64,000 nucleotides of DNA from Clostridiales bacterium (GTDB lineage: Bacteria; Bacillota; Clostridia; Christensenellales; Borkfalkiaceae). The number at the start of each line of letters is the position of its first letter. Position 1 is the stretch's first letter. The DNA lies in assembly GCA_015069615.1 (NCBI GenBank), contig SVIF01000007.1:1-64000 (forward strand). Reading direction: 5' to 3'. The notes under the pieces were generated by a model, which ran no database searches, was not told the DNA's origin, and worked only from the letters and a program-made list of their open reading frames with translations. Below are positions 1 to 64,000 of the stretch, piece after piece. The translations under genes and the position numbers were made by a program.

Positions 1-69
1 TAATGGCGCAACCGCAAAATCGGGGGTACCGAGATATACGATTTTTGCTTGTTTACCGTTATTTATCAA
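1..69 (-). CDS. fmt: methionyl-tRNA formyltransferase, N-terminal fragment
   Basis: Only the first 23 codons lie in the window and the gene continues off the left edge, so the ORF track missed it. The translation carries KIVYLGTPDFAVAPL, the N-terminal formyltransferase signature of Fmt, which formylates initiator Met-tRNA using 10-formyl-tetrahydrofolate. No ATG is available. The most plausible start is a TTG inside the last codons of def (MINNGKQAKIVYLG), because a GGAGGTG Shine-Dalgarno sequence lies about six bases upstream of it. def and fmt would then overlap by 11 bases, consistent with translational coupling of two enzymes that act on the same formyl group. The gene identity is well supported; the TTG start is inferred. 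Confidence 0.85.
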   Translation of the reverse strand, partial: MINNGKQAKIVYLGTPDFAVAPL

Positions 70-514
70 ACCACACCTCCGAAGCCTTATCTACGTATAA
101 AACGCCGTCCAAATGGTCAATTTCGTGGCAACATGCGCGGGCAAAAAAGCCTTCGGCAACTACCGTTTGTTTTTCACCAAGGCGGTTGTAATATTCCACC
201 GTAACTTGCTTGGGGCGAACCACATAGCCAAACTTTCCGCGAACGGATAAACAGCCTTCCTGCCCCTTTTGTTTTCCTTTTTCGGATAGAATTACGGGGT
301 TTACGAATTCGTAATACCCTTCGGGAAGGTCAATTACGCAGACGCGTTTCAGCACGCCCACTTGGGGCCCGGCAAGCCCTGCGCCTTTTGCCTTTTTAAC
401 CGTATCTTTCATATCATCCAAAAGCGTAGCCAAACGGTCGTCAAACGCTTCTACGGGTTTGCTGATTTTTCGAAGAAGGGGATCGCCTTCTTGCACGATA
501 TTGCGAATTGCCAT
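59..514 (-). CDS. def: peptide deformylase
   Basis: This metalloenzyme removes the N-formyl group from nascent proteins. All three family motifs are visible: a motif I variant (GLAGPQVG), motif II EGCLSV carrying the metal-ligand Cys, and motif III HEIDHLDG with the two His ligands and the catalytic Glu. The ORF track starts four codons early at a GTG that lies inside the Shine-Dalgarno sequence (AAAGGTGG). The ATG giving MAIRNIVQEGDP is nine bases downstream of that site and is the better start, giving 151 residues, normal for the family. It follows priA by 14 bases and overlaps fmt, the common Firmicute order gmk-rpoZ-priA-def-fmt. Confidence 0.96.
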   Translation of the reverse strand: MAIRNIVQEGDPLLRKISKPVEAFDDRLATLLDDMKDTVKKAKGAGLAGPQVGVLKRVCVIDLPEGYYEFVNPVILSEKGKQKGQEGCLSVRGKFGYVVRPKQVTVEYYNRLGEKQTVVAEGFFARACCHEIDHLDGVLYVDKASEVWFDK

Positions 515-528
515 AGTTTTTTCCACCT

Positions 529-2721
529 TTAATTCATATTTTTAGGATTTTCTTCCACGATAACCTGTTCGGTAGCGGTTGCCGCGGGAAGCGCAACTTG
601 ATAAATTTCATCTATCACGCTACGGTTGTTAGGATTAACACGCATCAAAATTTGATAGCGGTATTTATTTTGTAAACGGAACAAGGGAGCTTTGGATTTA
701 TGGAAAAATAAGAAATCTTCCTTATTCCTATCGTAAACGGCGGCTACCCCGTCGTAAATTTTTCTTATTACTTCAATCGTTTTCCGCTCGTCCTCTCCAC
801 TAACTAAAATGCGAAGAATGGTACAAAACGGGGGGAATAACGTTTCCCTGCGAAGGGCAAGTTCGGATTCGCACATGCCCACGTAATCATATCTTTTTGC
901 AAAGTCTAAAACATAGTTTTCGGGGGTAAAAGTTTGTAAAACCACTTTACCAGCGCGTTCCGCCCTGCCGCTTCTGCCCGCAACTTGGGTAACGAGCTGG
1001 AAGGTGCGTTCGCCACTGCGATAGTCCGAAAAATGCAGTTCCATATCCGCATCCAAAACGCCCACCAAAGTTACCATAGGAAAGTCGTGCCCCTTGGCAA
1101 TCATTTGCGTGCCCACCAAAATATCCGCTTCTCGGCCCGAAAACGCCTTTAAAATGCGGTAATGCCCTTCCTTATTTTGCGTGGTATCGTTATCCATGCG
1201 AAGGACTTTAGCGTTTGGAAACAACTGGTTCAGTTCCATACAAACGCGTTCGGTACCCACGTTGCCGAATTCCAACTTCGCCCCACACGAAGGGCAAGCC
1301 GAAGGCATGCGGTATTGCGCCCCGCAATAATGGCATTTTAGCCTTGCGGATTTGGCGTGATAGGTTAAGGATACGTCGCAATCCTCACAAGTGGCAACGT
1401 AGCCACAGGTACGGCATTGTACGAAGGAAGAGTATCCCCTGCGATTTAAAAATAAAATTACCTGATTCCCTTCACTAAGCGCATTTTCCATTTCGGTTTT
1501 CAGCACCGAAGAAAACAAGGTGTGATTTCCGCTTTTTACTTCCTTTCGCATATCAGCGAAAATCATTTCGGGAAGGGGGCGTGTGTTTACGCGTGAAGGC
1601 ATGGTTACCATTTGGTAGGTGCCTTCCTTGGCAAGTAAATAACTTTCCACCGAAGGGGTTGCGCTACCAAGCACTAATTTGCATCCGTTATATTCGGCGC
1701 GCATTTCCGCAATTTCCTTGGTGAAATAACGGGGGTTGCTATCGCTTTGATAACTGCCGTCGTGCTCTTCGTCCACAATAATTATGCCCACATTTTCCAA
1801 AGGCGCAAAAACCGCGCTTCTTGCCCCAACCGCAATGGTTGCTTCCCCACGGCGGAGCCGCCACCATTCGTCAAAACGTTCACCCGCGGAAAGCCCGCTA
1901 TGTAAAATGGCCACACTATCCCCAAAGCGCGAACGTAAACGCTGTAACATTTGGGGGGTTAGGGATATTTCGGGTACCAACATAATGGCAGTTTTGCCCC
2001 TTGCTTTTGCTTCTTCAATCAAGCGAAGGTATACTTCGGTTTTCCCGCTACCCGTTACGCCGAACAGAAGATGCGTTCTTCGTTCATCCGTTAAAATTTT
2101 GCGGATGGCCGTTTCTTGCATGGGCTTTAACGTGAGGGGGGCGGTAGGCGCGCCCAAACCTTTCATGGGCGTGCGCATTTTTTGCTTTTCGGCAACTAGT
2201 AGCGCGCCTCGGTCAATTAAGCCGTTGACAACCGTTGCGCCGTGATTTTTTCTTAGTTCCGAAAGGATAAATTCGGCTTCCCCACGAAGCAAAACGGCTA
2301 ACAGTTCCGCTTGCTTTTTCGCGCGTTTTTCGGTTGCGATAAACTTTTGCGCGTCAAATTCGGGGTTCACCGTTACCGCGTATAAAACGCTTTCCTTTAC
2401 CACGCCGCGGCGCATTTCGGTAGGCAAAAACTGCCTAAGCGCCGTTGCGGAAGTTACGTGATATCGCGCGCACATAAAGTGCATTACTTCCAGCATTTCG
2501 GGAGTAATGGCGGGAATAGAATCCACCACGCGAATTACGTCCTTTATCTTTTCCAAGGGGACTTGGGTGGTTTCGGATACGCCAACAACGTATCCTTCAA
2601 TTTCCTTTTTGCCAAAAGGTACGGTTACACGGCTACCCACGGAAATTTCTTCCGCGCTACGGTAATCGAAAATACGGTCTACGTCTTTTGCTTGAATATC
2701 CACGATTACGCGATAGAACAT
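529..2721 (-). CDS. priA: primosomal protein N', replication restart helicase PriA
   Basis: PriA is a 3'-5' DNA helicase that recognises abandoned replication forks and reloads the replisome. The 730-residue protein is full length. It has an N-terminal DNA-binding domain, Walker A (GVTGSGKTEVY), a DEEH Walker B box, and the zinc-binding insertion with paired cysteines (CRTCG, CEDC, CHYCG, CPSCG) characteristic of PriA. Helicase motifs V and VI (VGTQMIAKGHDFP, QVAGRSGRAER) follow. It lies 114 bases downstream of rpoZ, separated by a stem-loop with a T-tract, so some of its transcription may be attenuated. The assignment is secure. Confidence 0.97.
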   Translation of the reverse strand: MFYRVIVDIQAKDVDRIFDYRSAEEISVGSRVTVPFGKKEIEGYVVGVSETTQVPLEKIKDVIRVVDSIPAITPEMLEVMHFMCARYHVTSATALRQFLPTEMRRGVVKESVLYAVTVNPEFDAQKFIATEKRAKKQAELLAVLLRGEAEFILSELRKNHGATVVNGLIDRGALLVAEKQKMRTPMKGLGAPTAPLTLKPMQETAIRKILTDERRTHLLFGVTGSGKTEVYLRLIEEAKARGKTAIMLVPEISLTPQMLQRLRSRFGDSVAILHSGLSAGERFDEWWRLRRGEATIAVGARSAVFAPLENVGIIIVDEEHDGSYQSDSNPRYFTKEIAEMRAEYNGCKLVLGSATPSVESYLLAKEGTYQMVTMPSRVNTRPLPEMIFADMRKEVKSGNHTLFSSVLKTEMENALSEGNQVILFLNRRGYSSFVQCRTCGYVATCEDCDVSLTYHAKSARLKCHYCGAQYRMPSACPSCGAKLEFGNVGTERVCMELNQLFPNAKVLRMDNDTTQNKEGHYRILKAFSGREADILVGTQMIAKGHDFPMVTLVGVLDADMELHFSDYRSGERTFQLVTQVAGRSGRAERAGKVVLQTFTPENYVLDFAKRYDYVGMCESELALRRETLFPPFCTILRILVSGEDERKTIEVIRKIYDGVAAVYDRNKEDFLFFHKSKAPLFRLQNKYRYQILMRVNPNNRSVIDEIYQVALPAATATEQVIVEENPKNMN

Positions 2722-2790
2722 TGCCTTGCCCCCTCCTTTTTGGTATTTTTAACTACTTTCTTTGGGGAAATTTTCCCCTTTTTTTCATCA

Positions 2791-2820
2791 CAAAAAATGT
2801 TCAACGGCGCGCCGTTGAAC
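2791..2820 (-). terminator. intrinsic terminator/attenuator after rpoZ
   Basis: A perfect 22-base palindrome (arms GTTCAACGGCG) is followed on the minus strand by ATTTTTTG. It lies 16 bases beyond the rpoZ stop codon and before priA, so it could end or reduce transcription between the two genes. Confidence 0.7.
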
Positions 2821-2835
2821 ACTTTTCTTGCGTTG

Positions 2836-3039
2836 TTAGTCCTTAGTTGCAGTTACTCTACCGCTTAAAATTTCTTCGGCTGCCAAAGTAATGGGCTTTT
2901 CGGTGCGGGGAGCCACTTCTTCGCCTAAAGGCTTGGGTTGGTCAATGATTTGGCGCGCGCGTTTTGCGCAAACGGTGCAAAGGCCGTATCTAGAGCCAAT
3001 TTTCTTTACTAATTCTTCCACAGAAGGTTCGTTAATCAT
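2836..3039 (-). CDS. rpoZ: DNA-directed RNA polymerase omega subunit
   Basis: Omega is the small subunit that assists folding and assembly of beta-prime in RNA polymerase. The 67-residue product has the family's N-terminal pattern: a short acidic start, then SRYGLCTVCAKRARQI, matching the conserved RY-hydrophobic-AKRARQ core. Two cysteines replace residues that are usually aliphatic or Ala in this segment. Its position four bases after gmk and upstream of priA is the usual Firmicute arrangement. The start is supported by a GAGGAAT ribosome site. The identity is good despite the short length. Confidence 0.92.
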   Translation of the reverse strand: MINEPSVEELVKKIGSRYGLCTVCAKRARQIIDQPKPLGEEVAPRTEKPITLAAEEILSGRVTATKD

Positions 3040-3043
3040 ATTT

Positions 3044-3652
3044 TTATTCCTCCATAATTTTCTTTATCGTTTCGCCGCTGCGGGCGGTTTTGCTTTTTTC
3101 TGCTAAAATGATTGCTTGAATATTTTCCAAAGCCTCGGTTAAATTATCATTAACCACTACGTAATCGTACAGTTCGGTTTTGGAAAGTTCAAAAGCGGCG
3201 CGGGAAATGCGGTTTGCAATCACTTCCGCCGATTCGGTGTTTCGCTTAGTTAGGCGATCCTTCAAAGCCTTAAAATCGGGGGGCGCAATCATAATTAAAA
3301 CGCTTTCGGGCATTGCTTGTTTTACCGCAAGCGCGCCGTTTACGTCTATTTCTAAGAGTACGGTTTTCCCTTCCGCCATGGCGTTTAACACGGTTTGCTT
3401 GGGGGTGCCGTATCCGTTGCCGAAGTGGTGGGAAAATTCCAAAAACTCCCCCGCCCCTTCCATACGGGCAAATTCTTCTTGCGATAAGAAGTAATAACTT
3501 TTGCCGTGTATTTCCCCTGCGCGAGGCGCGCGCGTGGTAGCCGAAACGCTAACCACTACGTTTTTATCCGTTTCCGTTAGTAAGGAAACCAACGTGCCTT
3601 TCCCAACCCCCGAAGGGCCCGAAAGCACCAATAGTAAACCATGATGACTCAT
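3044..3652 (-). CDS. gmk: guanylate kinase
   Basis: Guanylate kinase phosphorylates GMP to GDP with ATP in nucleotide salvage and ppGpp metabolism. The 202-residue protein opens with the P-loop LVLSGPSGVGKGTL. The GMP-binding segment follows (SATTRAPRAGEIHGKSYYF) and then the LEIDVNGA box, all typical. Its length is normal. Its start overlaps the yicC stop by four bases (ATGA), showing a tight operon. Confidence 0.97.
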   Translation of the reverse strand: MSHHGLLLVLSGPSGVGKGTLVSLLTETDKNVVVSVSATTRAPRAGEIHGKSYYFLSQEEFARMEGAGEFLEFSHHFGNGYGTPKQTVLNAMAEGKTVLLEIDVNGALAVKQAMPESVLIMIAPPDFKALKDRLTKRNTESAEVIANRISRAAFELSKTELYDYVVVNDNLTEALENIQAIILAEKSKTARSGETIKKIMEE

Positions 3653-4518
3653 TGTACGTTTTGCACCTGTTCCCTTATTTTTTCAATTTCACATTTCAGC
3701 GAAAGCGCGTATTCGGTGGTTTGCCCATCGTTACTCTTGGAACAAATGGTGTTGGCTTCACGGTTGAATTCTTGCACTAAAAAATCCAACTTTTTCCCAA
3801 CGTTTTCCCCTTTTACGATTTCGCGGAATTGTGCGATATGCGAACCCAAACGGGTTAGTTCTTCATCCACGTTGCATTTATCTGCAAACACGGCGGCTTC
3901 GGTTAGCAGTCTACCTTCATCCACCGTTACGCCCGCCAAAATTTCACGCATACGGGCAAGCATTTTTTCGCGGTGTTCGGCTAAAATTTGGGGGGCGCGT
4001 AAGGCAATTTTCCCCACCGTTTCTTCAATCACGGCAACGCGCGAAAGCATGTCCTGCTTTAGTTTTTCCCCTTCGGTTTTTTGCATTTCGCACAGCTTAT
4101 CCATGGCTTGGTTTACCGTGGAAAGCAAAATAGGAAGAAGCACTTCGTTATCCCCTTCCTCCGTTTCTGTTTTTACGATTTCGGGAAGACGAAGTAAAGT
4201 AACCGCGGTTACGTCCTCCCTAACGCCCGTGGCTTCCACTAAAGATTTTGCCGCGGCAACGTACGCTTTCGCAAGCGCCGTATCCGTGGTTACGGTTATA
4301 GGCCTTTCACGTTTATCACGGAAGGACACGAACACATCTGCATGTCCGCGGGGAAATTTGGCTTGCACTGCTTTTTTTACGGCGTCCTCAAACGCCAAAA
4401 AAACGCGGGGCGCTTTTAAGTTCATATCAAAATAGCGGTTGTTTACCGTTTTGATTTCTACCGTTAAATCTACTTCTGCAGAGTAATCCGCCCTGCCGTA
4501 GCCAGTCATACTGTACAT
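3649..4518 (-). CDS. yicC: YicC/YloC family endoribonuclease
   Basis: The protein belongs to the YicC family, shown in E. coli and B. subtilis to be an endoribonuclease that acts on certain RNAs. The hallmark start MYSMTGYGRA and the following EIKTVNNRYFDMNLKAPR are near-diagnostic. The C-terminal DUF1732 part (residues about 205-289, ending KCEIEKIREQVQNVQ) is complete. At 289 residues it has normal length. It is first in the yicC-gmk-rpoZ-priA-def-fmt transcript, with a good promoter immediately upstream and a GGAG ribosome site. Confidence 0.95.
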   Translation of the reverse strand: MYSMTGYGRADYSAEVDLTVEIKTVNNRYFDMNLKAPRVFLAFEDAVKKAVQAKFPRGHADVFVSFRDKRERPITVTTDTALAKAYVAAAKSLVEATGVREDVTAVTLLRLPEIVKTETEEGDNEVLLPILLSTVNQAMDKLCEMQKTEGEKLKQDMLSRVAVIEETVGKIALRAPQILAEHREKMLARMREILAGVTVDEGRLLTEAAVFADKCNVDEELTRLGSHIAQFREIVKGENVGKKLDFLVQEFNREANTICSKSNDGQTTEYALSLKCEIEKIREQVQNVQ

Positions 4519-4538
4519 AATTTTATCTCCTACTGCGT

Positions 4539-6510
<1,972 letters not shown>

Positions 6511-8787
6511 TTACAACTTTTTTAGGGGCGCGATGGCAACCGCTAGCGTTTTTATCCCAGCACCGGGGAACGCCACGGTAACCGTGCCACCGTTGGGGCC
6601 TTCCTTCACCTCAATTACCGTACCTTCCCCAAATCTAGGATGCGCCACTTTACCACCCGTAACGTATCCCGTTTTGGGCGTACTTTGCGCTATCGTTTTT
6701 TTCGCACCGAAGTAAGAAGAAGGATCAAAATTTCCCTGTTCTTTTTTTTCGGGCAAGGTTATACGTTGCAAATTCCCCGCTTTCGCGTAAGAATTTTGAT
6801 AGGGGGAACTGCGTTTTTCGTTATACGCGCTATACGCCGAATAGGTTTGCCCAGCAAGTTTTCTTGCTTCGCGTTCGGCAAGCGCGGGAATACATTCTTT
6901 TAAAAAACGCGAACGCGAATATCCGCTTCTAGCCCCGTGCAAAAAGCGGGTTTCGGAAGAACATAGACACAAATTTTCTTTTGCGCGGGTAACGGCAACG
7001 TACATAAGACGCCGTTCTTCTTCCAATTCTTCCCTGCTATCCATAGCGCGACTGACGGGGAATAAACTTTCTTCTAAACCGATTAAAAATACGGTGGCAA
7101 ATTCTAACCCCTTCACCGCGTGAACAGTGGCAAGGGATACGCTTTCGGTAAGCCCAAGTTCATCCGTATCCGCAGATAGCGTGATAGAGTTTAAGTAATC
7201 GGCAAGCGTTGCGCCCGGATTTTCTTTTTCAAATTCTTGCACCGCGCCCAAAAAACCGTATACGTTTTCCTTTTTGTTTTCGTCTTCTTCGGTATTTTCT
7301 GTAAATTGCGATAAAAACTGCGTATCCGTAATAACTGCTTTTACCAAATCCGAAAGGGAAAGGGTGTGCATTTTAATCATTAAGGAACGAATTAGACTAC
7401 CGAAATCCGCAACCTTTTTCACCGCGCCCGCGTTGATGCCCGTTGCATCCGCTTCCATTACCGCATCAAACACCGAAAGCCCGTAAGTGTTGGCGTAAGC
7501 AAGTAGTTTTTCCGCCGTGGTATCCCCGATACCGCGTTTCGGTACGTTCAAAACGCGAAGAACCGCTTCATTATCCAAGGGGTTGTTTATAATGCGCAAA
7601 TACGCGGATAAATCCTTAATTTCCTTTCTTTCAAAAAACTTAAAGCCACCGTAAACGCGGTAAGGAATATCGTAATCCACAAAGGCTTGTTCTACCGTAC
7701 GCGAAAGGGCGTTTACGCGCATCAAAACGGCAAAATCCGCGGGGCTTGCTCCGTTATCCAGCGCGCGGCGAATATTCGCGGCGATAAAGCGCGCTTCGGC
7801 GTTTTCATCCCTACTGACTTGCACCATAACTTCCGCACCGCGGTCCTTATCCGTCCAAAGTTCCTTTTGGTTTCTCTGGCTGTTTTCCGCAATCACGCAG
7901 TTGGCTACGTTTAATATTTTTGCCGTAGAACGGTAATTTCTTTCCAGCTTATATACTTTTGCGCCCGGAAAATCCTTGGGGAAACCCAAAATATTCTTAA
8001 TTTCCGCGCCCCGCCAACCGTAAATACTTTGATCGTCGTCCCCCACGGCAAACAAATTACCGTGCACAGAAACCAAATGCTTTACAATGCGGTACTGTAC
8101 CGCGTTGGTATCTTGAAATTCATCTACGTGTACGTATAAAAAGCGGTTTGCGTATTTTTTGCGTACTTCTTCGCTGGTGGCAAGCAGCCGTTCGGTATGT
8201 ATCAACAAATCGTCAAAATCCATCGCGTTGGATTTTTTCAGTTCGTCCTCGTATAACGCGTAATAGCGACAAATTTCCCCTATCTTATCCTCATCCGCGT
8301 GCATTTCAGCGTATTCCCTGGGGGTATAGCCCTTGGTTTTCGCTTCCGCAATATGGAATTTAACGGATTTGAGCATTTTTTCACGACTTTCTTCGGGAAC
8401 TTCCGCATCTTTTAAAATGCGCTTAATTACCCGTTCCCTATCCTGTTCACTGTAAATGGAAAAGTTGGAATCAAAGCCCAAAACGGAAGCTTCCCTTCTT
8501 AAAATGCGAACGCACATGGAGTGGATAGTGCATACCCACATTCCGTCCGTATCAATTTCCATTTTTTCAAGGCGTTCCTTCATTTCGTTTGCCGCTTTGT
8601 TGGTAAAGGTGATGGCAAGCACGCGTTCGGGCGAAACGTTTAAGGATTGCACGATATACGCGATACGGGTGGTAAGCACGCGGGTTTTTCCACTGCCAGC
8701 GCCCGCGATCACCAAAACTGCCCCTTCGGTATCCTTTACGGGTTTTTCCTGTTCGGCATTAAGTTGTGCTAAATATGTTTCAATCAT
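6511..8787 (-). CDS. pcrA: ATP-dependent DNA helicase PcrA/UvrD
   Basis: This is a superfamily 1A 3'-5' helicase used in repair and in displacing proteins from DNA. Visible motifs are the Q-motif region LNAEQEKPV, Walker A AGAGSGKTRVL, Ia ITFTNKAANEMKERL, motif II VDEFQDTN, motif III GDDDQSIYGWRGA, motif IV NYRS, motif V TVHAVKGLEF and motif VI RRLMYVAVTRAKENL. The C-terminal Tudor-like domain (VAHPRFGEGTVIEV), which contacts RNA polymerase in B. subtilis PcrA, is present. The 758-residue length is typical. It overlaps the upstream helicase gene by four bases and precedes ligA. Confidence 0.97.
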   Translation of the reverse strand: MIETYLAQLNAEQEKPVKDTEGAVLVIAGAGSGKTRVLTTRIAYIVQSLNVSPERVLAITFTNKAANEMKERLEKMEIDTDGMWVCTIHSMCVRILRREASVLGFDSNFSIYSEQDRERVIKRILKDAEVPEESREKMLKSVKFHIAEAKTKGYTPREYAEMHADEDKIGEICRYYALYEDELKKSNAMDFDDLLIHTERLLATSEEVRKKYANRFLYVHVDEFQDTNAVQYRIVKHLVSVHGNLFAVGDDDQSIYGWRGAEIKNILGFPKDFPGAKVYKLERNYRSTAKILNVANCVIAENSQRNQKELWTDKDRGAEVMVQVSRDENAEARFIAANIRRALDNGASPADFAVLMRVNALSRTVEQAFVDYDIPYRVYGGFKFFERKEIKDLSAYLRIINNPLDNEAVLRVLNVPKRGIGDTTAEKLLAYANTYGLSVFDAVMEADATGINAGAVKKVADFGSLIRSLMIKMHTLSLSDLVKAVITDTQFLSQFTENTEEDENKKENVYGFLGAVQEFEKENPGATLADYLNSITLSADTDELGLTESVSLATVHAVKGLEFATVFLIGLEESLFPVSRAMDSREELEEERRLMYVAVTRAKENLCLCSSETRFLHGARSGYSRSRFLKECIPALAEREARKLAGQTYSAYSAYNEKRSSPYQNSYAKAGNLQRITLPEKKEQGNFDPSSYFGAKKTIAQSTPKTGYVTGGKVAHPRFGEGTVIEVKEGPNGGTVTVAFPGAGIKTLAVAIAPLKKL

Positions 8788-11396
8788 TGTATTTCCTTTC
8801 CACCGTAACGCTTATTTGCGGCGGATAATAGTTCGTTTAGGTCGGTAAACCCTTCGTTTAACACGCGGAAGGAAACTTCCGCATCCTTAGTGAAAAAGTT
8901 TAGCCATACGTCTTCTGCGTTAAAGCAACATTCCGCGCCGAATTTGGTTTTTACAAAACGGAACGCAAAGCGCTTTTTCATCAATTTCAAAAAGGTAAAA
9001 TACCCTTCTAACCCTTGGTCGGTTGCAAATCCTTTGCAGTACGAATACGCAGTGTAGGCGGATTTCCCCGTAATTTCGGTATCCGCAACCGCGTTTTCCT
9101 TTAAGCCGAAGAGTTCGGTTTGTGGGGTGGTTTCCCCGCGTTTTTGCATGGAAAACAGTAAGCTTTTTACTGTTTCCACCGTTTTTCTACCGCAAAAGGC
9201 AAGGGCCAGCGGGGTGGGCGAAGTATGCCCCACGGCAAGCCATTTCGTTGCCCCTAAGGGGTTATAGCAAACGGTGTTTCCATCCGCAATCAACAAGGGA
9301 AACATAGCGGCATCCGCACGTTTCACGGCCAGAAAGTTTTGCATGGCGTTAGAGTTTTCCGCATACACGCGCACGCGAACGCCACGCTCTTTTGCATTAT
9401 TTAAGGCTTCCACCACTTGGGGCAGCAGGTCGCCATCCCCTTCTGCGTCGGGCATAAAGAGATCAATTTCCTTTCTTGCCCCGTAAATAATTTCCAAACA
9501 TTCCCCGTATTCCTTGGAAAACGCGGGGAAATCCCCACCGAAGAACCCCAGTTGCAGTTCGGGAAGGGTAACGGGTTCGTATAAAGAAGACAGATGATCG
9601 GGGGTAAAGACACGTTCCTTTACCACCAAATCCGAAATCAAACTGCGCAAAGTGAAACTTTGTGGTAACCGCGTGGCAAAATACCGCGCGTTAGTAAGCA
9701 AAATAAATTTTCCGCGGGCGCGAGTAACCGCTACGTTTAGTAAACGCAAGGCTACGTCATCCTCCTCGCTTTCTTGCGAAAGCAAGTATCCCGCTTTGGG
9801 TTGGCGTAAAAAATCCACTGTATCAAATATCACAGTTTCGGTTTCGCTGCCCTGAAACTGGTGTACCGTAGAAACGGTGATAAGGGGGCTTGGAAAATCC
9901 GCCAGCAACGAGCGAAGAAGTCGTACTTGTGCCGCGTAAGGAGCAACGATTACCGTTTCCACCCCTTGTTCTGCCGAACGCAACGCAAGATGAAAAGAAA
10001 TAAAAGCGGAAAGCAAGTTAAAGCGGGAACCGTCCTCCGTACGTGCGCACACGTTGAACGTATCGCCGATATCCAAAAGGGCGGTAGCGCGCCCCGAAAA
10101 AGGCATGGATTCCACCGTGTTTTCGCGCAATTCTTCCACGCCTTGCGCGGTGGTAAGCAATCCCCCGTACACTTGTTCGGAAACCAAAGCGGCAATTTCA
10201 GGGTGCATACGGCGCTGCTGATTTAACATCACAAGCCACGGATGATAACATACCTGTTTTCCGCGAACAACGCCCAAAAAGCGAAACACGTCCTGCCCCA
10301 AAGATTGCTTTGCAAAGGGATCTTGTACGATAGGGGGTAATTGGCGAAAATCTCCCACCACCACAAGCCTGCGGGTAGCCAAGGAGGAGGCGTATAAAAT
10401 TTGTGGAACGAAACACATACTTGCTTCGTCAATCAACACGGCGCCGAATTTGCGCTTGCTTAACACGTCCGAAACCACGGCGCGGGATAAGGTTGCCCCC
10501 ACCACCGAAGCAGCCGCCACAAGGGATTCTTCTCGCTCCGCCACGCGCTTGCGGAAGGCAAAACGCTGCTTTTCCAGTTCTGCCGAATCCGAAAAGGTAA
10601 CCGTTTTGCGTTCACGGGATAACCGTTCTTGTTCGGCACGTAAATTTTCGTCCGCCTTTAACGCCAGTTCGTACGAAGAAAGGGTGATATTCCCCCTTTC
10701 AATTTCCTTTTTTCTATGCCTGCCGTAACGCAAAACCTTGCCTTCATCCGCCTTATTTAAGCGTTTGGCAAGTTCTACTAGCGCGCAATCCACCGCCACG
10801 TTACTGTGCGATAAAATGAGTGTAGGAATCCCTTTTTTGTAATAGGCGTAAGCAATTTCCGCCAAAGTGTACGTCTTACCCGTACCCGGCGGGCCCCAAA
10901 GAAAAGTAATGGGGCGGTTTTGGGATGCCTGAAAGGCGTTTTCCTGCCCCGTTACGATTTTTCCGTGTTCCGAAAGCCCCGTTTTGCGCTTTTCAATCAG
11001 CGTTGCGTATAGTTCGCTTTCGTACGACGATTTTACCATTTTTTCCAACCTACCGCATAAATCTTGCAACAAAAACCAAGGGGATGCGGAGAGTTCAACC
11101 TTTATTACGTCAATTTCGCAGGGAAGCGCCAAAATTACGTCAAACCCGTTCGCTTCCACCACGCTTCCTTGCACCGATCCGTTTGCGGTAAACACCGTTA
11201 CGGGGGTGCCGTCGCACAAAAACTGCTCGGTTTCAGTTTCAAAGCGGTATAAAAATTCTTCTTCGTCCTTGCTTAAAAGCAATCCGTTATAAAGGGGCGT
11301 TTTCTTTACGCTTGCCGTTTTTAAGGTTTCGGTTTCCTGAGAAAGCGCCGTAATATAACCGCGGATAACCGCTTCTACTTCAGGAATTTCACGCAA
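8784..11396 (-). CDS. SF1B (UPF1/DNA2-like) helicase with C-terminal PLD-like domain
   Basis: The middle of this 870-residue protein is a complete superfamily 1B helicase of the AAA_11/AAA_12 type. It shows Walker A WGPPGTGKTYTL, motif II LIDEASMC, motif III GDFRQLPPI, motif IV QQRRMHPEIA, motif V STVHQFQGSE and motif VI NVAVTRARGKFIL. After about residue 625 comes a segment that reads like a phospholipase-D fold (EIIYGARKEIDLFMPDAE, then AKERGVRVRVYAENSNAM). I cannot find an HxKxxxxD catalytic motif, so the domain is probably inactive or binds nucleic acid. The last ~90 residues are unassigned. The gene is translationally coupled to pcrA, suggesting a DNA repair or transcription-conflict role. 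The helicase assignment is sure; the PLD-like call is moderate. Confidence 0.82.
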   Translation of the reverse strand: MREIPEVEAVIRGYITALSQETETLKTASVKKTPLYNGLLLSKDEEEFLYRFETETEQFLCDGTPVTVFTANGSVQGSVVEANGFDVILALPCEIDVIKVELSASPWFLLQDLCGRLEKMVKSSYESELYATLIEKRKTGLSEHGKIVTGQENAFQASQNRPITFLWGPPGTGKTYTLAEIAYAYYKKGIPTLILSHSNVAVDCALVELAKRLNKADEGKVLRYGRHRKKEIERGNITLSSYELALKADENLRAEQERLSRERKTVTFSDSAELEKQRFAFRKRVAEREESLVAAASVVGATLSRAVVSDVLSKRKFGAVLIDEASMCFVPQILYASSLATRRLVVVGDFRQLPPIVQDPFAKQSLGQDVFRFLGVVRGKQVCYHPWLVMLNQQRRMHPEIAALVSEQVYGGLLTTAQGVEELRENTVESMPFSGRATALLDIGDTFNVCARTEDGSRFNLLSAFISFHLALRSAEQGVETVIVAPYAAQVRLLRSLLADFPSPLITVSTVHQFQGSETETVIFDTVDFLRQPKAGYLLSQESEEDDVALRLLNVAVTRARGKFILLTNARYFATRLPQSFTLRSLISDLVVKERVFTPDHLSSLYEPVTLPELQLGFFGGDFPAFSKEYGECLEIIYGARKEIDLFMPDAEGDGDLLPQVVEALNNAKERGVRVRVYAENSNAMQNFLAVKRADAAMFPLLIADGNTVCYNPLGATKWLAVGHTSPTPLALAFCGRKTVETVKSLLFSMQKRGETTPQTELFGLKENAVADTEITGKSAYTAYSYCKGFATDQGLEGYFTFLKLMKKRFAFRFVKTKFGAECCFNAEDVWLNFFTKDAEVSFRVLNEGFTDLNELLSAANKRYGGKEIQ

Positions 11397-11412
11397 AGTT
11401 CTTGCCCCCTTT

Positions 11413-12039
11413 TTAATTTTCAGTTTCTTCTTCGTCTACGTACGGTTCTTCGCTAAAACGAAGAAGAACATTTGTTAATAATTCTAATATTTTTTCGGTA
11501 CCCACGCGCTTCTCGGCGGAAATAGCAATCACGTTCCCTTCCCCCATAGCAAAGGCGTTGGCTACTTCCTTTGCGCGAGGTTTGATCCGCGTTTTGCCTA
11601 GTTTATCCGATTTATTGCAAACCACGGTAAAGGGTATTGCATAGTGATGCAAAAAACTTGCCATTTGCAAATCTTCCGCAGTGGGATTGTGGCGAATATC
11701 CGCAAGGAGCAAAACGTGCGCAATAGAAGTTTGGCGGGCAAAAAACGCGTCCATGGTTTTACCCCACTTTTCCTTTTCGGTTTTGCTGACTTGTGCAAAT
11801 CCGTAGCCGGGCAAATCCGCCAAAACGAATTCTCCGAAATCAAAGTAGTTGACAAGGCGGGTACGCCCTGGCGTGTTACTGGTTTTGGCAAGCTTATTGC
11901 GGTTTGCCAACATATTGATAAAAGTAGACTTACCCACGTTGGATTTTCCCGCAACTGCAATTACGGGTTTTTCGCTTTTTAAAAAGCCCTTTTCATCCGC
12001 TGCGGAAGTGATAAATTCCGCTTTCGTAATTTTTATCAT
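11413..12039 (-). CDS. ysxC: ribosome biogenesis GTP-binding protein YsxC/EngB
   Basis: This essential TRAFAC GTPase acts in late 50S subunit assembly. G1 GKSNVGKST, the G2 threonine region NTPGRTRLVNYF, G3 DLPGYGFA, G4 NKSDK and a G5-like ISAEKRVGT are all visible in the 208-residue product. Its start overlaps the lon stop by four bases, the lon-ysxC arrangement well known in Bacillus and Clostridia. Confidence 0.96.
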   Translation of the reverse strand: MIKITKAEFITSAADEKGFLKSEKPVIAVAGKSNVGKSTFINMLANRNKLAKTSNTPGRTRLVNYFDFGEFVLADLPGYGFAQVSKTEKEKWGKTMDAFFARQTSIAHVLLLADIRHNPTAEDLQMASFLHHYAIPFTVVCNKSDKLGKTRIKPRAKEVANAFAMGEGNVIAISAEKRVGTEKILELLTNVLLRFSEEPYVDEEETEN

Positions 12040-14387
12040 ACCGATTCCCCGTAGGTGGCGATACGGAATACTTCCTCCGCTTCCTCCACGAAAACAAATT
12101 CCGCTTTTTTAGATAAATAGGGGGGGATTTCTTCCATATCCTTTTCATTGGCTTTGGGCGCGATTACAGTGGTGATCCCTCTGCGAATTGCAGCGAGCGC
12201 CTTTTCCTTTAACCCGCCGATGGGTAAAACCCGACCGCGAAGGGTAATTTCGCCCGTCATGGCTACGGATTTTTTCACCATTTTTCCCGTAAACGCGGAA
12301 TATAGCGCGGTTGCAATGGTGATACCTGCCGAAGGTCCGTCCTTAGGGGTTGCGCCCGCGGGCACGTGCATGTGGATATCCGTTTTTTCAAAACGGGCGG
12401 GGTCAATACCGAAACTTTCCGCGTTGGCGCGAAGATATGAAAGCGCCGCTTGGGCGGATTCCTTCATTACGTCCCCCAAACTTCCCGTTAGTTTCAAATC
12501 TCCTTTGCCTTGCATTAGGTTAACTTCCACTTCTAGAGTAACGCCACCGACTGCCGTCCACGCCAAGCCGTTGCATACGCCGACACCGTCCTTTTTCAAA
12601 GAATCCGAAAGGGTGTACTTGGGTTTACCCAAATAGCCTTCCAAACTGCGTTCGGTAACCGTAGTTTCGGAAAGATCGGGGTTTTTAACTAGTTTTACCG
12701 CATACTTACGGCATACGTCCGCCACCGTACGTTCCATATTTCTAACGCCCGCTTCGGCGGTGTATTCTTCTGCCATGCGGCGGAAAGCCCCATCCGTAAT
12801 TTTTACCGCGGTTTGCGTTAAACCGTGTTCTTTTAACTTTTTAGGCAATAAATATTTTTTTGCGATTTGCACCTTTTCTTCGGTGGTATAACCCGAAAGT
12901 TCAATAATTTCCATACGGTCGCGAAGGGGCGCAGGGATGGTATCCAACGTATTTGCCGTACATACAAACATGACGTTAGAAAGGTCAAACTCTTCTTCCA
13001 AGTACCGATCGCGATAGGTGGAGTTTTGTTCGGGGTCTAACACTTCTAAAAGGGCGGATGCGGGATCACCGCGCATATCCGAAGAAATTTTATCAATTTC
13101 GTCCAACAAGAACACGGGATTATTAGTTTTAGCCGAACGAAGTTCGTAAATAATTCTGCCCGGCATTGCACCGATATACGTCCTTCTGTGCCCGCGAATT
13201 TCCGCTTCGTCCTTCAAACCGCCAAGGCTCATACGAACGAACTTTCTGCCAAGCGCACGCGCAATTGAGCGCGCAATAGAAGTTTTACCAACCCCCGGGG
13301 GGCCTACGAAACAAAGGATGGGGCCTTTCAATTCCCCCGTTAACGCGTGTACCGCAAGGTATTCAATGACGCGCTGTTTTACCTTTTCCAAACCAAAATG
13401 GTCTTCGTTTAACACTTGTTCGGCGTGAAGGAGGTCGCAATTATCCTGCGTACTTTCCCCAAAGGGAAGTTCTAAAACCAAGTCCACGTAATTGCGGATG
13501 ACCGTGCTTTCGGGTGCGGAGGGGGGCATTTTGTCTAAGCGCGCCATTTCTTTCAGCACTTTTTCACGAATCGTTTCGGGCATCTTCTTTTCTTTGATTT
13601 GCTGAACGATTTTTTCGTTTTCCGCTTCGTCATCCCCCAGTTCGTTGTGGATGGCGCGGATTTGTTCCCTTAAGAAATATTCCTTTTGGTTTTCGTCTAT
13701 GTTCTTTTTTACTTCTTCCCCGATTCTCTTTTCCAGTTCTACGATGGAAAGGAAGGTTTCCAGTGCCGCGCAAAGGGCGATAAGTTTATCCGTATCCGAA
13801 TCCTTTTCTAACACCTTTTGCTTATCGTCCCTACGCAAATTCAGTTTGCGTAAAACGTAATAAACGAACTTATGAGCATCCTCTGTTTGCATTGCCTTTA
13901 GCATATCGTCGGGAAGCATGCCCATGGGGTTTTGTGGGCATTTTTTCAGTGCGTTTTTCGCCATGCGAAGGGCAACCAACGTTTCTTCTTCGTTGCCAGT
14001 TACGTCCGCGCAGGGCAAGACGCGCGCGCGGAAATACGCGCCTTCGGTTGAAAATTCCAGTAGGTTAGCGCGGGTAATTCCTTCAAACGTGATGCGAATG
14101 TTCGTTCCCCTACCTTTTCCGATATTGGGGCTTAATTTCGCCACTACGCCCATTAAATGCAAATCCGAAAGTTGGGGCGCTTCGGTCTCGTCCGTCTTTT
14201 GCGCAACGAAGAAAATTTTACCGCCGCTTTCAATTGCGTTTTTTACCGCAGCAACGGATTTTTCCCTACCCACTTCAATGGTGGTAATCCCCCCAACGGT
14301 AGCAACCGTACCGCGCAAAGGGATTGCAGGGATAAACTCCTGCCCTTCTTCGGCTTGTAAAATTAAGTTTTCTTGCGTATTTTCCAT
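12036..14387 (-). CDS. lon: ATP-dependent protease Lon
   Basis: Lon degrades misfolded and regulatory proteins in the cytoplasm. The 783-residue product has the N-terminal substrate-binding LON domain, AAA+ module (Walker A GPPGVGKTS, Walker B VFLLDEIDKI) and the Ser-Lys protease domain with the catalytic Ser in KDGPSAGI and the Lys about 40 residues later in the PIGGLKEKALAA segment. The ORF track begins 16 codons too early. The start used here, MENTQENL, follows an AGAAAGGTGA ribosome site, and a sigma-A promoter sits just upstream. I saw no CIRCE or CtsR operator. Confidence 0.97.
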   Translation of the reverse strand: MENTQENLILQAEEGQEFIPAIPLRGTVATVGGITTIEVGREKSVAAVKNAIESGGKIFFVAQKTDETEAPQLSDLHLMGVVAKLSPNIGKGRGTNIRITFEGITRANLLEFSTEGAYFRARVLPCADVTGNEEETLVALRMAKNALKKCPQNPMGMLPDDMLKAMQTEDAHKFVYYVLRKLNLRRDDKQKVLEKDSDTDKLIALCAALETFLSIVELEKRIGEEVKKNIDENQKEYFLREQIRAIHNELGDDEAENEKIVQQIKEKKMPETIREKVLKEMARLDKMPPSAPESTVIRNYVDLVLELPFGESTQDNCDLLHAEQVLNEDHFGLEKVKQRVIEYLAVHALTGELKGPILCFVGPPGVGKTSIARSIARALGRKFVRMSLGGLKDEAEIRGHRRTYIGAMPGRIIYELRSAKTNNPVFLLDEIDKISSDMRGDPASALLEVLDPEQNSTYRDRYLEEEFDLSNVMFVCTANTLDTIPAPLRDRMEIIELSGYTTEEKVQIAKKYLLPKKLKEHGLTQTAVKITDGAFRRMAEEYTAEAGVRNMERTVADVCRKYAVKLVKNPDLSETTVTERSLEGYLGKPKYTLSDSLKKDGVGVCNGLAWTAVGGVTLEVEVNLMQGKGDLKLTGSLGDVMKESAQAALSYLRANAESFGIDPARFEKTDIHMHVPAGATPKDGPSAGITIATALYSAFTGKMVKKSVAMTGEITLRGRVLPIGGLKEKALAAIRRGITTVIAPKANEKDMEEIPPYLSKKAEFVFVEEAEEVFRIATYGESV

Positions 14388-14425
14388 ATCATTCACCTTT
14401 CTATAAAAATTGTGATTCGCAGTAT

Positions 14426-14454
14426 AGTATATCACGCCCGCGCGAATTTGTCCA
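14426..14454 (-). promoter_or_regulatory. sigma-A promoter for lon-ysxC
   Basis: TGGACA and TATACT are spaced by 17 bases on the minus strand, about 40 bases before the lon start. It is divergent from the yggS promoter, and the two share a ~150-bp intergenic region. Confidence 0.65.
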
Positions 14455-14546
14455 TAGTTTTTACTAAAAGTTACGAAAATATTTGCGCGTGCGCGAAAGG
14501 ATAACCCTTTTTGCCCCGCTTACTAGCTTGTTTTTTAGAAAAATAC

Positions 14547-14575
14547 TTGACAAAAAAACGAAAAAAGGGTATGAT
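14547..14575 (+). promoter_or_regulatory. consensus sigma-A promoter for yggS-sepF
   Basis: TTGACA, a 17-base spacer and TATGAT form a near-consensus promoter. The -10 box ends only six bases before the likely yggS ATG, so transcription would begin at or next to the start codon. Confidence 0.85.
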
Positions 14576-14581
14576 GTTTTT

Positions 14582-15259
14582 ATGTGTGAAGTACAATCCG
14601 TTTTAGAAAAAATAACCGTAAACCCGCAAGGGGAAAAAGTTACGGTGCTTGGCGCAAGTAAAACGCGTACCGCCGAAGAAATTATTGCCGTTTACCGTAA
14701 GGGCGTAACCGTTATGGGGGAAAACCGCGCGCAAGAATTTACCGCAAAATACGACGCGGTACATTTAGAAGGTATTCCCTACCGTTTTATTGGAAGGCTA
14801 CAAACCAACAAAGTAAAATACTTAATTGGCAAAGTGGATATGATTGAATCGGTGGATCGGGATGACGTGCTACTTGAAATTTCCAAGCGTAGCGTAAAAG
14901 CGGGGGTAACCACCCGAATTTTATTAGAAATTAACGGCGGAAACGAAGAAAGTAAGGGTGGATACGCACTAGCCGAAATTCCCGAAGCGGTGAAGTACGC
15001 TTCTTCTTTGCCCGGCGTTCAAGTTTGCGGACTGATGGCGGTGTTGCCCGATACGGAAAACGTAGCCGAATTAACCGAAATATGTAAAAGCGTACGTAAA
15101 ACGTACGACGAGATAAAAACCGCGTACGAAGGCGCGGAAAACGTATGCTTTACCACCCTTTCCATGGGAATGAGTGGGGACTACGAAATTGCCATTGCTT
15201 GCGGTTCTAACGAAATCCGCTTGGGAAGAATTTTATTTGGGGAGAGAAATTACGTATGA
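14582..15259 (+). CDS. yggS: YggS-family pyridoxal-phosphate homeostasis protein
   Basis: The protein binds pyridoxal 5'-phosphate without known enzymatic activity and buffers PLP and amino-acid pools. The PLP lysine lies in LGASKTRTAEEI; the GENRAQEF and FIGRLQTNK blocks and the C-terminal LSMGMSGDYE phosphate-binding motif are all present. The ORF track start is 33 codons too early and would place the promoter inside the gene. Starting at MCEVQSVLEK gives 225 residues, the family norm. No Shine-Dalgarno precedes this ATG, and the promoter geometry suggests a leaderless mRNA. It overlaps sepF by four bases, as in many Gram-positives. Confidence 0.93.
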   Translation: MCEVQSVLEKITVNPQGEKVTVLGASKTRTAEEIIAVYRKGVTVMGENRAQEFTAKYDAVHLEGIPYRFIGRLQTNKVKYLIGKVDMIESVDRDDVLLEISKRSVKAGVTTRILLEINGGNEESKGGYALAEIPEAVKYASSLPGVQVCGLMAVLPDTENVAELTEICKSVRKTYDEIKTAYEGAENVCFTTLSMGMSGDYEIAIACGSNEIRLGRILFGERNYV

Positions 15260-15594
15260 GTATTTTTGACAGATTGACCAAAAACGCTGCAAACGAACGG
15301 GAATTTGAAGATATTGCAATGCCCCGTGGGGCCGCGCGCCCCGTGGAACAAACGCAAGGGGGGGTTGCCGTTTACAAACCCAAAAGTTATAGCGAAGTGG
15401 TAGAAATTATTGAGAGGCTTAGAAAACACGCTTCTGCCATCGTGCATTTGGACGAAATTAAGGAAAGCACCGCACAACGCGTTAGCGATATTTTAAGTGG
15501 CGCTATCATTGCTTTGGGCGGTTCTATGTACGAAATTCAACCCAAAATTTTCATCTATACCCCCAGCGGTGTGGACGTAATGTTAGATCAATAA
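15256..15594 (+). CDS. sepF: cell division protein SepF
   Basis: SepF anchors FtsZ to the membrane and shapes the septum. The 112-residue protein has the SepF core (YKPKSYSEVVEIIERLRKH, then VSDILSGAIIALGGSMYEI and IFIYTPSGVDV). The N-terminal MSIFDRLTKN segment could form the short amphipathic membrane helix, though it is shorter than in B. subtilis. The yggS-sepF coupling fits a division cluster, but no further division genes follow; a strong terminator does. Confidence 0.93.
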   Translation: MSIFDRLTKNAANEREFEDIAMPRGAARPVEQTQGGVAVYKPKSYSEVVEIIERLRKHASAIVHLDEIKESTAQRVSDILSGAIIALGGSMYEIQPKIFIYTPSGVDVMLDQ

Positions 15595-15610
15595 AAACCA
15601 ATTGAAAAAA

Positions 15611-15639
15611 GGGCAACCGTTCGCGCGGTTGCCCTTTTT
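15611..15639 (+). terminator. intrinsic terminator after sepF
   Basis: GGGCAACCG pairs with CGGTTGCCC across a short loop and is followed by TTTTT. An A-tract on the other side makes it usable also for the converging ABC transporter operon. Confidence 0.9.
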
Positions 15640-15662
15640 GTTTTAGAAATTTTGCCCGTTTT

Positions 15663-16430
15663 CTATTCCCCCGTGGAAGGGGTAATAAGCACCAGCAAAC
15701 GGTACATTCCCCATTGCATAAGCAAGGATAAAAATACGGTGATTACGGTTAGCGCCATTAGCGTGGCGGTTTCAAAGTAAATGGAAGAAAGCATCATACT
15801 GTGCCCGATGGAGCGCGCCGTTCCCGCAAGCGTTTCGGCCGCCACCATCAGTTTTAAGTTAAGGGCAAGAGTTGCGGATACCGACCTACGGCTATAAATA
15901 ACCGAAAGGGGTAAGGTAAAGCGCAAGGCTAAATCCTTTTTCGTTGCGCCGTCAATTTGCGCCATGGAAAGCACGTCCTTTTCTATCGCCATTGCCCCTT
16001 CGTAAAAGGAAGCGTAAGCCGTAGGCATAATAACGAGAAGGGACACGATTACGGGCGCAAGCCTTGGGCCCGCCCAAATGGCAAGAATTAAAGTTACCGC
16101 CATGGTAGGAAGGGCGCGAAGGGCGTTGACCACGGGGGTTATCAGTTTGCGAAAATGCAAGCTTTGCACGCTAAGCAGCATACAAACAAGCGCAACCACA
16201 AGGCTGATTCCGTACGAAATTAAGGTACGGTAAACCGAGCCCCAAAGCACCGCGTAGGTTTCCCCTTTCCCTAAAAGGGAAACGAAGGCTTTCAGCGTGC
16301 TTTCTACCGAAGGAAAAATAAATTCGCTACCCGCTAAAATTGCGGAAATTTCCCATAGCGCGAACGCCCCGATTAGGATGACTGCGGGGTAAAAAACCGA
16401 CCACAGGATTTGTTTTTGCTTTGCTTTCAA
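15663..16430 (-). CDS. ABC transporter permease, SsuC/TauC/nitrate type
   Basis: This 255-residue polytopic inner-membrane protein has about six hydrophobic segments and the conserved cytoplasmic coupling segment (ALRALPTMAVTLILAIWAG) plus the EAA-like loop (SMAQIDGATKKDLALRFTLP). These are typical of permeases importing sulfonates, nitrate, thiamine precursors or similar small anions. It is 10 bases downstream of the substrate-binding lipoprotein gene. No ATP-binding subunit gene follows, which is unusual for this family; one encoded elsewhere must serve it. The substrate cannot be deduced. Confidence 0.85.
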   Translation of the reverse strand: MKAKQKQILWSVFYPAVILIGAFALWEISAILAGSEFIFPSVESTLKAFVSLLGKGETYAVLWGSVYRTLISYGISLVVALVCMLLSVQSLHFRKLITPVVNALRALPTMAVTLILAIWAGPRLAPVIVSLLVIMPTAYASFYEGAMAIEKDVLSMAQIDGATKKDLALRFTLPLSVIYSRRSVSATLALNLKLMVAAETLAGTARSIGHSMMLSSIYFETATLMALTVITVFLSLLMQWGMYRLLVLITPSTGE

Positions 16431-16440
16431 ATATTACCTC

Positions 16441-17436
16441 TTATAAAAAGAAATCGTCCGAAACGGTTGCGGCAGAAGTGGGCTCTACCGCCATAATTTT
16501 TGCAAGATAATCTACGATTACCGACTTCATTTCGCTAGCTTTTACCACCTTAATATTGCAACCGGTAATCGCGTTTTCGGTTAAAACCGCGGGGTTTAGC
16601 GTGGTGGAATATCCTTCCGCCGTGTGGCTGGCAATCGCAGCATAAGCGGCTTGCCCGTTGGTTTTTACCCACGTTGCGCTTTCGGTAAGCGCGTTTAACA
16701 ATTGATTACAGAACGCGGTATTTTCCGCAAGTTCTTTTTTAACCACAAGCACCGCTTGGGGATAGGAATCTTCCCCCCACAGCGCTTGCAAGGACATTAC
16801 GTTTTTAATTACGGGCGCAGCGGTGGTTAACTTGCTTACCTGGGGCTCGGGCGCAACCACGTAATCTAATTTTGCATTACCCGTTGCATTAAGCAACGCG
16901 GCGATTTGGGTTGCTTCTACCCCTTTTAAGTATACGTTGTTATCCGTAAGCGCGCTTTCATCCGAGGTGTACGCGATTTGGTTTTTTTGCAGAATAGCTT
17001 TGAAGGTAAGCCCGGGTACGTTGGCAAGGTTCACAACGCCGATTTTTTTGCCTTTTAAGGCTTGTACGTCCGTAATTACTTCTTTACCAAGCAAATACAA
17101 GTTGCCGTGCGTGTTTACCGAAAGAATTTTATATTTATCCCCTTTTCCGCACAGTTTTGCCGCCGCGTTAACGGGCATTAGGGCAACGGAGGCTTCCCCC
17201 GTGGCTACCTTACCACCGATATCGCTTGCGTTCACTACCGTGTAGGTTACCTTTTCGCCTAATTGGCTATCTTCGTGCATCAGTTTAGCAAACGCCAAGG
17301 CGGGCGCGCCGTCGGGCATATAAATCGCTACGTCTTTCGGGGTTTTTCCGCACCCCGCTAAAACAAGCGAACTGATTGCAATTACGCAAAGCGCAAGTAC
17401 GGAAAGTAGTTTGGTTACGAATTTGGTCTTTTTCAT
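16441..17436 (-). CDS. ABC transporter substrate-binding lipoprotein, NMT1/TauA-like
   Basis: A signal peptide ending in the lipobox LAGC (the Cys would be lipidated) starts this 331-residue protein, so it is anchored outside the membrane. The mature part reads as a periplasmic-binding-protein fold of the NMT1/THI5/SsuA class (MPDGAPALAFAKLM, then TGEASVALMPVNAAAKL and KGKKIGVVNLANVPG). It pairs with the following permease. A large inverted repeat lies upstream, close to the putative promoter, and may be an operator. The ligand is unknown; a small organic anion or a thiamine precursor are possibilities. Confidence 0.85.
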   Translation of the reverse strand: MKKTKFVTKLLSVLALCVIAISSLVLAGCGKTPKDVAIYMPDGAPALAFAKLMHEDSQLGEKVTYTVVNASDIGGKVATGEASVALMPVNAAAKLCGKGDKYKILSVNTHGNLYLLGKEVITDVQALKGKKIGVVNLANVPGLTFKAILQKNQIAYTSDESALTDNNVYLKGVEATQIAALLNATGNAKLDYVVAPEPQVSKLTTAAPVIKNVMSLQALWGEDSYPQAVLVVKKELAENTAFCNQLLNALTESATWVKTNGQAAYAAIASHTAEGYSTTLNPAVLTENAITGCNIKVVKASEMKSVIVDYLAKIMAVEPTSAATVSDDFFL

Positions 17437-17486
17437 AATTGTAGTCCATCCATATTTTTTAGTATCCGTAGTATAGCATATTTTAT

Positions 17487-17523
17487 CCCCCTATTTGGTT
17501 GTGTAGACAACCATTTTAGGGGG
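17487..17523. repeat. composite inverted repeat between SBP gene and ung
   Basis: Outer arms CCCCCTA/TAGGGGG enclose an inner palindrome GGTTGTGTAGACAACC. The element lies just upstream of the likely promoter region of the SBP gene and 55 bases before the ung promoter. The inner TTGT-ACAA symmetry resembles repressor operators, for example those of the GntR family. It could also fold as RNA and stop leftward-to-rightward transcription. Confidence 0.6.
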
Positions 17524-17577
17524 TTTTCGCAAAAAAATAAAATTATAAAAAATATTGTTTTTTACATATAAAAGCGG

Positions 17578-17606
17578 TTGCTTTTTCATGCCCCTTGTGT
17601 TACAAT
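17578..17606 (+). promoter_or_regulatory. sigma-A promoter for ung
   Basis: TTGCTT and TACAAT are separated by 17 bases, 24 bases before the ung start codon, which also has a purine-rich GGGGGAAGGG ribosome site. Confidence 0.75.
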
Positions 17607-17630
17607 TAAAAGAAAAAAGGGGGAAGGGAA

Positions 17631-18329
17631 ATGAAACCCATCGGCGGCGGTTGGGACGAGGTTTTAAGCGAAGAATTTTCTTCGGACTGGTACCAAGATT
17701 TACGTTCCTTTTTGAAACAAGAATACACACAAAACGTAGTGTATCCCCCCATGTTCGATATTTATAACGCTTTGCGGTATACCCCTTTTGACGGGGTTCG
17801 CGCGGTGATTTTGGGGCAAGACCCTTATCATAACGAAGGGCAAGCGCACGGGCTTTCCTTTTCGGTAAAACCGGGCGTACAACCACCCCCTTCCCTACTA
17901 AACATTTACAAAGAAATGAAAACCGACCTGGGGATTGAAAACCCCACCGATTACGGGTGCTTGGAATACTGGGCAAAGCAAGGGGTTTTGCTTTTGAACA
18001 CCGTTTTAACCGTTCGTGCGGGGCAAGCGAATAGCCACCGTGGGCAAAACTGGGAACGGCTAACGGATGCGATTATTAAAAAACTTTCGGATCGGGAATT
18101 CCCCGTAATTTTCCTTTTGTGGGGCAACCCCGCAAGGGCGAAAAAGGTTTTGATTGACCGAAACAAGCATTTTATTTTGGAATGCGCGCACCCCAGCCCC
18201 CTTTCGGCGCGCAATTTTATGGGTTGCAAGCATTTTAGCAAAACGAACGAAATTCTACTTAAACTAGGCAAACCGCCCATTGACTGGGATTTAAGAAACG
18301 ACCCCGGCTACAAAGAGTTTAAGCGATAA
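17631..18329 (+). CDS. ung: uracil-DNA glycosylase, family 1
   Basis: Ung removes uracil from DNA to start base-excision repair. The 232-residue product has the water-activating motif [17 protein letters not shown] and the minor-groove leucine loop [10 protein letters not shown], both diagnostic of family 1. The [11 protein letters not shown] proline loop and the LLLNTVLTV sheet are intact. It is followed after 24 bases by apgM, probably on the same transcript. Confidence 0.97.
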
Positions 18330-18353
18330 ACTGACGATATAAGGAGTTTTATT

Positions 18354-19559
18354 ATGAAGTATGCGGTAATTTTATGCGACGGCATGGCAGACTACCCCAT
18401 TCCCGCCCTTGACGGCAAAACCCCCTTGCAAGTGGCGAAAAAACCGAATATGGACGCTTTAGCGGCGCGCGGTAAGGTTGGGCTTTGCCGTACCGTTCCC
18501 TTTGGCATGAAGCCAGGTAGCGACGTTGCAAACCTTTCGGTAATGGGATACGATCCTAAAATTTATTACACGGGCAGAAGTCCGTTAGAAGCGGTTTCCA
18601 TCGGCATTAATTTAAAGCCCACGGATACCACCTTGCGCGCAAACCTTGTAACCCTTTCGGAAGGGGGCGCTTACGAAGATAAAACCATGGTGGATTACAG
18701 CGCAGGCGAAATTCATACCGAAGACGCACGCATGCTGATTGAATACTTAAAGCCACACTTGGAAAACGAACGCTACAAGCTTTACGCGGGGGTTTCCTAC
18801 CGCCATTGTTTGGTAATTGATAACGGGAAAATCGGCAACGATTTAACCCCGCCCCACGATATTTCGGATAGACCCGTAAAAGAGTACTTACCCAAGGGCA
18901 TTTACGCGGAAGAACTGTTGGCGTTAATGAAAAAATCCAACGAACTTCTTAGCGCGCACCCCTACAACGTGCAACGCGTTAAGGAAGGTAAGCGCCCTGC
19001 AAACTCCCTTTGGTTTTGGGGGGAAGGCACCAAACCCATGCTTACCGCGTTTGAAGAATTGCGCGGACTAAAAGGCGGTGTAATTTCCGCAGTAGACCTT
19101 ATCCGCGGCGTTGGCATTTTGGCGGATATGAAGGTAATTGAAGTGCCGAATATTACAGGAAACTACACCACCAACTTCCAAGGGAAAGCGGATGCGTGCG
19201 CGGATGCTCTTTTGAATGGTTTAGACTTCGTGTATTTACATATGGAAGCGCCCGACGAATGCGGCCACCAAGGGGATTTAGAACACAAGATCTGGTCTAT
19301 TGAAGAAATTGACCGCGTAGTAATTAAAACGGTGGTGGAAAAACTGCGCGCGGCAGGGGAAGATTTTACCATTTTGGTTGCACCCGATCACCCCACCCCC
19401 ATTGCCATTAAAACGCACTGTTCGGACCCCGTACCCTTCCTAATTTATAGAAGCAATGCCGAAAAAGAAAATGCGTTTGCCTACGACGAAGAAGGCGCGA
19501 AAAACAGCGGCGTATTCGTGGAAAGCGGCGTAGATTTAATGCAAGAATTTTTATCGTAA
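18354..19559 (+). CDS. apgM: cofactor-independent phosphoglycerate mutase, ApgM type
   Basis: This enzyme interconverts 3- and 2-phosphoglycerate in glycolysis without 2,3-bisphosphoglycerate. It belongs to the archaeal-type branch of the alkaline phosphatase superfamily: MKYAVILCDGMADYP carries the first metal-binding Asp, SDVANLSVMGYDP holds the phospho-accepting Ser, and YLHMEAPDECGHQGDL plus APDHPTP supply further metal ligands. The 401-residue length fits that family (about 400) rather than the 510-residue GpmI. The ribosome site AAGGAG is strong. Confidence 0.94.
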   Translation: MKYAVILCDGMADYPIPALDGKTPLQVAKKPNMDALAARGKVGLCRTVPFGMKPGSDVANLSVMGYDPKIYYTGRSPLEAVSIGINLKPTDTTLRANLVTLSEGGAYEDKTMVDYSAGEIHTEDARMLIEYLKPHLENERYKLYAGVSYRHCLVIDNGKIGNDLTPPHDISDRPVKEYLPKGIYAEELLALMKKSNELLSAHPYNVQRVKEGKRPANSLWFWGEGTKPMLTAFEELRGLKGGVISAVDLIRGVGILADMKVIEVPNITGNYTTNFQGKADACADALLNGLDFVYLHMEAPDECGHQGDLEHKIWSIEEIDRVVIKTVVEKLRAAGEDFTILVAPDHPTPIAIKTHCSDPVPFLIYRSNAEKENAFAYDEEGAKNSGVFVESGVDLMQEFLS

Positions 19560-19601
19560 AATAAGTTTTCCTTTCTTCTAGAAAAAACGGCAAAAAATTT
19601 A

Positions 19602-19633
19602 CGCCCCCCGTTTGCAGCTTGCAAACGGGGGGC
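19602..19633. terminator. bidirectional terminator between apgM and sigK
   Basis: The arms CGCCCCCCGTTTGCA and TGCAAACGGGGGGCG form a very stable hairpin. TTTT follows on the plus strand and ATTTTTT a few bases on along the minus strand, which suits the two converging genes. Confidence 0.9.
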
Positions 19634-19664
19634 GTTTTCCTTTACCGTATCATAATCGCAACAC

Positions 19665-20351
19665 CTATTCTTCTGCAATTTTTCTAAGTTTTTCCACCGC
19701 TTTTTTTTCAATGCGGGAAATATACGAACGGGAAATTTTCAGTAAGGCGGCTACTTCCCTTTGCGCTAAGGGCGGATTACCGTTTAAGCCGAATCTCAGA
19801 ACCAAAATTTTATACTCCCTTTCGGTTAAAACTTCCTTCATTTTTTGCATGATTTTACGGGCGGAAACACGGGTATCTACCTGTTCAAATACACTTTCTT
19901 CACTGCCCGTTAAAAGTTCCATTAAGGTTAGTTCGTTGCCGTCCTTATCCGTGCCAACGGGCTCCATTAAGGATACTTCATTTTTATACTTTTTATTCGC
20001 ACGAAACAGCATTAAAATTTCATTTTCAATACAACGCGCCGCAAACGTGGCAAGCGAAGTACCTTTGCTGGGCTGATAAGTAGAAACTGCCTTCATTAGC
20101 CCGATACTTCCCACCGAAATTAAATCGTCCGTGTCGTACGAGCCAGCGTATTTCTTTACAATATGCGCCACTAATCTTAAATTGTGTTCAATCAGTTTAT
20201 GCCGGGCGGTGTCATCCCCCTTTTCGCGGTATTTTCTAAAAAATTCTTCTTCCTCCTCTGGGGAAAGCGGGGGTGGAAACGCGTTTTTACCCCTAACAAG
20301 CCCCGTGAAAAATGCCAGTTTTCCAAATAAAAGCAATAAAAATTCTAACAT
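19665..20351 (-). CDS. sigK: RNA polymerase sporulation sigma factor SigK
   Basis: Sigma-K directs late mother-cell transcription during endospore formation. The 228-residue protein begins with a hydrophobic pro-sequence (MLEFLLLLFGKLAFFTGLV), which in Bacillus is cleaved by SpoIVFB, then the highly characteristic NAFPPPLSPEEEEEF. Region 2 (LIEHNLRLVAHIVKKY, DLISVGSIGLMKAV, FAARCIENEILM) and region 4.2 HTH (REVAALLKISRSYISRIEKKA) follow. The gene is continuous, with no skin-like prophage interruption. Its presence indicates an endospore-forming lineage. Confidence 0.95.
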   Translation of the reverse strand: MLEFLLLLFGKLAFFTGLVRGKNAFPPPLSPEEEEEFFRKYREKGDDTARHKLIEHNLRLVAHIVKKYAGSYDTDDLISVGSIGLMKAVSTYQPSKGTSLATFAARCIENEILMLFRANKKYKNEVSLMEPVGTDKDGNELTLMELLTGSEESVFEQVDTRVSARKIMQKMKEVLTEREYKILVLRFGLNGNPPLAQREVAALLKISRSYISRIEKKAVEKLRKIAEE

Positions 20352-20391
20352 AACGCCCCCTTTTTGCTAACCTATGCGGCTACGGGGCAAT

Positions 20392-20416
20392 AAAAAACCG
20401 CTTTCGGTGGAAAGCG
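20392..20416 (-). terminator. intrinsic terminator after the C_GCAxxG_C_C gene
   Basis: CCGCTTTC and GAAAGCGG pair around a four-base loop; on the minus strand they are followed by TTTTTTA. This separates the gene from sigK. Confidence 0.9.
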
Positions 20417-20438
20417 GATAAGTTTTGCTTATTTTTTG

Positions 20439-20858
20439 TTAGTCCTTACAGTAGCGGGCGGCTAAAAGCGCGGCGGCGCTTGCAACTAGGTCTTCGCAAG
20501 GTCTACCCCTTCTATCACCGTCCACAATTCCAACGGGCTTTAATAATTCACGACAAACGATACTGCCGTTTTCACGGGTGAAAGCGGTTAACAGTTCTTG
20601 CGTAATGCCGTAAACGCGCTTTTTTTCGGAAAGATTGTGGGGGTCCGAATACCCTTCCATTCTACCAACCACGTAGGTGATACCGCTTACCGCCCCACAT
20701 ACTTCGCGCATACGCGAAAACCCACCGCCAAACGCCGAAACGGCGCAAGCAACCGTTTGTTCTTCTTCCCCAAACAAATCGCAAAAAGCCATAGAAACTG
20801 CTTGGGCGCAGTTGTATCCTTCCTTAAAAAATTCCCTTGCGCGGAGCACTCTATCCAT
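20439..20858 (-). CDS. C_GCAxxG_C_C family protein
   Basis: This 139-residue protein belongs to the redox-associated C_GCAxxG_C_C family: GYNCAQAVSMAF with a conserved Cys, then GGGFSRMREVCGAVSGI with the defining GCAxxG-like motif (here VCGAVSG), and two further C-terminal cysteines (IVCRELL, GRPCEDLV). Members are common in anaerobes and are thought to bind a metal or undergo redox chemistry, but the function is not established. It stands alone, with its own terminator and an upstream GGTG ribosome site. Confidence 0.88.
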   Translation of the reverse strand: MDRVLRAREFFKEGYNCAQAVSMAFCDLFGEEEQTVACAVSAFGGGFSRMREVCGAVSGITYVVGRMEGYSDPHNLSEKKRVYGITQELLTAFTRENGSIVCRELLKPVGIVDGDRRGRPCEDLVASAAALLAARYCKD

Positions 20859-20972
20859 AATTTCACCTTCCGTGTTTTTTCTTAATTATAACGGCAAGGG
20901 CAAAAAATGTCAATCTTTTTCTTTGTCTAAAGAAAAATTTGTCTTTTCGGGGCGAAAGAAGGTCGGTTTTGC

Positions 20973-21001
20973 TTGAAAAGGGCAATAAAGTATGGTATAA
21001 T
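20973..21001 (+). promoter_or_regulatory. sigma-A promoter for smsC-smsB
   Basis: TTGAAA, a 17-base spacer and TATAAT precede smsC by 43 bases. The ORF-track start of smsC falls inside this promoter, which argues for the later start. Confidence 0.85.
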
Positions 21002-21044
21002 GACCACGAATAGATATGGGCAAGCTTGCCCAAAAGGAAAATTT

Positions 21045-21767
21045 ATGTTAGAACTGAAGAATATTACGTACGAAGTAACCGAAAACGGCGTTACGAAACG
21101 CATTTTAGATAACGTTTCCTTGACCGTGGACGGGCATTTTACCGCCATCACGGGGCCGAACGGCGGGGGTAAATCCACCTTGGCAAAAATTATTGCAGGG
21201 ATTATTACGCCCACTTCGGGACAAATTATTTTGGACGGTGTGGATATTACGGGCTTAAACGTTACCGAACGCGCGAAGGCGGGCATCGGTTTTGCTTTTC
21301 AACAACCCGTCCGCTTTAAAGGGGTAACCGTACACGACTTAATTTCGCTTGCAAAAGGCAAACCTTTAACCACGGCGGATGCGTGCAAATATCTTTCCGA
21401 AGTTGGACTTTGCGCGCGCGATTACGTTTCGCGCGAAGTAAACGCAAGTTTATCCGGGGGGGAATTAAAACGCATTGAAATTGCAACCGTGCTTGCGCGT
21501 GGCGTAAAGCTTTCGGTGTTTGACGAACCCGAAGCGGGCATTGACCTTTGGAGTTTCCAAAGCCTTATTGCGGTGTTTGAGCGTATGAGCCGTGAAATTC
21601 AAGGGCATATTTTGATTATTTCACACCAAGAACGCATCCTTTCCATTGCGGATAAAATCGTGGTGATTGCGGAAGGTAAGCTGACGGGCGTAGGCACAAA
21701 CGAAGAAATGCTACCCCACTTACTAAAAAGCAGTTCCTGCCCCACCCTAACCGAAAAAATGAATTAA
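21045..21767 (+). CDS. smsC: SufC-like ATPase of a minimal SUF (SMS) Fe-S system
   Basis: The product is an ABC-type ATPase without a membrane partner. It has Walker A GPNGGGKST, signature LSGGELKRIE, Walker B LSVFDEPEAGIDLW and the switch histidine in ISHQE. SufC proteins energise Fe-S cluster assembly on the SufB scaffold. The following gene is a short SufB/SufD homologue, and no sufS, sufU or sufD is present, which fits the two-gene SmsCB system of anaerobes. The start MLELKNITYE (240 residues) is chosen because AAAAGGAAA precedes it and a promoter lies upstream. Confidence 0.9.
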   Translation: MLELKNITYEVTENGVTKRILDNVSLTVDGHFTAITGPNGGGKSTLAKIIAGIITPTSGQIILDGVDITGLNVTERAKAGIGFAFQQPVRFKGVTVHDLISLAKGKPLTTADACKYLSEVGLCARDYVSREVNASLSGGELKRIEIATVLARGVKLSVFDEPEAGIDLWSFQSLIAVFERMSREIQGHILIISHQERILSIADKIVVIAEGKLTGVGTNEEMLPHLLKSSSCPTLTEKMN

Positions 21768-21782
21768 AGGGGGCGCATAGAA

Positions 21783-22700
21783 ATGGATAAAATTGAATTA
21801 AACATTTTAAAAGAAATTGCAGGCCTTCATAAAATCCCCGAAGGCGCGTATAACATCCGCGTAAACGGGCAAGCGGAAGCAAGAAATTCTTCTGCCAACG
21901 TGGAAATCGTGCAAAAAACGGATAAACCGGGCATTGATATCATCATTAAGCCGAACACCAAAAACGAAAGCGTGCATATCCCCGTAATCCTTTCCAAAAG
22001 CGGAATTACCGAAAGCGTGTACAACGATTTTTATATTGGGGAAAACGCGGACGTGGTAATCGTTGCGGGGTGCGGGATTCACAACTGCGGTACCGAAGTG
22101 AGTAGACACGACGGGATTCACGCCTTTCACGTGGGTAAAAACGCCAAAATTTTGTACGTGGAAAAGCACTACGGCGAAGGAACGGGGGAAAGCAACAACG
22201 TAATGAACCCCACCACTGAAATCACCTTGGAAGAAGGTGCGCATATGGAAATGCAAACCACCCAAATTAAAGGGATTGCTTCCACCGTACGCGTTACGAA
22301 AGCAACCGCAGGGGCAGGCGCAACCTTGCTTGTGCGCGAAAATATTATGACGCACGGTAACCAGTTCGCCGAAACGGATTTTACGGTAGATTTGAACGGC
22401 GAAGGCGCTTCGGCGGATATCGTTTCCCGCTCGGTTGCCAAGGAAAACAGTCGCCAAAATTTCCTTTCCCGCATGAACGGAAACGCCCCTTGCCACGGGC
22501 ATACCGAATGCGACGCAATTTTAATGGATAACGCCGTGGTTTCGGCTATCCCCGAACTGACCGCCGCTAACGTGGATGCCGAACTGGTGCACGAAGCCGC
22601 CATCGGTAAGATTGCAGGCGAACAACTTACCAAGCTAATGACGCTTGGCTTAACCGAAAAAGAAGCCGAAGAAGTAATCGTAAGCGGTTTCTTGAAATAA
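21783..22700 (+). CDS. smsB: SufB/SufD-like Fe-S cluster scaffold (minimal SMS type)
   Basis: The 305-residue protein is shorter than canonical SufB (about 465), as expected for the ancestral SmsB form. It shows the right-handed beta-helix pattern of SufBD (VILSKSGITESVYNDFYIGENADVVI, CGIHNCGTEVSRHDGIHAFHVG) and the end signature GNAPCHGHTECDAILMD with Cys and His likely ligating the cluster, followed by ELVHEAAIGKI. It forms a complex with SmsC encoded 15 bases upstream. How sulfur is delivered is not visible in this window. Confidence 0.9.
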   Translation: MDKIELNILKEIAGLHKIPEGAYNIRVNGQAEARNSSANVEIVQKTDKPGIDIIIKPNTKNESVHIPVILSKSGITESVYNDFYIGENADVVIVAGCGIHNCGTEVSRHDGIHAFHVGKNAKILYVEKHYGEGTGESNNVMNPTTEITLEEGAHMEMQTTQIKGIASTVRVTKATAGAGATLLVRENIMTHGNQFAETDFTVDLNGEGASADIVSRSVAKENSRQNFLSRMNGNAPCHGHTECDAILMDNAVVSAIPELTAANVDAELVHEAAIGKIAGEQLTKLMTLGLTEKEAEEVIVSGFLK

Positions 22701-22713
22701 AGGAGAAAAAAAT

Positions 22714-23841
22714 ATGGAAAACGAAAACAACACAAATGCTACCGCCCACCCCGAAGATAAGCTAAGCCTTGTGGAATGGGAAGAACAGCGGCGCGCAAAA
22801 AACGGGAAAAATGGGAAAAGTTTAGAACGCAAGCCCTGGTACGTAAAGGTTATTTTGTTTGCCCTTATCCCTGCCCTGCTGATGCTTAGTTGCGTGTGGT
22901 TGATTATCTATTTTACCCAAGGCAGCGGCGCGTACAACCGCGAAGCTAAACACAAATATGAGCAATTAGATGAAAGCTTGGGTGAAAAAATGAATACCGC
23001 GACTTTTGGAAAATATTACGCTCTTAATGATCATAAGATAACACAAGTTCAGTTTATGGAACCAGACGAAGAAAGTGTGGATCTTAAGGTGTTTTATGAA
23101 GGGAAAGACATACTTGGCAAAAATGTCTACGCTTATGCTATTTTTGAAGTTATGATAGATTACTATAACGCACTCGCTGAAGCGGAAGAAAGTGGGAATA
23201 TATTATATTACCTAGACGCAATGCAAAAAATAGTTGACACAATGAGAGAAAAGGAAAGCACTTATTTATCTACTCCAATCGACCTTAAACTACCAGCAAA
23301 CACGGCTGAAAATTTGGCAGTGTTCAACGATGTGTTTAACGTTTCTGACGTTAACGACCCTAACATCATCCGCCAAGTAGGCTTTTTGCCTTATCATGTT
23401 GAATGTGTTGAGCATCACTACAACAATGAACTAAAAAGATTTGAATACACCTACAAAATTTCAGGAATAAGCTACTGTGAAACTAGAGAGGAAAGCACTG
23501 CGGAAGTTGAAAAATCTAGCAAACTTCTAATGGAAGAAAATTATGATAAAACTCACCTAAAAGCATACAATCGTGAAATGACATTTAGCACTTATAACGA
23601 TAAAACTGAAACATTAGAGATATTAGATCGTTTGAGTGGTGATATATATAAAATAATTGATGGCGTTAATGCCCCATACACCGTTAAAACAACATGTTTT
23701 GAAGAAATGGATTTAATGAAAATGTTTTATCAAATGAAGGAAGGAAAATTCAGGTTTAAAAAACCGAAAAATTTTGACGTGAGAGTTTATAAGGCAGAAC
23801 AAAAGCGTTTAGAAGAACAGAAAAAGAAAAATCATCAATAA
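22714..23841 (+). CDS. single-pass membrane protein of unknown function
   Basis: I do not recognise this family. The 375 residues comprise a hydrophilic, charged N-terminus (1-42), one transmembrane helix (about 44-69, VILFALIPALLMLSCVWLIIYF), and a large extracytoplasmic or cytoplasmic domain rich in Glu, Lys and Tyr. It ends in a basic coiled-coil-like tail (YKAEQKRLEEQKKKNHQ). It starts 13 bases after smsB with an AAGGAG site, so it is co-transcribed. Codon use changes sharply: the first ~80 codons use the GCG/ACG/CGC codons seen in neighbours, while the rest uses more AT-rich and unselected codons (for example ACT, CTA, AGA). This suggests replacement of the 3' portion by recombination or fast evolution. 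Confidence 0.7.
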   Translation: MENENNTNATAHPEDKLSLVEWEEQRRAKNGKNGKSLERKPWYVKVILFALIPALLMLSCVWLIIYFTQGSGAYNREAKHKYEQLDESLGEKMNTATFGKYYALNDHKITQVQFMEPDEESVDLKVFYEGKDILGKNVYAYAIFEVMIDYYNALAEAEESGNILYYLDAMQKIVDTMREKESTYLSTPIDLKLPANTAENLAVFNDVFNVSDVNDPNIIRQVGFLPYHVECVEHHYNNELKRFEYTYKISGISYCETREESTAEVEKSSKLLMEENYDKTHLKAYNREMTFSTYNDKTETLEILDRLSGDIYKIIDGVNAPYTVKTTCFEEMDLMKMFYQMKEGKFRFKKPKNFDVRVYKAEQKRLEEQKKKNHQ

Positions 23842-23850
23842 AACACACAT

Positions 23851-23885
23851 CCCCGCGTTTTTCACGCGGGGTCGTTCTTTTTTAG
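23851..23885 (+). terminator. intrinsic terminator after the smsC operon
   Basis: CCCCGCG and CGCGGGG pair around a seven-base loop, followed by a T-rich run (TCGTTCTTTTTT). It opens the 412-base gene-free stretch 23842-24253, whose remaining content is listed in the next entries. Confidence 0.85.
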
Positions 23886-23940
23886 ATTCTCCGATTTGCC
23901 CGTCAAAGCAGGTAGGCGAAGAATGACATAATGACACAAA

Positions 23941-23967
23941 AAAGCCTTTCCGCATTGGAAAGGCTTT
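23941..23967. terminator. bidirectional terminator in gene-free stretch
   Basis: AAAGCCTTTCC and GGAAAGGCTTT form an 11-bp stem with A-tract and T-tract flanks, suitable for either strand. It probably ends transcription of the ABC exporter operon coming from the right, or of the repeat element. Confidence 0.8.
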
Positions 23968-23983
23968 TGCTTTTCGTTGTAAG

Positions 23984-24019
23984 AAATAAAACGCGATAGA
24001 AGCGAGTTATGCAAGGCTC
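23984..24019 (+). repeat. direct repeat, copy 1 of a 36-bp unit
   Basis: This 36-base sequence, beginning AAATAAAACGCGATAG and ending GCAAGGCTC, recurs exactly at 24129-24164, 145 bases on. It also matches, inverted and imperfectly, the segment at 24238-24258. It is non-coding. Confidence 0.9.
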
Positions 24020-24128
24020 ACTTTCCTATAAGGCAGATTAGAACCGAGCATGATTACACTACACAAAGAAAGCGGAGAAACAAGCAAGACGAGGAAGTCC
24101 TAGCCGTTTGGGCTAAAAGATTACTTGA

Positions 24129-24258
24129 AAATAAAACGCGATAGAAGCGAGTTATGCAAGGCTCGCGAGAATTTGGGGTGAAATTAACCTTGTTGGTTAT
24201 TGAAGTCCAAATTCGTAGCAGTTAACGAAGCAGAACGATGCTTATAGCGTGTTTTATT
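24129..24258. mobile_element. MITE-like element (direct repeat copy 2 plus inverted end)
   Basis: The left end AATAAAACGCGATAGAAGC and the right end GCTTATAGCGTGTTTTATT are near-complementary terminal inverted repeats about 130 bases apart. Together with the extra left-end copy at 23984 this looks like a small non-autonomous repeat element with a partial tandem duplication. The right end overlaps the stop codon of the ABC exporter gene, so the element appears to supply the TAA. No transposase or open reading frame is present. The alternative is a structured RNA repeat. Confidence 0.5.
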
Positions 24259-26218
24259 CTAGTTCGAAGGCGCCAGTGTAAAGCTGATAATACTTCCCTT
24301 TTTGCGCTATCAGTTCTTGGTGGCTGCCACGTTCGATGATTCTACCGTGGTCTAACACCATAATTACGTCCGAATTTTGCACGGTGGAAAGGCGGTGAGC
24401 GATTACGAATACCGTTCTACCCTGCATTAACTGGTCCGTACCCTTTTGCACAAGCGCTTCGGTACGAGTATCAATGGAGGAGGTTGCCTCATCCAAAATC
24501 ATTACGGGGGCATCCGCTACCGCGGCGCGCGCGATAGAAAGTAATTGCCGTTGCCCTTGGGAAAGGTTTGCCCCGTCCGCAGTTAGCATGGTTTGATAGC
24601 CGTTGGGTAAGCGGCGGATGAAATCATCCGCGTTAGCAAGGCGGGCGGCTGCGTACACTTCTTCATCCGTTGCGTCTAATCTGCCGTAGCGAATATTTTC
24701 CATAACCGTACCCGTAAATAGGTTGGTATCTTGCAATACGATGCCTAAGGAACGGCGCAAGTCCGCTTTTTTAATTTTGTTGATATTGATGCCGTCGTAC
24801 CTTACTTTACCATCCGCAATATCGTAAAAGCGGTTGATTAGGTTGGTAATGGTGGTTTTACCCGCGCCCGTTGCGCCAACGAAGGCAACCTTTTGCCCGG
24901 GTTTAGCGTACAGCGTTACGTCGTGCAACACGATTTTTTCGGGAACGTACCCAAAATCCACGTGATCCAACACGATATCCCCAGCCAAACGGGTGTAAGT
25001 AACGGTACCTTCCGCTTTATGGGGATGTTTCCAAGCCCAAATGCCCGTACGTTCCTTAGTTTCGGTTAAGTTGCCGTTTTCATCATATTTAGCGTTGACC
25101 AAAGTTACGTAACCTTCGTCCGTTTCTTCCAGTTCGTCAATCATTTGGAACACACGTGCTGCGCCCGCTTGCGCCATAACCACGGCGTTGATTTGCCCCG
25201 AAACTTGGCTTACTTGGTTTGCAAAATGCTTGGTCATATTCAAGAAGGAAATACAAACCGAAATGGAAAGTACGTTCATTGCAGTTGTAAACCCGCTGTC
25301 AAACACTGCTTCCAAGGATAAGTTTGCCATTTGTCCTTTGGTAAGAACAAGAAGCGTACCACCGATAAACGCAACGAGAACGTATAGGGAGTTGCCGATA
25401 TTATTCAAAATAGGCATTAACATATTTGCAAATTTGTTTGCTTTATACGCGTTACCCTGCCATTCTTCGTTTACGCGGTCAAAATCCTGAATTGCGGAGC
25501 TTTCGTGGTTGAACACTTTAATCACCTTTTGACCGGACATGGCTTCTTCCACAAAGCCTTCCACCGCGGCAACCGAACGTTGTTGGGAAAGGAAGAAGGT
25601 TGCGCTTCTACCCCCAATTTTTTTGGTTACGATTAGCATGGTAAACACGCCGATTAAAACCACCATCGTAAGCCACAAACTGTAAAACACCATAGTGCAA
25701 AACAAAATGGTGATGGTGATAACCGATTGGAATAAATGCGGAATACTTTGGGATACGAGTTGAGATAATACGTCGATATCGTTGGTGTAATGGCTCATGA
25801 CTTCCCCGTGAGTATGCGAATCAAAATAGCGCACGGGAAGTTTTTGCATCCTTTCAAACATTTTGTTACGCAAATTCGTTAAGAATTTATACGTAACCAC
25901 GGCGTTTAATCGGGTGTGAATAAACGCGCAAAGAATATTAAGCGAATACACGCCGATCATGATGCCGATTAGGGTAAGAACTTGATTCCAGCCCGCAGAT
26001 CTATCCACTAAGGCAAGTTCAATCGCGTCGTACAAGTTTTTCATAAAAATACCGCCGACCGAACCGCAAATGGAGCAAATAATTAAGCAGGTAACAACGG
26101 CAATCAAGTACCATTTGTTTTCCCTAAATAACATACCTATTAAACGTTTCGTGGTGCCTTTGGGCGCGCGCATTTTCGCGCCTGCGGGCCCCCTTCTCAT
26201 TCCACCGGGACCTGCCAT
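24254..26218 (-). CDS. heterodimeric ABC exporter, ATP-binding/permease subunit B
   Basis: This type IV ABC exporter half-transporter (654 residues) has a Gly/Arg-rich N-terminal tail (MAGPGGMRRGPAGAKMRAPKG), six transmembrane helices and a C-terminal nucleotide-binding domain. The NBD shows Walker A GATGAGKTT, signature LSQGQRQLLS, Walker B PVMILDEATSSID and an IAHRLST H-loop. An extra segment with EETDEGYVTLVNAKYD sits between the membrane domain and the NBD. It pairs with the upstream gene, whose stop overlaps its start by one base (TAATG). The paired Glu and Asp after the Walker B boxes fit one canonical and one degenerate ATP site. Multidrug, lipid or peptide export is likely, but the substrate is unknown. 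Confidence 0.92.
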   Translation of the reverse strand: MAGPGGMRRGPAGAKMRAPKGTTKRLIGMLFRENKWYLIAVVTCLIICSICGSVGGIFMKNLYDAIELALVDRSAGWNQVLTLIGIMIGVYSLNILCAFIHTRLNAVVTYKFLTNLRNKMFERMQKLPVRYFDSHTHGEVMSHYTNDIDVLSQLVSQSIPHLFQSVITITILFCTMVFYSLWLTMVVLIGVFTMLIVTKKIGGRSATFFLSQQRSVAAVEGFVEEAMSGQKVIKVFNHESSAIQDFDRVNEEWQGNAYKANKFANMLMPILNNIGNSLYVLVAFIGGTLLVLTKGQMANLSLEAVFDSGFTTAMNVLSISVCISFLNMTKHFANQVSQVSGQINAVVMAQAGAARVFQMIDELEETDEGYVTLVNAKYDENGNLTETKERTGIWAWKHPHKAEGTVTYTRLAGDIVLDHVDFGYVPEKIVLHDVTLYAKPGQKVAFVGATGAGKTTITNLINRFYDIADGKVRYDGININKIKKADLRRSLGIVLQDTNLFTGTVMENIRYGRLDATDEEVYAAARLANADDFIRRLPNGYQTMLTADGANLSQGQRQLLSIARAAVADAPVMILDEATSSIDTRTEALVQKGTDQLMQGRTVFVIAHRLSTVQNSDVIMVLDHGRIIERGSHQELIAQKGKYYQLYTGAFELE

Positions 26219-27984
26219 TACGCTTCACCCCCTTCTTCGTTTACGCGGTTTTGCGCTTCGTACATTTCACGGTACGGGGGGAAGGTTTGCATCAATTCCC
26301 CATGCGTGCCTTGCGCCGCAATTTTGCCCCCTTCCATAATCAAAATTACGTCCGCATCCATAACCGAAGCTACGCGTTGCGCGATAATAATTTTGGTGGT
26401 ATTGGGAATTTGTTCTTTTAAGCCCTTACGGATAAACGCATCCGTTTTGGTATCTACTGCCGAAGTAGAATCGTCAAAAATCAAAATTTTGGGTTTTTTC
26501 AAGATAGCGCGCGCAATGCAAAGGCGTTGCTTTTGCCCACCCGAAACGTTAGTACCGCCTTGTTCGATATGGCTTGCGTAGCCTTCGGGAAAGGTACGGA
26601 TAAATTCGTCCGCTTGCGCGATTTTGCAAGCCGCAACTAATTCTTCATCCGTAGCGTTGGGATTACCCCAACGAAGGTTTTCCGCAATAGTACCAGAGAA
26701 AAGAAGGTTCTTTTGGAGTACTACCGAAATGGCATCACGCAAGGCAACGATATCGTATTCCTTTACGTTTTTGCCCCCTACGTAAACCGCACCTTCGGTG
26801 GCGTCATACAAACGGGGCAAAAGGCTCACAAGCGAACTTTTCGCCGAACCCGTAACCCCCATAATTCCCACGGTGCTACCCGAAGGAACGGTTAAATTGA
26901 TATCCGAAAGCACGTATTTTTCCGCGCCCTTTTGATACTTGAAAGAAACGTTTTCAAAAGCAAAACTGCCGTCCGCAATTTCCGTAATCGGGTTTTGGGG
27001 GCTAACGATTTCCGCCTTTTCATCCAACACTTCCACGATACGGCGGGCGGATTCCACGCTGATTGCAATTTGCACGAAGATCATAGAGCACATCATCAGG
27101 CTCATTAATACTTGCATGGAATAAGTTAATAAAGAAGAAAGGGTTTCTACGTTGATGCTCCCCGCCACCGAAGGATTTCCGTTAATGATAAGTTTTGCGC
27201 CAAAAAAGGCGATAACCAGCATATTTACGTGCATGAAGAAGTTCATTACGGGCATATTGAGGGCAACTACCTTTTCCGCACGGGTAAATTCGCGCTTTAC
27301 TTCTTCAGCTGCAGTGCCGAATTTTTCACATTCGTGATCTTCCCTAACGTACGCTTTTACTACGCGCATACCCTTTACGTTTTCTTGGATAGAGGCGTTC
27401 AACGCGTCATACTTTTTAAATACGCGGTTAAACAGGGGCATTGCCACCTTAATAATCATACCAAGTGCTAAACCCAAAAGGGGTACCACCACCACGAACA
27501 GCCACGGAAGGGTGGGATGCAAGGAAAACGCCGCGATAATCGCGCTGATCATCATCAAAGGCGCGCGTACCGCCGTACGGATAATCATCATAAAGGACAT
27601 TTGCACGTTGTTTACGTCCGTAGTCATACGCGTGATTAAGCTGGACGTGGAAAATTTATCAATATTGGAGAAAGAAAAGTTTTGCACGGATACGAATAAA
27701 TCGTGTCGTAAGTTCTTTGCAAAGCCCGTAGAAGCTTTTGCGGCGGTTTTCCCCGCAAGCGCGCCGAACAGTAAGGAAATTAGCGCCATACAAAGTAGTT
27801 GTACGCCGCAAATAATTACGTATTTCATGGAACCCGTTCCTTCGGCGGCACGAATATAGCCAACCAAGCGAACGATAGTTAGGGGCATCATAATTTCCAT
27901 GACAACTTCCCCAACGATAAGTATCGGAGTAAGTATTGCGGGCTTTTTCACGTCCCTGATACTCCGCGCCAGTTTTCTTAACAT
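26218..27984 (-). CDS. heterodimeric ABC exporter, ATP-binding/permease subunit A
   Basis: This 588-residue half-transporter has a complete membrane domain (motifs such as FSFSNIDKFSTSSLITRMTTDVNNVQ) and an NBD with Walker A GVTGSAKSSL, signature VSGGQKQRLCIARA and Walker B ILIFDDSTSAVD. Asp replaces the catalytic Glu after Walker B, a known mark of the degenerate site in heterodimeric exporters such as TM287/288 or BmrCD. It is first in the two-gene operon and has its own promoter. Confidence 0.92.
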   Translation of the reverse strand: MLRKLARSIRDVKKPAILTPILIVGEVVMEIMMPLTIVRLVGYIRAAEGTGSMKYVIICGVQLLCMALISLLFGALAGKTAAKASTGFAKNLRHDLFVSVQNFSFSNIDKFSTSSLITRMTTDVNNVQMSFMMIIRTAVRAPLMMISAIIAAFSLHPTLPWLFVVVVPLLGLALGMIIKVAMPLFNRVFKKYDALNASIQENVKGMRVVKAYVREDHECEKFGTAAEEVKREFTRAEKVVALNMPVMNFFMHVNMLVIAFFGAKLIINGNPSVAGSINVETLSSLLTYSMQVLMSLMMCSMIFVQIAISVESARRIVEVLDEKAEIVSPQNPITEIADGSFAFENVSFKYQKGAEKYVLSDINLTVPSGSTVGIMGVTGSAKSSLVSLLPRLYDATEGAVYVGGKNVKEYDIVALRDAISVVLQKNLLFSGTIAENLRWGNPNATDEELVAACKIAQADEFIRTFPEGYASHIEQGGTNVSGGQKQRLCIARAILKKPKILIFDDSTSAVDTKTDAFIRKGLKEQIPNTTKIIIAQRVASVMDADVILIMEGGKIAAQGTHGELMQTFPPYREMYEAQNRVNEEGGEA

Positions 27985-28057
27985 TTCCCTTTCTCCTTAT
28001 ACGCCCGCAACATGAATCGGCGGGCAGACGAAACTTTTCCATTATAAAAGTTATTAT

Positions 28058-28086
28058 ATTATACAATATTTTTCGCACGCGCGCAA
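28058..28086 (-). promoter_or_regulatory. sigma-A promoter for the ABC exporter operon
   Basis: On the minus strand TTGCGC and TATAAT are 17 bases apart, about 75 bases upstream of the first exporter gene. It is divergent from the DUF1846 promoter. Confidence 0.65.
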
Positions 28087-28160
28087 GTTTTTTAGGGGGT
28101 GGACGGGCGCTTTCCAAAAAAATATTTTCTTCAAATTTCGCCCCTTTTCCCCTTTTTAAC

Positions 28161-28189
28161 TTGCAAGAATATAAAAAGCGTGTTATAAT
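28161..28189 (+). promoter_or_regulatory. sigma-A promoter for the DUF1846 gene
   Basis: TTGCAA, a 17-base spacer and TATAAT end 33 bases before the start codon. Confidence 0.8.
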
Positions 28190-28222
28190 GGATAAGATAT
28201 AACTTTTGAAGGTTAAACGAAT

Positions 28223-29695
28223 ATGAAAAAATTAGGTTTTGACGGTGAAAAATATTTAGAGTTGCAATCCGAAAAGATTTTACAGCGCATTGCGGATTTC
28301 GGGGGCAAACTGTATATTGAATTCGGCGGAAAACTGTTTGACGATTATCATGCGGCACGCGTTCTTCCCGGCTTTGCGCCCGATAGCAAAATTAAAATGC
28401 TTTGCAAGCTGAAAGACGTAGCTGAAATTGTAATTGCCATCAGCAGCGCAGATATTGAACAAAACAAGGTACGCGCCGACCTTGGCATTACCTACGACCA
28501 AGACGTTTTACGGCTAATTGACGTGTTCCGTTCGTACGGATTATACGTGGGTAGTATCGTTTTAACCCAATTTAACGAATCTAATTTGCAGGCGAAAGGC
28601 TTTCAAAAGCGCTTGGAAAAATTAGGGATTAAGGTATACCGCCATTACCACATCAAGGGGTATCCGCACGACGTAAAGCATATTGTAAGTAGCGAAGGCT
28701 TTGGCAAAAACCAGTACGTGGAAACTTCTAGGGATTTGGTTATCGTAACCGCGCCCGGGCCGGGTAGCGGAAAAATGGCAACTTGCCTAAGCCAAATGTA
28801 TCACGAACATTTACGCGGGCATAAGGTAGGATACGCGAAATACGAAACCTTCCCCGTTTGGAACTTACCCTTAAACCACCCAGTGAACGTTGCGTACGAA
28901 GCGGCGACTGCGGATTTATCCGACGTAAACATGATTGACCCGTGGCATTTAGCCGCCTATGGCCAGCCTGCGGTAAACTATAACCGCGACGTAGAAATTT
29001 TCCCCGTACTTAACGCAATCTTCGGGCAAATTATGGAAACTTCGCCCTATAAATCCCCCACGGATATGGGCGTGAACATGGCCGGCTACGCTATTTCGGA
29101 CGACGAAGTGGTGAGAGAGGCTTCCCGCCAAGAAGTAATCCGTAGATATTACAAGGCGCTGATGAACGAACGCCGTGGCAATAAGGAAAGCACCGAATCG
29201 GATAAAATTCGCCTTTTAATGGAAGCAAACCAAATTAGCGTGGGCGAACGCGCTTCTGCAGTTTTTGCCGAAGAAATGGCGAAAAAGAAAAAATGCCATT
29301 GCGCCGCAATCGCCTTGCCTGACGGCACAATGTGTTACGGAAAAACGGGAACGTTATTCGGCTGTTCAAGTGCAATGATTTTAAACGCGCTGAAAGTGCT
29401 TGCAGGTATTCCCGACGAAATGAAAATTATCAGTCCCGAAGCAATTGAACCCATCCAAAAATTAAAAGTTTCCTACCTTGGTAGCAAAAACCCGAACCTA
29501 CACGTGGACGAAATGTTAATTGCCCTTTCGGTTTCCGCAGCAACCAATCCTTACGCGAAAAAAGCAATGGAAACGTTGCCCCAACTGAAAGGTTGCGAAG
29601 TGCATACTACCGTTCTTTTAACCCACGGAGATGAAAAAATGTTCCGCAAACTTGGGGTAAACTTAACTTGCGACCCCGTTGTAGATTCGCACTGA
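28223..29695 (+). CDS. DUF1846 domain-containing protein
   Basis: The whole 490-residue product matches the DUF1846 family: MKKLGFDGEKYLELQSEKILQRI at the start, the FGGKLFDDYHAARVLPGF block, the P-loop-like TAPGPGSGKMATCLSQMYH segment and PTDMGVNMAGYAISDD. The family is widespread in Firmicutes, and structures exist, but I know of no established function. The GPGSGK segment suggests nucleotide binding. It is monocistronic, with its own promoter and terminator, divergent from the ABC exporter. Confidence 0.92.
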   Translation: MKKLGFDGEKYLELQSEKILQRIADFGGKLYIEFGGKLFDDYHAARVLPGFAPDSKIKMLCKLKDVAEIVIAISSADIEQNKVRADLGITYDQDVLRLIDVFRSYGLYVGSIVLTQFNESNLQAKGFQKRLEKLGIKVYRHYHIKGYPHDVKHIVSSEGFGKNQYVETSRDLVIVTAPGPGSGKMATCLSQMYHEHLRGHKVGYAKYETFPVWNLPLNHPVNVAYEAATADLSDVNMIDPWHLAAYGQPAVNYNRDVEIFPVLNAIFGQIMETSPYKSPTDMGVNMAGYAISDDEVVREASRQEVIRRYYKALMNERRGNKESTESDKIRLLMEANQISVGERASAVFAEEMAKKKKCHCAAIALPDGTMCYGKTGTLFGCSSAMILNALKVLAGIPDEMKIISPEAIEPIQKLKVSYLGSKNPNLHVDEMLIALSVSAATNPYAKKAMETLPQLKGCEVHTTVLLTHGDEKMFRKLGVNLTCDPVVDSH

Positions 29696-29720
29696 CAAAA
29701 AACATAGGAAAAACAATTTA

Positions 29721-29746
29721 ACGCACCGGTTTTCGGTGCGTTTTTA
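29721..29746 (+). terminator. intrinsic terminator after DUF1846 gene
   Basis: ACGCACCG and CGGTGCGT pair around GTTTT-like loop bases and are followed by TTTTTATC. Confidence 0.9.
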
Positions 29747-29829
29747 TCTTTTTTCTTATATTTTATGGAAAAAAGTTATGTATTTTTTTCATAAAAGGAA
29801 ATTTTCCAACGAAAATTTTTTTAAAAATA

Positions 29830-29858
29830 TTGTTTTACACACGCGCATATGGTATACT
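29830..29858 (+). promoter_or_regulatory. promoter of the first large SGNH hydrolase gene
   Basis: TTGTTT and TATACT are separated by 17 bases and lie about 46 bases before the start codon. The ribosome site is weak. Confidence 0.6.
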
Positions 29859-29904
29859 TTTATTAATAATTTATTATTAATTCCCTAACAAACGAGATGT
29901 TATT

Positions 29905-32900
29905 ATGAAAAAAACACACACCTTACTTCTTTGGATTTTATCTTGTGCTTGTGCGCTTTGTTTGGCGGTTACCCCCTTTACCTTAACCCCAAAAGCAAAG
30001 GCAAGCACCACCCTTACGGGCGTTCCCTTTCAAGTGGAAAACGGCGCGTTAAATTCGATTGTAGGCGAAGGAATTATTTCCACCGCGCAAGCGTTTACGA
30101 ATACGGGCTTTACCCTAGAAACACGTTTAACCGTAACCACGGGCGCAACCGAATTGTATTTGGGGGAAAATCTGGAATACTATTTGCGCATATCCCCATT
30201 AGGCTCTAAATCGGGAATTTCTATCACGAAAGAGGATAAGCGCATAACCGTAAAATACAACACTTTTACGGGTTGTGATTTTGTGGAAGGAGAGAAAGTT
30301 GACGTTCGCTTAACCTACGACGATACGAATAAAAAACTTGCCTTCGCTATGAAAAAAAGCGCGGAAGCGGAATATACGCCCCTTTCCGCAAAGGTAAACT
30401 ATTTAAATACAAACGCAATTTCTAGCGGAACGCCCTACACAAACCCGAACGTTGCAGCCAATTATATTTTAGGCTACAAAACGATTACCGAATACGATGC
30501 GGATTTAAGCACCACGCGCATTGGCTTTGGCACACAGCCCGACTACGCGTTTACGGTTGAATCCCTTTCCTTAACGGGCAAAAACTTATCTTTTAACGAA
30601 GATTTTAACGAGTTGAACAGCGTTGTTTGGAGAGAGAATACTTCCCCTTCCATTACGCCTGCGGGGGAACTTTTACTGCCCCGCTCTTCCGAAGTTTGCC
30701 TTGTGGCAAAAAAAGATTTGGTAAGCAAAAACGTTGCCCTTTCCTTGCGTATGAAAGTGCTTACGGGCACGGTTGACGTTTGTGTTGGGGATAACGTAAT
30801 TACCATCAATCCCGCACTTAAAAAAATAGGTAATTATGATGCGGATATTTCCTACGGCGAATCTTTTATTCTTACCGCCTACTACCGTGGCAAAAACTTA
30901 GAAATAACTTTTAACGGCGAATTTTTAGGAATGCAAGAATTTATTGGTTCCAACCCTACGTTTGCCCTAAAATTAAACGGCGTGAATGCTTCTGCCGCTA
31001 TTGACGATTTCCGCGCAATCAACGCTTCATCTTTTAAAGGGCTGTTAATGGCGGATGATTTTTCGTACTTATGTACCGCCAACTGGCAGGGCGTGAAAAA
31101 AAGCGATTACGACTTATACGAATTGCTTACCCCCGTTTGGGAAGGAACCTATTCTTACGAAGAAGGCGTTTGGCCGGTTGGTAATGCGGACGGCACGAAA
31201 GCGCAAACCATTCCCCTACTGCACCCCATTTCGCAAATCATTGAAGTCCGCATGGCGGATAACAGCAAAGTGTTTGAAGAAGGCAAAGATTATTCCTTGC
31301 AAAACGGAAAACTTTATTTGCCAGAAACGACAAGTATTCCCGTAATGACACGCGCGGCATATGATGCCGGCATGTATATCAATAACGGCGTAGGTACGCA
31401 TTCGGATGCTCTTTTCCCCGTAAACCAAATTAAAGTTACCTATATGCACGGACAAAGCACCACCCTTGCCGTTCCCCAAAACAAGAGCAATCTACTTCCC
31501 CAAACCACCCAAAAATTAAACAACGGCGAACCGTTGAGAATCGTAACTCTTGGGGATAGCATTACCCAAGGAGCAAGTTCTTCGGGCAATAGCGACGTTG
31601 CCCCCTACCAAGACCGCTGGCCGTTTTTACTAACCGAAGGGCTTTCCGCAATGTATCCCAACAGCGATATTACTTTACAATCTTCGGGCTACGGCGGAAC
31701 GGGCGCTTGGGATGCGCTTGGCGGACACGGCGGATTTGAAAACGGAAATAATATTTCCTTGCTTCGCGACTTTGTAATCCCCTACCACCCCGATTTACTG
31801 ATTATCGCTTTCGGTATGAACGACCCCGGAACGGATGCGTTCTACTATAAAGCCGCATGCTGGGATCCTTTGGTTAACGGAATGAAACAACTGCTTCCCA
31901 ACACCGAAATTATTATCGTTTCCCCCATGATGAGCAACGTATATCAAGCGGGAATGGGATGCCTTGCTTCTATGTCGGACATTTACGCAACTTACGAAGA
32001 AAACGGCATTGCCTTTTGCGACGTTTCCGCCCTGCATCTTTCCATGATGGGTATGCAGCGAAACGCAGTAGAAGAAAAAGGCGGATACAACAGATATCTT
32101 CTTAGCCAAGACGAAAATAGAGAATATTTCAAAGATTATCGCGATACCACCGCAAACAATTTTAATCACCCCAACGACTACTTTTCCCGCGTGTACGCAC
32201 AAGCTTTATTAAACACAATCACTACCAAGCGCGTAGCTACGAGCGATGCAGTAAACACCGAAAACACGCAACTGTTTGCCTACTATAAAAACGCGCCTTC
32301 CATAGAACGCGGCAAAACCATTTCGCGTTCGGGATTTTCCCTTTTGCAAACGGATGAAAATTACCGTTTAATTGCCGGGGATACACTTTCCTCAATTTCC
32401 TACGACTGGAACAGTGCAGTGGGCAACACTTCCATTACGGTTACGATAACCGCTTTTAGCGGTTTAACAACCACCGTAGAAATCCCCATAACCGAACCTT
32501 CGGTAACACCCAGCACAACACCTACCCTAACCCCCAGCGTAGAACCCAGCGCCGCGCCTTCGGTTGTTCCCAGTACTGTACCTACGGTTGTACCTAGCGT
32601 GGCGCCCAGCGTTGCGCCTTCGGTTGTTCCCAGTATTGTACCTACGGTTGTACCTAGCGTGGCGCCCAGCGTTGTGCCTACGGTTGTACCTAGCGTGGCT
32701 CCCAGCGTTGCGCCTTCGGTTGTTCCCAGTGTTGTGCCTACGGTTGTACCTAGCGTGACGCCCAGCGTTATTCCTTCGGTTGTTCCCAGCGTTGTACCTA
32801 CGGTTGCACCTAGCGTGGCGCCCAGCGTTGCGCCTTCGGTTGTTCCCAGTATTATACCTACGGTTGTACCTAGCGTGGCGCCCAGCGTTGCGCCTTCGGT

Positions 32901-33135
32901 TGTACCTAGCGTAGCGCCCAGCACTATTCCTTCGGTTGTTCCCACTGCTACGCCTTCGGCTCAACCCAGCGCAGCACCCACGGTTGTCCCCACCCAAAAC
33001 CCCACCGTGCAACCTACCGTTGTGCCTACCACCGCAAAAAAGGGCGGATGTAGAAAGGCCACCGCACAAACCTTAGCTTTTCTTGCTTCGGTAATGGCTT
33101 TGGCTTCGGTAACGTTATTCGGCAAAAAACGTTAG
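29905..33135 (+). CDS. secreted SGNH/GDSL hydrolase with PSV-repeat stalk and GGC-type C-terminal anchor
   Basis: This large (1076 residue) surface protein has a signal peptide (MKKTHTLLLWILSCACALCL, likely cleaved after AKA). Two jelly-roll, concanavalin-like segments follow (about 35-215 and 215-370). A linker comes next, then an SGNH hydrolase domain (about 520-770) with block I VTLGDSITQGASS, block II GYGGTGAWD, block III AFGMNDPG and block V NHPNDYF. The usual Asp three residues before the His is Asn. A ~170-residue low-complexity stalk of Pro-Ser/Thr-Val units follows. The end is KKGGCRKATAQTLAFLASV-type: Gly-Gly-Cys, one hydrophobic helix and KKR. The domain suggests deacetylation or esterase action on glycans; the substrate is unknown. 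A paralogue follows directly. Confidence 0.85.
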   Translation: MKKTHTLLLWILSCACALCLAVTPFTLTPKAKASTTLTGVPFQVENGALNSIVGEGIISTAQAFTNTGFTLETRLTVTTGATELYLGENLEYYLRISPLGSKSGISITKEDKRITVKYNTFTGCDFVEGEKVDVRLTYDDTNKKLAFAMKKSAEAEYTPLSAKVNYLNTNAISSGTPYTNPNVAANYILGYKTITEYDADLSTTRIGFGTQPDYAFTVESLSLTGKNLSFNEDFNELNSVVWRENTSPSITPAGELLLPRSSEVCLVAKKDLVSKNVALSLRMKVLTGTVDVCVGDNVITINPALKKIGNYDADISYGESFILTAYYRGKNLEITFNGEFLGMQEFIGSNPTFALKLNGVNASAAIDDFRAINASSFKGLLMADDFSYLCTANWQGVKKSDYDLYELLTPVWEGTYSYEEGVWPVGNADGTKAQTIPLLHPISQIIEVRMADNSKVFEEGKDYSLQNGKLYLPETTSIPVMTRAAYDAGMYINNGVGTHSDALFPVNQIKVTYMHGQSTTLAVPQNKSNLLPQTTQKLNNGEPLRIVTLGDSITQGASSSGNSDVAPYQDRWPFLLTEGLSAMYPNSDITLQSSGYGGTGAWDALGGHGGFENGNNISLLRDFVIPYHPDLLIIAFGMNDPGTDAFYYKAACWDPLVNGMKQLLPNTEIIIVSPMMSNVYQAGMGCLASMSDIYATYEENGIAFCDVSALHLSMMGMQRNAVEEKGGYNRYLLSQDENREYFKDYRDTTANNFNHPNDYFSRVYAQALLNTITTKRVATSDAVNTENTQLFAYYKNAPSIERGKTISRSGFSLLQTDENYRLIAGDTLSSISYDWNSAVGNTSITVTITAFSGLTTTVEIPITEPSVTPSTTPTLTPSVEPSAAPSVVPSTVPTVVPSVAPSVAPSVVPSIVPTVVPSVAPSVVPTVVPSVAPSVAPSVVPSVVPTVVPSVTPSVIPSVVPSVVPTVAPSVAPSVAPSVVPSIIPTVVPSVAPSVAPSVVPSVAPSTIPSVVPTATPSAQPSAAPTVVPTQNPTVQPTVVPTTAKKGGCRKATAQTLAFLASVMALASVTLFGKKR
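32503..33020 (+). repeat. PS/PT-V tandem repeat tract in SGNH gene 1
   Basis: The DNA consists of degenerate 12-15 base units of the type CCTAGCGTGGCGCCCAGCGTT, encoding P-S/T-V-V/A-P modules. Longer blocks recur several times. The repeat is open in the antisense frames too, which creates the long minus-strand ORF in the track. Confidence 0.9.
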
Positions 33136-33241
33136 TATGAGATTTAAAAGCAGGCATCTGATAAAGACGTCTGCTTTTTTCTTTGCATAATTCTTTTTTC
33201 TTTTCTATTTTAGGATTATTATGAAAAAATAACATATTCGC

Positions 33242-33270
33242 TTTACTTTATTACAAAATATTGTTATAAT
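33242..33270 (+). promoter_or_regulatory. promoter of the second large SGNH hydrolase gene
   Basis: TTTACT and TATAAT are separated by 17 bases, 48 bases before the start codon. The gene also has a strong AAAGGAG ribosome site, unlike its paralogue. Confidence 0.7.
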
Positions 33271-33275
33271 GATTT

Positions 33276-33292
33276 TACGTATTCTATACGTA
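33276..33292 (+). repeat. inverted repeat at the transcription start
   Basis: TACGTAT and ATACGTA flank a three-base loop directly downstream of the -10 box, covering the expected start of transcription. It could be an operator or a 5' mRNA stem-loop. Confidence 0.6.
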
Positions 33293-33318
33293 CAATACCA
33301 TATAAAGGAGATTACGGC

Positions 33319-36300
33319 ATGACAAAACTCTCTTACCAACTCACCTTTTCCGTATTATCGGCGATACTTGCCATATGTGTTTTCCTTTGCTTACTGTTCA
33401 TTCCTAAGAATTCAGCAAAAGCAAGCACTACGGATTTAACCGGCGTTCCCTTTACCGTTTCGGACGGTTCTTTGACCACGACGGGCGGTGAAGGAATTAT
33501 TTCCACCGTTCAGGTCTTTTCCAACAACGGCTTCAATTTAACCGTTCGCCTTACGGTAACCGAAAGCGCTGCCGAACTGTATTTAGGGGAAAACCTAGAA
33601 TACTATTTGCGCGTTTCCCCCTTTGGTTCCGCCCCCGGCGTTTCCATTACGCAAAAGGATAAACGTTTGACCGCATATTACAACACCTTTACGGGTTGCA
33701 ATTACACACTAGGCGACGTAATTGATTTGAAAATAACTTACGCATCCAACAAGCTTTCTTTCGCAATGAAAAAAGCTTCGGATTCTTCCTTCGTTAACCT
33801 TTCCGCAAAGGTAAACGAAGAACAAAAGAACGTAATTTTCAGTAATAACGCACCCAACCAACATTCCATTTACACCTATCATGCGATTACCGATTGGGCG
33901 GCAAACCTTTCCACCACGCGTATCGGTATCGGTTGCGAAAAGGACCAAACGTTTAGCGTGCAATCCGTTTCCATGACGGGTACGGGCTTTACCGCGTTTA
34001 ACGAAGAATTTAACAGTTTAGACGCAAACATTTGGCGCAGCAACCAAAAGCCCTACACCACGAAAACGGGGGAATTCGTTATGCCCCGTTCTTCGGGCCT
34101 TGCGTTAACCACCAAAAAGGATGCCATTAAGAAAAATGCGGCGGTTTCCTTACGTATGAAAATTGATTCGGGCACGGCAACCCTTTCCTTTGGGGATAAC
34201 GCCTTTAAGATTGACCCCGCGCAAGGAAAATTCGGCGGATACAACGTTCCCATTTCTTACGGCGAATTCTTTACGGTTTTTGCGTATTACAGAAGCAACA
34301 ACTTGGAAATTTCGGTAAACAACGAATTCGTTGCTATGCCTGCTTTTAGCGGTACGAATTATCAGTTTACGGTGGCTTTAGACGACGTAAATTCTTCGGC
34401 CGCCATGGATTTCTTCCGCGCGTACGACAGTTCTACGGGCTCCGGCTTTGCCATTGCAGACGACTTCTCCTACTTCAACTACGAAAACTGGTCGGGTTAC
34501 GGAAAAGCGGATTACGACCTTGCAAAAATGTTGCAACCCGTTTGGGAAGGCAACACCGCTTACGAAGAAGGCGTTTGGCTTGTTGGTAATGCAAACGGCA
34601 CCAAAGCGCAAACGGTTGCCCTTCTTCACAAAATTTCCACCATTGTGGAAGTGAAAAAGGCAGACAACTCCGTAGTTTATACGGCCGGTAAGGATTATAG
34701 CATTTCCGCAGACGGCAAACTTGTAATTCCCGAAACCACCACCATGCCCGTTATGAACAAATCCGTTTACGATAACGGCGCGTTCGTATCTAATAACGTT
34801 GGTTATCACGCGGATAACGCTTGGGAAGTTAACCAAATTAAAGTTACTTACACCTTTACCCAAAAGACCGCTTTGAACGCTCCCCCGCTACAAACGGCAA
34901 ACCTACCCAAAACGACGAGCATTTTACAAAACGGTGGCGACTTAAAAATCGTAACCTTTGGGGATAGCATTACCGAAGGTTGCAGTGCTTCGGGGCACTT
35001 TGACGTTGCACCCTTTATGGATAGTTGGGCGTTTATGTTAAAAGACGCGCTTACCGCAATGTATCCTAACGTAAACGTTTCCTTACAAAACTCCGGCTTT
35101 GGCGGTACGGGCGCAGGATACGCGATCGGCGGACATGGCGGATTTGAAAACGTCGGCAATAACGCTTCTATGCGCGACTACGTTGTTCCCTACGATCCCG
35201 ATCTTATCATCCTTGCTTTTGGTATGAACGACTCCGGAACTTCCGCTTGGTATTATAAAGCAGCCTTCTACGATTACGTAATCAGCGGATTAAAATCTTT
35301 GGTTCCCAACGCGGAAATCCTTGTTCTTTCCCCCATGACCAGCAACGTATATCAATCTTCTATGGGTTGCTTAATCGGGATGTCCGACGTATTTGCTACG
35401 TATAAGGGAAACGGCGTTGCATTCTGTGATATTACCGCGTTGCATCTATCTATGATGGGTATGAACCGTGTTCCCGGGGCTTTGGAACAAAACTTCTACT
35501 CTTACACCTTAGAGCAAGATGCATCTAGAGAATATTACAAAGACTACCGTGATACTTCGGGCAACAACTACAACCACCCCAACGATTATTTCGCCCGCGT
35601 TTATGCGCAAGCAGTAATGCGTTGCCTTACGGATAAAACACTTGCCCTTTCTAACAACGTCAACAAAGCAAATCCCGTTGCGTATGCATACTATAAAAAC
35701 GGAACTTTCATTGAACGCGGCGCAACTTTAAGAAAATCCCACTTTACCATCGTGCAAATGGATAGCGTGGGCGCGTTAACCTCCATAGATTACGTAAATT
35801 CCGTATCCTACGATTGGGCTTCTGCGGAATACAGTGACGTGTTAGAAGTAACCGTTACCGCGCTTTCAGGAATGACGGACGTCGTTCGTATTCCCATCAA
35901 CAAACCCGAACCCGAACCTTCGGTAACCCCTTCTACAACTCCTTCGGTAGAACCTAGCGTTGTTCCTTCGGTTGTTCCTAGCGTAGCACCTAGCGTTGTA
36001 CCCTCGGTTGTTCCCAGCGTAGCACCTAGCGTTGTTCCCTCGGTTGTTCCCAGCGTAGCACCTAGCGTTGTTCCCTCGGTTGTTCCTAGCGTTGTACCTA
36101 GCGTTGTTCCCTCGGTTATTCCTAGCGTGGCACCTAGCGTTGTTCCCTCGGTTATTCCTAGCGTTGTACCTAGCGTTGTACCCTCGGTTGTTCCCAGCGT
36201 AGCACCTAGCGTTGTACCTTCGGTTGTACCTAGCGTTGTTCCTACGGTAGTGCCTACTGTAATTCCTAGTGTGGCACCTACCATTGTTCCCACGGTTGTT

Positions 36301-36879
36301 CCTAGCATTGTACCTTCGGTTGTACCTAGCGTTGCTCCTTCGGTTGTACCTAGCATTGTTCCTACGGTAGTGCCTACTGTAATTCCTAGTGTGGCACCTA
36401 CCATTGTACCCACGGTTGTACCTAGTGTGGCTCCTTCGGTTGCACCTAGCGTTGTACCTACGGTAGCTCCTAGTGTAACGCCTTCGGTAATTCCTAGTAT
36501 TGCACCTACGGTTGTGCCTAGTGTTGCACCTACGGTTGTTCCCAGTGTGGCTCCTTCGGTTGCACCCAGCGTTGTTCCCTCGGTTGTTCCCAGCGTGGTA
36601 CCCACCGTTGTTCCTACGGTAGCACCCAGTGTTGCTCCTACGCTTATTCCTAGCGTGGCACCCAGTGTAGCACCCACGGTTGTTCCCACTGCTACCCCTT
36701 CAACTCAACCCAGTTTGGCACCCACGGTTGTTCCCACCGAAAACCCCACAATTCAGCCCACCGTTTCTGCCACCCCTGCTAAATCGGGTGGTTGCAGAAA
36801 AGCAACCGCGCAAACCTTAGCATTCCTTGCTTCGGTTATGGCCCTTGCTTCGGTAATGCTGTTTGGCAAAAAACGCTAA
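33319..36879 (+). CDS. secreted SGNH/GDSL hydrolase paralogue with long PSV-repeat stalk and GGC-type C-terminal anchor
   Basis: The 1186-residue paralogue of the preceding gene shares its full layout: signal peptide (about 1-35), two jelly-roll-like segments opening with LTGVPFTVSDG and GEGIISTVQVF, an SGNH domain with VTFGDSITEGCSA, GFGGTGAGY, AFGMNDSGT and YNHPNDYF, then a stalk. The stalk is longer than in copy 1 (about 270 residues versus 170), and the C-terminus is almost identical (GGCRKATAQTLAFLASVMAL...GKKR). Again Asn stands where the catalytic Asp is expected. Tandem duplication followed by divergence of the enzyme domain and expansion of the stalk is the simplest explanation. Confidence 0.85.
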   Translation: MTKLSYQLTFSVLSAILAICVFLCLLFIPKNSAKASTTDLTGVPFTVSDGSLTTTGGEGIISTVQVFSNNGFNLTVRLTVTESAAELYLGENLEYYLRVSPFGSAPGVSITQKDKRLTAYYNTFTGCNYTLGDVIDLKITYASNKLSFAMKKASDSSFVNLSAKVNEEQKNVIFSNNAPNQHSIYTYHAITDWAANLSTTRIGIGCEKDQTFSVQSVSMTGTGFTAFNEEFNSLDANIWRSNQKPYTTKTGEFVMPRSSGLALTTKKDAIKKNAAVSLRMKIDSGTATLSFGDNAFKIDPAQGKFGGYNVPISYGEFFTVFAYYRSNNLEISVNNEFVAMPAFSGTNYQFTVALDDVNSSAAMDFFRAYDSSTGSGFAIADDFSYFNYENWSGYGKADYDLAKMLQPVWEGNTAYEEGVWLVGNANGTKAQTVALLHKISTIVEVKKADNSVVYTAGKDYSISADGKLVIPETTTMPVMNKSVYDNGAFVSNNVGYHADNAWEVNQIKVTYTFTQKTALNAPPLQTANLPKTTSILQNGGDLKIVTFGDSITEGCSASGHFDVAPFMDSWAFMLKDALTAMYPNVNVSLQNSGFGGTGAGYAIGGHGGFENVGNNASMRDYVVPYDPDLIILAFGMNDSGTSAWYYKAAFYDYVISGLKSLVPNAEILVLSPMTSNVYQSSMGCLIGMSDVFATYKGNGVAFCDITALHLSMMGMNRVPGALEQNFYSYTLEQDASREYYKDYRDTSGNNYNHPNDYFARVYAQAVMRCLTDKTLALSNNVNKANPVAYAYYKNGTFIERGATLRKSHFTIVQMDSVGALTSIDYVNSVSYDWASAEYSDVLEVTVTALSGMTDVVRIPINKPEPEPSVTPSTTPSVEPSVVPSVVPSVAPSVVPSVVPSVAPSVVPSVVPSVAPSVVPSVVPSVVPSVVPSVIPSVAPSVVPSVIPSVVPSVVPSVVPSVAPSVVPSVVPSVVPTVVPTVIPSVAPTIVPTVVPSIVPSVVPSVAPSVVPSIVPTVVPTVIPSVAPTIVPTVVPSVAPSVAPSVVPTVAPSVTPSVIPSIAPTVVPSVAPTVVPSVAPSVAPSVVPSVVPSVVPTVVPTVAPSVAPTLIPSVAPSVAPTVVPTATPSTQPSLAPTVVPTENPTIQPTVSATPAKSGGCRKATAQTLAFLASVMALASVMLFGKKR
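35921..36760 (+). repeat. PS/PT-V tandem repeat tract in SGNH gene 2
   Basis: About 840 bases of degenerate units such as CCTAGCGTTGTTCCCTCGGTT encode P-S-V-V-P and related modules. One longer block (GTAGTGCCTACTGTAATTCC and what follows) occurs twice about 120 bases apart, evidence of recent internal duplication. A minus-strand ORF of 293 codons overlaps it only because of the codon composition. Confidence 0.9.
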
Positions 36880-36901
36880 GCGTTAAAACAAAAATTCACG
36901 T

Positions 36902-36935
36902 AAAAACGGCTTTCCCAAAAAGGAAAGCCGTTTTT
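36902..36935. terminator. terminator after SGNH gene 2
   Basis: ACGGCTTTCC and GGAAAGCCGT pair, flanked by A- and T-tracts, so the hairpin can serve both the plus-strand gene and the converging YfbR-like gene. Confidence 0.9.
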
Positions 36936-36956
36936 CTATTCAAATGCAAACAAAAA

Positions 36957-37535
36957 TTAAACGTTTAACTCATCTAAAGTCAAAGTAAACCCGGGGATAA
37001 AATGTTTCATAAAATAATCTACCGCGCGGTTTTTATATCCCTTTAATTCCTTTTCAATGCTTTGCTTAGCGCGGGCAAATTCCTGATTTCCTGTTTTCAT
37101 TTCTTCCAAGCATTTGCAGTACGCCGAAAGTTTATCCGCATATTTCATATATACGTGTTCAGCGCAAGTTTCGTCGGGAAGAAGATACGGGGTAAACGCG
37201 GACTTTAATTCTTCGGGAAGCATATCCGCAGTTTTTTGCGTTGCTGCGCGTTCCATTTCCTTATAGGCGGAAGTGATTTTTTCGTTATAATACTTGATGG
37301 GCGTGGGTAAATCCCCCGTAATTACTTCTCCCATTTCGTGATAAAGTGCAATCATCACCCCTTTTTCCACGTTTAAATTCCCGCCGAACAGGGTGTTTTC
37401 AATCACGCAAAGGGCGTGAGTAAACACTGCTACCTGCTGGGTGTGTTCCATTACGTTTTCTTCTTCACTGCTGCGCATTAAAGCCCAACGGCGAATATGG
37501 CGCATTCGCGATTGTAAGGCAAAAAAGTTATTCAT
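36957..37535 (-). CDS. yfbR: YfbR-like HD-domain 5'-deoxynucleotidase
   Basis: The protein is an HD-superfamily phosphohydrolase that dephosphorylates deoxyribonucleoside 5'-monophosphates. It has the YfbR-type start (MNNFFALQSRMRHIRRWALMR), MEHTQQVAVF with the first His, YHEMGEVITGDLPTPIK with the metal-binding H-E variant of the HD motif, and a late Asp in MKYADKLSAY. The ORF track begins 11 codons early; MNNFF follows an AAGGAAG site and gives 192 residues, the usual size. It is a single gene converging on the SGNH gene. Confidence 0.9.
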   Translation of the reverse strand: MNNFFALQSRMRHIRRWALMRSSEEENVMEHTQQVAVFTHALCVIENTLFGGNLNVEKGVMIALYHEMGEVITGDLPTPIKYYNEKITSAYKEMERAATQKTADMLPEELKSAFTPYLLPDETCAEHVYMKYADKLSAYCKCLEEMKTGNQEFARAKQSIEKELKGYKNRAVDYFMKHFIPGFTLTLDELNV

Positions 37536-37645
37536 TGCGATACTTCTTCCTTTTTTCAATTTTTTCAAATTATATCATACTTTTTAAGAAAAAACAATTG
37601 ACTTTTCTATTTTTTTTGCGTATACTGTAAATAATTTCATAATAT

Positions 37646-37726
37646 CGTCGCTGGGGGTGCCACGCAAGTGGCTGAGATTATACCCTTTGAACCTGTTGGG
37701 ATTATCCCCGAAAGGAAATGCAAAGA
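37646..37726 (+). promoter_or_regulatory. TPP riboswitch (THI box)
   Basis: The conserved aptamer blocks GGGGGTGCC, GGCTGAGATTATACCC, TTTGAACCTG and a closing AAAGGAAATGCAAA are in order. This is the thiamine-pyrophosphate riboswitch, preceding a ThiT-like gene, with terminator hairpins downstream. High TPP should stop transcription before thiT. Confidence 0.95.
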
Positions 37727-37732
37727 AATTAC

Positions 37733-37791
37733 CCCGCACTATTTTTAGTTGCGGTTTTTTATGCGGATTTCCTTTCCGCATAATTTTTTTT
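37733..37791 (+). terminator. tandem terminators of the TPP riboswitch expression platform
   Basis: A first hairpin (CCGCA/TGCGG arms, 37733-37754) is followed by TTTTTT. A second (ATGCGGA/TCCGCAT, 37761-37781) is followed by an eight-base T run. Either may be the switch terminator; having two in series is noteworthy. Confidence 0.8.
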
Positions 37792-37838
37792 CGTGCGGAA
37801 AGCCGCGCCCAAAAAGGCGGCGAAAAGGAGTGTGTTTT

Positions 37839-38543
37839 ATGTTTCCCTATTCCCTTTTAACGGTTTCCGAAGCTACCACCGAAACGGTAACTACGATTTC
37901 CGTAATTGCTATCGCCGTACTTTGCGTTGTTGTGTTTTTACTGGCTATTTTCCGCAAAAACGTAACTTCTACAAAAAAAATGGTGTATGCGGCGCTTAGC
38001 GTTGCCCTTTCCTTCGTACTTTCGTACGTGAAAGTTTCCCCCGTTACCTACGGGGGTAGCATTACGCTTGCATCCTTCGTTCCCATTTTGCTGTATGCAT
38101 ATGCGTTTGGATTTACCAGCGGGCTTGTTACGGGGTTCGTTTACGGCATTTTGCAGTTCGTTCAATCCCCCTACATCTTAACCCCCGTTACCTTTTTATT
38201 AGATTACGCGTTGGCGTTTATCGGCATTGCTTTTGCTGGCATTTTTGGTAATATGCAACGAAAAAAAGAACAAGCAGGACAAACAACGAATGAATTACTA
38301 AGCATTTCCCTTGCTTGCGTATGCGCATATGCTTGGCGATTTTTAATGCATTTTGGTTCGGGTGTTATCTACTTTGATTTGGGTGCAGTTTGGGCAAACC
38401 TTCCCGCAAACAGCGCGGTTGCTTACAGTTTACTTTACCAAGTGGTATATCTTGTTCCCGACTTTATCATTTGCCTTGCCGTATGTTTGCTTTTAGTAAA
38501 ACGTGGTATTATTTCCCGCTTAATTGAACAAATGCGAAAATAA
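37839..38543 (+). CDS. thiT: thiamine ECF transporter substrate-binding subunit ThiT
   Basis: ThiT is the integral membrane S-component that binds thiamine for an energy-coupling-factor transporter. The 234-residue product has about six hydrophobic helices. It shows the family pattern of a YGGSITLASFVPILLYAYAFG segment, a GFVYGILQFVQSPYILTPVTFLLDY block and a W-containing C-terminal half. Regulation by a TPP riboswitch supports the call. The ORF track start lies inside the terminator; the ATG after AAAAGGAG is correct. The EcfA/EcfT energising module is not in this window. Confidence 0.9.
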   Translation: MFPYSLLTVSEATTETVTTISVIAIAVLCVVVFLLAIFRKNVTSTKKMVYAALSVALSFVLSYVKVSPVTYGGSITLASFVPILLYAYAFGFTSGLVTGFVYGILQFVQSPYILTPVTFLLDYALAFIGIAFAGIFGNMQRKKEQAGQTTNELLSISLACVCAYAWRFLMHFGSGVIYFDLGAVWANLPANSAVAYSLLYQVVYLVPDFIICLAVCLLLVKRGIISRLIEQMRK

Positions 38544-38567
38544 TCCGCTGTTTTCATAATAAAAACT

Positions 38568-38603
38568 AAGCCCCCTCCGGGATAATACGGCGGGGGCTTT
38601 TTT
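38568..38603 (+). terminator. intrinsic terminator after thiT
   Basis: AGCCCCC and GGGGGCT pair with an internal CCG/CGG extension, followed by TTTTTT. Confidence 0.9.
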
Positions 38604-38613
38604 ATACTATAAT

Positions 38614-39294
38614 TTATTCTTGAGATGGTTCGTCATCTAAAAGATATTCGGTTACGGCAGATTCTTCTTTTAATTCTTCTTGCTGTTTTTTCCTGTTTTT
38701 AAACGGGTGCAATATTCTATTTACTACGTTCGCAGTCTTGGAAACTCCCTTCACAATAGAAACGGCAGTATTTGCAACCTTTTCCACAGATTGCTTTGCT
38801 TTTTGCACTTCCTCACTTTTCCAGTCGGTAATTACGCTTTCTACAATTAAATCTTTATGTACTTCTAAAAGATTGCAAATTAGTTCAAAAATCACTTGCA
38901 ACACCCAGACGATAACGGTGATGGTTGCCAAAATGATACTGATAGGCGTTGCCGCTTGCGGTTCAATAGCCATGCCGTAAAGAAGAATACCAAGGGATAC
39001 CGCACGCACTAAAATTCTTAGCCAGTGGTATATTCTTCTTACCACCTTTTTGGCGGATTGCATGGCCTTTCCTTGTAGTTTAACAGAAAACACGAAAAAT
39101 ACGTAATAGATAAATGTTACGCTTGCTAAAGCAACGTTCACCCAAAAATTCCCAACCTTTGCAATAAACAGATACGCTAAATACGCAAACGTGAAAAACA
39201 GTGAAACGTATTTTATGGTTTTATATATCGCCTTAAAATCGTTAATCGTGGTGGTTAATGCACTTTTTGTGTTCGGAAAATAACGATCAATCAT
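38614..39294 (-). CDS. multi-pass membrane protein of unknown function
   Basis: I do not recognise this family. The 226-residue protein has four hydrophobic segments (roughly 28-46, 50-71, 92-110 and 117-140, for example ISIILATITVIVWVLQVIFELI). Between the second and third lies a basic stretch, KKVVRRIYHWLRILVR. The soluble C-terminus is amphipathic and helical (SEEVQKAKQSVEKVANTAVSIVKGV) and ends in an acidic tail. The start has a strong GGAGAGGAAG site. It is a single gene between convergent thiT and the YjzC-like gene, with nothing in context to suggest a function. Confidence 0.7.
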   Translation of the reverse strand: MIDRYFPNTKSALTTTINDFKAIYKTIKYVSLFFTFAYLAYLFIAKVGNFWVNVALASVTFIYYVFFVFSVKLQGKAMQSAKKVVRRIYHWLRILVRAVSLGILLYGMAIEPQAATPISIILATITVIVWVLQVIFELICNLLEVHKDLIVESVITDWKSEEVQKAKQSVEKVANTAVSIVKGVSKTANVVNRILHPFKNRKKQQEELKEESAVTEYLLDDEPSQE

Positions 39295-39439
39295 TTTACT
39301 TCCTCTCCTTGTTTTAATTTCCTAAAACAGCCTTTGTTTTTTTCGCGAGAAGTTATAAAATAATCATATCATACATCCAAAGAAAAAGCAAGTAGTTTTT
39401 TTAAAAGCAAGCGTTTCTTTCATAAGCACTAAAAAAATA

Positions 39440-39466
39440 AGCGCGACAACTTACCGTTGCCGCGCT
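39440..39466 (-). terminator. intrinsic terminator after the YjzC-like gene
   Basis: AGCGCGGCAAC and GTTGTCGCGCT form an imperfect stem on the minus strand, followed by TATTTTTTTAG. Confidence 0.8.
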
Positions 39467-39485
39467 AAAATTTATTTGCCGTAAA

Positions 39486-39632
39486 TTAGTCTTCGTAATG
39501 ACACTGCGAACAAGACGTAGGAGGAAACGTATCGCCTTCGTTTAAATAAACGCGGTTTACTTCCCTACCGTTTTCGTTTACGACTTTGTAACTGCCCGTT
39601 TTGGGGGCTGTTTCGCCACTGTTATATCTCAT
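39486..39632 (-). CDS. YjzC-like small protein
   Basis: The 48-residue product, MRYNSGETAPKTGSYKVVNE..., resembles YjzC-like miniproteins of Firmicutes: a short N-terminus, then GETAPKTGSY, a beta hairpin, GDTFPPT and a terminal cluster (CSQCHYED). The CxxC-H end suggests metal binding. The ORF track adds 31 upstream codons, but the ribosome site GGAGG lies seven bases before the internal ATG, and the extension is A/T-rich leader. The function of the family is unknown. It sits directly downstream of glmS on the same strand but has its own leader. Confidence 0.8.
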   Translation of the reverse strand: MRYNSGETAPKTGSYKVVNENGREVNRVYLNEGDTFPPTSCSQCHYED

Positions 39633-39721
39633 AACTATACCTCCGTTAACGCCTATAGTATGTGCCGCGGAAGAAAAAGTATACCTTACGTATATATTTT
39701 TTTTGCAAAAAAATTTGGGTT

Positions 39722-41473
39722 TCATTCTACCGTTACCGATTTGGCTAAATTTCGGGGCCGGTCAGGATTTCTTCCCATAAGCACCGCCGTATGATACGCC
39801 AAAAACTGTAAAGGCACGGATAACAAAAGGGGTGCCAAATGGGGGGAACTTGGGGGTAGAAGCAAACATTTTTCCACCCCCAAAACACCCGAGTACTTTT
39901 CATACTGCGTAATCAAAAATACCTTTGCCCCCCTACACGATACTTCGTGAAGGGCATTCAGAGTTTTTTCGGCTAGGCGAGGCTGGGTAAGACACACGAT
40001 AACGGGCGTGCCTTTTTCTATTAGTGCAAGGGTTCCGTGTTTCAATTCCCCCGCGGCATATCCATCCGAAAACAAATATGAAACCTCTTTTAGTTTTAAA
40101 CTACCTTCTAGTGCCAAGGGATAGTCTAAATCTCGCCCTAAAAAAAATACGGACTTTTGCCCTTGCAACTCTCTAGCAATTTCTTTCGTTTCGCTTTCTA
40201 ATTGCAAGGTTTTGGTTAACAGTTTCGGAAGGGTGATGAATTCCCCCCTTTCGCCCGAAAGCGCTTGAACGATAAACGTAAACGCCGCAAGTTGGGAAGT
40301 GAAACTTTTGGTTGCCGCCACCCCGATTTCAGGCCCGGCCCCCGTTAAAAGCGTGATATCCGCAAACGCCGTAACCGAAGAACGGGGAGTGTTAGTGATG
40401 ACAATGAGTTTTTTATGACCTTGCTTTTTCAGCGATTGCAGTAACCGCAACGTATCTGCCGTTTCCCCGCTTTGGGTTATAGCAATACATACGCAAGATT
40501 TTTCCACCTTTTCCCCCGAATACCTTAATTCCGAAGCAACTTCCGCTTGCGTAGGAATTTTTAAAGCGCGGGATAATAGATATTTGCCGAAAACCGCCGC
40601 ATGAAACGCCGTTCCACAACCCGTAAGAAGAACGCGCGTTGCGTTAGAAAAAACGCGTTTTAGGGCAATTTCTTGCCCGCGCAACAAAGTAAGAGTATTG
40701 TTTACGGCATTGGGCACTTCCCCTATTTCTTTACGCATAAAATGCGCGTACCCCCGTTTTTCGTGGCAAGACGCGTTTTCGTTTACCGAATACAACTTAG
40801 GGAAAACTTCCGTTTCCCCATGGTAAAAAGAAATGCCGCCCATATGAACCCACACAAAATCCCCTTCGTTTAAAGGGGTATACTGATACGCTTTTCCGTA
40901 TAGGGCGGGAACGTCGCTACTGATAAACGTTTCTTCCTTTCCAAGCCCTATAATTAATGGGCTGTTTTTTCGGGTGCAAACGATACTGCCCTTATCCCTA
41001 TCCGAAAGCGCAACAATTGCGTACGAACCCGTTAAACGCTCGACGGTTTTTCTTAGAGCGGTAAGCAAAGGGTATTCGCGATAAAAATGCAGTAGCATTA
41101 CGATAACTTCGCTATCCGTTTGCGATTGAAAAACGTAACCCTTGGCAGTGAGCTCCCGTTTTAATTCAGCATAATTTTCTATAATTCCGTTATGTACTAC
41201 GGTATACCCGCCGTAACTAAAGGGATGTGCGTTATTAACGCTTACTTCCCCGTGGGTTGCCCAACGGGTATGCCCAACGCCAACTTTACCCCTTAAACTT
41301 GCCACGCCCGCTATTTCCGAAATAGCACCAACACCCTTTTTAATTTGCGTTCCGTAATCATTTTGCACGGCAACACCTGCCGAATCGTAGCCGCGATAGG
41401 TTAACGCCTGTAATCCTTGGACAATCTCTTTTGCCGCAGATTTACCACCCACGTATCCAAATATTCCACACAC
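39722..41473 (-). CDS. glmS: glutamine-fructose-6-phosphate aminotransferase (isomerizing)
   Basis: GlmS makes glucosamine-6-phosphate from fructose-6-phosphate and glutamine for cell-wall synthesis. The start is GTG, giving MCGIFGYVGGK with Cys as residue 2, the N-terminal nucleophile of the glutaminase domain. An ATG would add non-family residues. GHTRWATHGEV and the two SIS domains (LTGCGTAFHA, SQSGETADTL-like ITQSGETADTLR) follow. The C-terminal DRPRNLAKSVTVE tail is intact. At 583 residues it is slightly shorter than usual. It starts two bases after glmM. No glmS ribozyme precedes it; control may come through the joint glmM transcript. Confidence 0.96.
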   Translation of the reverse strand: MCGIFGYVGGKSAAKEIVQGLQALTYRGYDSAGVAVQNDYGTQIKKGVGAISEIAGVASLRGKVGVGHTRWATHGEVSVNNAHPFSYGGYTVVHNGIIENYAELKRELTAKGYVFQSQTDSEVIVMLLHFYREYPLLTALRKTVERLTGSYAIVALSDRDKGSIVCTRKNSPLIIGLGKEETFISSDVPALYGKAYQYTPLNEGDFVWVHMGGISFYHGETEVFPKLYSVNENASCHEKRGYAHFMRKEIGEVPNAVNNTLTLLRGQEIALKRVFSNATRVLLTGCGTAFHAAVFGKYLLSRALKIPTQAEVASELRYSGEKVEKSCVCIAITQSGETADTLRLLQSLKKQGHKKLIVITNTPRSSVTAFADITLLTGAGPEIGVAATKSFTSQLAAFTFIVQALSGERGEFITLPKLLTKTLQLESETKEIARELQGQKSVFFLGRDLDYPLALEGSLKLKEVSYLFSDGYAAGELKHGTLALIEKGTPVIVCLTQPRLAEKTLNALHEVSCRGAKVFLITQYEKYSGVLGVEKCLLLPPSSPHLAPLLLSVPLQFLAYHTAVLMGRNPDRPRNLAKSVTVE

Positions 41474-41475
41474 GG

Positions 41476-42738
41476 TTATTCCCCCCCTAAAATCACTGCG
41501 TTGATGCGTTCTAAACATTCCTTACACGCCTTCTCATTTTCCCCTTCCGCGTAAAGGCGAAGCACGGGTTCGGTACCCGAAGGGCGTACCACAATCCGTA
41601 CCAAAGGCTGGCAGTGTTCTTGCTGTTGAATCGCCTCCTTCAACTTAGTTAAGTTAAGGGGCAAGGGAATATTTTTCGTGGCGCAAGGAAATTTGCGGTA
41701 TTCCCCCCGGCGGAAAAGGGAATCCCCGCGAATCTGCATCAATTCAGCAAAACGAAGGGCGGTATACACGCCATCTCCCGTTAGATGGCTAGAAAACAGC
41801 ACGTGCCCTGCACCTTCTGCCCCCAAAGGAGCAACCGTTTCGCGCATTATGGCGGCAACATTTTTATCCCCCACGGGTGCACGGAATACGATCGTTCCCC
41901 TTTCTTTTAGCGCGCGTTCCACCCCCGCATTGGTCAACACGGTACCAACCACCCTATCGCAATGATATTCGCGCGCAAACAAATACAGTAAATCATCCCC
42001 GTCGTAAATATTTCCAAAGCGGTCTGCAACAATTACGCGGTCCCCATCCCCATCAAAGGCAAAGCCGATATCCGCACCTTTTTTTACCGTGAATGCAGAA
42101 ATACACGCAGGGTACGTGGCGCCCGAACGGAAATTAATCATTTTCCCCTTTCCCTTGCGGTTTACCGTAAACACGGTTGCACCACGCGAACGGAAGGCGC
42201 GCGCAGCAAAATCCGAAGTGGATCCGTTTGCCGTATCCAGCACAACTTTTAAGCCGTTTAAGGAAGAACCCTTGCTTAAAAACGCACGATAGGGCGTGGT
42301 AGAAACACGAAAAACTTCCCCCGTATGATTTACCCGTTGGGTACGCGATTCTTTTTGTATGCGCAACTGGATTTCTTGTTCCTGTGCGGTAGAAAGTTTT
42401 TTGCCATCTGCCCCAAACAGTTTCATCCCGTTATATTCGCTAGGATTATGCGAAGCCCCGATTACCACCCCAAAGTCCGCCCCGTAAAATGGCGTAAGGT
42501 AAGAAACCGCGGGGGTGGGCACAATACCCAACTTTCCCGCAACGCCCCCACGCGCAAAAAAACCGGCTAAAAATGCCGATTCTAACACTTCCCCGCTAGG
42601 ACGCGGGTCTTTTCCTATTACGATTTTAACTTTGCGTTTTAGGCCACCAAGTGCCTTACCAACCGCATAAAAAAGACGCGGCGTAACGGTTTTCCCGTAT
42701 ACGCCCCGAATTCCGTCCGTACCAAACATAGAATCCAT
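41476..42738 (-). CDS. glmM: phosphoglucosamine mutase
   Basis: GlmM converts glucosamine-6-phosphate to glucosamine-1-phosphate. The product has MFGTDGIRGVYGKTVTP, the phosphoserine loop GASHNPSEYNGMKLF, the Mg-binding DGDGDRV (FAFDGDGDRVIV) and the substrate loop RPSGTEPVLRLY. At about 420 residues it is roughly 25 shorter than most GlmM. The whole active site is present, so the shortening is likely in surface loops. The ORF-track start uses GTG in the ribosome site; ATG at MDSMFG is preferred. It is co-transcribed with glmS. Confidence 0.95.
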   Translation of the reverse strand: MDSMFGTDGIRGVYGKTVTPRLFYAVGKALGGLKRKVKIVIGKDPRPSGEVLESAFLAGFFARGGVAGKLGIVPTPAVSYLTPFYGADFGVVIGASHNPSEYNGMKLFGADGKKLSTAQEQEIQLRIQKESRTQRVNHTGEVFRVSTTPYRAFLSKGSSLNGLKVVLDTANGSTSDFAARAFRSRGATVFTVNRKGKGKMINFRSGATYPACISAFTVKKGADIGFAFDGDGDRVIVADRFGNIYDGDDLLYLFAREYHCDRVVGTVLTNAGVERALKERGTIVFRAPVGDKNVAAIMRETVAPLGAEGAGHVLFSSHLTGDGVYTALRFAELMQIRGDSLFRRGEYRKFPCATKNIPLPLNLTKLKEAIQQQEHCQPLVRIVVRPSGTEPVLRLYAEGENEKACKECLERINAVILGGE

Positions 42739-42783
42739 AAGCACCTCTTATTTCATCTTATGCAATACCAAACGGAAGTGCTA

Positions 42784-43545
42784 TTAAATAGCAAATCGAA
42801 ATAATAAAGTGGCCACCCCAAGTGCGGTTAAATATACGATAAAACCCGTATAACGCGCGCGGGCAATAACGCGTTTCATAAGGTTAAGCGCAACGAAAGA
42901 CGCGAAAAAGGCGGAAACCACACCCAGCCCAAGCAAAGGGAAAGATAAACCGCCGCCCCCGTGAAAAAGGCATTGATACAGCGCGCCGCCTAAAATCACG
43001 GGAACACTCATTAAAAAAGAAAAATCCGCAACTTCTTCCCGGTTTCCCCCCGCAAGAGTACCACCGAACACCGTACTTCCGCTTCTAGATAGACCAGGGA
43101 TAATAGCAACCGCTTGCATAAGGCCCATACTAAGCGCGGTTTTATATGAAAGTGATTCCCCCGTTTGTTGGCGTGCCATTGTTTGCGTGATGAGCAATAA
43201 AACTGCGGTAAACAAAAAACCGAATCCCACGCTTCCGCCCCCAAAAAGGCTTTCAAGTTGCGCATGGAATAAAACCCCGACGATTCCTGCGGGAATACTT
43301 GCTAAAATTAAGTAAAAAATATATTTTCTATTCCCCTTTTTTAGCATAGAAAATATTTTTTTGCGGTAAATTACCATAACGGCAATACTGCTTCCCACGT
43401 GAACGGCAAGTTCGGCAGACAGAGTTTGCGCTTTGGTTAGCTTGCCAAATAGTCCCGAAAACAAGGTTAAATGCCCACTGGAAGAAACGGGCAAAAACTC
43501 TGTTAAGCCTTGCACTAATCCCAAAAGAAGCATGATCCACACCAT
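42784..43545 (-). CDS. uppP: undecaprenyl-diphosphatase UppP/BacA
   Basis: This multi-pass membrane phosphatase recycles the lipid carrier undecaprenyl pyrophosphate for peptidoglycan synthesis and confers some bacitracin tolerance. Both family signatures are visible: GLVQGLTEFLPVSSSGHLTL and PGLSRSGSTVFGG. The 253-residue length and hydrophobic profile fit. It lies 46 bases upstream of glmM on the same strand, so cell-wall precursor genes may be co-expressed. Confidence 0.95.
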   Translation of the reverse strand: MVWIMLLLGLVQGLTEFLPVSSSGHLTLFSGLFGKLTKAQTLSAELAVHVGSSIAVMVIYRKKIFSMLKKGNRKYIFYLILASIPAGIVGVLFHAQLESLFGGGSVGFGFLFTAVLLLITQTMARQQTGESLSYKTALSMGLMQAVAIIPGLSRSGSTVFGGTLAGGNREEVADFSFLMSVPVILGGALYQCLFHGGGGLSFPLLGLGVVSAFFASFVALNLMKRVIARARYTGFIVYLTALGVATLLFRFAI

Positions 43546-43601
43546 ACTTTACACCATCCTATTATTTTTCTTTTACGATTATATGCGTTTTAGGCGTAAA
43601 A

Positions 43602-43634
43602 AAACCGCTACGGAGCATTTTTCCGTAACGGTTT
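43602..43634 (-). terminator. terminator after gyrA/parC-type gene
   Basis: AAACCG-TACGGA arms with one mismatch pair around AAAATGC, followed by TTTTTTACG on the minus strand. Confidence 0.85.
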
Positions 43635-43652
43635 TACGTTTTATATAGTTTC

Positions 43653-46094
43653 TTATTTCTTCCCTAAGGTGAGTACGGGGTAGCAATCCTTGATTTCTAA
43701 ACCGCGTACGTTTTTCAACGCCTTTCCTTTTGAAGTGCGTTTTTCAATGGTAATATCTTCGGTAGAAAGCCCGAAAATTTCCCCCGTCATATCTTCAACG
43801 GCAATTTCGTAAGGGGTGGTTACGTACGAAATAAATAAAATTTCGTCCTCGTCGTCCGTAAGGTCTGCAATCTTCACGCCTTTACGGTTACGGGCAAGCG
43901 CGTCAATATCGCTTACGGCAACGCGCTTAAACGCGCCTTCGGTGGTAACCACTACCACTTCGCCCCCTTCCCCGATTTGAGAAGCGTAAACCACCATATC
44001 CCCGCGGTCTACTTGAATACCGCCCACACCCGTTGCAATTCTGCCTTGCAAGGGAAGGTCTGCCTTAGTTGCGTTTAAGCACATACCCCTTGCGGTTACG
44101 AACAGAAGCGTAGTATTCGCGCGGTCTTCTTCCACACTGATTACGCTATCCCCTTCGTTCAGTTTTACTGCTTGGAAGGATTGTTTTTGTACGGCGTATT
44201 CTTCCCATAAAGAAGCCTTAATTCTGCCAAGGCGGGTAAAGAAAAGTAAGCTACCGCGGGGCATTTTCCCTTCGTTTACCGCAAACAAAGTTAAGGGCTT
44301 TTCGCCCGGTTCGGGTTTCACCAACGCCTTGAACGCTGTTCCCTTGGATTTATACCGTTCGTCGGGCAAAGATTCCAAAGGAATCTTGTAACAGTTGCCG
44401 CGGTCGGTAAAGCAAAGAACGGTGTCCCCCGTTTGCACGCGCACTACCGAACGGAACAGCTCCGAAAGAGTGGTGGATTCGCTAACGTTTTTCTTTGCGT
44501 TGCCGTACACACGTTCGGTCATCTTTTTCACACCGCCAAGCGAAGTTAACGCAAGCACGAAGTTTTCCTTTTCGGGTTCTTCTTCCTTCACTTCGGTACG
44601 AATTTTTTCCTTCATGCCCACGATTTTAGTACGGCGTTCGTCCTTAAACTGCTTTTTCAGTTCTAACAGTTCTTTTTTTACGATTGCCATTTGTAGTTCC
44701 TTGTGGGTTACGATTTCGGTAAGTTCCGCAATGCGTTTTTTCAGTTCTTCCAACTCATTTTGCAAGTTATAAACTTCTAATTTGTTGATACGGTACAGCT
44801 TTAAATCCAAAATCGCTTGCGCCTGTTCTTCCGAAAGGCTAAAGCGTTCCCGAAGTTTTGCGCGCGCGGCTGCGGTGTCTTCCGCTTTTCTAATGATGCG
44901 AATTACTTCGTCAATATTATTACACGCGATCACCAAACCTTCCAAAATATGGCAACGCTTTTTCGCTTTATCTAAATCAAATCTAGAACGGCGAAGTACG
45001 ACCTTTCTTTGGAATTCCACGTAGTGTCCGATAATGAAAAGCAGGCCTAACTGTTGGGGCTTGCCGTCCGCAATGGCTACCATATTGATACCAAAAGTGC
45101 ATTCCAAATCGGTATACTTAAATAAATCCGCAACTACCGTTTCGGGCTTTACGTCCTTTTTCAGTTTGATAACTACACGAACGCCGTTCAAACGGTCGGA
45201 TTCGTCCGCAATATCCTGAATTCCAACTAAGGATGCTTTCTTTTCTTCGTTTAAATCCGAAATGCGTTTTACTAAGTTGGTTTTATTCACTTGGTAAGGT
45301 AATTCGGTAAATACAATGGAATTTTTGCCACTGGAACTTTTTTCAATTTTATAGTTGGCGCGCATGGTAACTTTACCGCGCCCCGTTTCGTACGCTTGAA
45401 CAAGTTCGTCCCCGCCGATTAAATAGCCCGCAGTGGGAAAATCGGGGCCGGGGATATATTTCATCATATCCTTTAAGGTAATCTTGGGTCGGTCAATGTA
45501 CGCGCAAACCCCGTCAATCACTTCGGCTAAGTTATGGGGGGGGATGTTGGTTGCAAGCCCAACGGCAATCCCGCTGCTACCGTTTACAAGTAGGTTGGGA
45601 TAACGGCTAGGAAGCATATCGGGTTCTAATTGCTTGTCGTCGTAGTTTAGAGAAAAGGTTACCGTATCCTTTTCAATATCGCGAAGCATTTGCAAGGCAA
45701 TGGGTTTCATCTTCGCTTCGGTATAACGCATTGCCGCGGCGGAGTCCCCGTCCACCGAACCGAAGTTCCCTTGCCCGTCCACCAAGGGTTCACGGGTGTT
45801 AAAGGGTTGCGCCATGCGAACCATGGCTTCGTAAACCGAAGTATCACCGTGAGGGTGGAATTTACCAAGGCAATCCCCTACGATACGCGCACTTTTTACG
45901 TACGGCTTATCGGGGGTTAGGCCCAGTTCGTTATACATGGTGTATAAAATTCTTCTTTGTACGGGTTTTAAGCCGTCTTCTACCCTAGGAAGTGCGCGTT
46001 CCAAAATAACGTACTCTGCGTAGGGCATCATGGAAGTGTGAAGGACTTCTTCTAAACTACCGACAATGATTCCTTTCGTTGCTACGTTTTCCAT
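43653..46094 (-). CDS. type IIA topoisomerase subunit A (GyrA/ParC)
   Basis: The 813-residue protein is the DNA-cleaving subunit: [21 protein letters not shown], the catalytic Tyr in [26 protein letters not shown] (quinolone-determining region with Gly-Asp-Thr) and a beta-pinwheel C-terminal domain. The GyrA-box (QRRGGRG) that allows DNA wrapping is only weakly matched by RNRKGVK. The gene pair is not beside dnaA or recF. It could therefore be gyrase or a topoisomerase IV-like second pair, and sequence reading alone does not settle which. It follows the B subunit after 18 bases, and a terminator ends the operon. Confidence 0.9.
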
Positions 46095-46112
46095 AATCTT
46101 TCTCCTTGTCGG

Positions 46113-48068
46113 TTACTTTTTCAACTTAATGAACTCGTCCACTTTGTTAAAGTTTGCGTGTTCGGAAATGTACTGCTTACGAAGGACGATATTATCCCCC
46201 AAAAGGGTGGAAATGAGTTCTTCGCTTCTTGCCCCGTCTTCCACGCTAACGCGCATTAAACTACGGCTTTCGGGGTCCATAGTAGTTTCCCAAAGCTGTT
46301 TGGGGTTCATTTCCCCAAGGCCCTTATAGCGTTGAATTTGATAACCGCGACCCACAAGTTCAATTTTCGCTTGTAGTTCTTTATCGTCGTATGCGTATTC
46401 CACGCGGTCCTTTTTGAAAATTTTATAAAGTGGGGGCATACCGATATAGATGTGCCCTGCGGCAAGCAAGGGCTTCATATAGCGGTAGAAGAAGGTAAGC
46501 AGGATGGAACGGATGTGCGCCCCGTCCTGATCGGCATCTGCCAAAATAATTATCTTATGATATTTCAGTTTTTCAATATCAAATTTTTCCGCAATACCCG
46601 TACCGAGCGCACTGATTAGCGTGCGCAGTTCTTCGTTTTCCAAAACTTGGTTAATGCGCTTTTTTTCTACGTTTAAGGGTTTACCGCGCAAGGGCAAAAT
46701 CGCTTGGAATAAGCTATCGCGACCTTGCTTTGCGCTACCGCCTGCGGAATCCCCTTCTACGATAAACAGTTCGTTTTGCTCGGGTTTTTTACCGCGACAA
46801 GATGCAAGCTTACCCAGCGTATTGATACTTTCAATGGCGTTTTTACTGCGCGAAAGCTCTTTTGCGTTTTTCGCCGCTAAGCGAGCTTTTGCCGCGCCTT
46901 GCGCCTTTTTCATAATTGCATCCATCACCACGCCGCTGCCGCGTTCTGCCGCAAAGTTTTGCAAAGAAGCAACGGTAAAGGATTCGGTTGCGGGGCGTGC
47001 TTCGGGGTTGCCAAGTTTGGTTTTGGTTTGCCCTTCAAACTGCACGTTTTTCATCTTAATGGAAACGATAGCAGTAATGCCCTCGCGAAAATCTTCCCCA
47101 AGGAAGTTTTCGTCCTTTTCCTTTAAGATTTTTTCTTTACGGGCGTAATCGTTAAGAACTTTGGTTAAACCCGCTTTAAAACCCACTTCGTGCATACCGC
47201 CTTCGGGGGTTGGAATGTTGTTTACGTAAGAAATAATGGTATCCGTGTACGCATCCGTATACTGAATTGCAAATTCAATTTTGATACCGTCCACTTCCCC
47301 GCTACAATAAATGGGTGTGGGGAACAGTTTGGTTTTATCCTTATTGATATCCAAAACGAAATCGCGGATACCCCCTTCGTAGCAATATTCTACCGTTTGG
47401 GGGGATTCAGTGCGTTCGTCAACTAACGTCAGTTTTAAGCCCTTGTTTAGGAAGGCAACTTCCTTTAAGTGGCGGGAAACCACGTCAAAATCAAAGCGAG
47501 TGGTTTCAAATACCGACGCATCCGGCTTAAAGCAAACGTACGTACCCTTTTTATCCGTTTTCTTGCGCGTGTTGGTAAGGGGCGCAACGGGTTTGCCCGA
47601 ATGATATTTTTTGGTTTCCGCGTCGTAGTAGCTGTGGAATTCCATACGATATACCGTGCCGCGGTATACTTCTACTTTCAGCCATTCGGAAAGTGCGTTG
47701 GTTACCGAAGCGCCTACCCCGTGTAAGCCCCCCGAATAGCTATAATTATGGTTATCAAATTTACCGCCTGCGTGAAGTTGCGTGAAAACTACTTCTACAC
47801 CCGAAATTTTCATTTTGGGGTGAATATCCGTGGGAATCCCGCGCCCGTTATCTTCTACCGAAGCGCTGCCGTCCTTATTCAGTGAAACGCGGATTTCGGT
47901 TGCGAAACCGTTGGCGGCTTCGTCTACCGCGTTATCCACAATTTCCCATAAGATATGGTGTAAACCCGTTTTTCCCGTAGAGCCGATATACATACCGGGG
48001 CGAACGCGTACTGCCTCTAACCCCTCTAAAATCTCAATATCACCGGCATCATATCTCTTTTCCGTCAT
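46113..48068 (-). CDS. type IIA topoisomerase subunit B (GyrB/ParE)
   Basis: The 651-residue protein is the ATPase subunit: GHKL motifs EIVDNAVDEA, VEDNGRGIPTD and YSGGLHGVGASVTNALS; TOPRIM motif EGDSAGGSAKQGRD and DADQDGAHI; and the C-terminal IQRYKGLGEMNPKQLWETTMDPESR. The linkage with the A subunit downstream and the promoter upstream define a two-gene operon. The family letter (GyrB or ParE) depends on the partner's activity and on whether another pair exists elsewhere in the genome. Confidence 0.93.
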   Translation of the reverse strand: MTEKRYDAGDIEILEGLEAVRVRPGMYIGSTGKTGLHHILWEIVDNAVDEAANGFATEIRVSLNKDGSASVEDNGRGIPTDIHPKMKISGVEVVFTQLHAGGKFDNHNYSYSGGLHGVGASVTNALSEWLKVEVYRGTVYRMEFHSYYDAETKKYHSGKPVAPLTNTRKKTDKKGTYVCFKPDASVFETTRFDFDVVSRHLKEVAFLNKGLKLTLVDERTESPQTVEYCYEGGIRDFVLDINKDKTKLFPTPIYCSGEVDGIKIEFAIQYTDAYTDTIISYVNNIPTPEGGMHEVGFKAGLTKVLNDYARKEKILKEKDENFLGEDFREGITAIVSIKMKNVQFEGQTKTKLGNPEARPATESFTVASLQNFAAERGSGVVMDAIMKKAQGAAKARLAAKNAKELSRSKNAIESINTLGKLASCRGKKPEQNELFIVEGDSAGGSAKQGRDSLFQAILPLRGKPLNVEKKRINQVLENEELRTLISALGTGIAEKFDIEKLKYHKIIILADADQDGAHIRSILLTFFYRYMKPLLAAGHIYIGMPPLYKIFKKDRVEYAYDDKELQAKIELVGRGYQIQRYKGLGEMNPKQLWETTMDPESRSLMRVSVEDGARSEELISTLLGDNIVLRKQYISEHANFNKVDEFIKLKK

Positions 48069-48091
48069 AAAAAAATCTCCTTATGAAGGTG

Positions 48092-48120
48092 ATTATACCA
48101 CATTATCTAGTATTTTTCAA
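48092..48120 (-). promoter_or_regulatory. sigma-A promoter of the topoisomerase operon
   Basis: On the minus strand TTGAAA and TATAAT are 17 bases apart, about 25 bases before the start codon; an AAGGAGA ribosome site follows. Confidence 0.8.
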
Positions 48121-48234
48121 CCATATTCGCCACAAAATACACACTTTTTTTCAAATAATAATACAAATTTTTGATTTATAACGCTACGCAATGCATAATA
48201 GTGAATACGTATGCAAATATGTGCATTTTTATAA

Positions 48235-48267
48235 AAACGGTGGCAGCGCAGAAATTTCTGCGCTGCC
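48235..48267 (-). terminator. terminator after the rhamnosidase-like gene
   Basis: A perfect 26-base palindrome with arms GGCAGCGCAGAAA is followed by ACCGTTTTTAT on the minus strand. It closes the microcompartment/sugar region on this side. Confidence 0.85.
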
Positions 48268-48281
48268 GGTAAGTGCGTTAT

Positions 48282-49703
48282 TTAGAAACAGTATTCTTTG
48301 ATAAATTTGATTACGCCGGCCGACCAGCCGTGGCATAAACTGTGGCGAAAGCCTTGGTAACAGAACGCGCCGTGATCCCCGTGGATATCCCGTTCCCCCG
48401 TTTTGGGTAGGCGGGTGATGGGGGCGGAGCCACTCAACCATTCCACGTTGAAATCTTCCCAAAAGGTAGTTGCGCCAAGGGATAGCATACCACCGTAATA
48501 CTCCTTCATAATTTGCGTTGCCGTTTGGGGGTTTTTGCTTGCAATCGCCTTCAAAATATAATACGCAGTAAAGGTAGATAGACCCTTTGCTCCCCCTTTA
48601 ATTAGCGTTTGATACTCCCCTTCGGTTAAGTTGCCCGTTGCCATATAGCGGATAGCGATGACTTGCTTTTTATCCGTGGGTTTTCGCACGTAGGCTTGCA
48701 AACGGCGCTTGATTTCGGTGGCACTTTGTGGGTTTTCATTTAATGCGGAAAGTAAATATTCCGCCTTTTGCATTGCCCATAGGGCAAGGGCCTGCACCCC
48801 TTCCTTGGCATCGGGCGTTCCGCACGTGGGCCAATCTAAGAAATAATCGGGAAAGGATAATTCCCCCGTTTGGCTGACGTGTTCCCCCAAGAAAGATACG
48901 AGAGCAAGTAAGTATTCTTTTTGCCCTTGCGCATAAGTTAGCGCTCCCGTTTCGCGAACGTAATCGGCCAAAACGATGATCCACCAAAGGGAATACGCGG
49001 GGTAGCCGTTCATCCAAGCGGGCAAGGGCGTTTGATTTTTGATATAGGTAAGCGAGCGTTCTATTTGGGGAATTTTACCGTATAGGGTGGTAAGCGCAAG
49101 CATTTCGGGGTGCAAATCCCCCACCCAAACTAGCCGGTCTCGCTTTACCCCATCCCACACGAAGGGGGTGGATGCGCATAAATCCACCGTGCGCTTTGCT
49201 GCGTTGAAAATTTGCGCAATTTCTTTATCCGTTCCTTGATAACGGTATTGCATTTTCCCCGCGAAAATTTGGTTTTCGCAGAAAACATTTTGCAAACAAC
49301 ATTCCCCACCCGATAAAAAGTCTATCTTAACGAAGCGGAAACCCGTTTGCCCGAAAGTCAAATCCGAAAAAGCGGAAAGTTCCACGGTGATATCCCGTGG
49401 GCTATGGTCGTTAGTGGCGTTTTTTTCGCCAAGTTCGGCATAGGTTTCCCCCACGCTTTCCCCAAAACGGATACGCGCCTTGGTGCCGTTTTTAGCCCGT
49501 GAAAGGAGCATACGAATACCGCCGTGCATTTCCTTACCGAAGTCCAAAAGAAGGGTTGCACCCACGTTTGCGCGGGCGATTTGGCTTTCCCACCCTTCAT
49601 CCCAACGAAGGACGGGGGTTAAGGGTTGTTTCTTATATAACGCGCGGACGTTTTCCACGCCGTTTGCGCTGACAATTTTTTTTGGTAACAGAAGTTGTTT
49701 CAT
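48282..49703 (-). CDS. intracellular alpha-L-rhamnosidase-like glycoside hydrolase (GH78-related)
   Basis: Residues about 150-473 read as a six-hairpin (alpha/alpha)6 catalytic domain of the bacterial alpha-L-rhamnosidase type. The signature VWDGVKRDRLVWVGDLHPE contains the conserved Asp residues, and FRHSLCHGWSAGVIKF matches the C-terminal HGWS motif. The N-terminal 150 residues form a beta-sandwich (LLLDFGKEMHGGIRMLL). At 473 residues it is much shorter than most GH78 enzymes and has no signal peptide, so it probably cleaves imported rhamnosides in the cytoplasm. The start after GGGAGGTAAT is firm. Its position next to a propanediol microcompartment suggests it supplies rhamnose. Confidence 0.78.
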   Translation of the reverse strand: MKQLLLPKKIVSANGVENVRALYKKQPLTPVLRWDEGWESQIARANVGATLLLDFGKEMHGGIRMLLSRAKNGTKARIRFGESVGETYAELGEKNATNDHSPRDITVELSAFSDLTFGQTGFRFVKIDFLSGGECCLQNVFCENQIFAGKMQYRYQGTDKEIAQIFNAAKRTVDLCASTPFVWDGVKRDRLVWVGDLHPEMLALTTLYGKIPQIERSLTYIKNQTPLPAWMNGYPAYSLWWIIVLADYVRETGALTYAQGQKEYLLALVSFLGEHVSQTGELSFPDYFLDWPTCGTPDAKEGVQALALWAMQKAEYLLSALNENPQSATEIKRRLQAYVRKPTDKKQVIAIRYMATGNLTEGEYQTLIKGGAKGLSTFTAYYILKAIASKNPQTATQIMKEYYGGMLSLGATTFWEDFNVEWLSGSAPITRLPKTGERDIHGDHGAFCYQGFRHSLCHGWSAGVIKFIKEYCF

Positions 49704-49736
49704 ATTACCTCCCTTCTTATAGCGTTTATCCTTTAC

Positions 49737-49765
49737 AGTATAACACACCCCTTGCAATTTTGCAA
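49737..49765 (-). promoter_or_regulatory. promoter of the rhamnosidase-like gene, inside an inverted repeat
   Basis: TTGCAA, 17 bases, TATACT on the minus strand. The -35 box lies in one arm of the palindrome at 49743-49774, so the same DNA holds the promoter and the upstream terminator or operator. Confidence 0.65.
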
Positions 49766-49774
49766 GGGGTGTGT
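49743..49774. terminator. 32-bp perfect inverted repeat after pduQ-type gene
   Basis: Arms ACACACCCCTTGCAA/TTGCAAGGGGTGTGT with a two-base centre. On the minus strand it ends in GTGTGTTATACT, a poor T-tract for termination. It may be an operator controlling the embedded promoter, a weak terminator, or both. Confidence 0.65.
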
Positions 49775-49798
49775 AAAGTTTTGATTTGCGTTATTCGC

Positions 49799-50944
49799 TT
49801 ACCACAAGTTGCGGTAGATTTTTTCAATTTGTTCTTGGGTAGGCTTACGGGGGGTGGTTTCCATACAAGCATCCTCCATCGCCTTTTTTGCCATAGAAGG
49901 AATTCTGCGTTCGTATTCTTCCTTGGTTATATCCAGCATTTCGCTAATGCGCAAGGGAATATTCATTTCCTTTAACATAAATTCCACCCAACCCACTAAG
50001 GAGTTAACGGTGTTTACTTCGTTAAAGGCTTGCACGCCAAGCGTTCTTGCCACCGTGCAATACTTTCTTACCGAGGGCAGGTATTCCGCCTTGCTTTTAC
50101 TGTAACGGTTGATATCCGCGTTAAAAGAAATGACGTGAGGAAGCAAAATTGCGTTTGCGCGCCCGTGGGCAATATGGAAATTTGCCCCTAATTGATGCGC
50201 CATTGCGTGGTTTAAGCCAAGATTTGCGGAGTTGAACGCAAGCCCCGCTAAGCAAGAAGCAACGTGCATTTTTCTTCTTGCGTGCGTATCGTTGTTATCG
50301 TGATACGAACGAAGAAGGAACATACCGATAATTTCAATCGCCTTTTCCGCAAACGCCGCCGAAAATTCGTTGTTATCCAAGCTTACGTACGATTCTAACG
50401 CGTGCGTAAATACGTCCATCCCCGTATCCGCGGTTACCGCAGGGGGTACGGATTTTACTAAAACTTCATCCAAAATGGCTTCTTCCGCCGCCAAATCAGG
50501 GGAAAGCAAGGGAATTTTCCGTTCGTTGGCCACGTCCGAAATTACTGAAAACATAGTAACTTCACTTCCCGTGCCGCTAGTAGTAGGAATTGCAATTAAG
50601 CGGGGATAATACCCTTCTTCCAACGTGCCCGCAAACGAACGAATTGCTTTTGCGCTATCAATCGCACTGCCGCCGCCCACCGCAACCAAGCAATCGGGGC
50701 GGGAATCAAGCACGCTTTTAACCCCTAATACCACTTTATCAACGGGAGGGTCGGGAACTACGTCCGCAAAAACGTTAAAGGGGATTTGCGCCTGCTTTAA
50801 TCTTGCGGTAATTAAATCAATCATACCGCTTTTTACGATAAAGGGGTCTGCAATTACCAAAACGTTTTTCGCTTCAATTTCGGTTAAGCGAGCAAGGGCA
50901 TCTTCCCCAAAATATACGGTTGTTTTAATGCCGAATTTTTTCAT
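49799..50944 (-). CDS. pduQ: iron-containing alcohol dehydrogenase, PduQ type
   Basis: This group III Fe-dependent alcohol dehydrogenase would reduce propionaldehyde to 1-propanol and recycle NAD+ in the microcompartment. Visible are the NAD-binding GGGSAIDSAKAI, the signature IPTTSGTGSEVTMFSVI and the metal-binding histidines in GLNHAMAHQLGANFHIAHGRANAI. The 381-residue length is typical. No clear encapsulation peptide is apparent; the N-terminus MKKFGIKTTVYFG starts directly with the fold. It is the last gene of the deoR-parA-parB-like-pduQ string. Confidence 0.9.
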   Translation of the reverse strand: MKKFGIKTTVYFGEDALARLTEIEAKNVLVIADPFIVKSGMIDLITARLKQAQIPFNVFADVVPDPPVDKVVLGVKSVLDSRPDCLVAVGGGSAIDSAKAIRSFAGTLEEGYYPRLIAIPTTSGTGSEVTMFSVISDVANERKIPLLSPDLAAEEAILDEVLVKSVPPAVTADTGMDVFTHALESYVSLDNNEFSAAFAEKAIEIIGMFLLRSYHDNNDTHARRKMHVASCLAGLAFNSANLGLNHAMAHQLGANFHIAHGRANAILLPHVISFNADINRYSKSKAEYLPSVRKYCTVARTLGVQAFNEVNTVNSLVGWVEFMLKEMNIPLRISEMLDITKEEYERRIPSMAKKAMEDACMETTPRKPTQEQIEKIYRNLW

Positions 50945-50992
50945 ATATACTCCGTCTCGTAAGAAAAGTTACAACAAATCAAGTGATTAGAA

Positions 50993-51427
50993 TTATAAAA
51001 GGTAATAAGGAAGGTCGGTTTTTACGGATTTTACCGCGCGGAATTTTTCTTCGTGAATAGAAGGCACGGGTGCCGCTTTTTCCGCTTTGGGAATTGCATT
51101 CATTTGTTTACAGAAAGCCTTGGCCGCCGTTTCATCCAGCGAAAGGATTACCGCGGGAACTTCGTTAATAGAAAGCGCTTTTGCCGCTTGTAAGGTGTTT
51201 GCGCCCCTTAAAAGAAACAATTCGCTACCCTTTGCCCAAGCAACTACGGGTTCGGTTACGCCGTACGCCTTTACTTGCGCTTCAGCGGATGCGCGGGTAT
51301 CCTTTTGAAAGCCCTTGGGCGTATCCAAAATTACGGAAACAGGGACTTTAATTACCGAAGTTTCGGGAAGTTTTACGGTTGCAGGGCCTTTGCCCGCACG
51401 TGCTAAACTGCTAATTCCTACTGACAT
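50993..51427 (-). CDS. small ParB/sulfiredoxin-fold protein in the microcompartment locus
   Basis: The 144-residue protein has a central ParB-N/Srx-like domain (about 25-100): KVPVSVILDTPKGFQKDTRASAEAQVKAYGVTEPVV, then LFLLRGANTLQAAKALSINEVPAVIL, which corresponds to the usual GxxRLxAAK...VP..V segment. It lacks the helix-turn-helix and dimerisation domains of chromosomal ParB. The last 40 residues are a Lys/Pro/Ala-rich linker and a conserved-looking end, KSVKTDLPYYLL. Its start overlaps parA by 10 bases, so the two are translationally coupled and probably interact. It may be the adaptor or cargo-side partner of the ParA ATPase. The function is inferred. Confidence 0.7.
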   Translation of the reverse strand: MSVGISSLARAGKGPATVKLPETSVIKVPVSVILDTPKGFQKDTRASAEAQVKAYGVTEPVVAWAKGSELFLLRGANTLQAAKALSINEVPAVILSLDETAAKAFCKQMNAIPKAEKAAPVPSIHEEKFRAVKSVKTDLPYYLL

Positions 51428-52203
51428 CTTTCCACAATCTCCTTAGTTAAGTTTCTATACTCCTCCGCACTGCGCGAAGTTTTCTTAAACGCGCCAACGG
51501 GTTTACAAGCATCTTCTGCCCATTCCACGTTTGCATCCAAGCGAATATACGTTTCAAACGCTTTGCAATCGGGCTGTTCTTTTAGCGCGGCAAGGGTTTG
51601 CTTGAAATAGTTTTTACGGGTATCCACTTTGGTTACCACCACCCCAAGAAGGTCGATATCGGGGGAAACGGTTTTTACTTGTTGAACGAAATCCAACATA
51701 TTAGCCAAACCGAATAGCCCCCAAGGGCTTGCTTCTACGGGAAGAACGAGCGCGTCCGCAGCGATTAAGATATTCATGGTCCAACCGCCAAGGGTGGGGG
51801 GCGCGTCTAAAATAATATAATCGTAAACCCCGCTTTCCACCGTTTTTTTCAATAAATTTCTAAGCACGAATTCGCGTTGCCATTTGGTAAACAGTTCAAA
51901 TTCAATGCCCGATAAAAGGGTGGAAGAAGGAACGAAATCAATATTTTCGTAAGGGGTTTTGCAAATGATTTCCGAAATATCTTTTCCGTTTTTTACGGCG
52001 GAGTACAAGTTTTCTTCGCCGCGCGCCATTTGGATTACTTCTTCTTCGGGAAAAAATGCAAGGGTTAAATTCAGCTGCATATCACAGTCAATCATCAGCA
52101 CCTTTTTTCCCATTTCCGCAAGCGAATATCCTACGTTTGCAGCGGTAGTGGATTTACCGCTACCCCCTTTGTTATTTGCAAATGCAATCAGTTTGGTTTG
52201 CAT
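51418..52203 (-). CDS. ParA/Soj-family ATPase in the microcompartment locus
   Basis: The 261-residue protein is a deviant-Walker ATPase: NNKGGSGKSTTAANVG with the signature lysine (residue 12), switch I region MIDCDMQLNLTLAFF, Walker B YDYIILDAPPTLGGWTM. ParA proteins form nucleotide-dependent dimers on the nucleoid and move plasmids, chromosomes or protein cargos; McdA does so for carboxysomes. It has no HTH, so it resembles McdA/Soj rather than plasmid type Ia ParA. It sits between deoR and a small ParB-fold gene in the operon for a glycyl-radical microcompartment, which suggests a role in distributing the compartments. The cargo assignment is inference from context. Confidence 0.85.
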   Translation of the reverse strand: MQTKLIAFANNKGGSGKSTTAANVGYSLAEMGKKVLMIDCDMQLNLTLAFFPEEEVIQMARGEENLYSAVKNGKDISEIICKTPYENIDFVPSSTLLSGIEFELFTKWQREFVLRNLLKKTVESGVYDYIILDAPPTLGGWTMNILIAADALVLPVEASPWGLFGLANMLDFVQQVKTVSPDIDLLGVVVTKVDTRKNYFKQTLAALKEQPDCKAFETYIRLDANVEWAEDACKPVGAFKKTSRSAEEYRNLTKEIVERCQ

Positions 52204-52206
52204 AAT

Positions 52207-52974
52207 TTACGCCTCCGGATACAAACAAGTTATGTGGTTTTGGGTAAAAAATTCCAACCAATCGCTTGAGGGCTTGGTTTCGCAAATTACCCCGTCCACC
52301 ATAGAAAAATCCGTAATTTTTGCAAAGTTGACTTTGCCGAATTTACTGGTATCTACCGAAAGATATACTTTTTTCGCCGATTGTGCTACCACGCGTTTTA
52401 CCGCAGAGTTTTCGTCGTCCGCATCCGTGATACCACCCTTTTGATCCACACCTTTTGCGGAAAAAAACATTTTATCCACCCTAAAATCCCTTGCGGTGGA
52501 TTCTGCCCTACCGCCAACGAGTGAAAACGAACCGCTTTTCATTGTTCCGCCCGTGGAAATTACCTTCCAGTCGGGGGCGTCTACAAGTTCTACAAGAACT
52601 TCTACCGAGTTGGTGATTACGGTTAAATTCTTTTTGCCTTTCAGTTTTTTCGCAATGAATAACGCGGTGGAACTACCGTCTAAAAACACCGAATCGTTAT
52701 CGTCAACAATCGTTGCGGCTTGTTCGGCAATCAGTTGCTTTGCAACTACGTTTTTCTTTTTACGGACGAAATAAGGAAGTTCTACGTTGCTTTCTTCTTT
52801 CAAAAAGGCGCCACCGTAGGTTTTTACCACGTAACCATCCTGTTCTAACTTATCTAAATCGCGACGAACGGTTTCTTCTGAAACCGAAAATTCTTGCGCC
52901 AAATCGGCAACCAAAACCCTACGGTTTTCTTGTAAATGATTTAGAATATGGTGTCTGCGTTCAATAGCAAGCAT
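52207..52974 (-). CDS. DeoR/GlpR-family transcriptional regulator
   Basis: The 255-residue regulator has an N-terminal DeoR HTH (MLAIERRHHILNHLQENRRVLVADLAQEFSVSEETVRRDLDKLEQDG) followed by the DeoRC sugar-phosphate sensor domain (VFLDGSSTALFIAKKL, GGRAESTARDFRVDKMFFSAKGVD). Such regulators respond to phosphorylated sugars. Fuculose-1-P, rhamnulose-1-P or dihydroxyacetone phosphate are plausible ligands because the operon encodes a class II aldolase. The ORF track start is seven codons early; ATG after AAAGGAG is used. A palindrome lies just upstream and may be its own operator. Confidence 0.9.
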   Translation of the reverse strand: MLAIERRHHILNHLQENRRVLVADLAQEFSVSEETVRRDLDKLEQDGYVVKTYGGAFLKEESNVELPYFVRKKKNVVAKQLIAEQAATIVDDNDSVFLDGSSTALFIAKKLKGKKNLTVITNSVEVLVELVDAPDWKVISTGGTMKSGSFSLVGGRAESTARDFRVDKMFFSAKGVDQKGGITDADDENSAVKRVVAQSAKKVYLSVDTSKFGKVNFAKITDFSMVDGVICETKPSSDWLEFFTQNHITCLYPEA

Positions 52975-52989
52975 TTCCTGCTCCTTTGG

Positions 52990-53005
52990 GCGCAATCGTT
53001 TGCGC
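52990..53005. repeat. 16-bp palindrome before deoR
   Basis: GCGCAA-TCGT-TTGCGC lies eight bases before the deoR ribosome site. It is a candidate operator for autoregulation, or an RNA hairpin in the leader. Confidence 0.6.
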
Positions 53006-53026
53006 GTATATATTTTCCTTTAATTG

Positions 53027-53054
53027 AAAAAGACCGCGCTTTGCTACGCGCGGT
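53027..53054 (-). terminator. terminator/attenuator between pduT and deoR
   Basis: ACCGCGC and GCGCGGT pair around an eight-base loop, followed by CTTTTTC on the minus strand. It separates the shell/enzyme genes from the deoR-parA module and would set a lower level for the latter. Confidence 0.8.
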
Positions 53055-53061
53055 GATTTCC

Positions 53062-53610
53062 TTACAGTAAGTGTTTAACGATGCGGGCATCCGGACGGGC
53101 AATTACGCTGCTATCCAAGAACATGCCGCGGGGGGCAACTGCATCCTTCGCGCGATCAATTGCCGCTTGTACCGCAGCAACTTCGCCCGTAAGCATAACG
53201 TAAGATTTACCGCACATACCGCGCGCCATACGAATTTCCAGCAAAGATACGTCCGCAGTTTTTGCCGCCGTATCTGCCGCAACGATAATCGCCGCCGCAT
53301 CGTACGTTTCCATAATGCCTAAGGAATTGATTTCCTTTACTTCGGTTGCGCCGTAAATTGCGGGGAAAATTGCATCGTCGGGGTTCCCTAAAACGAAGGT
53401 ATCAATGAGTTCTTCTTCGCGCGTGCGTTTTGCAGTTTCTACCGCTGCGGCAACCGCCGAAAGTTCACCCGTTACGATAACGATATATTTACCGGGGCAA
53501 ACGGTTTCCGCTTCAATAATATCAATATCCGCGGTTTTTACCATTGCATCCGCACCGAACACACCTGCCGATACGGTTTTATATTCTGCCATTCCGATTG
53601 CTTTTGCCAT
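53062..53610 (-). CDS. pduT: BMC-T shell protein, PduT-like, with pore cysteine
   Basis: The 182-residue protein consists of two fused BMC domains (about 1-90 and 95-182), forming a trimeric shell tile. Cys38 (ETVCPGKYIVIVTGE) falls exactly at the position of PduT Cys38, which in Salmonella and Citrobacter PduT ligates a [4Fe-4S] cluster in the trimer pore. The second domain carries RMARGMCGKSYVMLTGE. It lies two bases after the PduS-like gene, its known electron-transfer partner. It is the only double-domain shell protein seen here. Confidence 0.93.
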   Translation of the reverse strand: MAKAIGMAEYKTVSAGVFGADAMVKTADIDIIEAETVCPGKYIVIVTGELSAVAAAVETAKRTREEELIDTFVLGNPDDAIFPAIYGATEVKEINSLGIMETYDAAAIIVAADTAAKTADVSLLEIRMARGMCGKSYVMLTGEVAAVQAAIDRAKDAVAPRGMFLDSSVIARPDARIVKHLL

Positions 53611-53612
53611 AA

Positions 53613-54938
53613 TTAACCTCTCTTCACGGTAACGAATTTACCGTCTACCGCCGTTACGGTTCCCGAAAGGGACGTATGAATGTTTACGGATAAGCCGTTC
53701 CCTGCCTTGCCAATGATTTGACCACGCGTTACCGTATCCCCCACTTGTACGGTGGGAATTGCGGGCGCGCCAATGTGCATTTGCATAGGAATACGAACTT
53801 GCGTTACGTTAGCAATGTTCATATCCAAGGGGGCTTCTACGTTATATTTGGTTAAATTTAATCTTGCAAGTAAACGATCTACGGGCGCTTTTCTAAGTTC
53901 GCGTTTTTCGGGCGAGAAGGAAGCCGCTTGTACTTGCGGGGGCTTAACCCCTGCCGCGCGTAAACCTGCTTTGTATTGCGCCATTAAACTTCTGGGGCTT
54001 AGGCCTTGGAAACAAGAATACATTTCGCAAAGACCGCAAGAACTACAGAAGAAAGTGTTTAAGAAGATGTTGGGATCTTGTACGTCCTTACAAGTTGCTG
54101 CGCGCATAAATAAGTGGGGTTGAATAGGATGGCCAAGCGCATGGCGGGGACATAAATCCGTACACATACGGCACTGGCAACAGCTTGCTGCCGCGCGGCG
54201 TAAGGAAACTTTCGGATCTTCCTGGCGTTTTCTTACCACCAAGTGATCTTCGGGAAGAACGATAATTGCGTTCGTAGTTTTCGTGATTAAAGTGGTTTCG
54301 GAGCCAAGCGAACCCATCATAACGCCGCCCATAATGAAAGCGGGGTTTTTAACGGTTGCGCCGCCGGCAAGGGCGATTGCATCCTTTACCGTACTGCCGA
54401 TAGGAAGATACACGGTTGCGGGATTTTTCACTTCCCCCGTTACGGTTACCAGTTTATCCGTAACCGCTTCGCCGTGCATAGCGCGATATAAATTGTAGCA
54501 AGTTTCTACGTTGAACACGGCAACGCCTTGTTCAATGGGAAGTCCGCCCGGACGAACGACTTTACCCGTGGCTTCGTAAATTAAAACCACTTCATCCCCC
54601 GCGGGGTAAATTTTATCCAGAGTAGCAATACGCATACCGGGGAAAGCGGAAATATGTTCGTTTAACACGCGAATGGTGGAGGTATACGATTTTTTGATAC
54701 CGATTACCATTTCGGTAGAACCCGCGGCCTTGCCGATTTCATAAAAAGCGGAAAGAATTTCGTGCGGATATGCGGAAAGAAGCGAACGGTGCAATTTCAG
54801 CAGCGGTTCGCATTCCGCGCAATTCATAATGATGGTTTTCGCGCGTTCGTCAATCTTTGCGTGCGTGGGAAAACCGGCACCGCCGCAACCGACGATACCG
54901 TTCTCTTTTAATAGCGCAACGATTTCTGCCTTTTCCAT
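53613..54938 (-). CDS. pduS: PduS-like RnfC-family Fe-S flavoprotein
   Basis: The 441-residue protein has the RnfC/NuoF-like nucleotide and FMN region (VGCGGAGFPTHAKI, NCAECEPLLKLH, AGDEVVLIYEATG), a SLBB domain (VKNPATVYLPIGSTVKDAI), two ferredoxin-type clusters (CCQCRMCTDLCPRHALGH and CSSCGLCEMYSC) and a C-terminal biotinyl-like barrel. In the B12-dependent pdu pathway PduS reduces cobalamin. No B12 enzyme is present here, so it more likely moves electrons from NADH through the PduT cluster across the shell. Its gene is translationally close to pduT. Confidence 0.92.
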   Translation of the reverse strand: MEKAEIVALLKENGIVGCGGAGFPTHAKIDERAKTIIMNCAECEPLLKLHRSLLSAYPHEILSAFYEIGKAAGSTEMVIGIKKSYTSTIRVLNEHISAFPGMRIATLDKIYPAGDEVVLIYEATGKVVRPGGLPIEQGVAVFNVETCYNLYRAMHGEAVTDKLVTVTGEVKNPATVYLPIGSTVKDAIALAGGATVKNPAFIMGGVMMGSLGSETTLITKTTNAIIVLPEDHLVVRKRQEDPKVSLRRAAASCCQCRMCTDLCPRHALGHPIQPHLFMRAATCKDVQDPNIFLNTFFCSSCGLCEMYSCFQGLSPRSLMAQYKAGLRAAGVKPPQVQAASFSPEKRELRKAPVDRLLARLNLTKYNVEAPLDMNIANVTQVRIPMQMHIGAPAIPTVQVGDTVTRGQIIGKAGNGLSVNIHTSLSGTVTAVDGKFVTVKRG

Positions 54939-54986
54939 ACCTTCCTCCGTAAAAATATAGCCTTATGTACTAGGTGATGGGTGGGA

Positions 54987-55250
54987 TTATTCTAAATTAC
55001 TGCCGTCGTCAATAATACCAACGATTGCTGCGTCTACGGGAGCGCTAGGATCACCTACGCCATAACGCGCACTACTGCCTTGCACAACCAAAACGTATTC
55101 GCCAATCCCTGCCCCAATGTTATCAACCGCAACGATACGATTATCCACGCGAAGGCTGGGGATAGGTTCTACAATCATAAACTTGCTACCCACTAAATTC
55201 TCATTTTTGCGGGTGGAAACTACGCTTCCTACTACTTTGCCGATAATCAT
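54987..55250 (-). CDS. pduN: BMC-P vertex protein, EutN/CcmL/PduN family
   Basis: The 87-residue protein forms the pentamers that cap the vertices of the shell. It has the standard start MIIGKVVGSVVSTRKN, VEPIPSLRVDNRIVAVDNIGAGIGEYVLVVQGSSAR, and the C-terminal DAAIVGIIDD motif. It lies 30 bases downstream of pduL, with a small hairpin between. Confidence 0.95.
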   Translation of the reverse strand: MIIGKVVGSVVSTRKNENLVGSKFMIVEPIPSLRVDNRIVAVDNIGAGIGEYVLVVQGSSARYGVGDPSAPVDAAIVGIIDDGSNLE

Positions 55251-55262
55251 GGCTCTCTCCTA

Positions 55263-55278
55263 CCGTAAAATTTTACGG
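55263..55278 (-). repeat. hairpin between pduL and pduN
   Basis: CCGTAAAATTTTACGG is a perfect 16-bp palindrome two bases after the pduL stop codon. It is likely an RNA stem-loop in the polycistronic message. Confidence 0.65.
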
Positions 55279-55280
55279 AA

Positions 55281-55919
55281 TTAAACAATGTAAGCGGACG
55301 TTCCCGTTGCAATTTTTGCAGCGTTCGCTTCGTCCGTATCAATGTGCATTTCTAAGGTGAAGGTGGGATCTACGCGAACAACTACGTTGTTGAACGTAGT
55401 ACCGCGTTCGTTATCCACGCGCACCGAAACGACTTGTTTATCCTTCACCCCAGCGTCAAGCGCATCCTTGGGGCTCATGTGGATGTGGCGCATAGCCACA
55501 ATACAGCCGTTTTGTAAATAAACGCAACCTTTGGGCCCAACTAGGGCAATAGGTGCGGAATTTGCTAAATCACCGGACAGTCTTACGGGTGCTTTTACCC
55601 CAAGTTTTACTGCGTCCGTTGCAGATACTTCTACCTGCGATTGCGAACGAACGGGCCCTAATACGCGCACGTTTTCAATAGCGCGAAGTTTTAAGCCAAC
55701 GATGGTAACCTGTTCGTTACATGCATACTGGCCGCCCATAAGTTCCTTCTTTTTCGTCAGTTGATAGCCTTTACCAAACAACGTTTCCACGTCTGCTTGC
55801 GTAAGGTGTACGTGGCGTGCGGAAACCCCGATAGGTACTGCGTAACCACCGCTGCTAGATTGTTTTTCCAAAACTTCTAAAACGAGTTTTGTGATTTTTT
55901 CAATACTTGCTTCTTGCAT
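55281..55919 (-). CDS. pduL: phosphate propanoyltransferase PduL
   Basis: PduL converts propionyl-CoA and phosphate to propionyl-phosphate, recycling CoA inside the compartment. The 212-residue protein has the zinc-binding motifs SARHVHLTQADVE, RHIHMSPKDAL and EMHIDTDEANA. The N-terminal amphipathic helix QEASIEKITKLVLEVLEK followed by a Ser/Gly linker is a typical encapsulation peptide. It follows four BMC-H genes after a 209-base gap carrying three hairpins. Confidence 0.95.
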   Translation of the reverse strand: MQEASIEKITKLVLEVLEKQSSSGGYAVPIGVSARHVHLTQADVETLFGKGYQLTKKKELMGGQYACNEQVTIVGLKLRAIENVRVLGPVRSQSQVEVSATDAVKLGVKAPVRLSGDLANSAPIALVGPKGCVYLQNGCIVAMRHIHMSPKDALDAGVKDKQVVSVRVDNERGTTFNNVVVRVDPTFTLEMHIDTDEANAAKIATGTSAYIV

Positions 55920-55989
55920 AAGCGTTCTCCGAAAAAAAGTAATACGATATTGTAGGCTTTTATTAGCCCTTAGTGAAAAATGTTTTTAG

Positions 55990-56119
55990 GGCGGAAAACC
56001 CGCCTTTTTTACCGTTTTTTAGCCATACTTCGCCAAGGGGGCGGATTTTGCGCCCCCATTTAGCGTTCGTATGTTATGTTTGATCGGTGAAAAGAACTTG
56101 TTGCGCGGAAATTCCGCGC
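55990..56119 (-). repeat. three stem-loops between BMC-H gene and pduL
   Basis: Three GC-rich hairpins lie in the 209-base gap 55920-56128: 55990-56004 (GGCGG/CCGCC), 56037-56057 (GGGGGCG/CGCCCCC) and 56103-56119 (8-bp stem, GCGCGGAA arm). The T-tracts after the first and third lie on the plus strand, so they would not stop the minus-strand operon. They could stabilise the 3' end of the shell mRNA or block antisense transcription. Confidence 0.7.
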
Positions 56120-56128
56120 GTTTTTACC

Positions 56129-56407
56129 TTACTTTAAAGCGGGTAAAATCTTTTCAACGTCGGTATGAGGTCTGGGAATTACGTGCGTAGCAACGAGTTC
56201 GCCAAGTTTTGCTGCGTTAGCAGAACCTGCTTCTACTGCTGCTTTAACTGCGCCTACGTCCCCACGAACCATAACGCTTACCAAGCCGCTACCAATTTTT
56301 TCGGTACCAACTAAAACAACGTTAGCTGCTTTTAACATGCTATCTGCTGCTTCAATTGCTGCTACCAAACCTCTGGTTTCTACCATACCCAATGCTTCTT
56401 GTGCCAT
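56129..56407 (-). CDS. BMC-H shell protein, PduA/PduJ-like (copy 2)
   Basis: The 92-residue single BMC domain forms hexagonal tiles. The sequence [56 protein letters not shown] and [14 protein letters not shown] is canonical for the main structural BMC-H. It is about 85% identical by eye to the paralogue at 56898-57176, indicating a recent duplication. A GGAGGAGT ribosome site supports high expression. Confidence 0.95.
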
Positions 56408-56445
56408 TTTTGAACTCCTCCAAATTTAATACAATTTTATTATGT

Positions 56446-56499
56446 TTCGGGCATTGCACCCGAATAGTTTTTCGTAAGTTGTGTTTCCTTTATGGAAAC
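56446..56499 (-). repeat. two stem-loops between BMC-H genes
   Basis: TTCGGG/CCCGAA (56446-56464) and GTTTCC/GGAAAC (56483-56499) lie in the 102-base gap. They have no T-tract and are probably mRNA processing or stability elements. Confidence 0.55.
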
Positions 56500-56509
56500 G
56501 GTTGCGTTA

Positions 56510-56842
56510 CTATGCTTGCGCTTTGGGCGCAGCCTTCGCACGCGGTTTTTGTTGGGCGTTTTTCTTTTCCATTCTTGCCGCGCTGATTTTCGCGATTTTC
56601 ACAATTTCCGGGTGAGGATTTGCGATAACCGCCTTCGCCACCGGCTTTTTAATGCAATTGTTCGCCGCCGTTTCTACCGATTGCGCAACTGCGGAAACTT
56701 CCCCTTCAATTACGAGCGTAACCAATCTGCCACCCATTTTACGTTCCCACGTAACTAGATGCACGTTAGAGGTTTTGCACATAATATCCAGCGCGTCTAC
56801 CGCGGCGCAAACGCCCGAAACTTCAATAAAGCCGTACGCCAT
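56510..56842 (-). CDS. BMC-H-type shell protein with basic Ala/Lys tail
   Basis: The first ~85 residues form a divergent BMC domain (MAYGFIEVSGVCAAVDALDIMCKTSNVHLVTWERKMGGRLVTLVIEG). The end is a 25-residue basic extension (ARMEKKNAQQKPRAKAAPKAQA). Such tails occur in PduK/EutK-like shell proteins and may bind nucleic acid, cargo or a partner. The pore loop differs from the canonical KIGSG, and there are two extra cysteines in the N-terminal helix. Its position between two canonical BMC-H genes suggests a minor shell component. Confidence 0.85.
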   Translation of the reverse strand: MAYGFIEVSGVCAAVDALDIMCKTSNVHLVTWERKMGGRLVTLVIEGEVSAVAQSVETAANNCIKKPVAKAVIANPHPEIVKIAKISAARMEKKNAQQKPRAKAAPKAQA

Positions 56843-56897
56843 GTTTTTTTCCTTCCTTCTGCTTACGCGTTGTTACGCGCAAATTTTTACGGTTCCC

Positions 56898-57176
56898 TTA
56901 CGCAAGCGTGGGGAGAATTTTTTCAACGTCGTTATGGGGTCTGGGAATTACGTGAACAGCTACCAGTTCGCCAAGTTTTGCTGCAGCGCCAGCGCCAACT
57001 TCGGTTGCAGACTTAACTGCACCTACGTCCCCACGAATCATAACGCTTACCAAACCGCTACCGATCTTTTCGGTACCGATTAACGTTACTTGTGCTGCTT
57101 TTACCATTGCGTCTGCTGCTTCAATCGCTGCTACTAAACCTCTGGTTTCTACCATACCCAATGCTTCTTGTGCCAT
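56898..57176 (-). CDS. BMC-H shell protein, PduA/PduJ-like (copy 1)
   Basis: This 92-residue BMC-H differs from the copy at 56129 mainly at the C-terminus (KILPTLA) and a few surface positions ([28 protein letters not shown]). The pore loop KIGSG is shared. The ORF track adds 22 upstream codons, but GGAGG nine bases before the ATG of [13 protein letters not shown] fixes the start. A perfect stem-loop precedes it. Confidence 0.95.
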
Positions 57177-57230
57177 AATTCTATTCCTCCGATTTTCTTT
57201 TAATTCTTTTGGCTTTGCAACGGTTTTCCG

Positions 57231-57261
57231 CTGATTTAGCAAAGCCTTCTATCTAAATCAG
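57231..57261 (-). repeat. stem-loop between two BMC-H genes
   Basis: CTGATTTAG and CTAAATCAG form a 9-bp stem. It overlaps the stop region of the upstream shell gene (57258) and lacks a T-tract. Confidence 0.6.
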
Positions 57262-57572
57262 GATTTATCTAAACCGCTGATTTTGAACATTTTAGCCGTA
57301 TCTTCCGTAGGTTGCGGAATGATATGTTGCGTAATTACGCCCGAAACGGTTTCTGCCGCAGCAACTGCTGCCGCTACCGCTTCGCGAACTGCTGCTACTT
57401 CCCCGCGGAATTTGATAATTACGATAAGGGGAACGGGAAGCGCGTCTGCATTAGCGGGTTTGTTTCTATCAAACACTTCCAAGGTTACGTCTGCCGCTTT
57501 GCATCCTGCATCCCCTGCAACGAACGCGGCGGTTAAGCCGTACACCTCTAAAATACCAACTGCTTGTGCCAT
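57258..57572 (-). CDS. BMC-H shell protein with inserted loop
   Basis: The 104-residue protein is a BMC domain (MAQAVGILEVYGLTAAFVAGDAGCKAADVTLEVFD) with about ten extra residues (NKPANADALPVPL) before the core strand IVIIKFRGEVAAVREAV. The C-terminus HIIPQPTEDTAKMFKIS is standard. The loop lies near the hexamer surface or pore and could make it a specialised tile. It is 11 bases after the Zn-alcohol dehydrogenase gene. Confidence 0.88.
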   Translation of the reverse strand: MAQAVGILEVYGLTAAFVAGDAGCKAADVTLEVFDRNKPANADALPVPLIVIIKFRGEVAAVREAVAAAVAAAETVSGVITQHIIPQPTEDTAKMFKISGLDKS

Positions 57573-57583
57573 ACGCGGTACCC

Positions 57584-58783
57584 TTATTTATTAACGATTG
57601 CAATTTTCAAGCCCTGCATTGCAAGGTTGGTTTTCAGTGCTTCGTTAATTTCTTCCAAGGGGTATTTGTGGGTGATAAGGTCTGCCATGGGAAGACCGAT
57701 GCCCTTTGCGCGTTTTAAGAAATCAAAGGTGGTTGCGTAATCGCGAAGGGTGTAAACCCAACTACCAACCGTGGTAATTTCCTTTGCGCAGATATCAAAG
57801 TGGGGGTTAATGCTTGCATCCCCACCGTTGATGAAGAAGCCAAGTTCGCAAAGACCACCGCCGTTACGGATGAACTTATAGATGTTCGCGTGCGCCACGG
57901 GGCTACCCGTGCATTGGAACGCGAAGTCCGCCAAATATCCGCCGAACGCGTTCTTAACGCCTTCCGCAAGGGCTTCAATCCCCTTATGGTCTTTGAAGTT
58001 TACGGACTTAGTTGCGCCCATTCTCTTAGCGAATTCCAAACGCTTGTTTTCCCCGTCTACCGCTACGATATTTTCAATACCCATTGTGCGAAGAACTGCG
58101 ATACAAATAAGACCGATAGGACCGCAACCTTGTACCACTACTCTGGAGTTGAAACGAAGAATACCCGTGGTTTTCGCGCGTTCTACCGCGTGGATAAGTA
58201 CCGCGCAGGGTTCGATTAAGATACGGGAATCCAAATCCAAATCCGAAACGTTGAACACGGTGCTGCCCTTTCTTACCAAAATGTAGTCCGCAAACCAACC
58301 GTTTAAGTGGATGTCGTCGTCGGGAAGCAAGCCGTATACGTCTGCGCCACCAACGTTTTGTTTGTTTAGGTCAAACATCGTGATATCGGGGTTATCCTTG
58401 AAAATCATACAAGTTACGACTTTATCGCCAACCTTTAAGGGTTTACCCGCGCTATCCTTTTGTACGTTTTTACCCATTTTTACGATTTCGCCCGTACCTT
58501 CGTGGCCAAGAGCCACGGGGATAAGACCAAAGGGGTCGCGTTTAAATTCGTGCGCATCCGTACCGCAAACACCGCAACCTTCAACGCGAACCAAAATGTC
58601 GTCGTCCCCAACCACGGGCATGGGATATTCTTTAATTTCAAAACGTTCTTTTTCAACGAGCATAGCAACGTGCGCGGTAGAAGGAATTGCACCGCCGCTT
58701 ACGGGTGCGCTTGCCTTTACCGAAGTGCCACTCATATTCGCAAGAACTTGTTTTACGATTTCTTCAATGTTAATATTGCTCAT
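57584..58783 (-). CDS. zinc-type (MDR) alcohol dehydrogenase with encapsulation peptide
   Basis: This medium-chain dehydrogenase has an N-terminal amphipathic helix NIEEIVKQVLANM and a 20-residue linker, a typical encapsulation peptide, then the GroES-like catalytic domain. Catalytic zinc ligands are Cys73 (GCGVCGTDAH), His94 and Glu95 (GHEGTG). The NAD-binding motif VVQGCGPIGLI follows. The usual four-Cys structural zinc lobe is not seen between residues 100 and 160. A Zn-ADH in addition to the Fe-type PduQ means two alcohol dehydrogenases serve the compartment, perhaps one for lactaldehyde/propanediol and one for propionaldehyde/propanol. Confidence 0.88.
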   Translation of the reverse strand: MSNINIEEIVKQVLANMSGTSVKASAPVSGGAIPSTAHVAMLVEKERFEIKEYPMPVVGDDDILVRVEGCGVCGTDAHEFKRDPFGLIPVALGHEGTGEIVKMGKNVQKDSAGKPLKVGDKVVTCMIFKDNPDITMFDLNKQNVGGADVYGLLPDDDIHLNGWFADYILVRKGSTVFNVSDLDLDSRILIEPCAVLIHAVERAKTTGILRFNSRVVVQGCGPIGLICIAVLRTMGIENIVAVDGENKRLEFAKRMGATKSVNFKDHKGIEALAEGVKNAFGGYLADFAFQCTGSPVAHANIYKFIRNGGGLCELGFFINGGDASINPHFDICAKEITTVGSWVYTLRDYATTFDFLKRAKGIGLPMADLITHKYPLEEINEALKTNLAMQGLKIAIVNK

Positions 58784-58793
58784 TGTTCTCTCC

Positions 58794-60173
58794 TTATCGG
58801 ATGCACAGGCTATCGCCCATAACGCATCTTCTTGCCTTGGTGAAGGTTTTTGCAGAAGTTAAGCCTTCGCCCGTACGGGAAGCGATGGTAAAGGTGCAAA
58901 TACTTTCGCCACCAAAACCGAGCGCTGCGTAAGAAGGCGCGTTCTTAACCAAGATTGCCGTATCCATTGCCTTAGCGTATTTGGTAAGGTGATCCACGTT
59001 TTTAGAGTGAATGTGCGCGGAGTGGCGGTTGCCGTGTTCCAGCCAAACTGCCTTTTCAAGCGCGTCTTCAAAATCTTTCGCGCGAACCACACCCAAGATG
59101 GGCATCATCAGTTCTTCTGCAATTAAGGGATGTTCCTTTTCCCCTTCAAAGATAATGCAACGGATATTATCTGGCACATCAATCCCTACCATAGCAAGCA
59201 AGGCTTTTGCGCTTCTGCCTACGCACTTACGGTTCAACCCCTTGGGGGTAAGAACGGTAGCGGTAAGTTTATCCTGCACTTCCTTAGAAGCAAGATAGCA
59301 TCCTTGTTCTTCAATCATGTAGTGCATCAGTTCGTCTATTACCGAAGATACGGCAACGACTTCCTTTTCTGCAATACAGGGAAGATTATTATCAAAGGTG
59401 CAACCGTTTACAATATGTTCTGCCGCCGCGCGAACGTCCGCAGTTTCGTCTACAAGTGCGGGGGGATTCCCTGCACCTGCGCCGATACCGCGCTTGCCAG
59501 AAGAAAGTACGGTGGTAACAACGCCGGGGCCACCCGTTGCCGCAATAAGGTGAATATCCTTATGCTTTAACATGATAGCACTGCTTTCCATTGTGGGTTT
59601 CACCATGGAAACGGCGATATTAGCGGGGCCGCCTGCTTCCAAACTTGCGCGGTTAATCATATCTACCGCGAAGTTGGATGTTTTAACGGCTGCGGGGTGA
59701 CAGTTGAATACAACCGTGTTTCCGCCCGCAAACATACCGATGGTGTTGCAGATAACCGTTTCACTGGGGTTGGTACAAGGCGTAATTGCGCCGATTACCC
59801 CGAACGGTCCGCGTTCTACCAAAGTTAGACCGCGGTCCCCCGACCACGCTTCGGTAGTAATATCTTCGGTACCGGGGGTTTTTTCCGCTACCAAATGATG
59901 TTTCAAAATTTTGTGCCCGACGTTACCCATGCCGGTTTCTTCCACCGCCATACGGGCAAGCGTTTCCGCGTTTTCCACCGTCTTTTTACGAATGTTCGCA
60001 ATTACTTTTTCGCGAGCATCCATCGTCATATTACGAACGGTTTTTTGCGCTTCCTTCGCGGCGTCAATGGCTTTATTCATATCCGTGAAAACACCCAATT
60101 GTTCGGGTACGTCCGTCAATTGCATTTTAGCAATGACTTGTTTCACGATTTCATGAACTTGTTGTTCGTTCAT
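58794..60173 (-). CDS. pduP: CoA-acylating propionaldehyde dehydrogenase, PduP type
   Basis: This enzyme oxidises propionaldehyde with NAD+ and CoA to propionyl-CoA. The N-terminal helix EQQVHEIVKQVIAKM is a classic encapsulation peptide. The catalytic nucleophile is Cys266 in CTFDNNLPCIAEKE; the coenzyme-binding GAITPCTNPSET and ATGGPGVV segments are intact. The 459-residue length matches PduP. Its start overlaps the preceding gene by four bases. Confidence 0.95.
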   Translation of the reverse strand: MNEQQVHEIVKQVIAKMQLTDVPEQLGVFTDMNKAIDAAKEAQKTVRNMTMDAREKVIANIRKKTVENAETLARMAVEETGMGNVGHKILKHHLVAEKTPGTEDITTEAWSGDRGLTLVERGPFGVIGAITPCTNPSETVICNTIGMFAGGNTVVFNCHPAAVKTSNFAVDMINRASLEAGGPANIAVSMVKPTMESSAIMLKHKDIHLIAATGGPGVVTTVLSSGKRGIGAGAGNPPALVDETADVRAAAEHIVNGCTFDNNLPCIAEKEVVAVSSVIDELMHYMIEEQGCYLASKEVQDKLTATVLTPKGLNRKCVGRSAKALLAMVGIDVPDNIRCIIFEGEKEHPLIAEELMMPILGVVRAKDFEDALEKAVWLEHGNRHSAHIHSKNVDHLTKYAKAMDTAILVKNAPSYAALGFGGESICTFTIASRTGEGLTSAKTFTKARRCVMGDSLCIR

Positions 60174-60643
60174 AAAAGCTCCTCCGCAAAAAATTGTTTT
60201 GCATAGTCGCCCAGTTCGGTATCCTGTTTGGCAGTTCCCCCCGAAACACCGAACCCACCCACGATTTTACCGTTTCTAATTAAGGGTACGCCCCCGCCGA
60301 AGATAACGATTTTACCGTTGTTGGTGAATTGGATGCCGTAAAGGCTACCGCCCGGCGCCGCCAAAGACGCTAAATCCTTGGTGGGCATTTGTAAGGCAAC
60401 CGAAGTGTAGGCTTTATTTTGCGCGATGTCGCAACTTGCGATAAACGCGCCCTCCTGCCTATGAAGCAGTAACGGATTTCCGCCTTCGTCACATACCGCA
60501 ACGACGACTTTCATCCCCATTTGCTTCGCGCGCGTTTCAACGGCGGCTGCAAGAGCTTCCGCCTGACGCAAGGTCAACCCGCTTTCGGTGGAAAGAACGG
60601 TTTTTACTACCTGTTCTACCACCTGATTCAGGTCGTAACTCAT
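60170..60643 (-). CDS. PduO C-terminal/GlcG/HbpS-like protein with encapsulation-like helix
   Basis: The 157-residue protein is a heme/corrinoid-binding family member (Pfam GlcG/HbpS type): LTLRQAEALAAAVETRAKQMGMKVVVAVCDEGGNPLLLHRQEGA, AYTSVALQMPTKDL, GGGVPLIRNGKIVGGFGVSGGT. Its N-terminus LNQVVEQVVKTVLS resembles an encapsulation peptide. In pdu loci the domain is the C-terminal part of PduO. Alone it may bind a cofactor or help enzyme maturation; its exact function is unknown. The ATG three bases after the aldolase stop is preferred over the upstream GTG. Confidence 0.85.
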   Translation of the reverse strand: MSYDLNQVVEQVVKTVLSTESGLTLRQAEALAAAVETRAKQMGMKVVVAVCDEGGNPLLLHRQEGAFIASCDIAQNKAYTSVALQMPTKDLASLAAPGGSLYGIQFTNNGKIVIFGGGVPLIRNGKIVGGFGVSGGTAKQDTELGDYAKQFFAEELL

Positions 60644-60646
60644 CAC

Positions 60647-61459
60647 TTATTTACCGAGTTGTGCCATTACCTTTTTGGTAATTTCAGCAATCAATGCGCT
60701 ATCGTCCGCCTTGCCTTCACCGTGGCAGGTGCAGTTACCGCCGCAGCTGTGGCAGCTGGGAAGACCTGCTTTCGCGTTGGGGCAAAGGTTAGCGGGGTGA
60801 CGACCGGTCATACCGAATTGTCTTCTGATTTCGTACAAGCGTTCTACTTGTTCTTTGGAAAGTTCCTTGGGACCGCCAAGAAGCTTAGCGTTGAACAGAA
60901 GGCGTGCGTAGAATTCTACGGATTCCATTTTGTGGTATGCGGAAAGCAAGGAATCAGAGAAAGTAAGCGCACCGTGGTTTTCCAAAAGAACTGCGTCAAA
61001 GTATTGAACGTGTTCGGAAACTGCATCGGGAATTTCTTCGGTAGAAGGAGTACCGTAAGCAGCGATGGGAACGCAGCCAAGCGCGATAACCGCTTCGGGC
61101 ATGATGGGTTGCGTTAAAGGAATACCCGCAATAGCGAAGCTGGTTGCATACATGGGGTGCGCGTGAACAACCGATTTAACGTCGGGACGTTCCTTATACA
61201 CACGCATGTGCATTTTAATTTCGGAAGAGGGTTTGAAACCGGGGTTTGCTTGTAAAACTTTACCGTTTTCGTCAACCTTGCAGATGTATTCGGGGGTCAT
61301 GAAACCTTTGGATACGCCCGTGGGGGTGCAAAGGAATTCATGGTCGTTTAACTTAACGGAAATGTTACCGTCGTTAGAAGCAACCATGCCGCGATTGTAA
61401 ATCCGCTTACCGATGTCGCAAATTTGTTTTTTGATTTCGTATTCGTTTACCATTACCAT
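60647..61459 (-). CDS. class II aldolase (fuculose/rhamnulose-1-phosphate type) with Cys-rich linker and C-terminal encapsulation peptide
   Basis: The 270-residue enzyme has the class II aldolase fold. Zinc ligands are His99 and His101 (VHAHPMYATSF) and His162 (LLENHGALTF), with the likely catalytic Glu80. It would split L-fuculose- or L-rhamnulose-1-phosphate into dihydroxyacetone phosphate and L-lactaldehyde. After the fold comes an unusual segment with five cysteines (residues 226-245, LCPNAKAGLPSCHSCGGNCTCHG) and an amphipathic helix DDSALIAEITKKVMAQLG. The helix matches encapsulation peptides on other enzymes here, so the aldolase is probably inside the shell. It is first gene after a strong promoter. 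Confidence 0.9.
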   Translation of the reverse strand: MVMVNEYEIKKQICDIGKRIYNRGMVASNDGNISVKLNDHEFLCTPTGVSKGFMTPEYICKVDENGKVLQANPGFKPSSEIKMHMRVYKERPDVKSVVHAHPMYATSFAIAGIPLTQPIMPEAVIALGCVPIAAYGTPSTEEIPDAVSEHVQYFDAVLLENHGALTFSDSLLSAYHKMESVEFYARLLFNAKLLGGPKELSKEQVERLYEIRRQFGMTGRHPANLCPNAKAGLPSCHSCGGNCTCHGEGKADDSALIAEITKKVMAQLGK

Positions 61460-61549
61460 ATCTTTTTTCTCCTATGAAATATGATATTTTTTTATCTTTG
61501 AAACTTGCAAAAAGGCGATATGCTCCCCTTTCCACCGTTCTTTGATACC

Positions 61550-61578
61550 ATTATACAACAAAAACCAAACAAAGTCAA
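61550..61578 (-). promoter_or_regulatory. strong sigma-A promoter of the aldolase/shell operon
   Basis: TTGACT, exactly 17 bases and TATAAT on the minus strand, in an A/T-rich region between the PduV-like gene and the aldolase. The message has a leader of about 85 bases. No clear terminator separates it from the upstream genes, so read-through is likely too. Confidence 0.85.
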
Positions 61579-61635
61579 TACTTTTTTTAAATTTTTTTTG
61601 ATTTTTTGTGGTTTTTTGTTGGAAAGCCTTGGTTT

Positions 61636-62121
61636 TTATGTGGTTTCTTGTTTGTTTTGGGGGAATTGACGCGCTAACCAAGGAAGCGTGTCCCCTTCTT
61701 CCGCCAAATATTCAAAAATTTCGGCAAGACCTTCCCCCGTGGTGCTATCCACGTAGAAGATTTTGGAAATTCCCGTCATATGCAGCCAAGTAGTAGCCGC
61801 AGGTACGTTAGCATTTTTATCGTTAATTTTCGTTACGATACCGATAACGGGGCGATTGGACGTTCCCGCGCAACCGGGCGGAAAAATACAGTACGGCTCG
61901 TTAGAAGCAACTAAAAGCGCAACCACTTGACATTCGTAAGAATATAAGGCAAGCGCGTGCGCAAGCGTGCGTTCTTCGGCGTATTCCCCCGGGGTATCCA
62001 CGACCACGTCGTAGTTATTGATATACTGCGTTTTGTGATAATGAATTTTTTCGCTGCGAAGCGCCTGCGTTAAGGTGGTTTTGCCACAACCCACGCGCCC
62101 CATTAAAATCATTTTCCGCAT
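61636..62121 (-). CDS. pduV: PduV/EutP-family GTPase
   Basis: The 161-residue small P-loop GTPase has G1 GRVGCGKTTL, G3 VVDTPGEY and a G4-like IVTKIND; the end is SKIFYVDSTTGEGLAEIFEYL. PduV binds the exterior of propanediol microcompartments in Salmonella and was linked to their movement along filaments, and EutP has acetate-kinase-like activity in one study. It overlaps the position between shell gene pduU-type and the internal promoter. Its role is therefore uncertain: positioning, assembly or phosphotransfer. Confidence 0.9.
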   Translation of the reverse strand: MRKMILMGRVGCGKTTLTQALRSEKIHYHKTQYINNYDVVVDTPGEYAEERTLAHALALYSYECQVVALLVASNEPYCIFPPGCAGTSNRPVIGIVTKINDKNANVPAATTWLHMTGISKIFYVDSTTGEGLAEIFEYLAEEGDTLPWLARQFPQNKQETT

Positions 62122-62127
62122 ATGAGA

Positions 62128-62508
62128 TTAGGTTTTCGTGATAGGACATACGGTAAAACCCAGCACGTCCTTTGCGTAATCCACTAAAGCGGTGATGGAG
62201 GAAAGCACTTCACTTACCGTACCGATTAAAATTAAGGTACCCGAGAAACGGTCCACAAAGCCAAGTTCCGCACCCGAGGATTTTAACGCGATATCCGCGA
62301 TGATGATTGCGGTTTCGGCAGGGGTGATGGTAACTACGCCGATGGCTTCCTTTTTATATTCCTTGGTGGGATCTAACCCTAATTTGGTATATAGAATATC
62401 GTCCGGGTTGGCAATTACGTGCGCGATAGAGATTTGCTTACCGGGAACTAATTCCTGAACGATACGCAATTTTTCATCCGACGAACGGATTAAATCTTCA
62501 AAATTCAT
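62128..62508 (-). CDS. pduU: circularly permuted BMC-H shell protein, PduU/EutS type
   Basis: The 126-residue protein has the permuted BMC fold. The N-terminal beta-barrel strand (RIVQELVPGKQISIAHVIANPDDILYTKLGL) is diagnostic for EutS/PduU, followed by AIGVVTITPAETAIIIADIALKSSGAELGFVDRFSGTLILIG. In PduU the six N-terminal strands close one face of the hexamer. PduV was reported to interact with PduU, and the two genes are adjacent here. It starts four bases after the activase gene with GGAGG. Confidence 0.95.
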   Translation of the reverse strand: MNFEDLIRSSDEKLRIVQELVPGKQISIAHVIANPDDILYTKLGLDPTKEYKKEAIGVVTITPAETAIIIADIALKSSGAELGFVDRFSGTLILIGTVSEVLSSITALVDYAKDVLGFTVCPITKT

Positions 62509-62511
62509 AAC

Positions 62512-63306
62512 TTAGCCTCCGATTTGCACTTCGTAGGGGAAGGCGGATTTTGCCGCTTGCAACAGGGGTTCCATTTCTTCCGCCGTGGGGGGTGTAATAT
62601 GCGCCATTTCATACCTTCTACCAAGCCCCGCGTATTTATCCTGCCCTAACCTATGATAGGGCAACAAGTGCAGTTTCTTTACCCCGGGAAGGGTAGCAGC
62701 GAATGCCGCGATATCCCGAATTTCCTTGGGGGTTGCGTTAAACGTGGGAATTACGGGGATACGAATAATTAAATTCGTAAGTCCGCTTTCCGCCACCTTT
62801 TTCGCGTTTTCCTTCATCAAGCCGTTCCGTTTGCCCGTAAAAGCCAAGTGCTTTTCTTCGTCCATATGCTTGATGTCCATTAAATAATAATCCAAATAAG
62901 GTAAGATACTTTCGATAACCTTATATTCCGCGCACGCCATACTTTCAATGGCGGTGGTCATACCGTGATGCTTTGCCGCCTTAAGTAGTTCGCGCGTGAA
63001 ATCGGGTTGACAGAGACATTCCCCGCCAGATAGGGTAATTCCCCCACCCGTACGGCGGTAATACAAACGGTCCTTCAGTACCGTTTCCATCACTTCCCCA
63101 ACGGTTACGTCCTGCCCAACGATTTTCTCCTCTCCCCCTTGTTTCATGGTTTGAATTGCGTATTCTTGGGATTCAGGATTGCAACACCAACGGCAACGAA
63201 GCACACAGCCTTTCAAAAAGACCAACGTGCGAATCCCCGGTCCGTCATGGATGGAATACCGCTGAATATCGAAGATTCTTCCCTTTTGATTTTCGTTTAC
63301 TTGCAT
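62512..63306 (-). CDS. glycyl-radical enzyme activating protein (radical SAM)
   Basis: The 264-residue activase uses S-adenosylmethionine to put a glycyl radical on the dehydratase. The radical-SAM cysteines are Cys34, Cys38 and Cys41 (GCVLRCRWCCNPES). The GGE motif is ITLSGGECLCQPDF, and IRIPVIPTFNAT follows. The usual insert with eight cysteines that binds two auxiliary [4Fe-4S] clusters in many GRE activases is absent; the spacing between the radical-SAM cluster and GGGIT is short, as in the PFL activase. It lies 15 bases after the enzyme gene. Confidence 0.93.
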   Translation of the reverse strand: MQVNENQKGRIFDIQRYSIHDGPGIRTLVFLKGCVLRCRWCCNPESQEYAIQTMKQGGEEKIVGQDVTVGEVMETVLKDRLYYRRTGGGITLSGGECLCQPDFTRELLKAAKHHGMTTAIESMACAEYKVIESILPYLDYYLMDIKHMDEEKHLAFTGKRNGLMKENAKKVAESGLTNLIIRIPVIPTFNATPKEIRDIAAFAATLPGVKKLHLLPYHRLGQDKYAGLGRRYEMAHITPPTAEEMEPLLQAAKSAFPYEVQIGG

Positions 63307-63321
63307 AATCCTTTGCCGCTT

Positions 63322-64000
63322 TTAGCCGCGGAAAGCTTGTTCGGTTCTGTTAATAATATCGTCCTGCAACGAACGCGAAAGGGTGGTAAACAGCGCGCTG
63401 TAACCTGCTACGCGAACCACCAAATGCTTGTACTTTTCGGGGTTCTTTTGCGCGTCTAACAAAGTTTCCCTGGAAACTACGTTAAATTGCATATGGCTAC
63501 CCTTTTGTTCAAAGTAGGTTAAAATAAGCGCAACGAAGTTTTCCAAACCGTTTTTACCCGCAAGGGCGCTGGGATGGAACTTTTGGTTGAACAGCGTACC
63601 GTTGGATGCGATACCGTGGTCCAAACGGGATACCGAGTTCGCTGCCGCCGTGGGCCCGTAAATGTCCTTACCCGCAGAAGGCGAAACGCCGTCCGCTACG
63701 GGTCTACCCGCAAGTCTGCCGTCGGGGGTTGCACCCGTTTGCGCACCCAAAGGCACGTTCGCGGATACGGGATATAAGCCCGCTTGGAACTGACCGCCAC
63801 GGGGGTTTTTATATTTTAGTAACGGGCGCGTGTACGTGTACGCAACGTCCCTTGCAAACGCGTCTACTTCTAAAATATCGTTACCGAACTTGGGAATTTT
63901 TTCAATATCCTTTCTAAGTTGCGCGTATTTAGCAGCGTTTGCGCCACCCGTTAAGGATTGCACTACTTGAACCACTTCGCTTTCGCTTACGTTTTTACCC
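63322..64000 (-). CDS. glycyl radical enzyme, C-terminal part (likely 1,2-propanediol dehydratase)
   Basis: Only the last 225 codons are in the window. The reading frame stays open past the ORF-track start (GKNVSESEVVQVVQ), so the gene continues off the right edge. The glycyl-radical loop RVAGYSALF near the C-terminus holds the radical Gly, and the preceding blocks TPDGRLAGRPVADGVSPS and SHMQFNVVSRETL are typical of pyruvate-formate-lyase-like dehydratases. Substrate-defining residues, including the catalytic Cys, are outside the window. The fucose/rhamnose-type neighbours suggest B12-independent propanediol dehydratase; choline lyase or isethionate lyase are less likely alternatives. Confidence 0.9.
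   Translation of the reverse strand, partial: GKNVSESEVVQVVQSLTGGANAAKYAQLRKDIEKIPKFGNDILEVDAFARDVAYTYTRPLLKYKNPRGGQFQAGLYPVSANVPLGAQTGATPDGRLAGRPVADGVSPSAGKDIYGPTAAANSVSRLDHGIASNGTLFNQKFHPSALAGKNGLENFVALILTYFEQKGSHMQFNVVSRETLLDAQKNPEKYKHLVVRVAGYSALFTTLSRSLQDDIINRTEQAFRG

Follow-up and report, generated by a model that had tools for sequence, protein, structure and literature searches.

Among described C-terminal sorting signals, the MYXO-CTERM tail of Myxococcota is processed by a CPBP protease, the myxosortase MrtX (PMC11980579). GlyGly-CTERM is a tripartite tail found on secreted enzymes and is the target of intramembrane-protease cleavage by rhombosortase (PMC3237569, PMC6219818). The sortase signals LPXTG and NPXTG join a short motif to a helix and a basic end, behind a Pro/Thr-rich or collagen-like stalk. 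Other Cys-containing tails (Synerg-CTERM with MrtS, JDVT-CTERM with MrtJ and CGP-CTERM with MrtA) were reportedly paired with CPBP proteases by Haft in 2024 on the basis of co-occurrence (J Bacteriol 206:e00173-23, as cited in PMC11980579). None of the literature searched describes a tail of this kind from Clostridia. Here we report an undescribed class of Cys-containing C-terminal sorting tails in sortase-less Clostridia, together with a candidate protease identified by co-occurrence.

The tail encoded in the window (the whole 64,000-nucleotide stretch analyzed) shares with MYXO-CTERM an invariant Cys, often within GC or GCGC, a single helix, a basic end and a signal peptide on the same protein. 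In both systems the passengers are surface hydrolases, many per genome, and a CPBP partner is indicated by co-occurrence. The present tail differs in its Lys-rich rather than Arg-rich end, in the lack of any NCBIfam match above cut-off and in its candidate partner, a CPBP clade termed here type B, which is not MrtX, scores below the Mrt_core cut-off and does not satisfy the MrtX, MrtC or MrtP models. As the host belongs to the Clostridia, no type II secretion step is expected, unlike in MYXO-CTERM. Synerg-, JDVT- and CGP-CTERM are likewise Cys-containing, tripartite and accompanied by a CPBP, but they come from other lineages and have other motifs, the one seen here being C-x-[SGA] or C-x-K; for Synerg-CTERM, moreover, neither TIGR04564 nor MrtS was matched above cut-off. 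GlyGly-CTERM has in common with our tail the tripartite form and the secreted enzymes, but it has no conserved Cys and its enzyme is a serine rhomboid, which was not found in the genome assembly containing the window (G000). LPXTG and NPXTG signals are alike in motif, helix, basic end and stalk, whereas the present tail is devoid of a Thr-Gly motif and the family is devoid of sortase. What characterizes Cys-CTERM/CPBP systems in general, a lineage-restricted tail and one co-occurring CPBP clade, was found here too, but the dedicated type B protease was not found in G000 itself.

Both tails in the window terminate SGNH/GDSL hydrolases, proteins A and B (Table 1). Each is built, from the N-terminus, of a signal peptide, a beta-rich region, the hydrolase domain, a long Pro-Ser-Val/Thr linker (PT repeat) and the Cys tail. 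Protein B is 55% identical to A across the pre-linker part, both signal peptides end in AKAS, and the GDSIT, GGTGA, GMND and NHPND blocks are invariant across A, B and an orthologue (L041). Sequence searches of the PDB with the SGNH domain returned no credible relative, and a hydrolase structure predicted with three input sequences had a mean pLDDT of 46 and was set aside. The original prediction described a Gly-Gly-Cys/helix/KKR ending on both hydrolases and no LPXTG; the endings agree exactly, and inspection of A and B found no LPXTG in either. Elsewhere in the window, on the minus strand (48282-64000), lies a fucose/rhamnose-type bacterial microcompartment locus as judged by gene content, encoding a glycyl-radical enzyme and its activase, a class II aldolase, a CoA-acylating aldehyde dehydrogenase, a PduL-like phosphotransacylase, a shell protein, a PduS-like protein, alcohol dehydrogenases and a DeoR regulator.

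Table 1. Coordinates of the two hydrolases and their parts within the window.
Feature	Position	Strand	Basis and remarks
Protein A, 1076 aa	29905..33135	+	ORF; Pfam Lipase_GDSL_2 1.2e-11; PT repeat
Signal peptide of A, MKKTHTLLLWILSCACALCLAVTPFTLTPKAKAS	29905..30006	+	Sequence; simple-rule scoring
SGNH/GDSL hydrolase domain of A	31549..32178	+	Pfam; GDSIT, GGTGA, GMND, NHPND blocks
Tail of A, KKGGCRKATAQTLAFLASVMALASVTLFGKKR	33037-33132	+	Sequence
Signature motif GGCRK of A	33043..33057	+	Sequence; Cys codon 33049-33051
Hydrophobic helix of A, ATAQTLAFLASVMALASVTLF	33058..33120	+	Sequence; constraint (dN/dS)
Gly and basic cluster GKKR of A	33121..33132	+	Sequence
Protein B, 1186 aa, a paralogue built like A	33319..36879	+	ORF; Pfam
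SGNH/GDSL hydrolase domain of B	34957..35433	+	Pfam 1.4e-11
Tail of B, KSGGCRKATAQTLAFLASVMALASVMLFGKKR	36781-36876	+	Sequence
Signature motif GGCRK of B	36787..36801	+	Sequence; Cys codon 36793-36795
Hydrophobic helix of B, ATAQTLAFLASVMALASVMLF	36802..36864	+	Sequence
GKKR of B	36865..36876	+	Sequence

The tail is modular. A search of the window's own assembly (1.43 Mb in 41 contigs, 86% complete) with a 32-aa query located it on five proteins: A, B and three more (E 4.6e-10, 1.0e-9 and 7.7e-9), a sixth match being the same gene as another tail protein split by a contig end. The original prediction was to fall if no other protein in the genome carried the tail, and in this respect it stood; beyond the two hydrolases, other proteins of G000 and other species have the tail. 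The five proteins fall into three domain architectures, and their linkers are of two types. Two are encoded side by side on contig C33, combine laminin-G-like domains with a calcineurin-like phosphoesterase region (a Pfam match in one of the two) and a collagen-like linker, and end GSCKKNATKTLA[LF]LASVMALASVMLFGKKR. Directly upstream of this pair are three tandem paralogues of about 565 aa that look heparinase II/III-like by eye (L007, 1201-6412). The fifth gene is split over two contigs (C3, at its end, and C36, at its start); its product carries carbohydrate-binding, Ig-like and Listeria-Bacteroides repeat domains, a metallophosphoesterase-like region recognized by eye and a PSVVPSV linker, and ends GGCKSCRKASAQSLAFLASVMALTSVMLFGKKR. 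The start of C36 (L008) and the end of C3 (L009) overlap inside this gene, as expected of a repeat-rich linker.

Run against 100 genomes of the family, a narrow profile built from the window's species (A1) returned no strong match, and the tail seemed species-specific, an impression discarded once broader profiles (A2, A3 and A4) revealed a class. Two weak A1 matches, KGGCGSVITATSAVLASVLLAGAVVVLKKKH and KDGCGSVVSGATLSAITLATACVALFGKKR, were the extreme C-termini of large secreted proteins. With the broader profiles we obtained 19 matches in G014 (1.2 Mb) and 15 in G031 (1.1 Mb), and as many as 19 tail matches per genome in other families of the order. By these profile searches, the tail is a member of a wider class present in many genomes of the order, with the layout signal peptide – enzyme – linker – [GS]-Cys-x-[S/G/K] – hydrophobic helix – KK. 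The C-termini of about 120 distinct tails were inspected. Cys is the sole invariant column in an alignment of 58 diverse tails, is encoded by both TGC (n = 76) and TGT (n = 43) and is kept in every verified tail from four or more families. A Cys-blind screen of regions read from four genomes yielded 47 picks with a single C-terminal helix and a basic end, of which five were evidently false (UMP kinase twice, a helicase, an ABC permease and an antisense frame); Cys was present in 42/42 of the remainder, a count that is strong and not fully unbiased, since the regions had been chosen for holding tails. By a simple rule, signal peptides were recognized in 39/45 Cys-bearing picks (some of the misses being plainly false picks or proteins whose start is truncated or misannotated) vs 33/174 other proteins. 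An orthologue of the hydrolase locus, with neighboring genes retained, was found in the metagenome-assembled genome RGIG467 ('Clostridia bacterium', dairy cattle colon); both this orthologue and a protein of the congener G018 have Cys tails, reading SCGT with a longer spacer. A phylum-wide search with A3 produced one other borderline match, which was without Cys and false, and weak matches within the order in G112, G138 and G302 were dismissed once their C-termini were inspected. Some tails contain two Cys residues (GCGCGG, GCKGCKS, GCSGCGS and GGCKSCRK; loci L302, L306, L307 and L310-L312 in family f32, L284, L294 and L299 in family f18, and L008 in G000) and resemble the GCGC form of MYXO-CTERM.

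We then turned to the CPBP proteases, which are present in 100/101 genomes of the family, and listed and treed those of 16 tail-bearing and 14 tail-free genomes. The near-universal type A, encoded beside rlmH, was rejected as a partner: it occurs in 204/248 genomes of the order, mostly tail-free, and its distribution is therefore uninformative. Type B, which is Rce1-like, formed a supported clade (99/98, 17 rows). When its profile (A6) was run against the 248-genome sample of the order, 19 genomes scored at least 180 bits, the next match reaching 88 bits. Verified tails were found in 18/19 genomes with type B vs 9/229 without it (Fisher p 8e-20 for counts of 18/1/9/220). The association held inside single families (p 0.0025 for f1; p 0.0014 for f32, based on its 16 listed genomes), after removal of the 24 genomes in which the clade had been discovered (11/0/5/208, p 3e-15), when collapsed to genera (p 2e-10) and when every weak match was counted as a tail (p 5e-12). 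Among the listed genomes of family f19, only G145 carries type B, and it is also the only one with a verified tail. In G325, type B is the sole CPBP and accompanies 13 tails; in G189, about 1 kb separates a tail gene from a type B gene of the same orientation, the only such adjacency seen. This is the kind of pattern that led to myxosortase. One genome, G006 (L121), has type B and no tail by any profile, pointing to a diverged tail or another substrate.

Type B proteins match PF02517 above the Pfam cut-off, with the EExxxR motif and later conserved His residues; E120, E121, R125, H158 and H202 are invariant in A6. Two further residues are invariant in the same alignment, an Asn (N85) and a Cys that precedes the catalytic Glu pair by seven residues (C113 of L226); both could be marks of substrate or lipid handling. 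A PDB sequence search with type B returned no credible relative. Weak likeness to MrtJ (12/14 members), Mrt_core (8/14) and MrtS (4/14) remained below the curated cut-offs, and all CPBPs scanned fell below every Mrt cut-off (best MrtS score 45 bits vs a cut-off of 130). In the type A protein of G094 (L118, 2339-3244), Glu-Asp (EDFFFRG) replaces the Glu-Glu pair.

The nine tail-bearing genomes without type B are that of the window, six of family f18, G109 and G297. Type B was not found in G000 (86% complete) despite its five tails; the CPBPs detected there are type A, on contig C34, and a 381-aa protein on C10. The likeness to Cys-CTERM domains that had been proposed from the two hydrolases is upheld as far as sorting-domain behavior goes (unrelated domains, an invariant Cys, constraint, no sortase and a co-occurring CPBP) and lapses as to membership in MYXO- or Synerg-CTERM, and the co-occurring processing protease suggested along with it was located in relatives and not in the window's genome. 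The tails themselves differ with the protease. At the second position after the Cys (Cys+2), genomes with type B have Ser, Gly or Ala in 77/77 tails, and genomes without it, the window's included, have Lys in 9/27 (p 1.7e-6, or 2.6e-5 without the window's genome, values that overstate independence because tails within one genome are related); the detection pattern permitted S, G, K, A, N, Q or R at this position in both groups. The direction of this difference is consistent with recognition that depends on the enzyme present.

The diverged motifs in the window's species (GGCRK, GSCKK) suggest another CPBP or a changed route. As a special case of the sorting-signal reading set out below, it is possible, if rather doubtful, that type A or the 381-aa protein reads the signal there, type B having been lost or never present and the motif having shifted from GCGS to GGCRK. 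In favor of such a replacement, the window's genome and its congener G018 (79% complete, with a Cys tail and type A as its sole CPBP) both lack type B and have only type A in common, Lys at Cys+2 occurs only where type B is absent, and NCBIfam models put type A close to MrtS, the protease of Synerg-CTERM, albeit below cut-off. Against it stand the mostly tail-free distribution of type A and the tree, in which no CPBP clade is common to all tail genomes without type B.

A simpler account is a plain membrane anchor, in which the helix and KKR hold the enzyme uncut in the cytoplasmic membrane and the Cys is incidental or structural. A signal peptide and a C-terminal helix with positive charges inside suffice for anchoring, and where type B is missing, as in the window's genome, the tail may have been retained simply as an anchor. 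A bare anchor would tolerate exchanges among I, L, V and A, but LASVMAL and SV-LFGKKR are common to all five G000 tails despite numerous synonymous substitutions. In the A/B pair, the tail codons contain 14 synonymous differences and a single amino-acid difference; over the last 29 codons dN is 0.031 and dS 1.42, compared to 0.32 and 2.05 in the SGNH core. Synonymous sites have turned over, so recent DNA copying or gene conversion is not the cause of the tail identity, and a tail dN far below that of the core at similarly high dS means that the tail sequence matters. These substitution rates indicate that the tail residues are under selection in the window's species, and a merely hydrophobic helix would not be expected to be conserved so tightly. 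Nor is the Cys missing from any verified tail across four or more families, and a bare anchor leaves the association with type B and the dependence of Cys+2 on it unexplained. We therefore consider it unlikely.

Still less probable is a chemical use of the Cys without cleavage, as a disulfide or a covalent link to an envelope component at the membrane face. The second Cys of some tails (GCGCGG and GCKGCKS, and GGCKSCRK in G000) could pair with the first, but most tails have a single one, and the protease association would be left unexplained. Gut Clostridia are anaerobic, as this lineage presumably is, which also argues against the idea.

Sortase was found in 0/101 genomes of the window's family, with positive controls working; rhomboids were found in 11/101, and not in the tail-bearing G000, G014 and G031. 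The tail falls outside every NCBIfam and Pfam model. Below cut-off, Rumino_NPXTG weakly matched the helix and basic end of 14/28 tails (best 1e-4), models of MYXO-anchored proteins matched with E 0.012 at best, and TIGR04564 (Synerg-CTERM) matched 1/28 tails with E 0.5. Despite the Rumino_NPXTG matches, a degenerate LPXTG/NPXTG or rhombosortase signal is highly improbable, there being no LPXTG-type motif, and is refuted for the family by the absence of the enzymes.

Taken together, the tail is probably a Cys-containing CTERM sorting signal whose helix is cut by a CPBP protease, leaving the enzyme tethered by its C-terminus. The precursor would be exported via its signal peptide until the C-terminal helix halts in the membrane, leaving KKR on the inside and placing the Cys at the outer membrane face; a stalk of the PT or collagen-like type would project the enzyme outwards. 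A glutamic, Rce1-like CPBP membrane protease, most likely type B in most tail-bearing lineages of the order, would then remove the helix next to the Cys. On the model of myxosortase, cleavage would take place beside the Cys, most likely after its lipidation, and the enzyme would stay tethered through its C-terminus. For relatives of the window's species, a Cys-CTERM with a CPBP sorter is, as a class, well supported by the sequence comparisons. In the window's species itself, either type B lies in the missing part of the assembly, or the shifted motif is recognized by another CPBP, or the tail now serves as an uncut anchor. We tentatively propose a putative sortase-independent anchoring system in this order of gut Clostridia, in which type B may read C-x-[S/G/A] and cut dozens of enzymes per genome, which would become lipid-anchored; in the window's genus, the enzyme may have been lost or replaced and the motif changed to C-x-K.

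Sortase-less gut Clostridia must retain their surface enzymes by some as yet undescribed means, and the Cys tail with its CPBP is a concrete candidate, which would place Cys-CTERM signals in Clostridia beside Myxococcota, Proteobacteria, Synergistota and archaea. The tail would let surface proteins of many uncultured gut species be recognized from sequence. Tail and protease form a testable pair, in which the motif appears to change where the protease is absent, and the tail bears on the question of what lipidates such cysteines.
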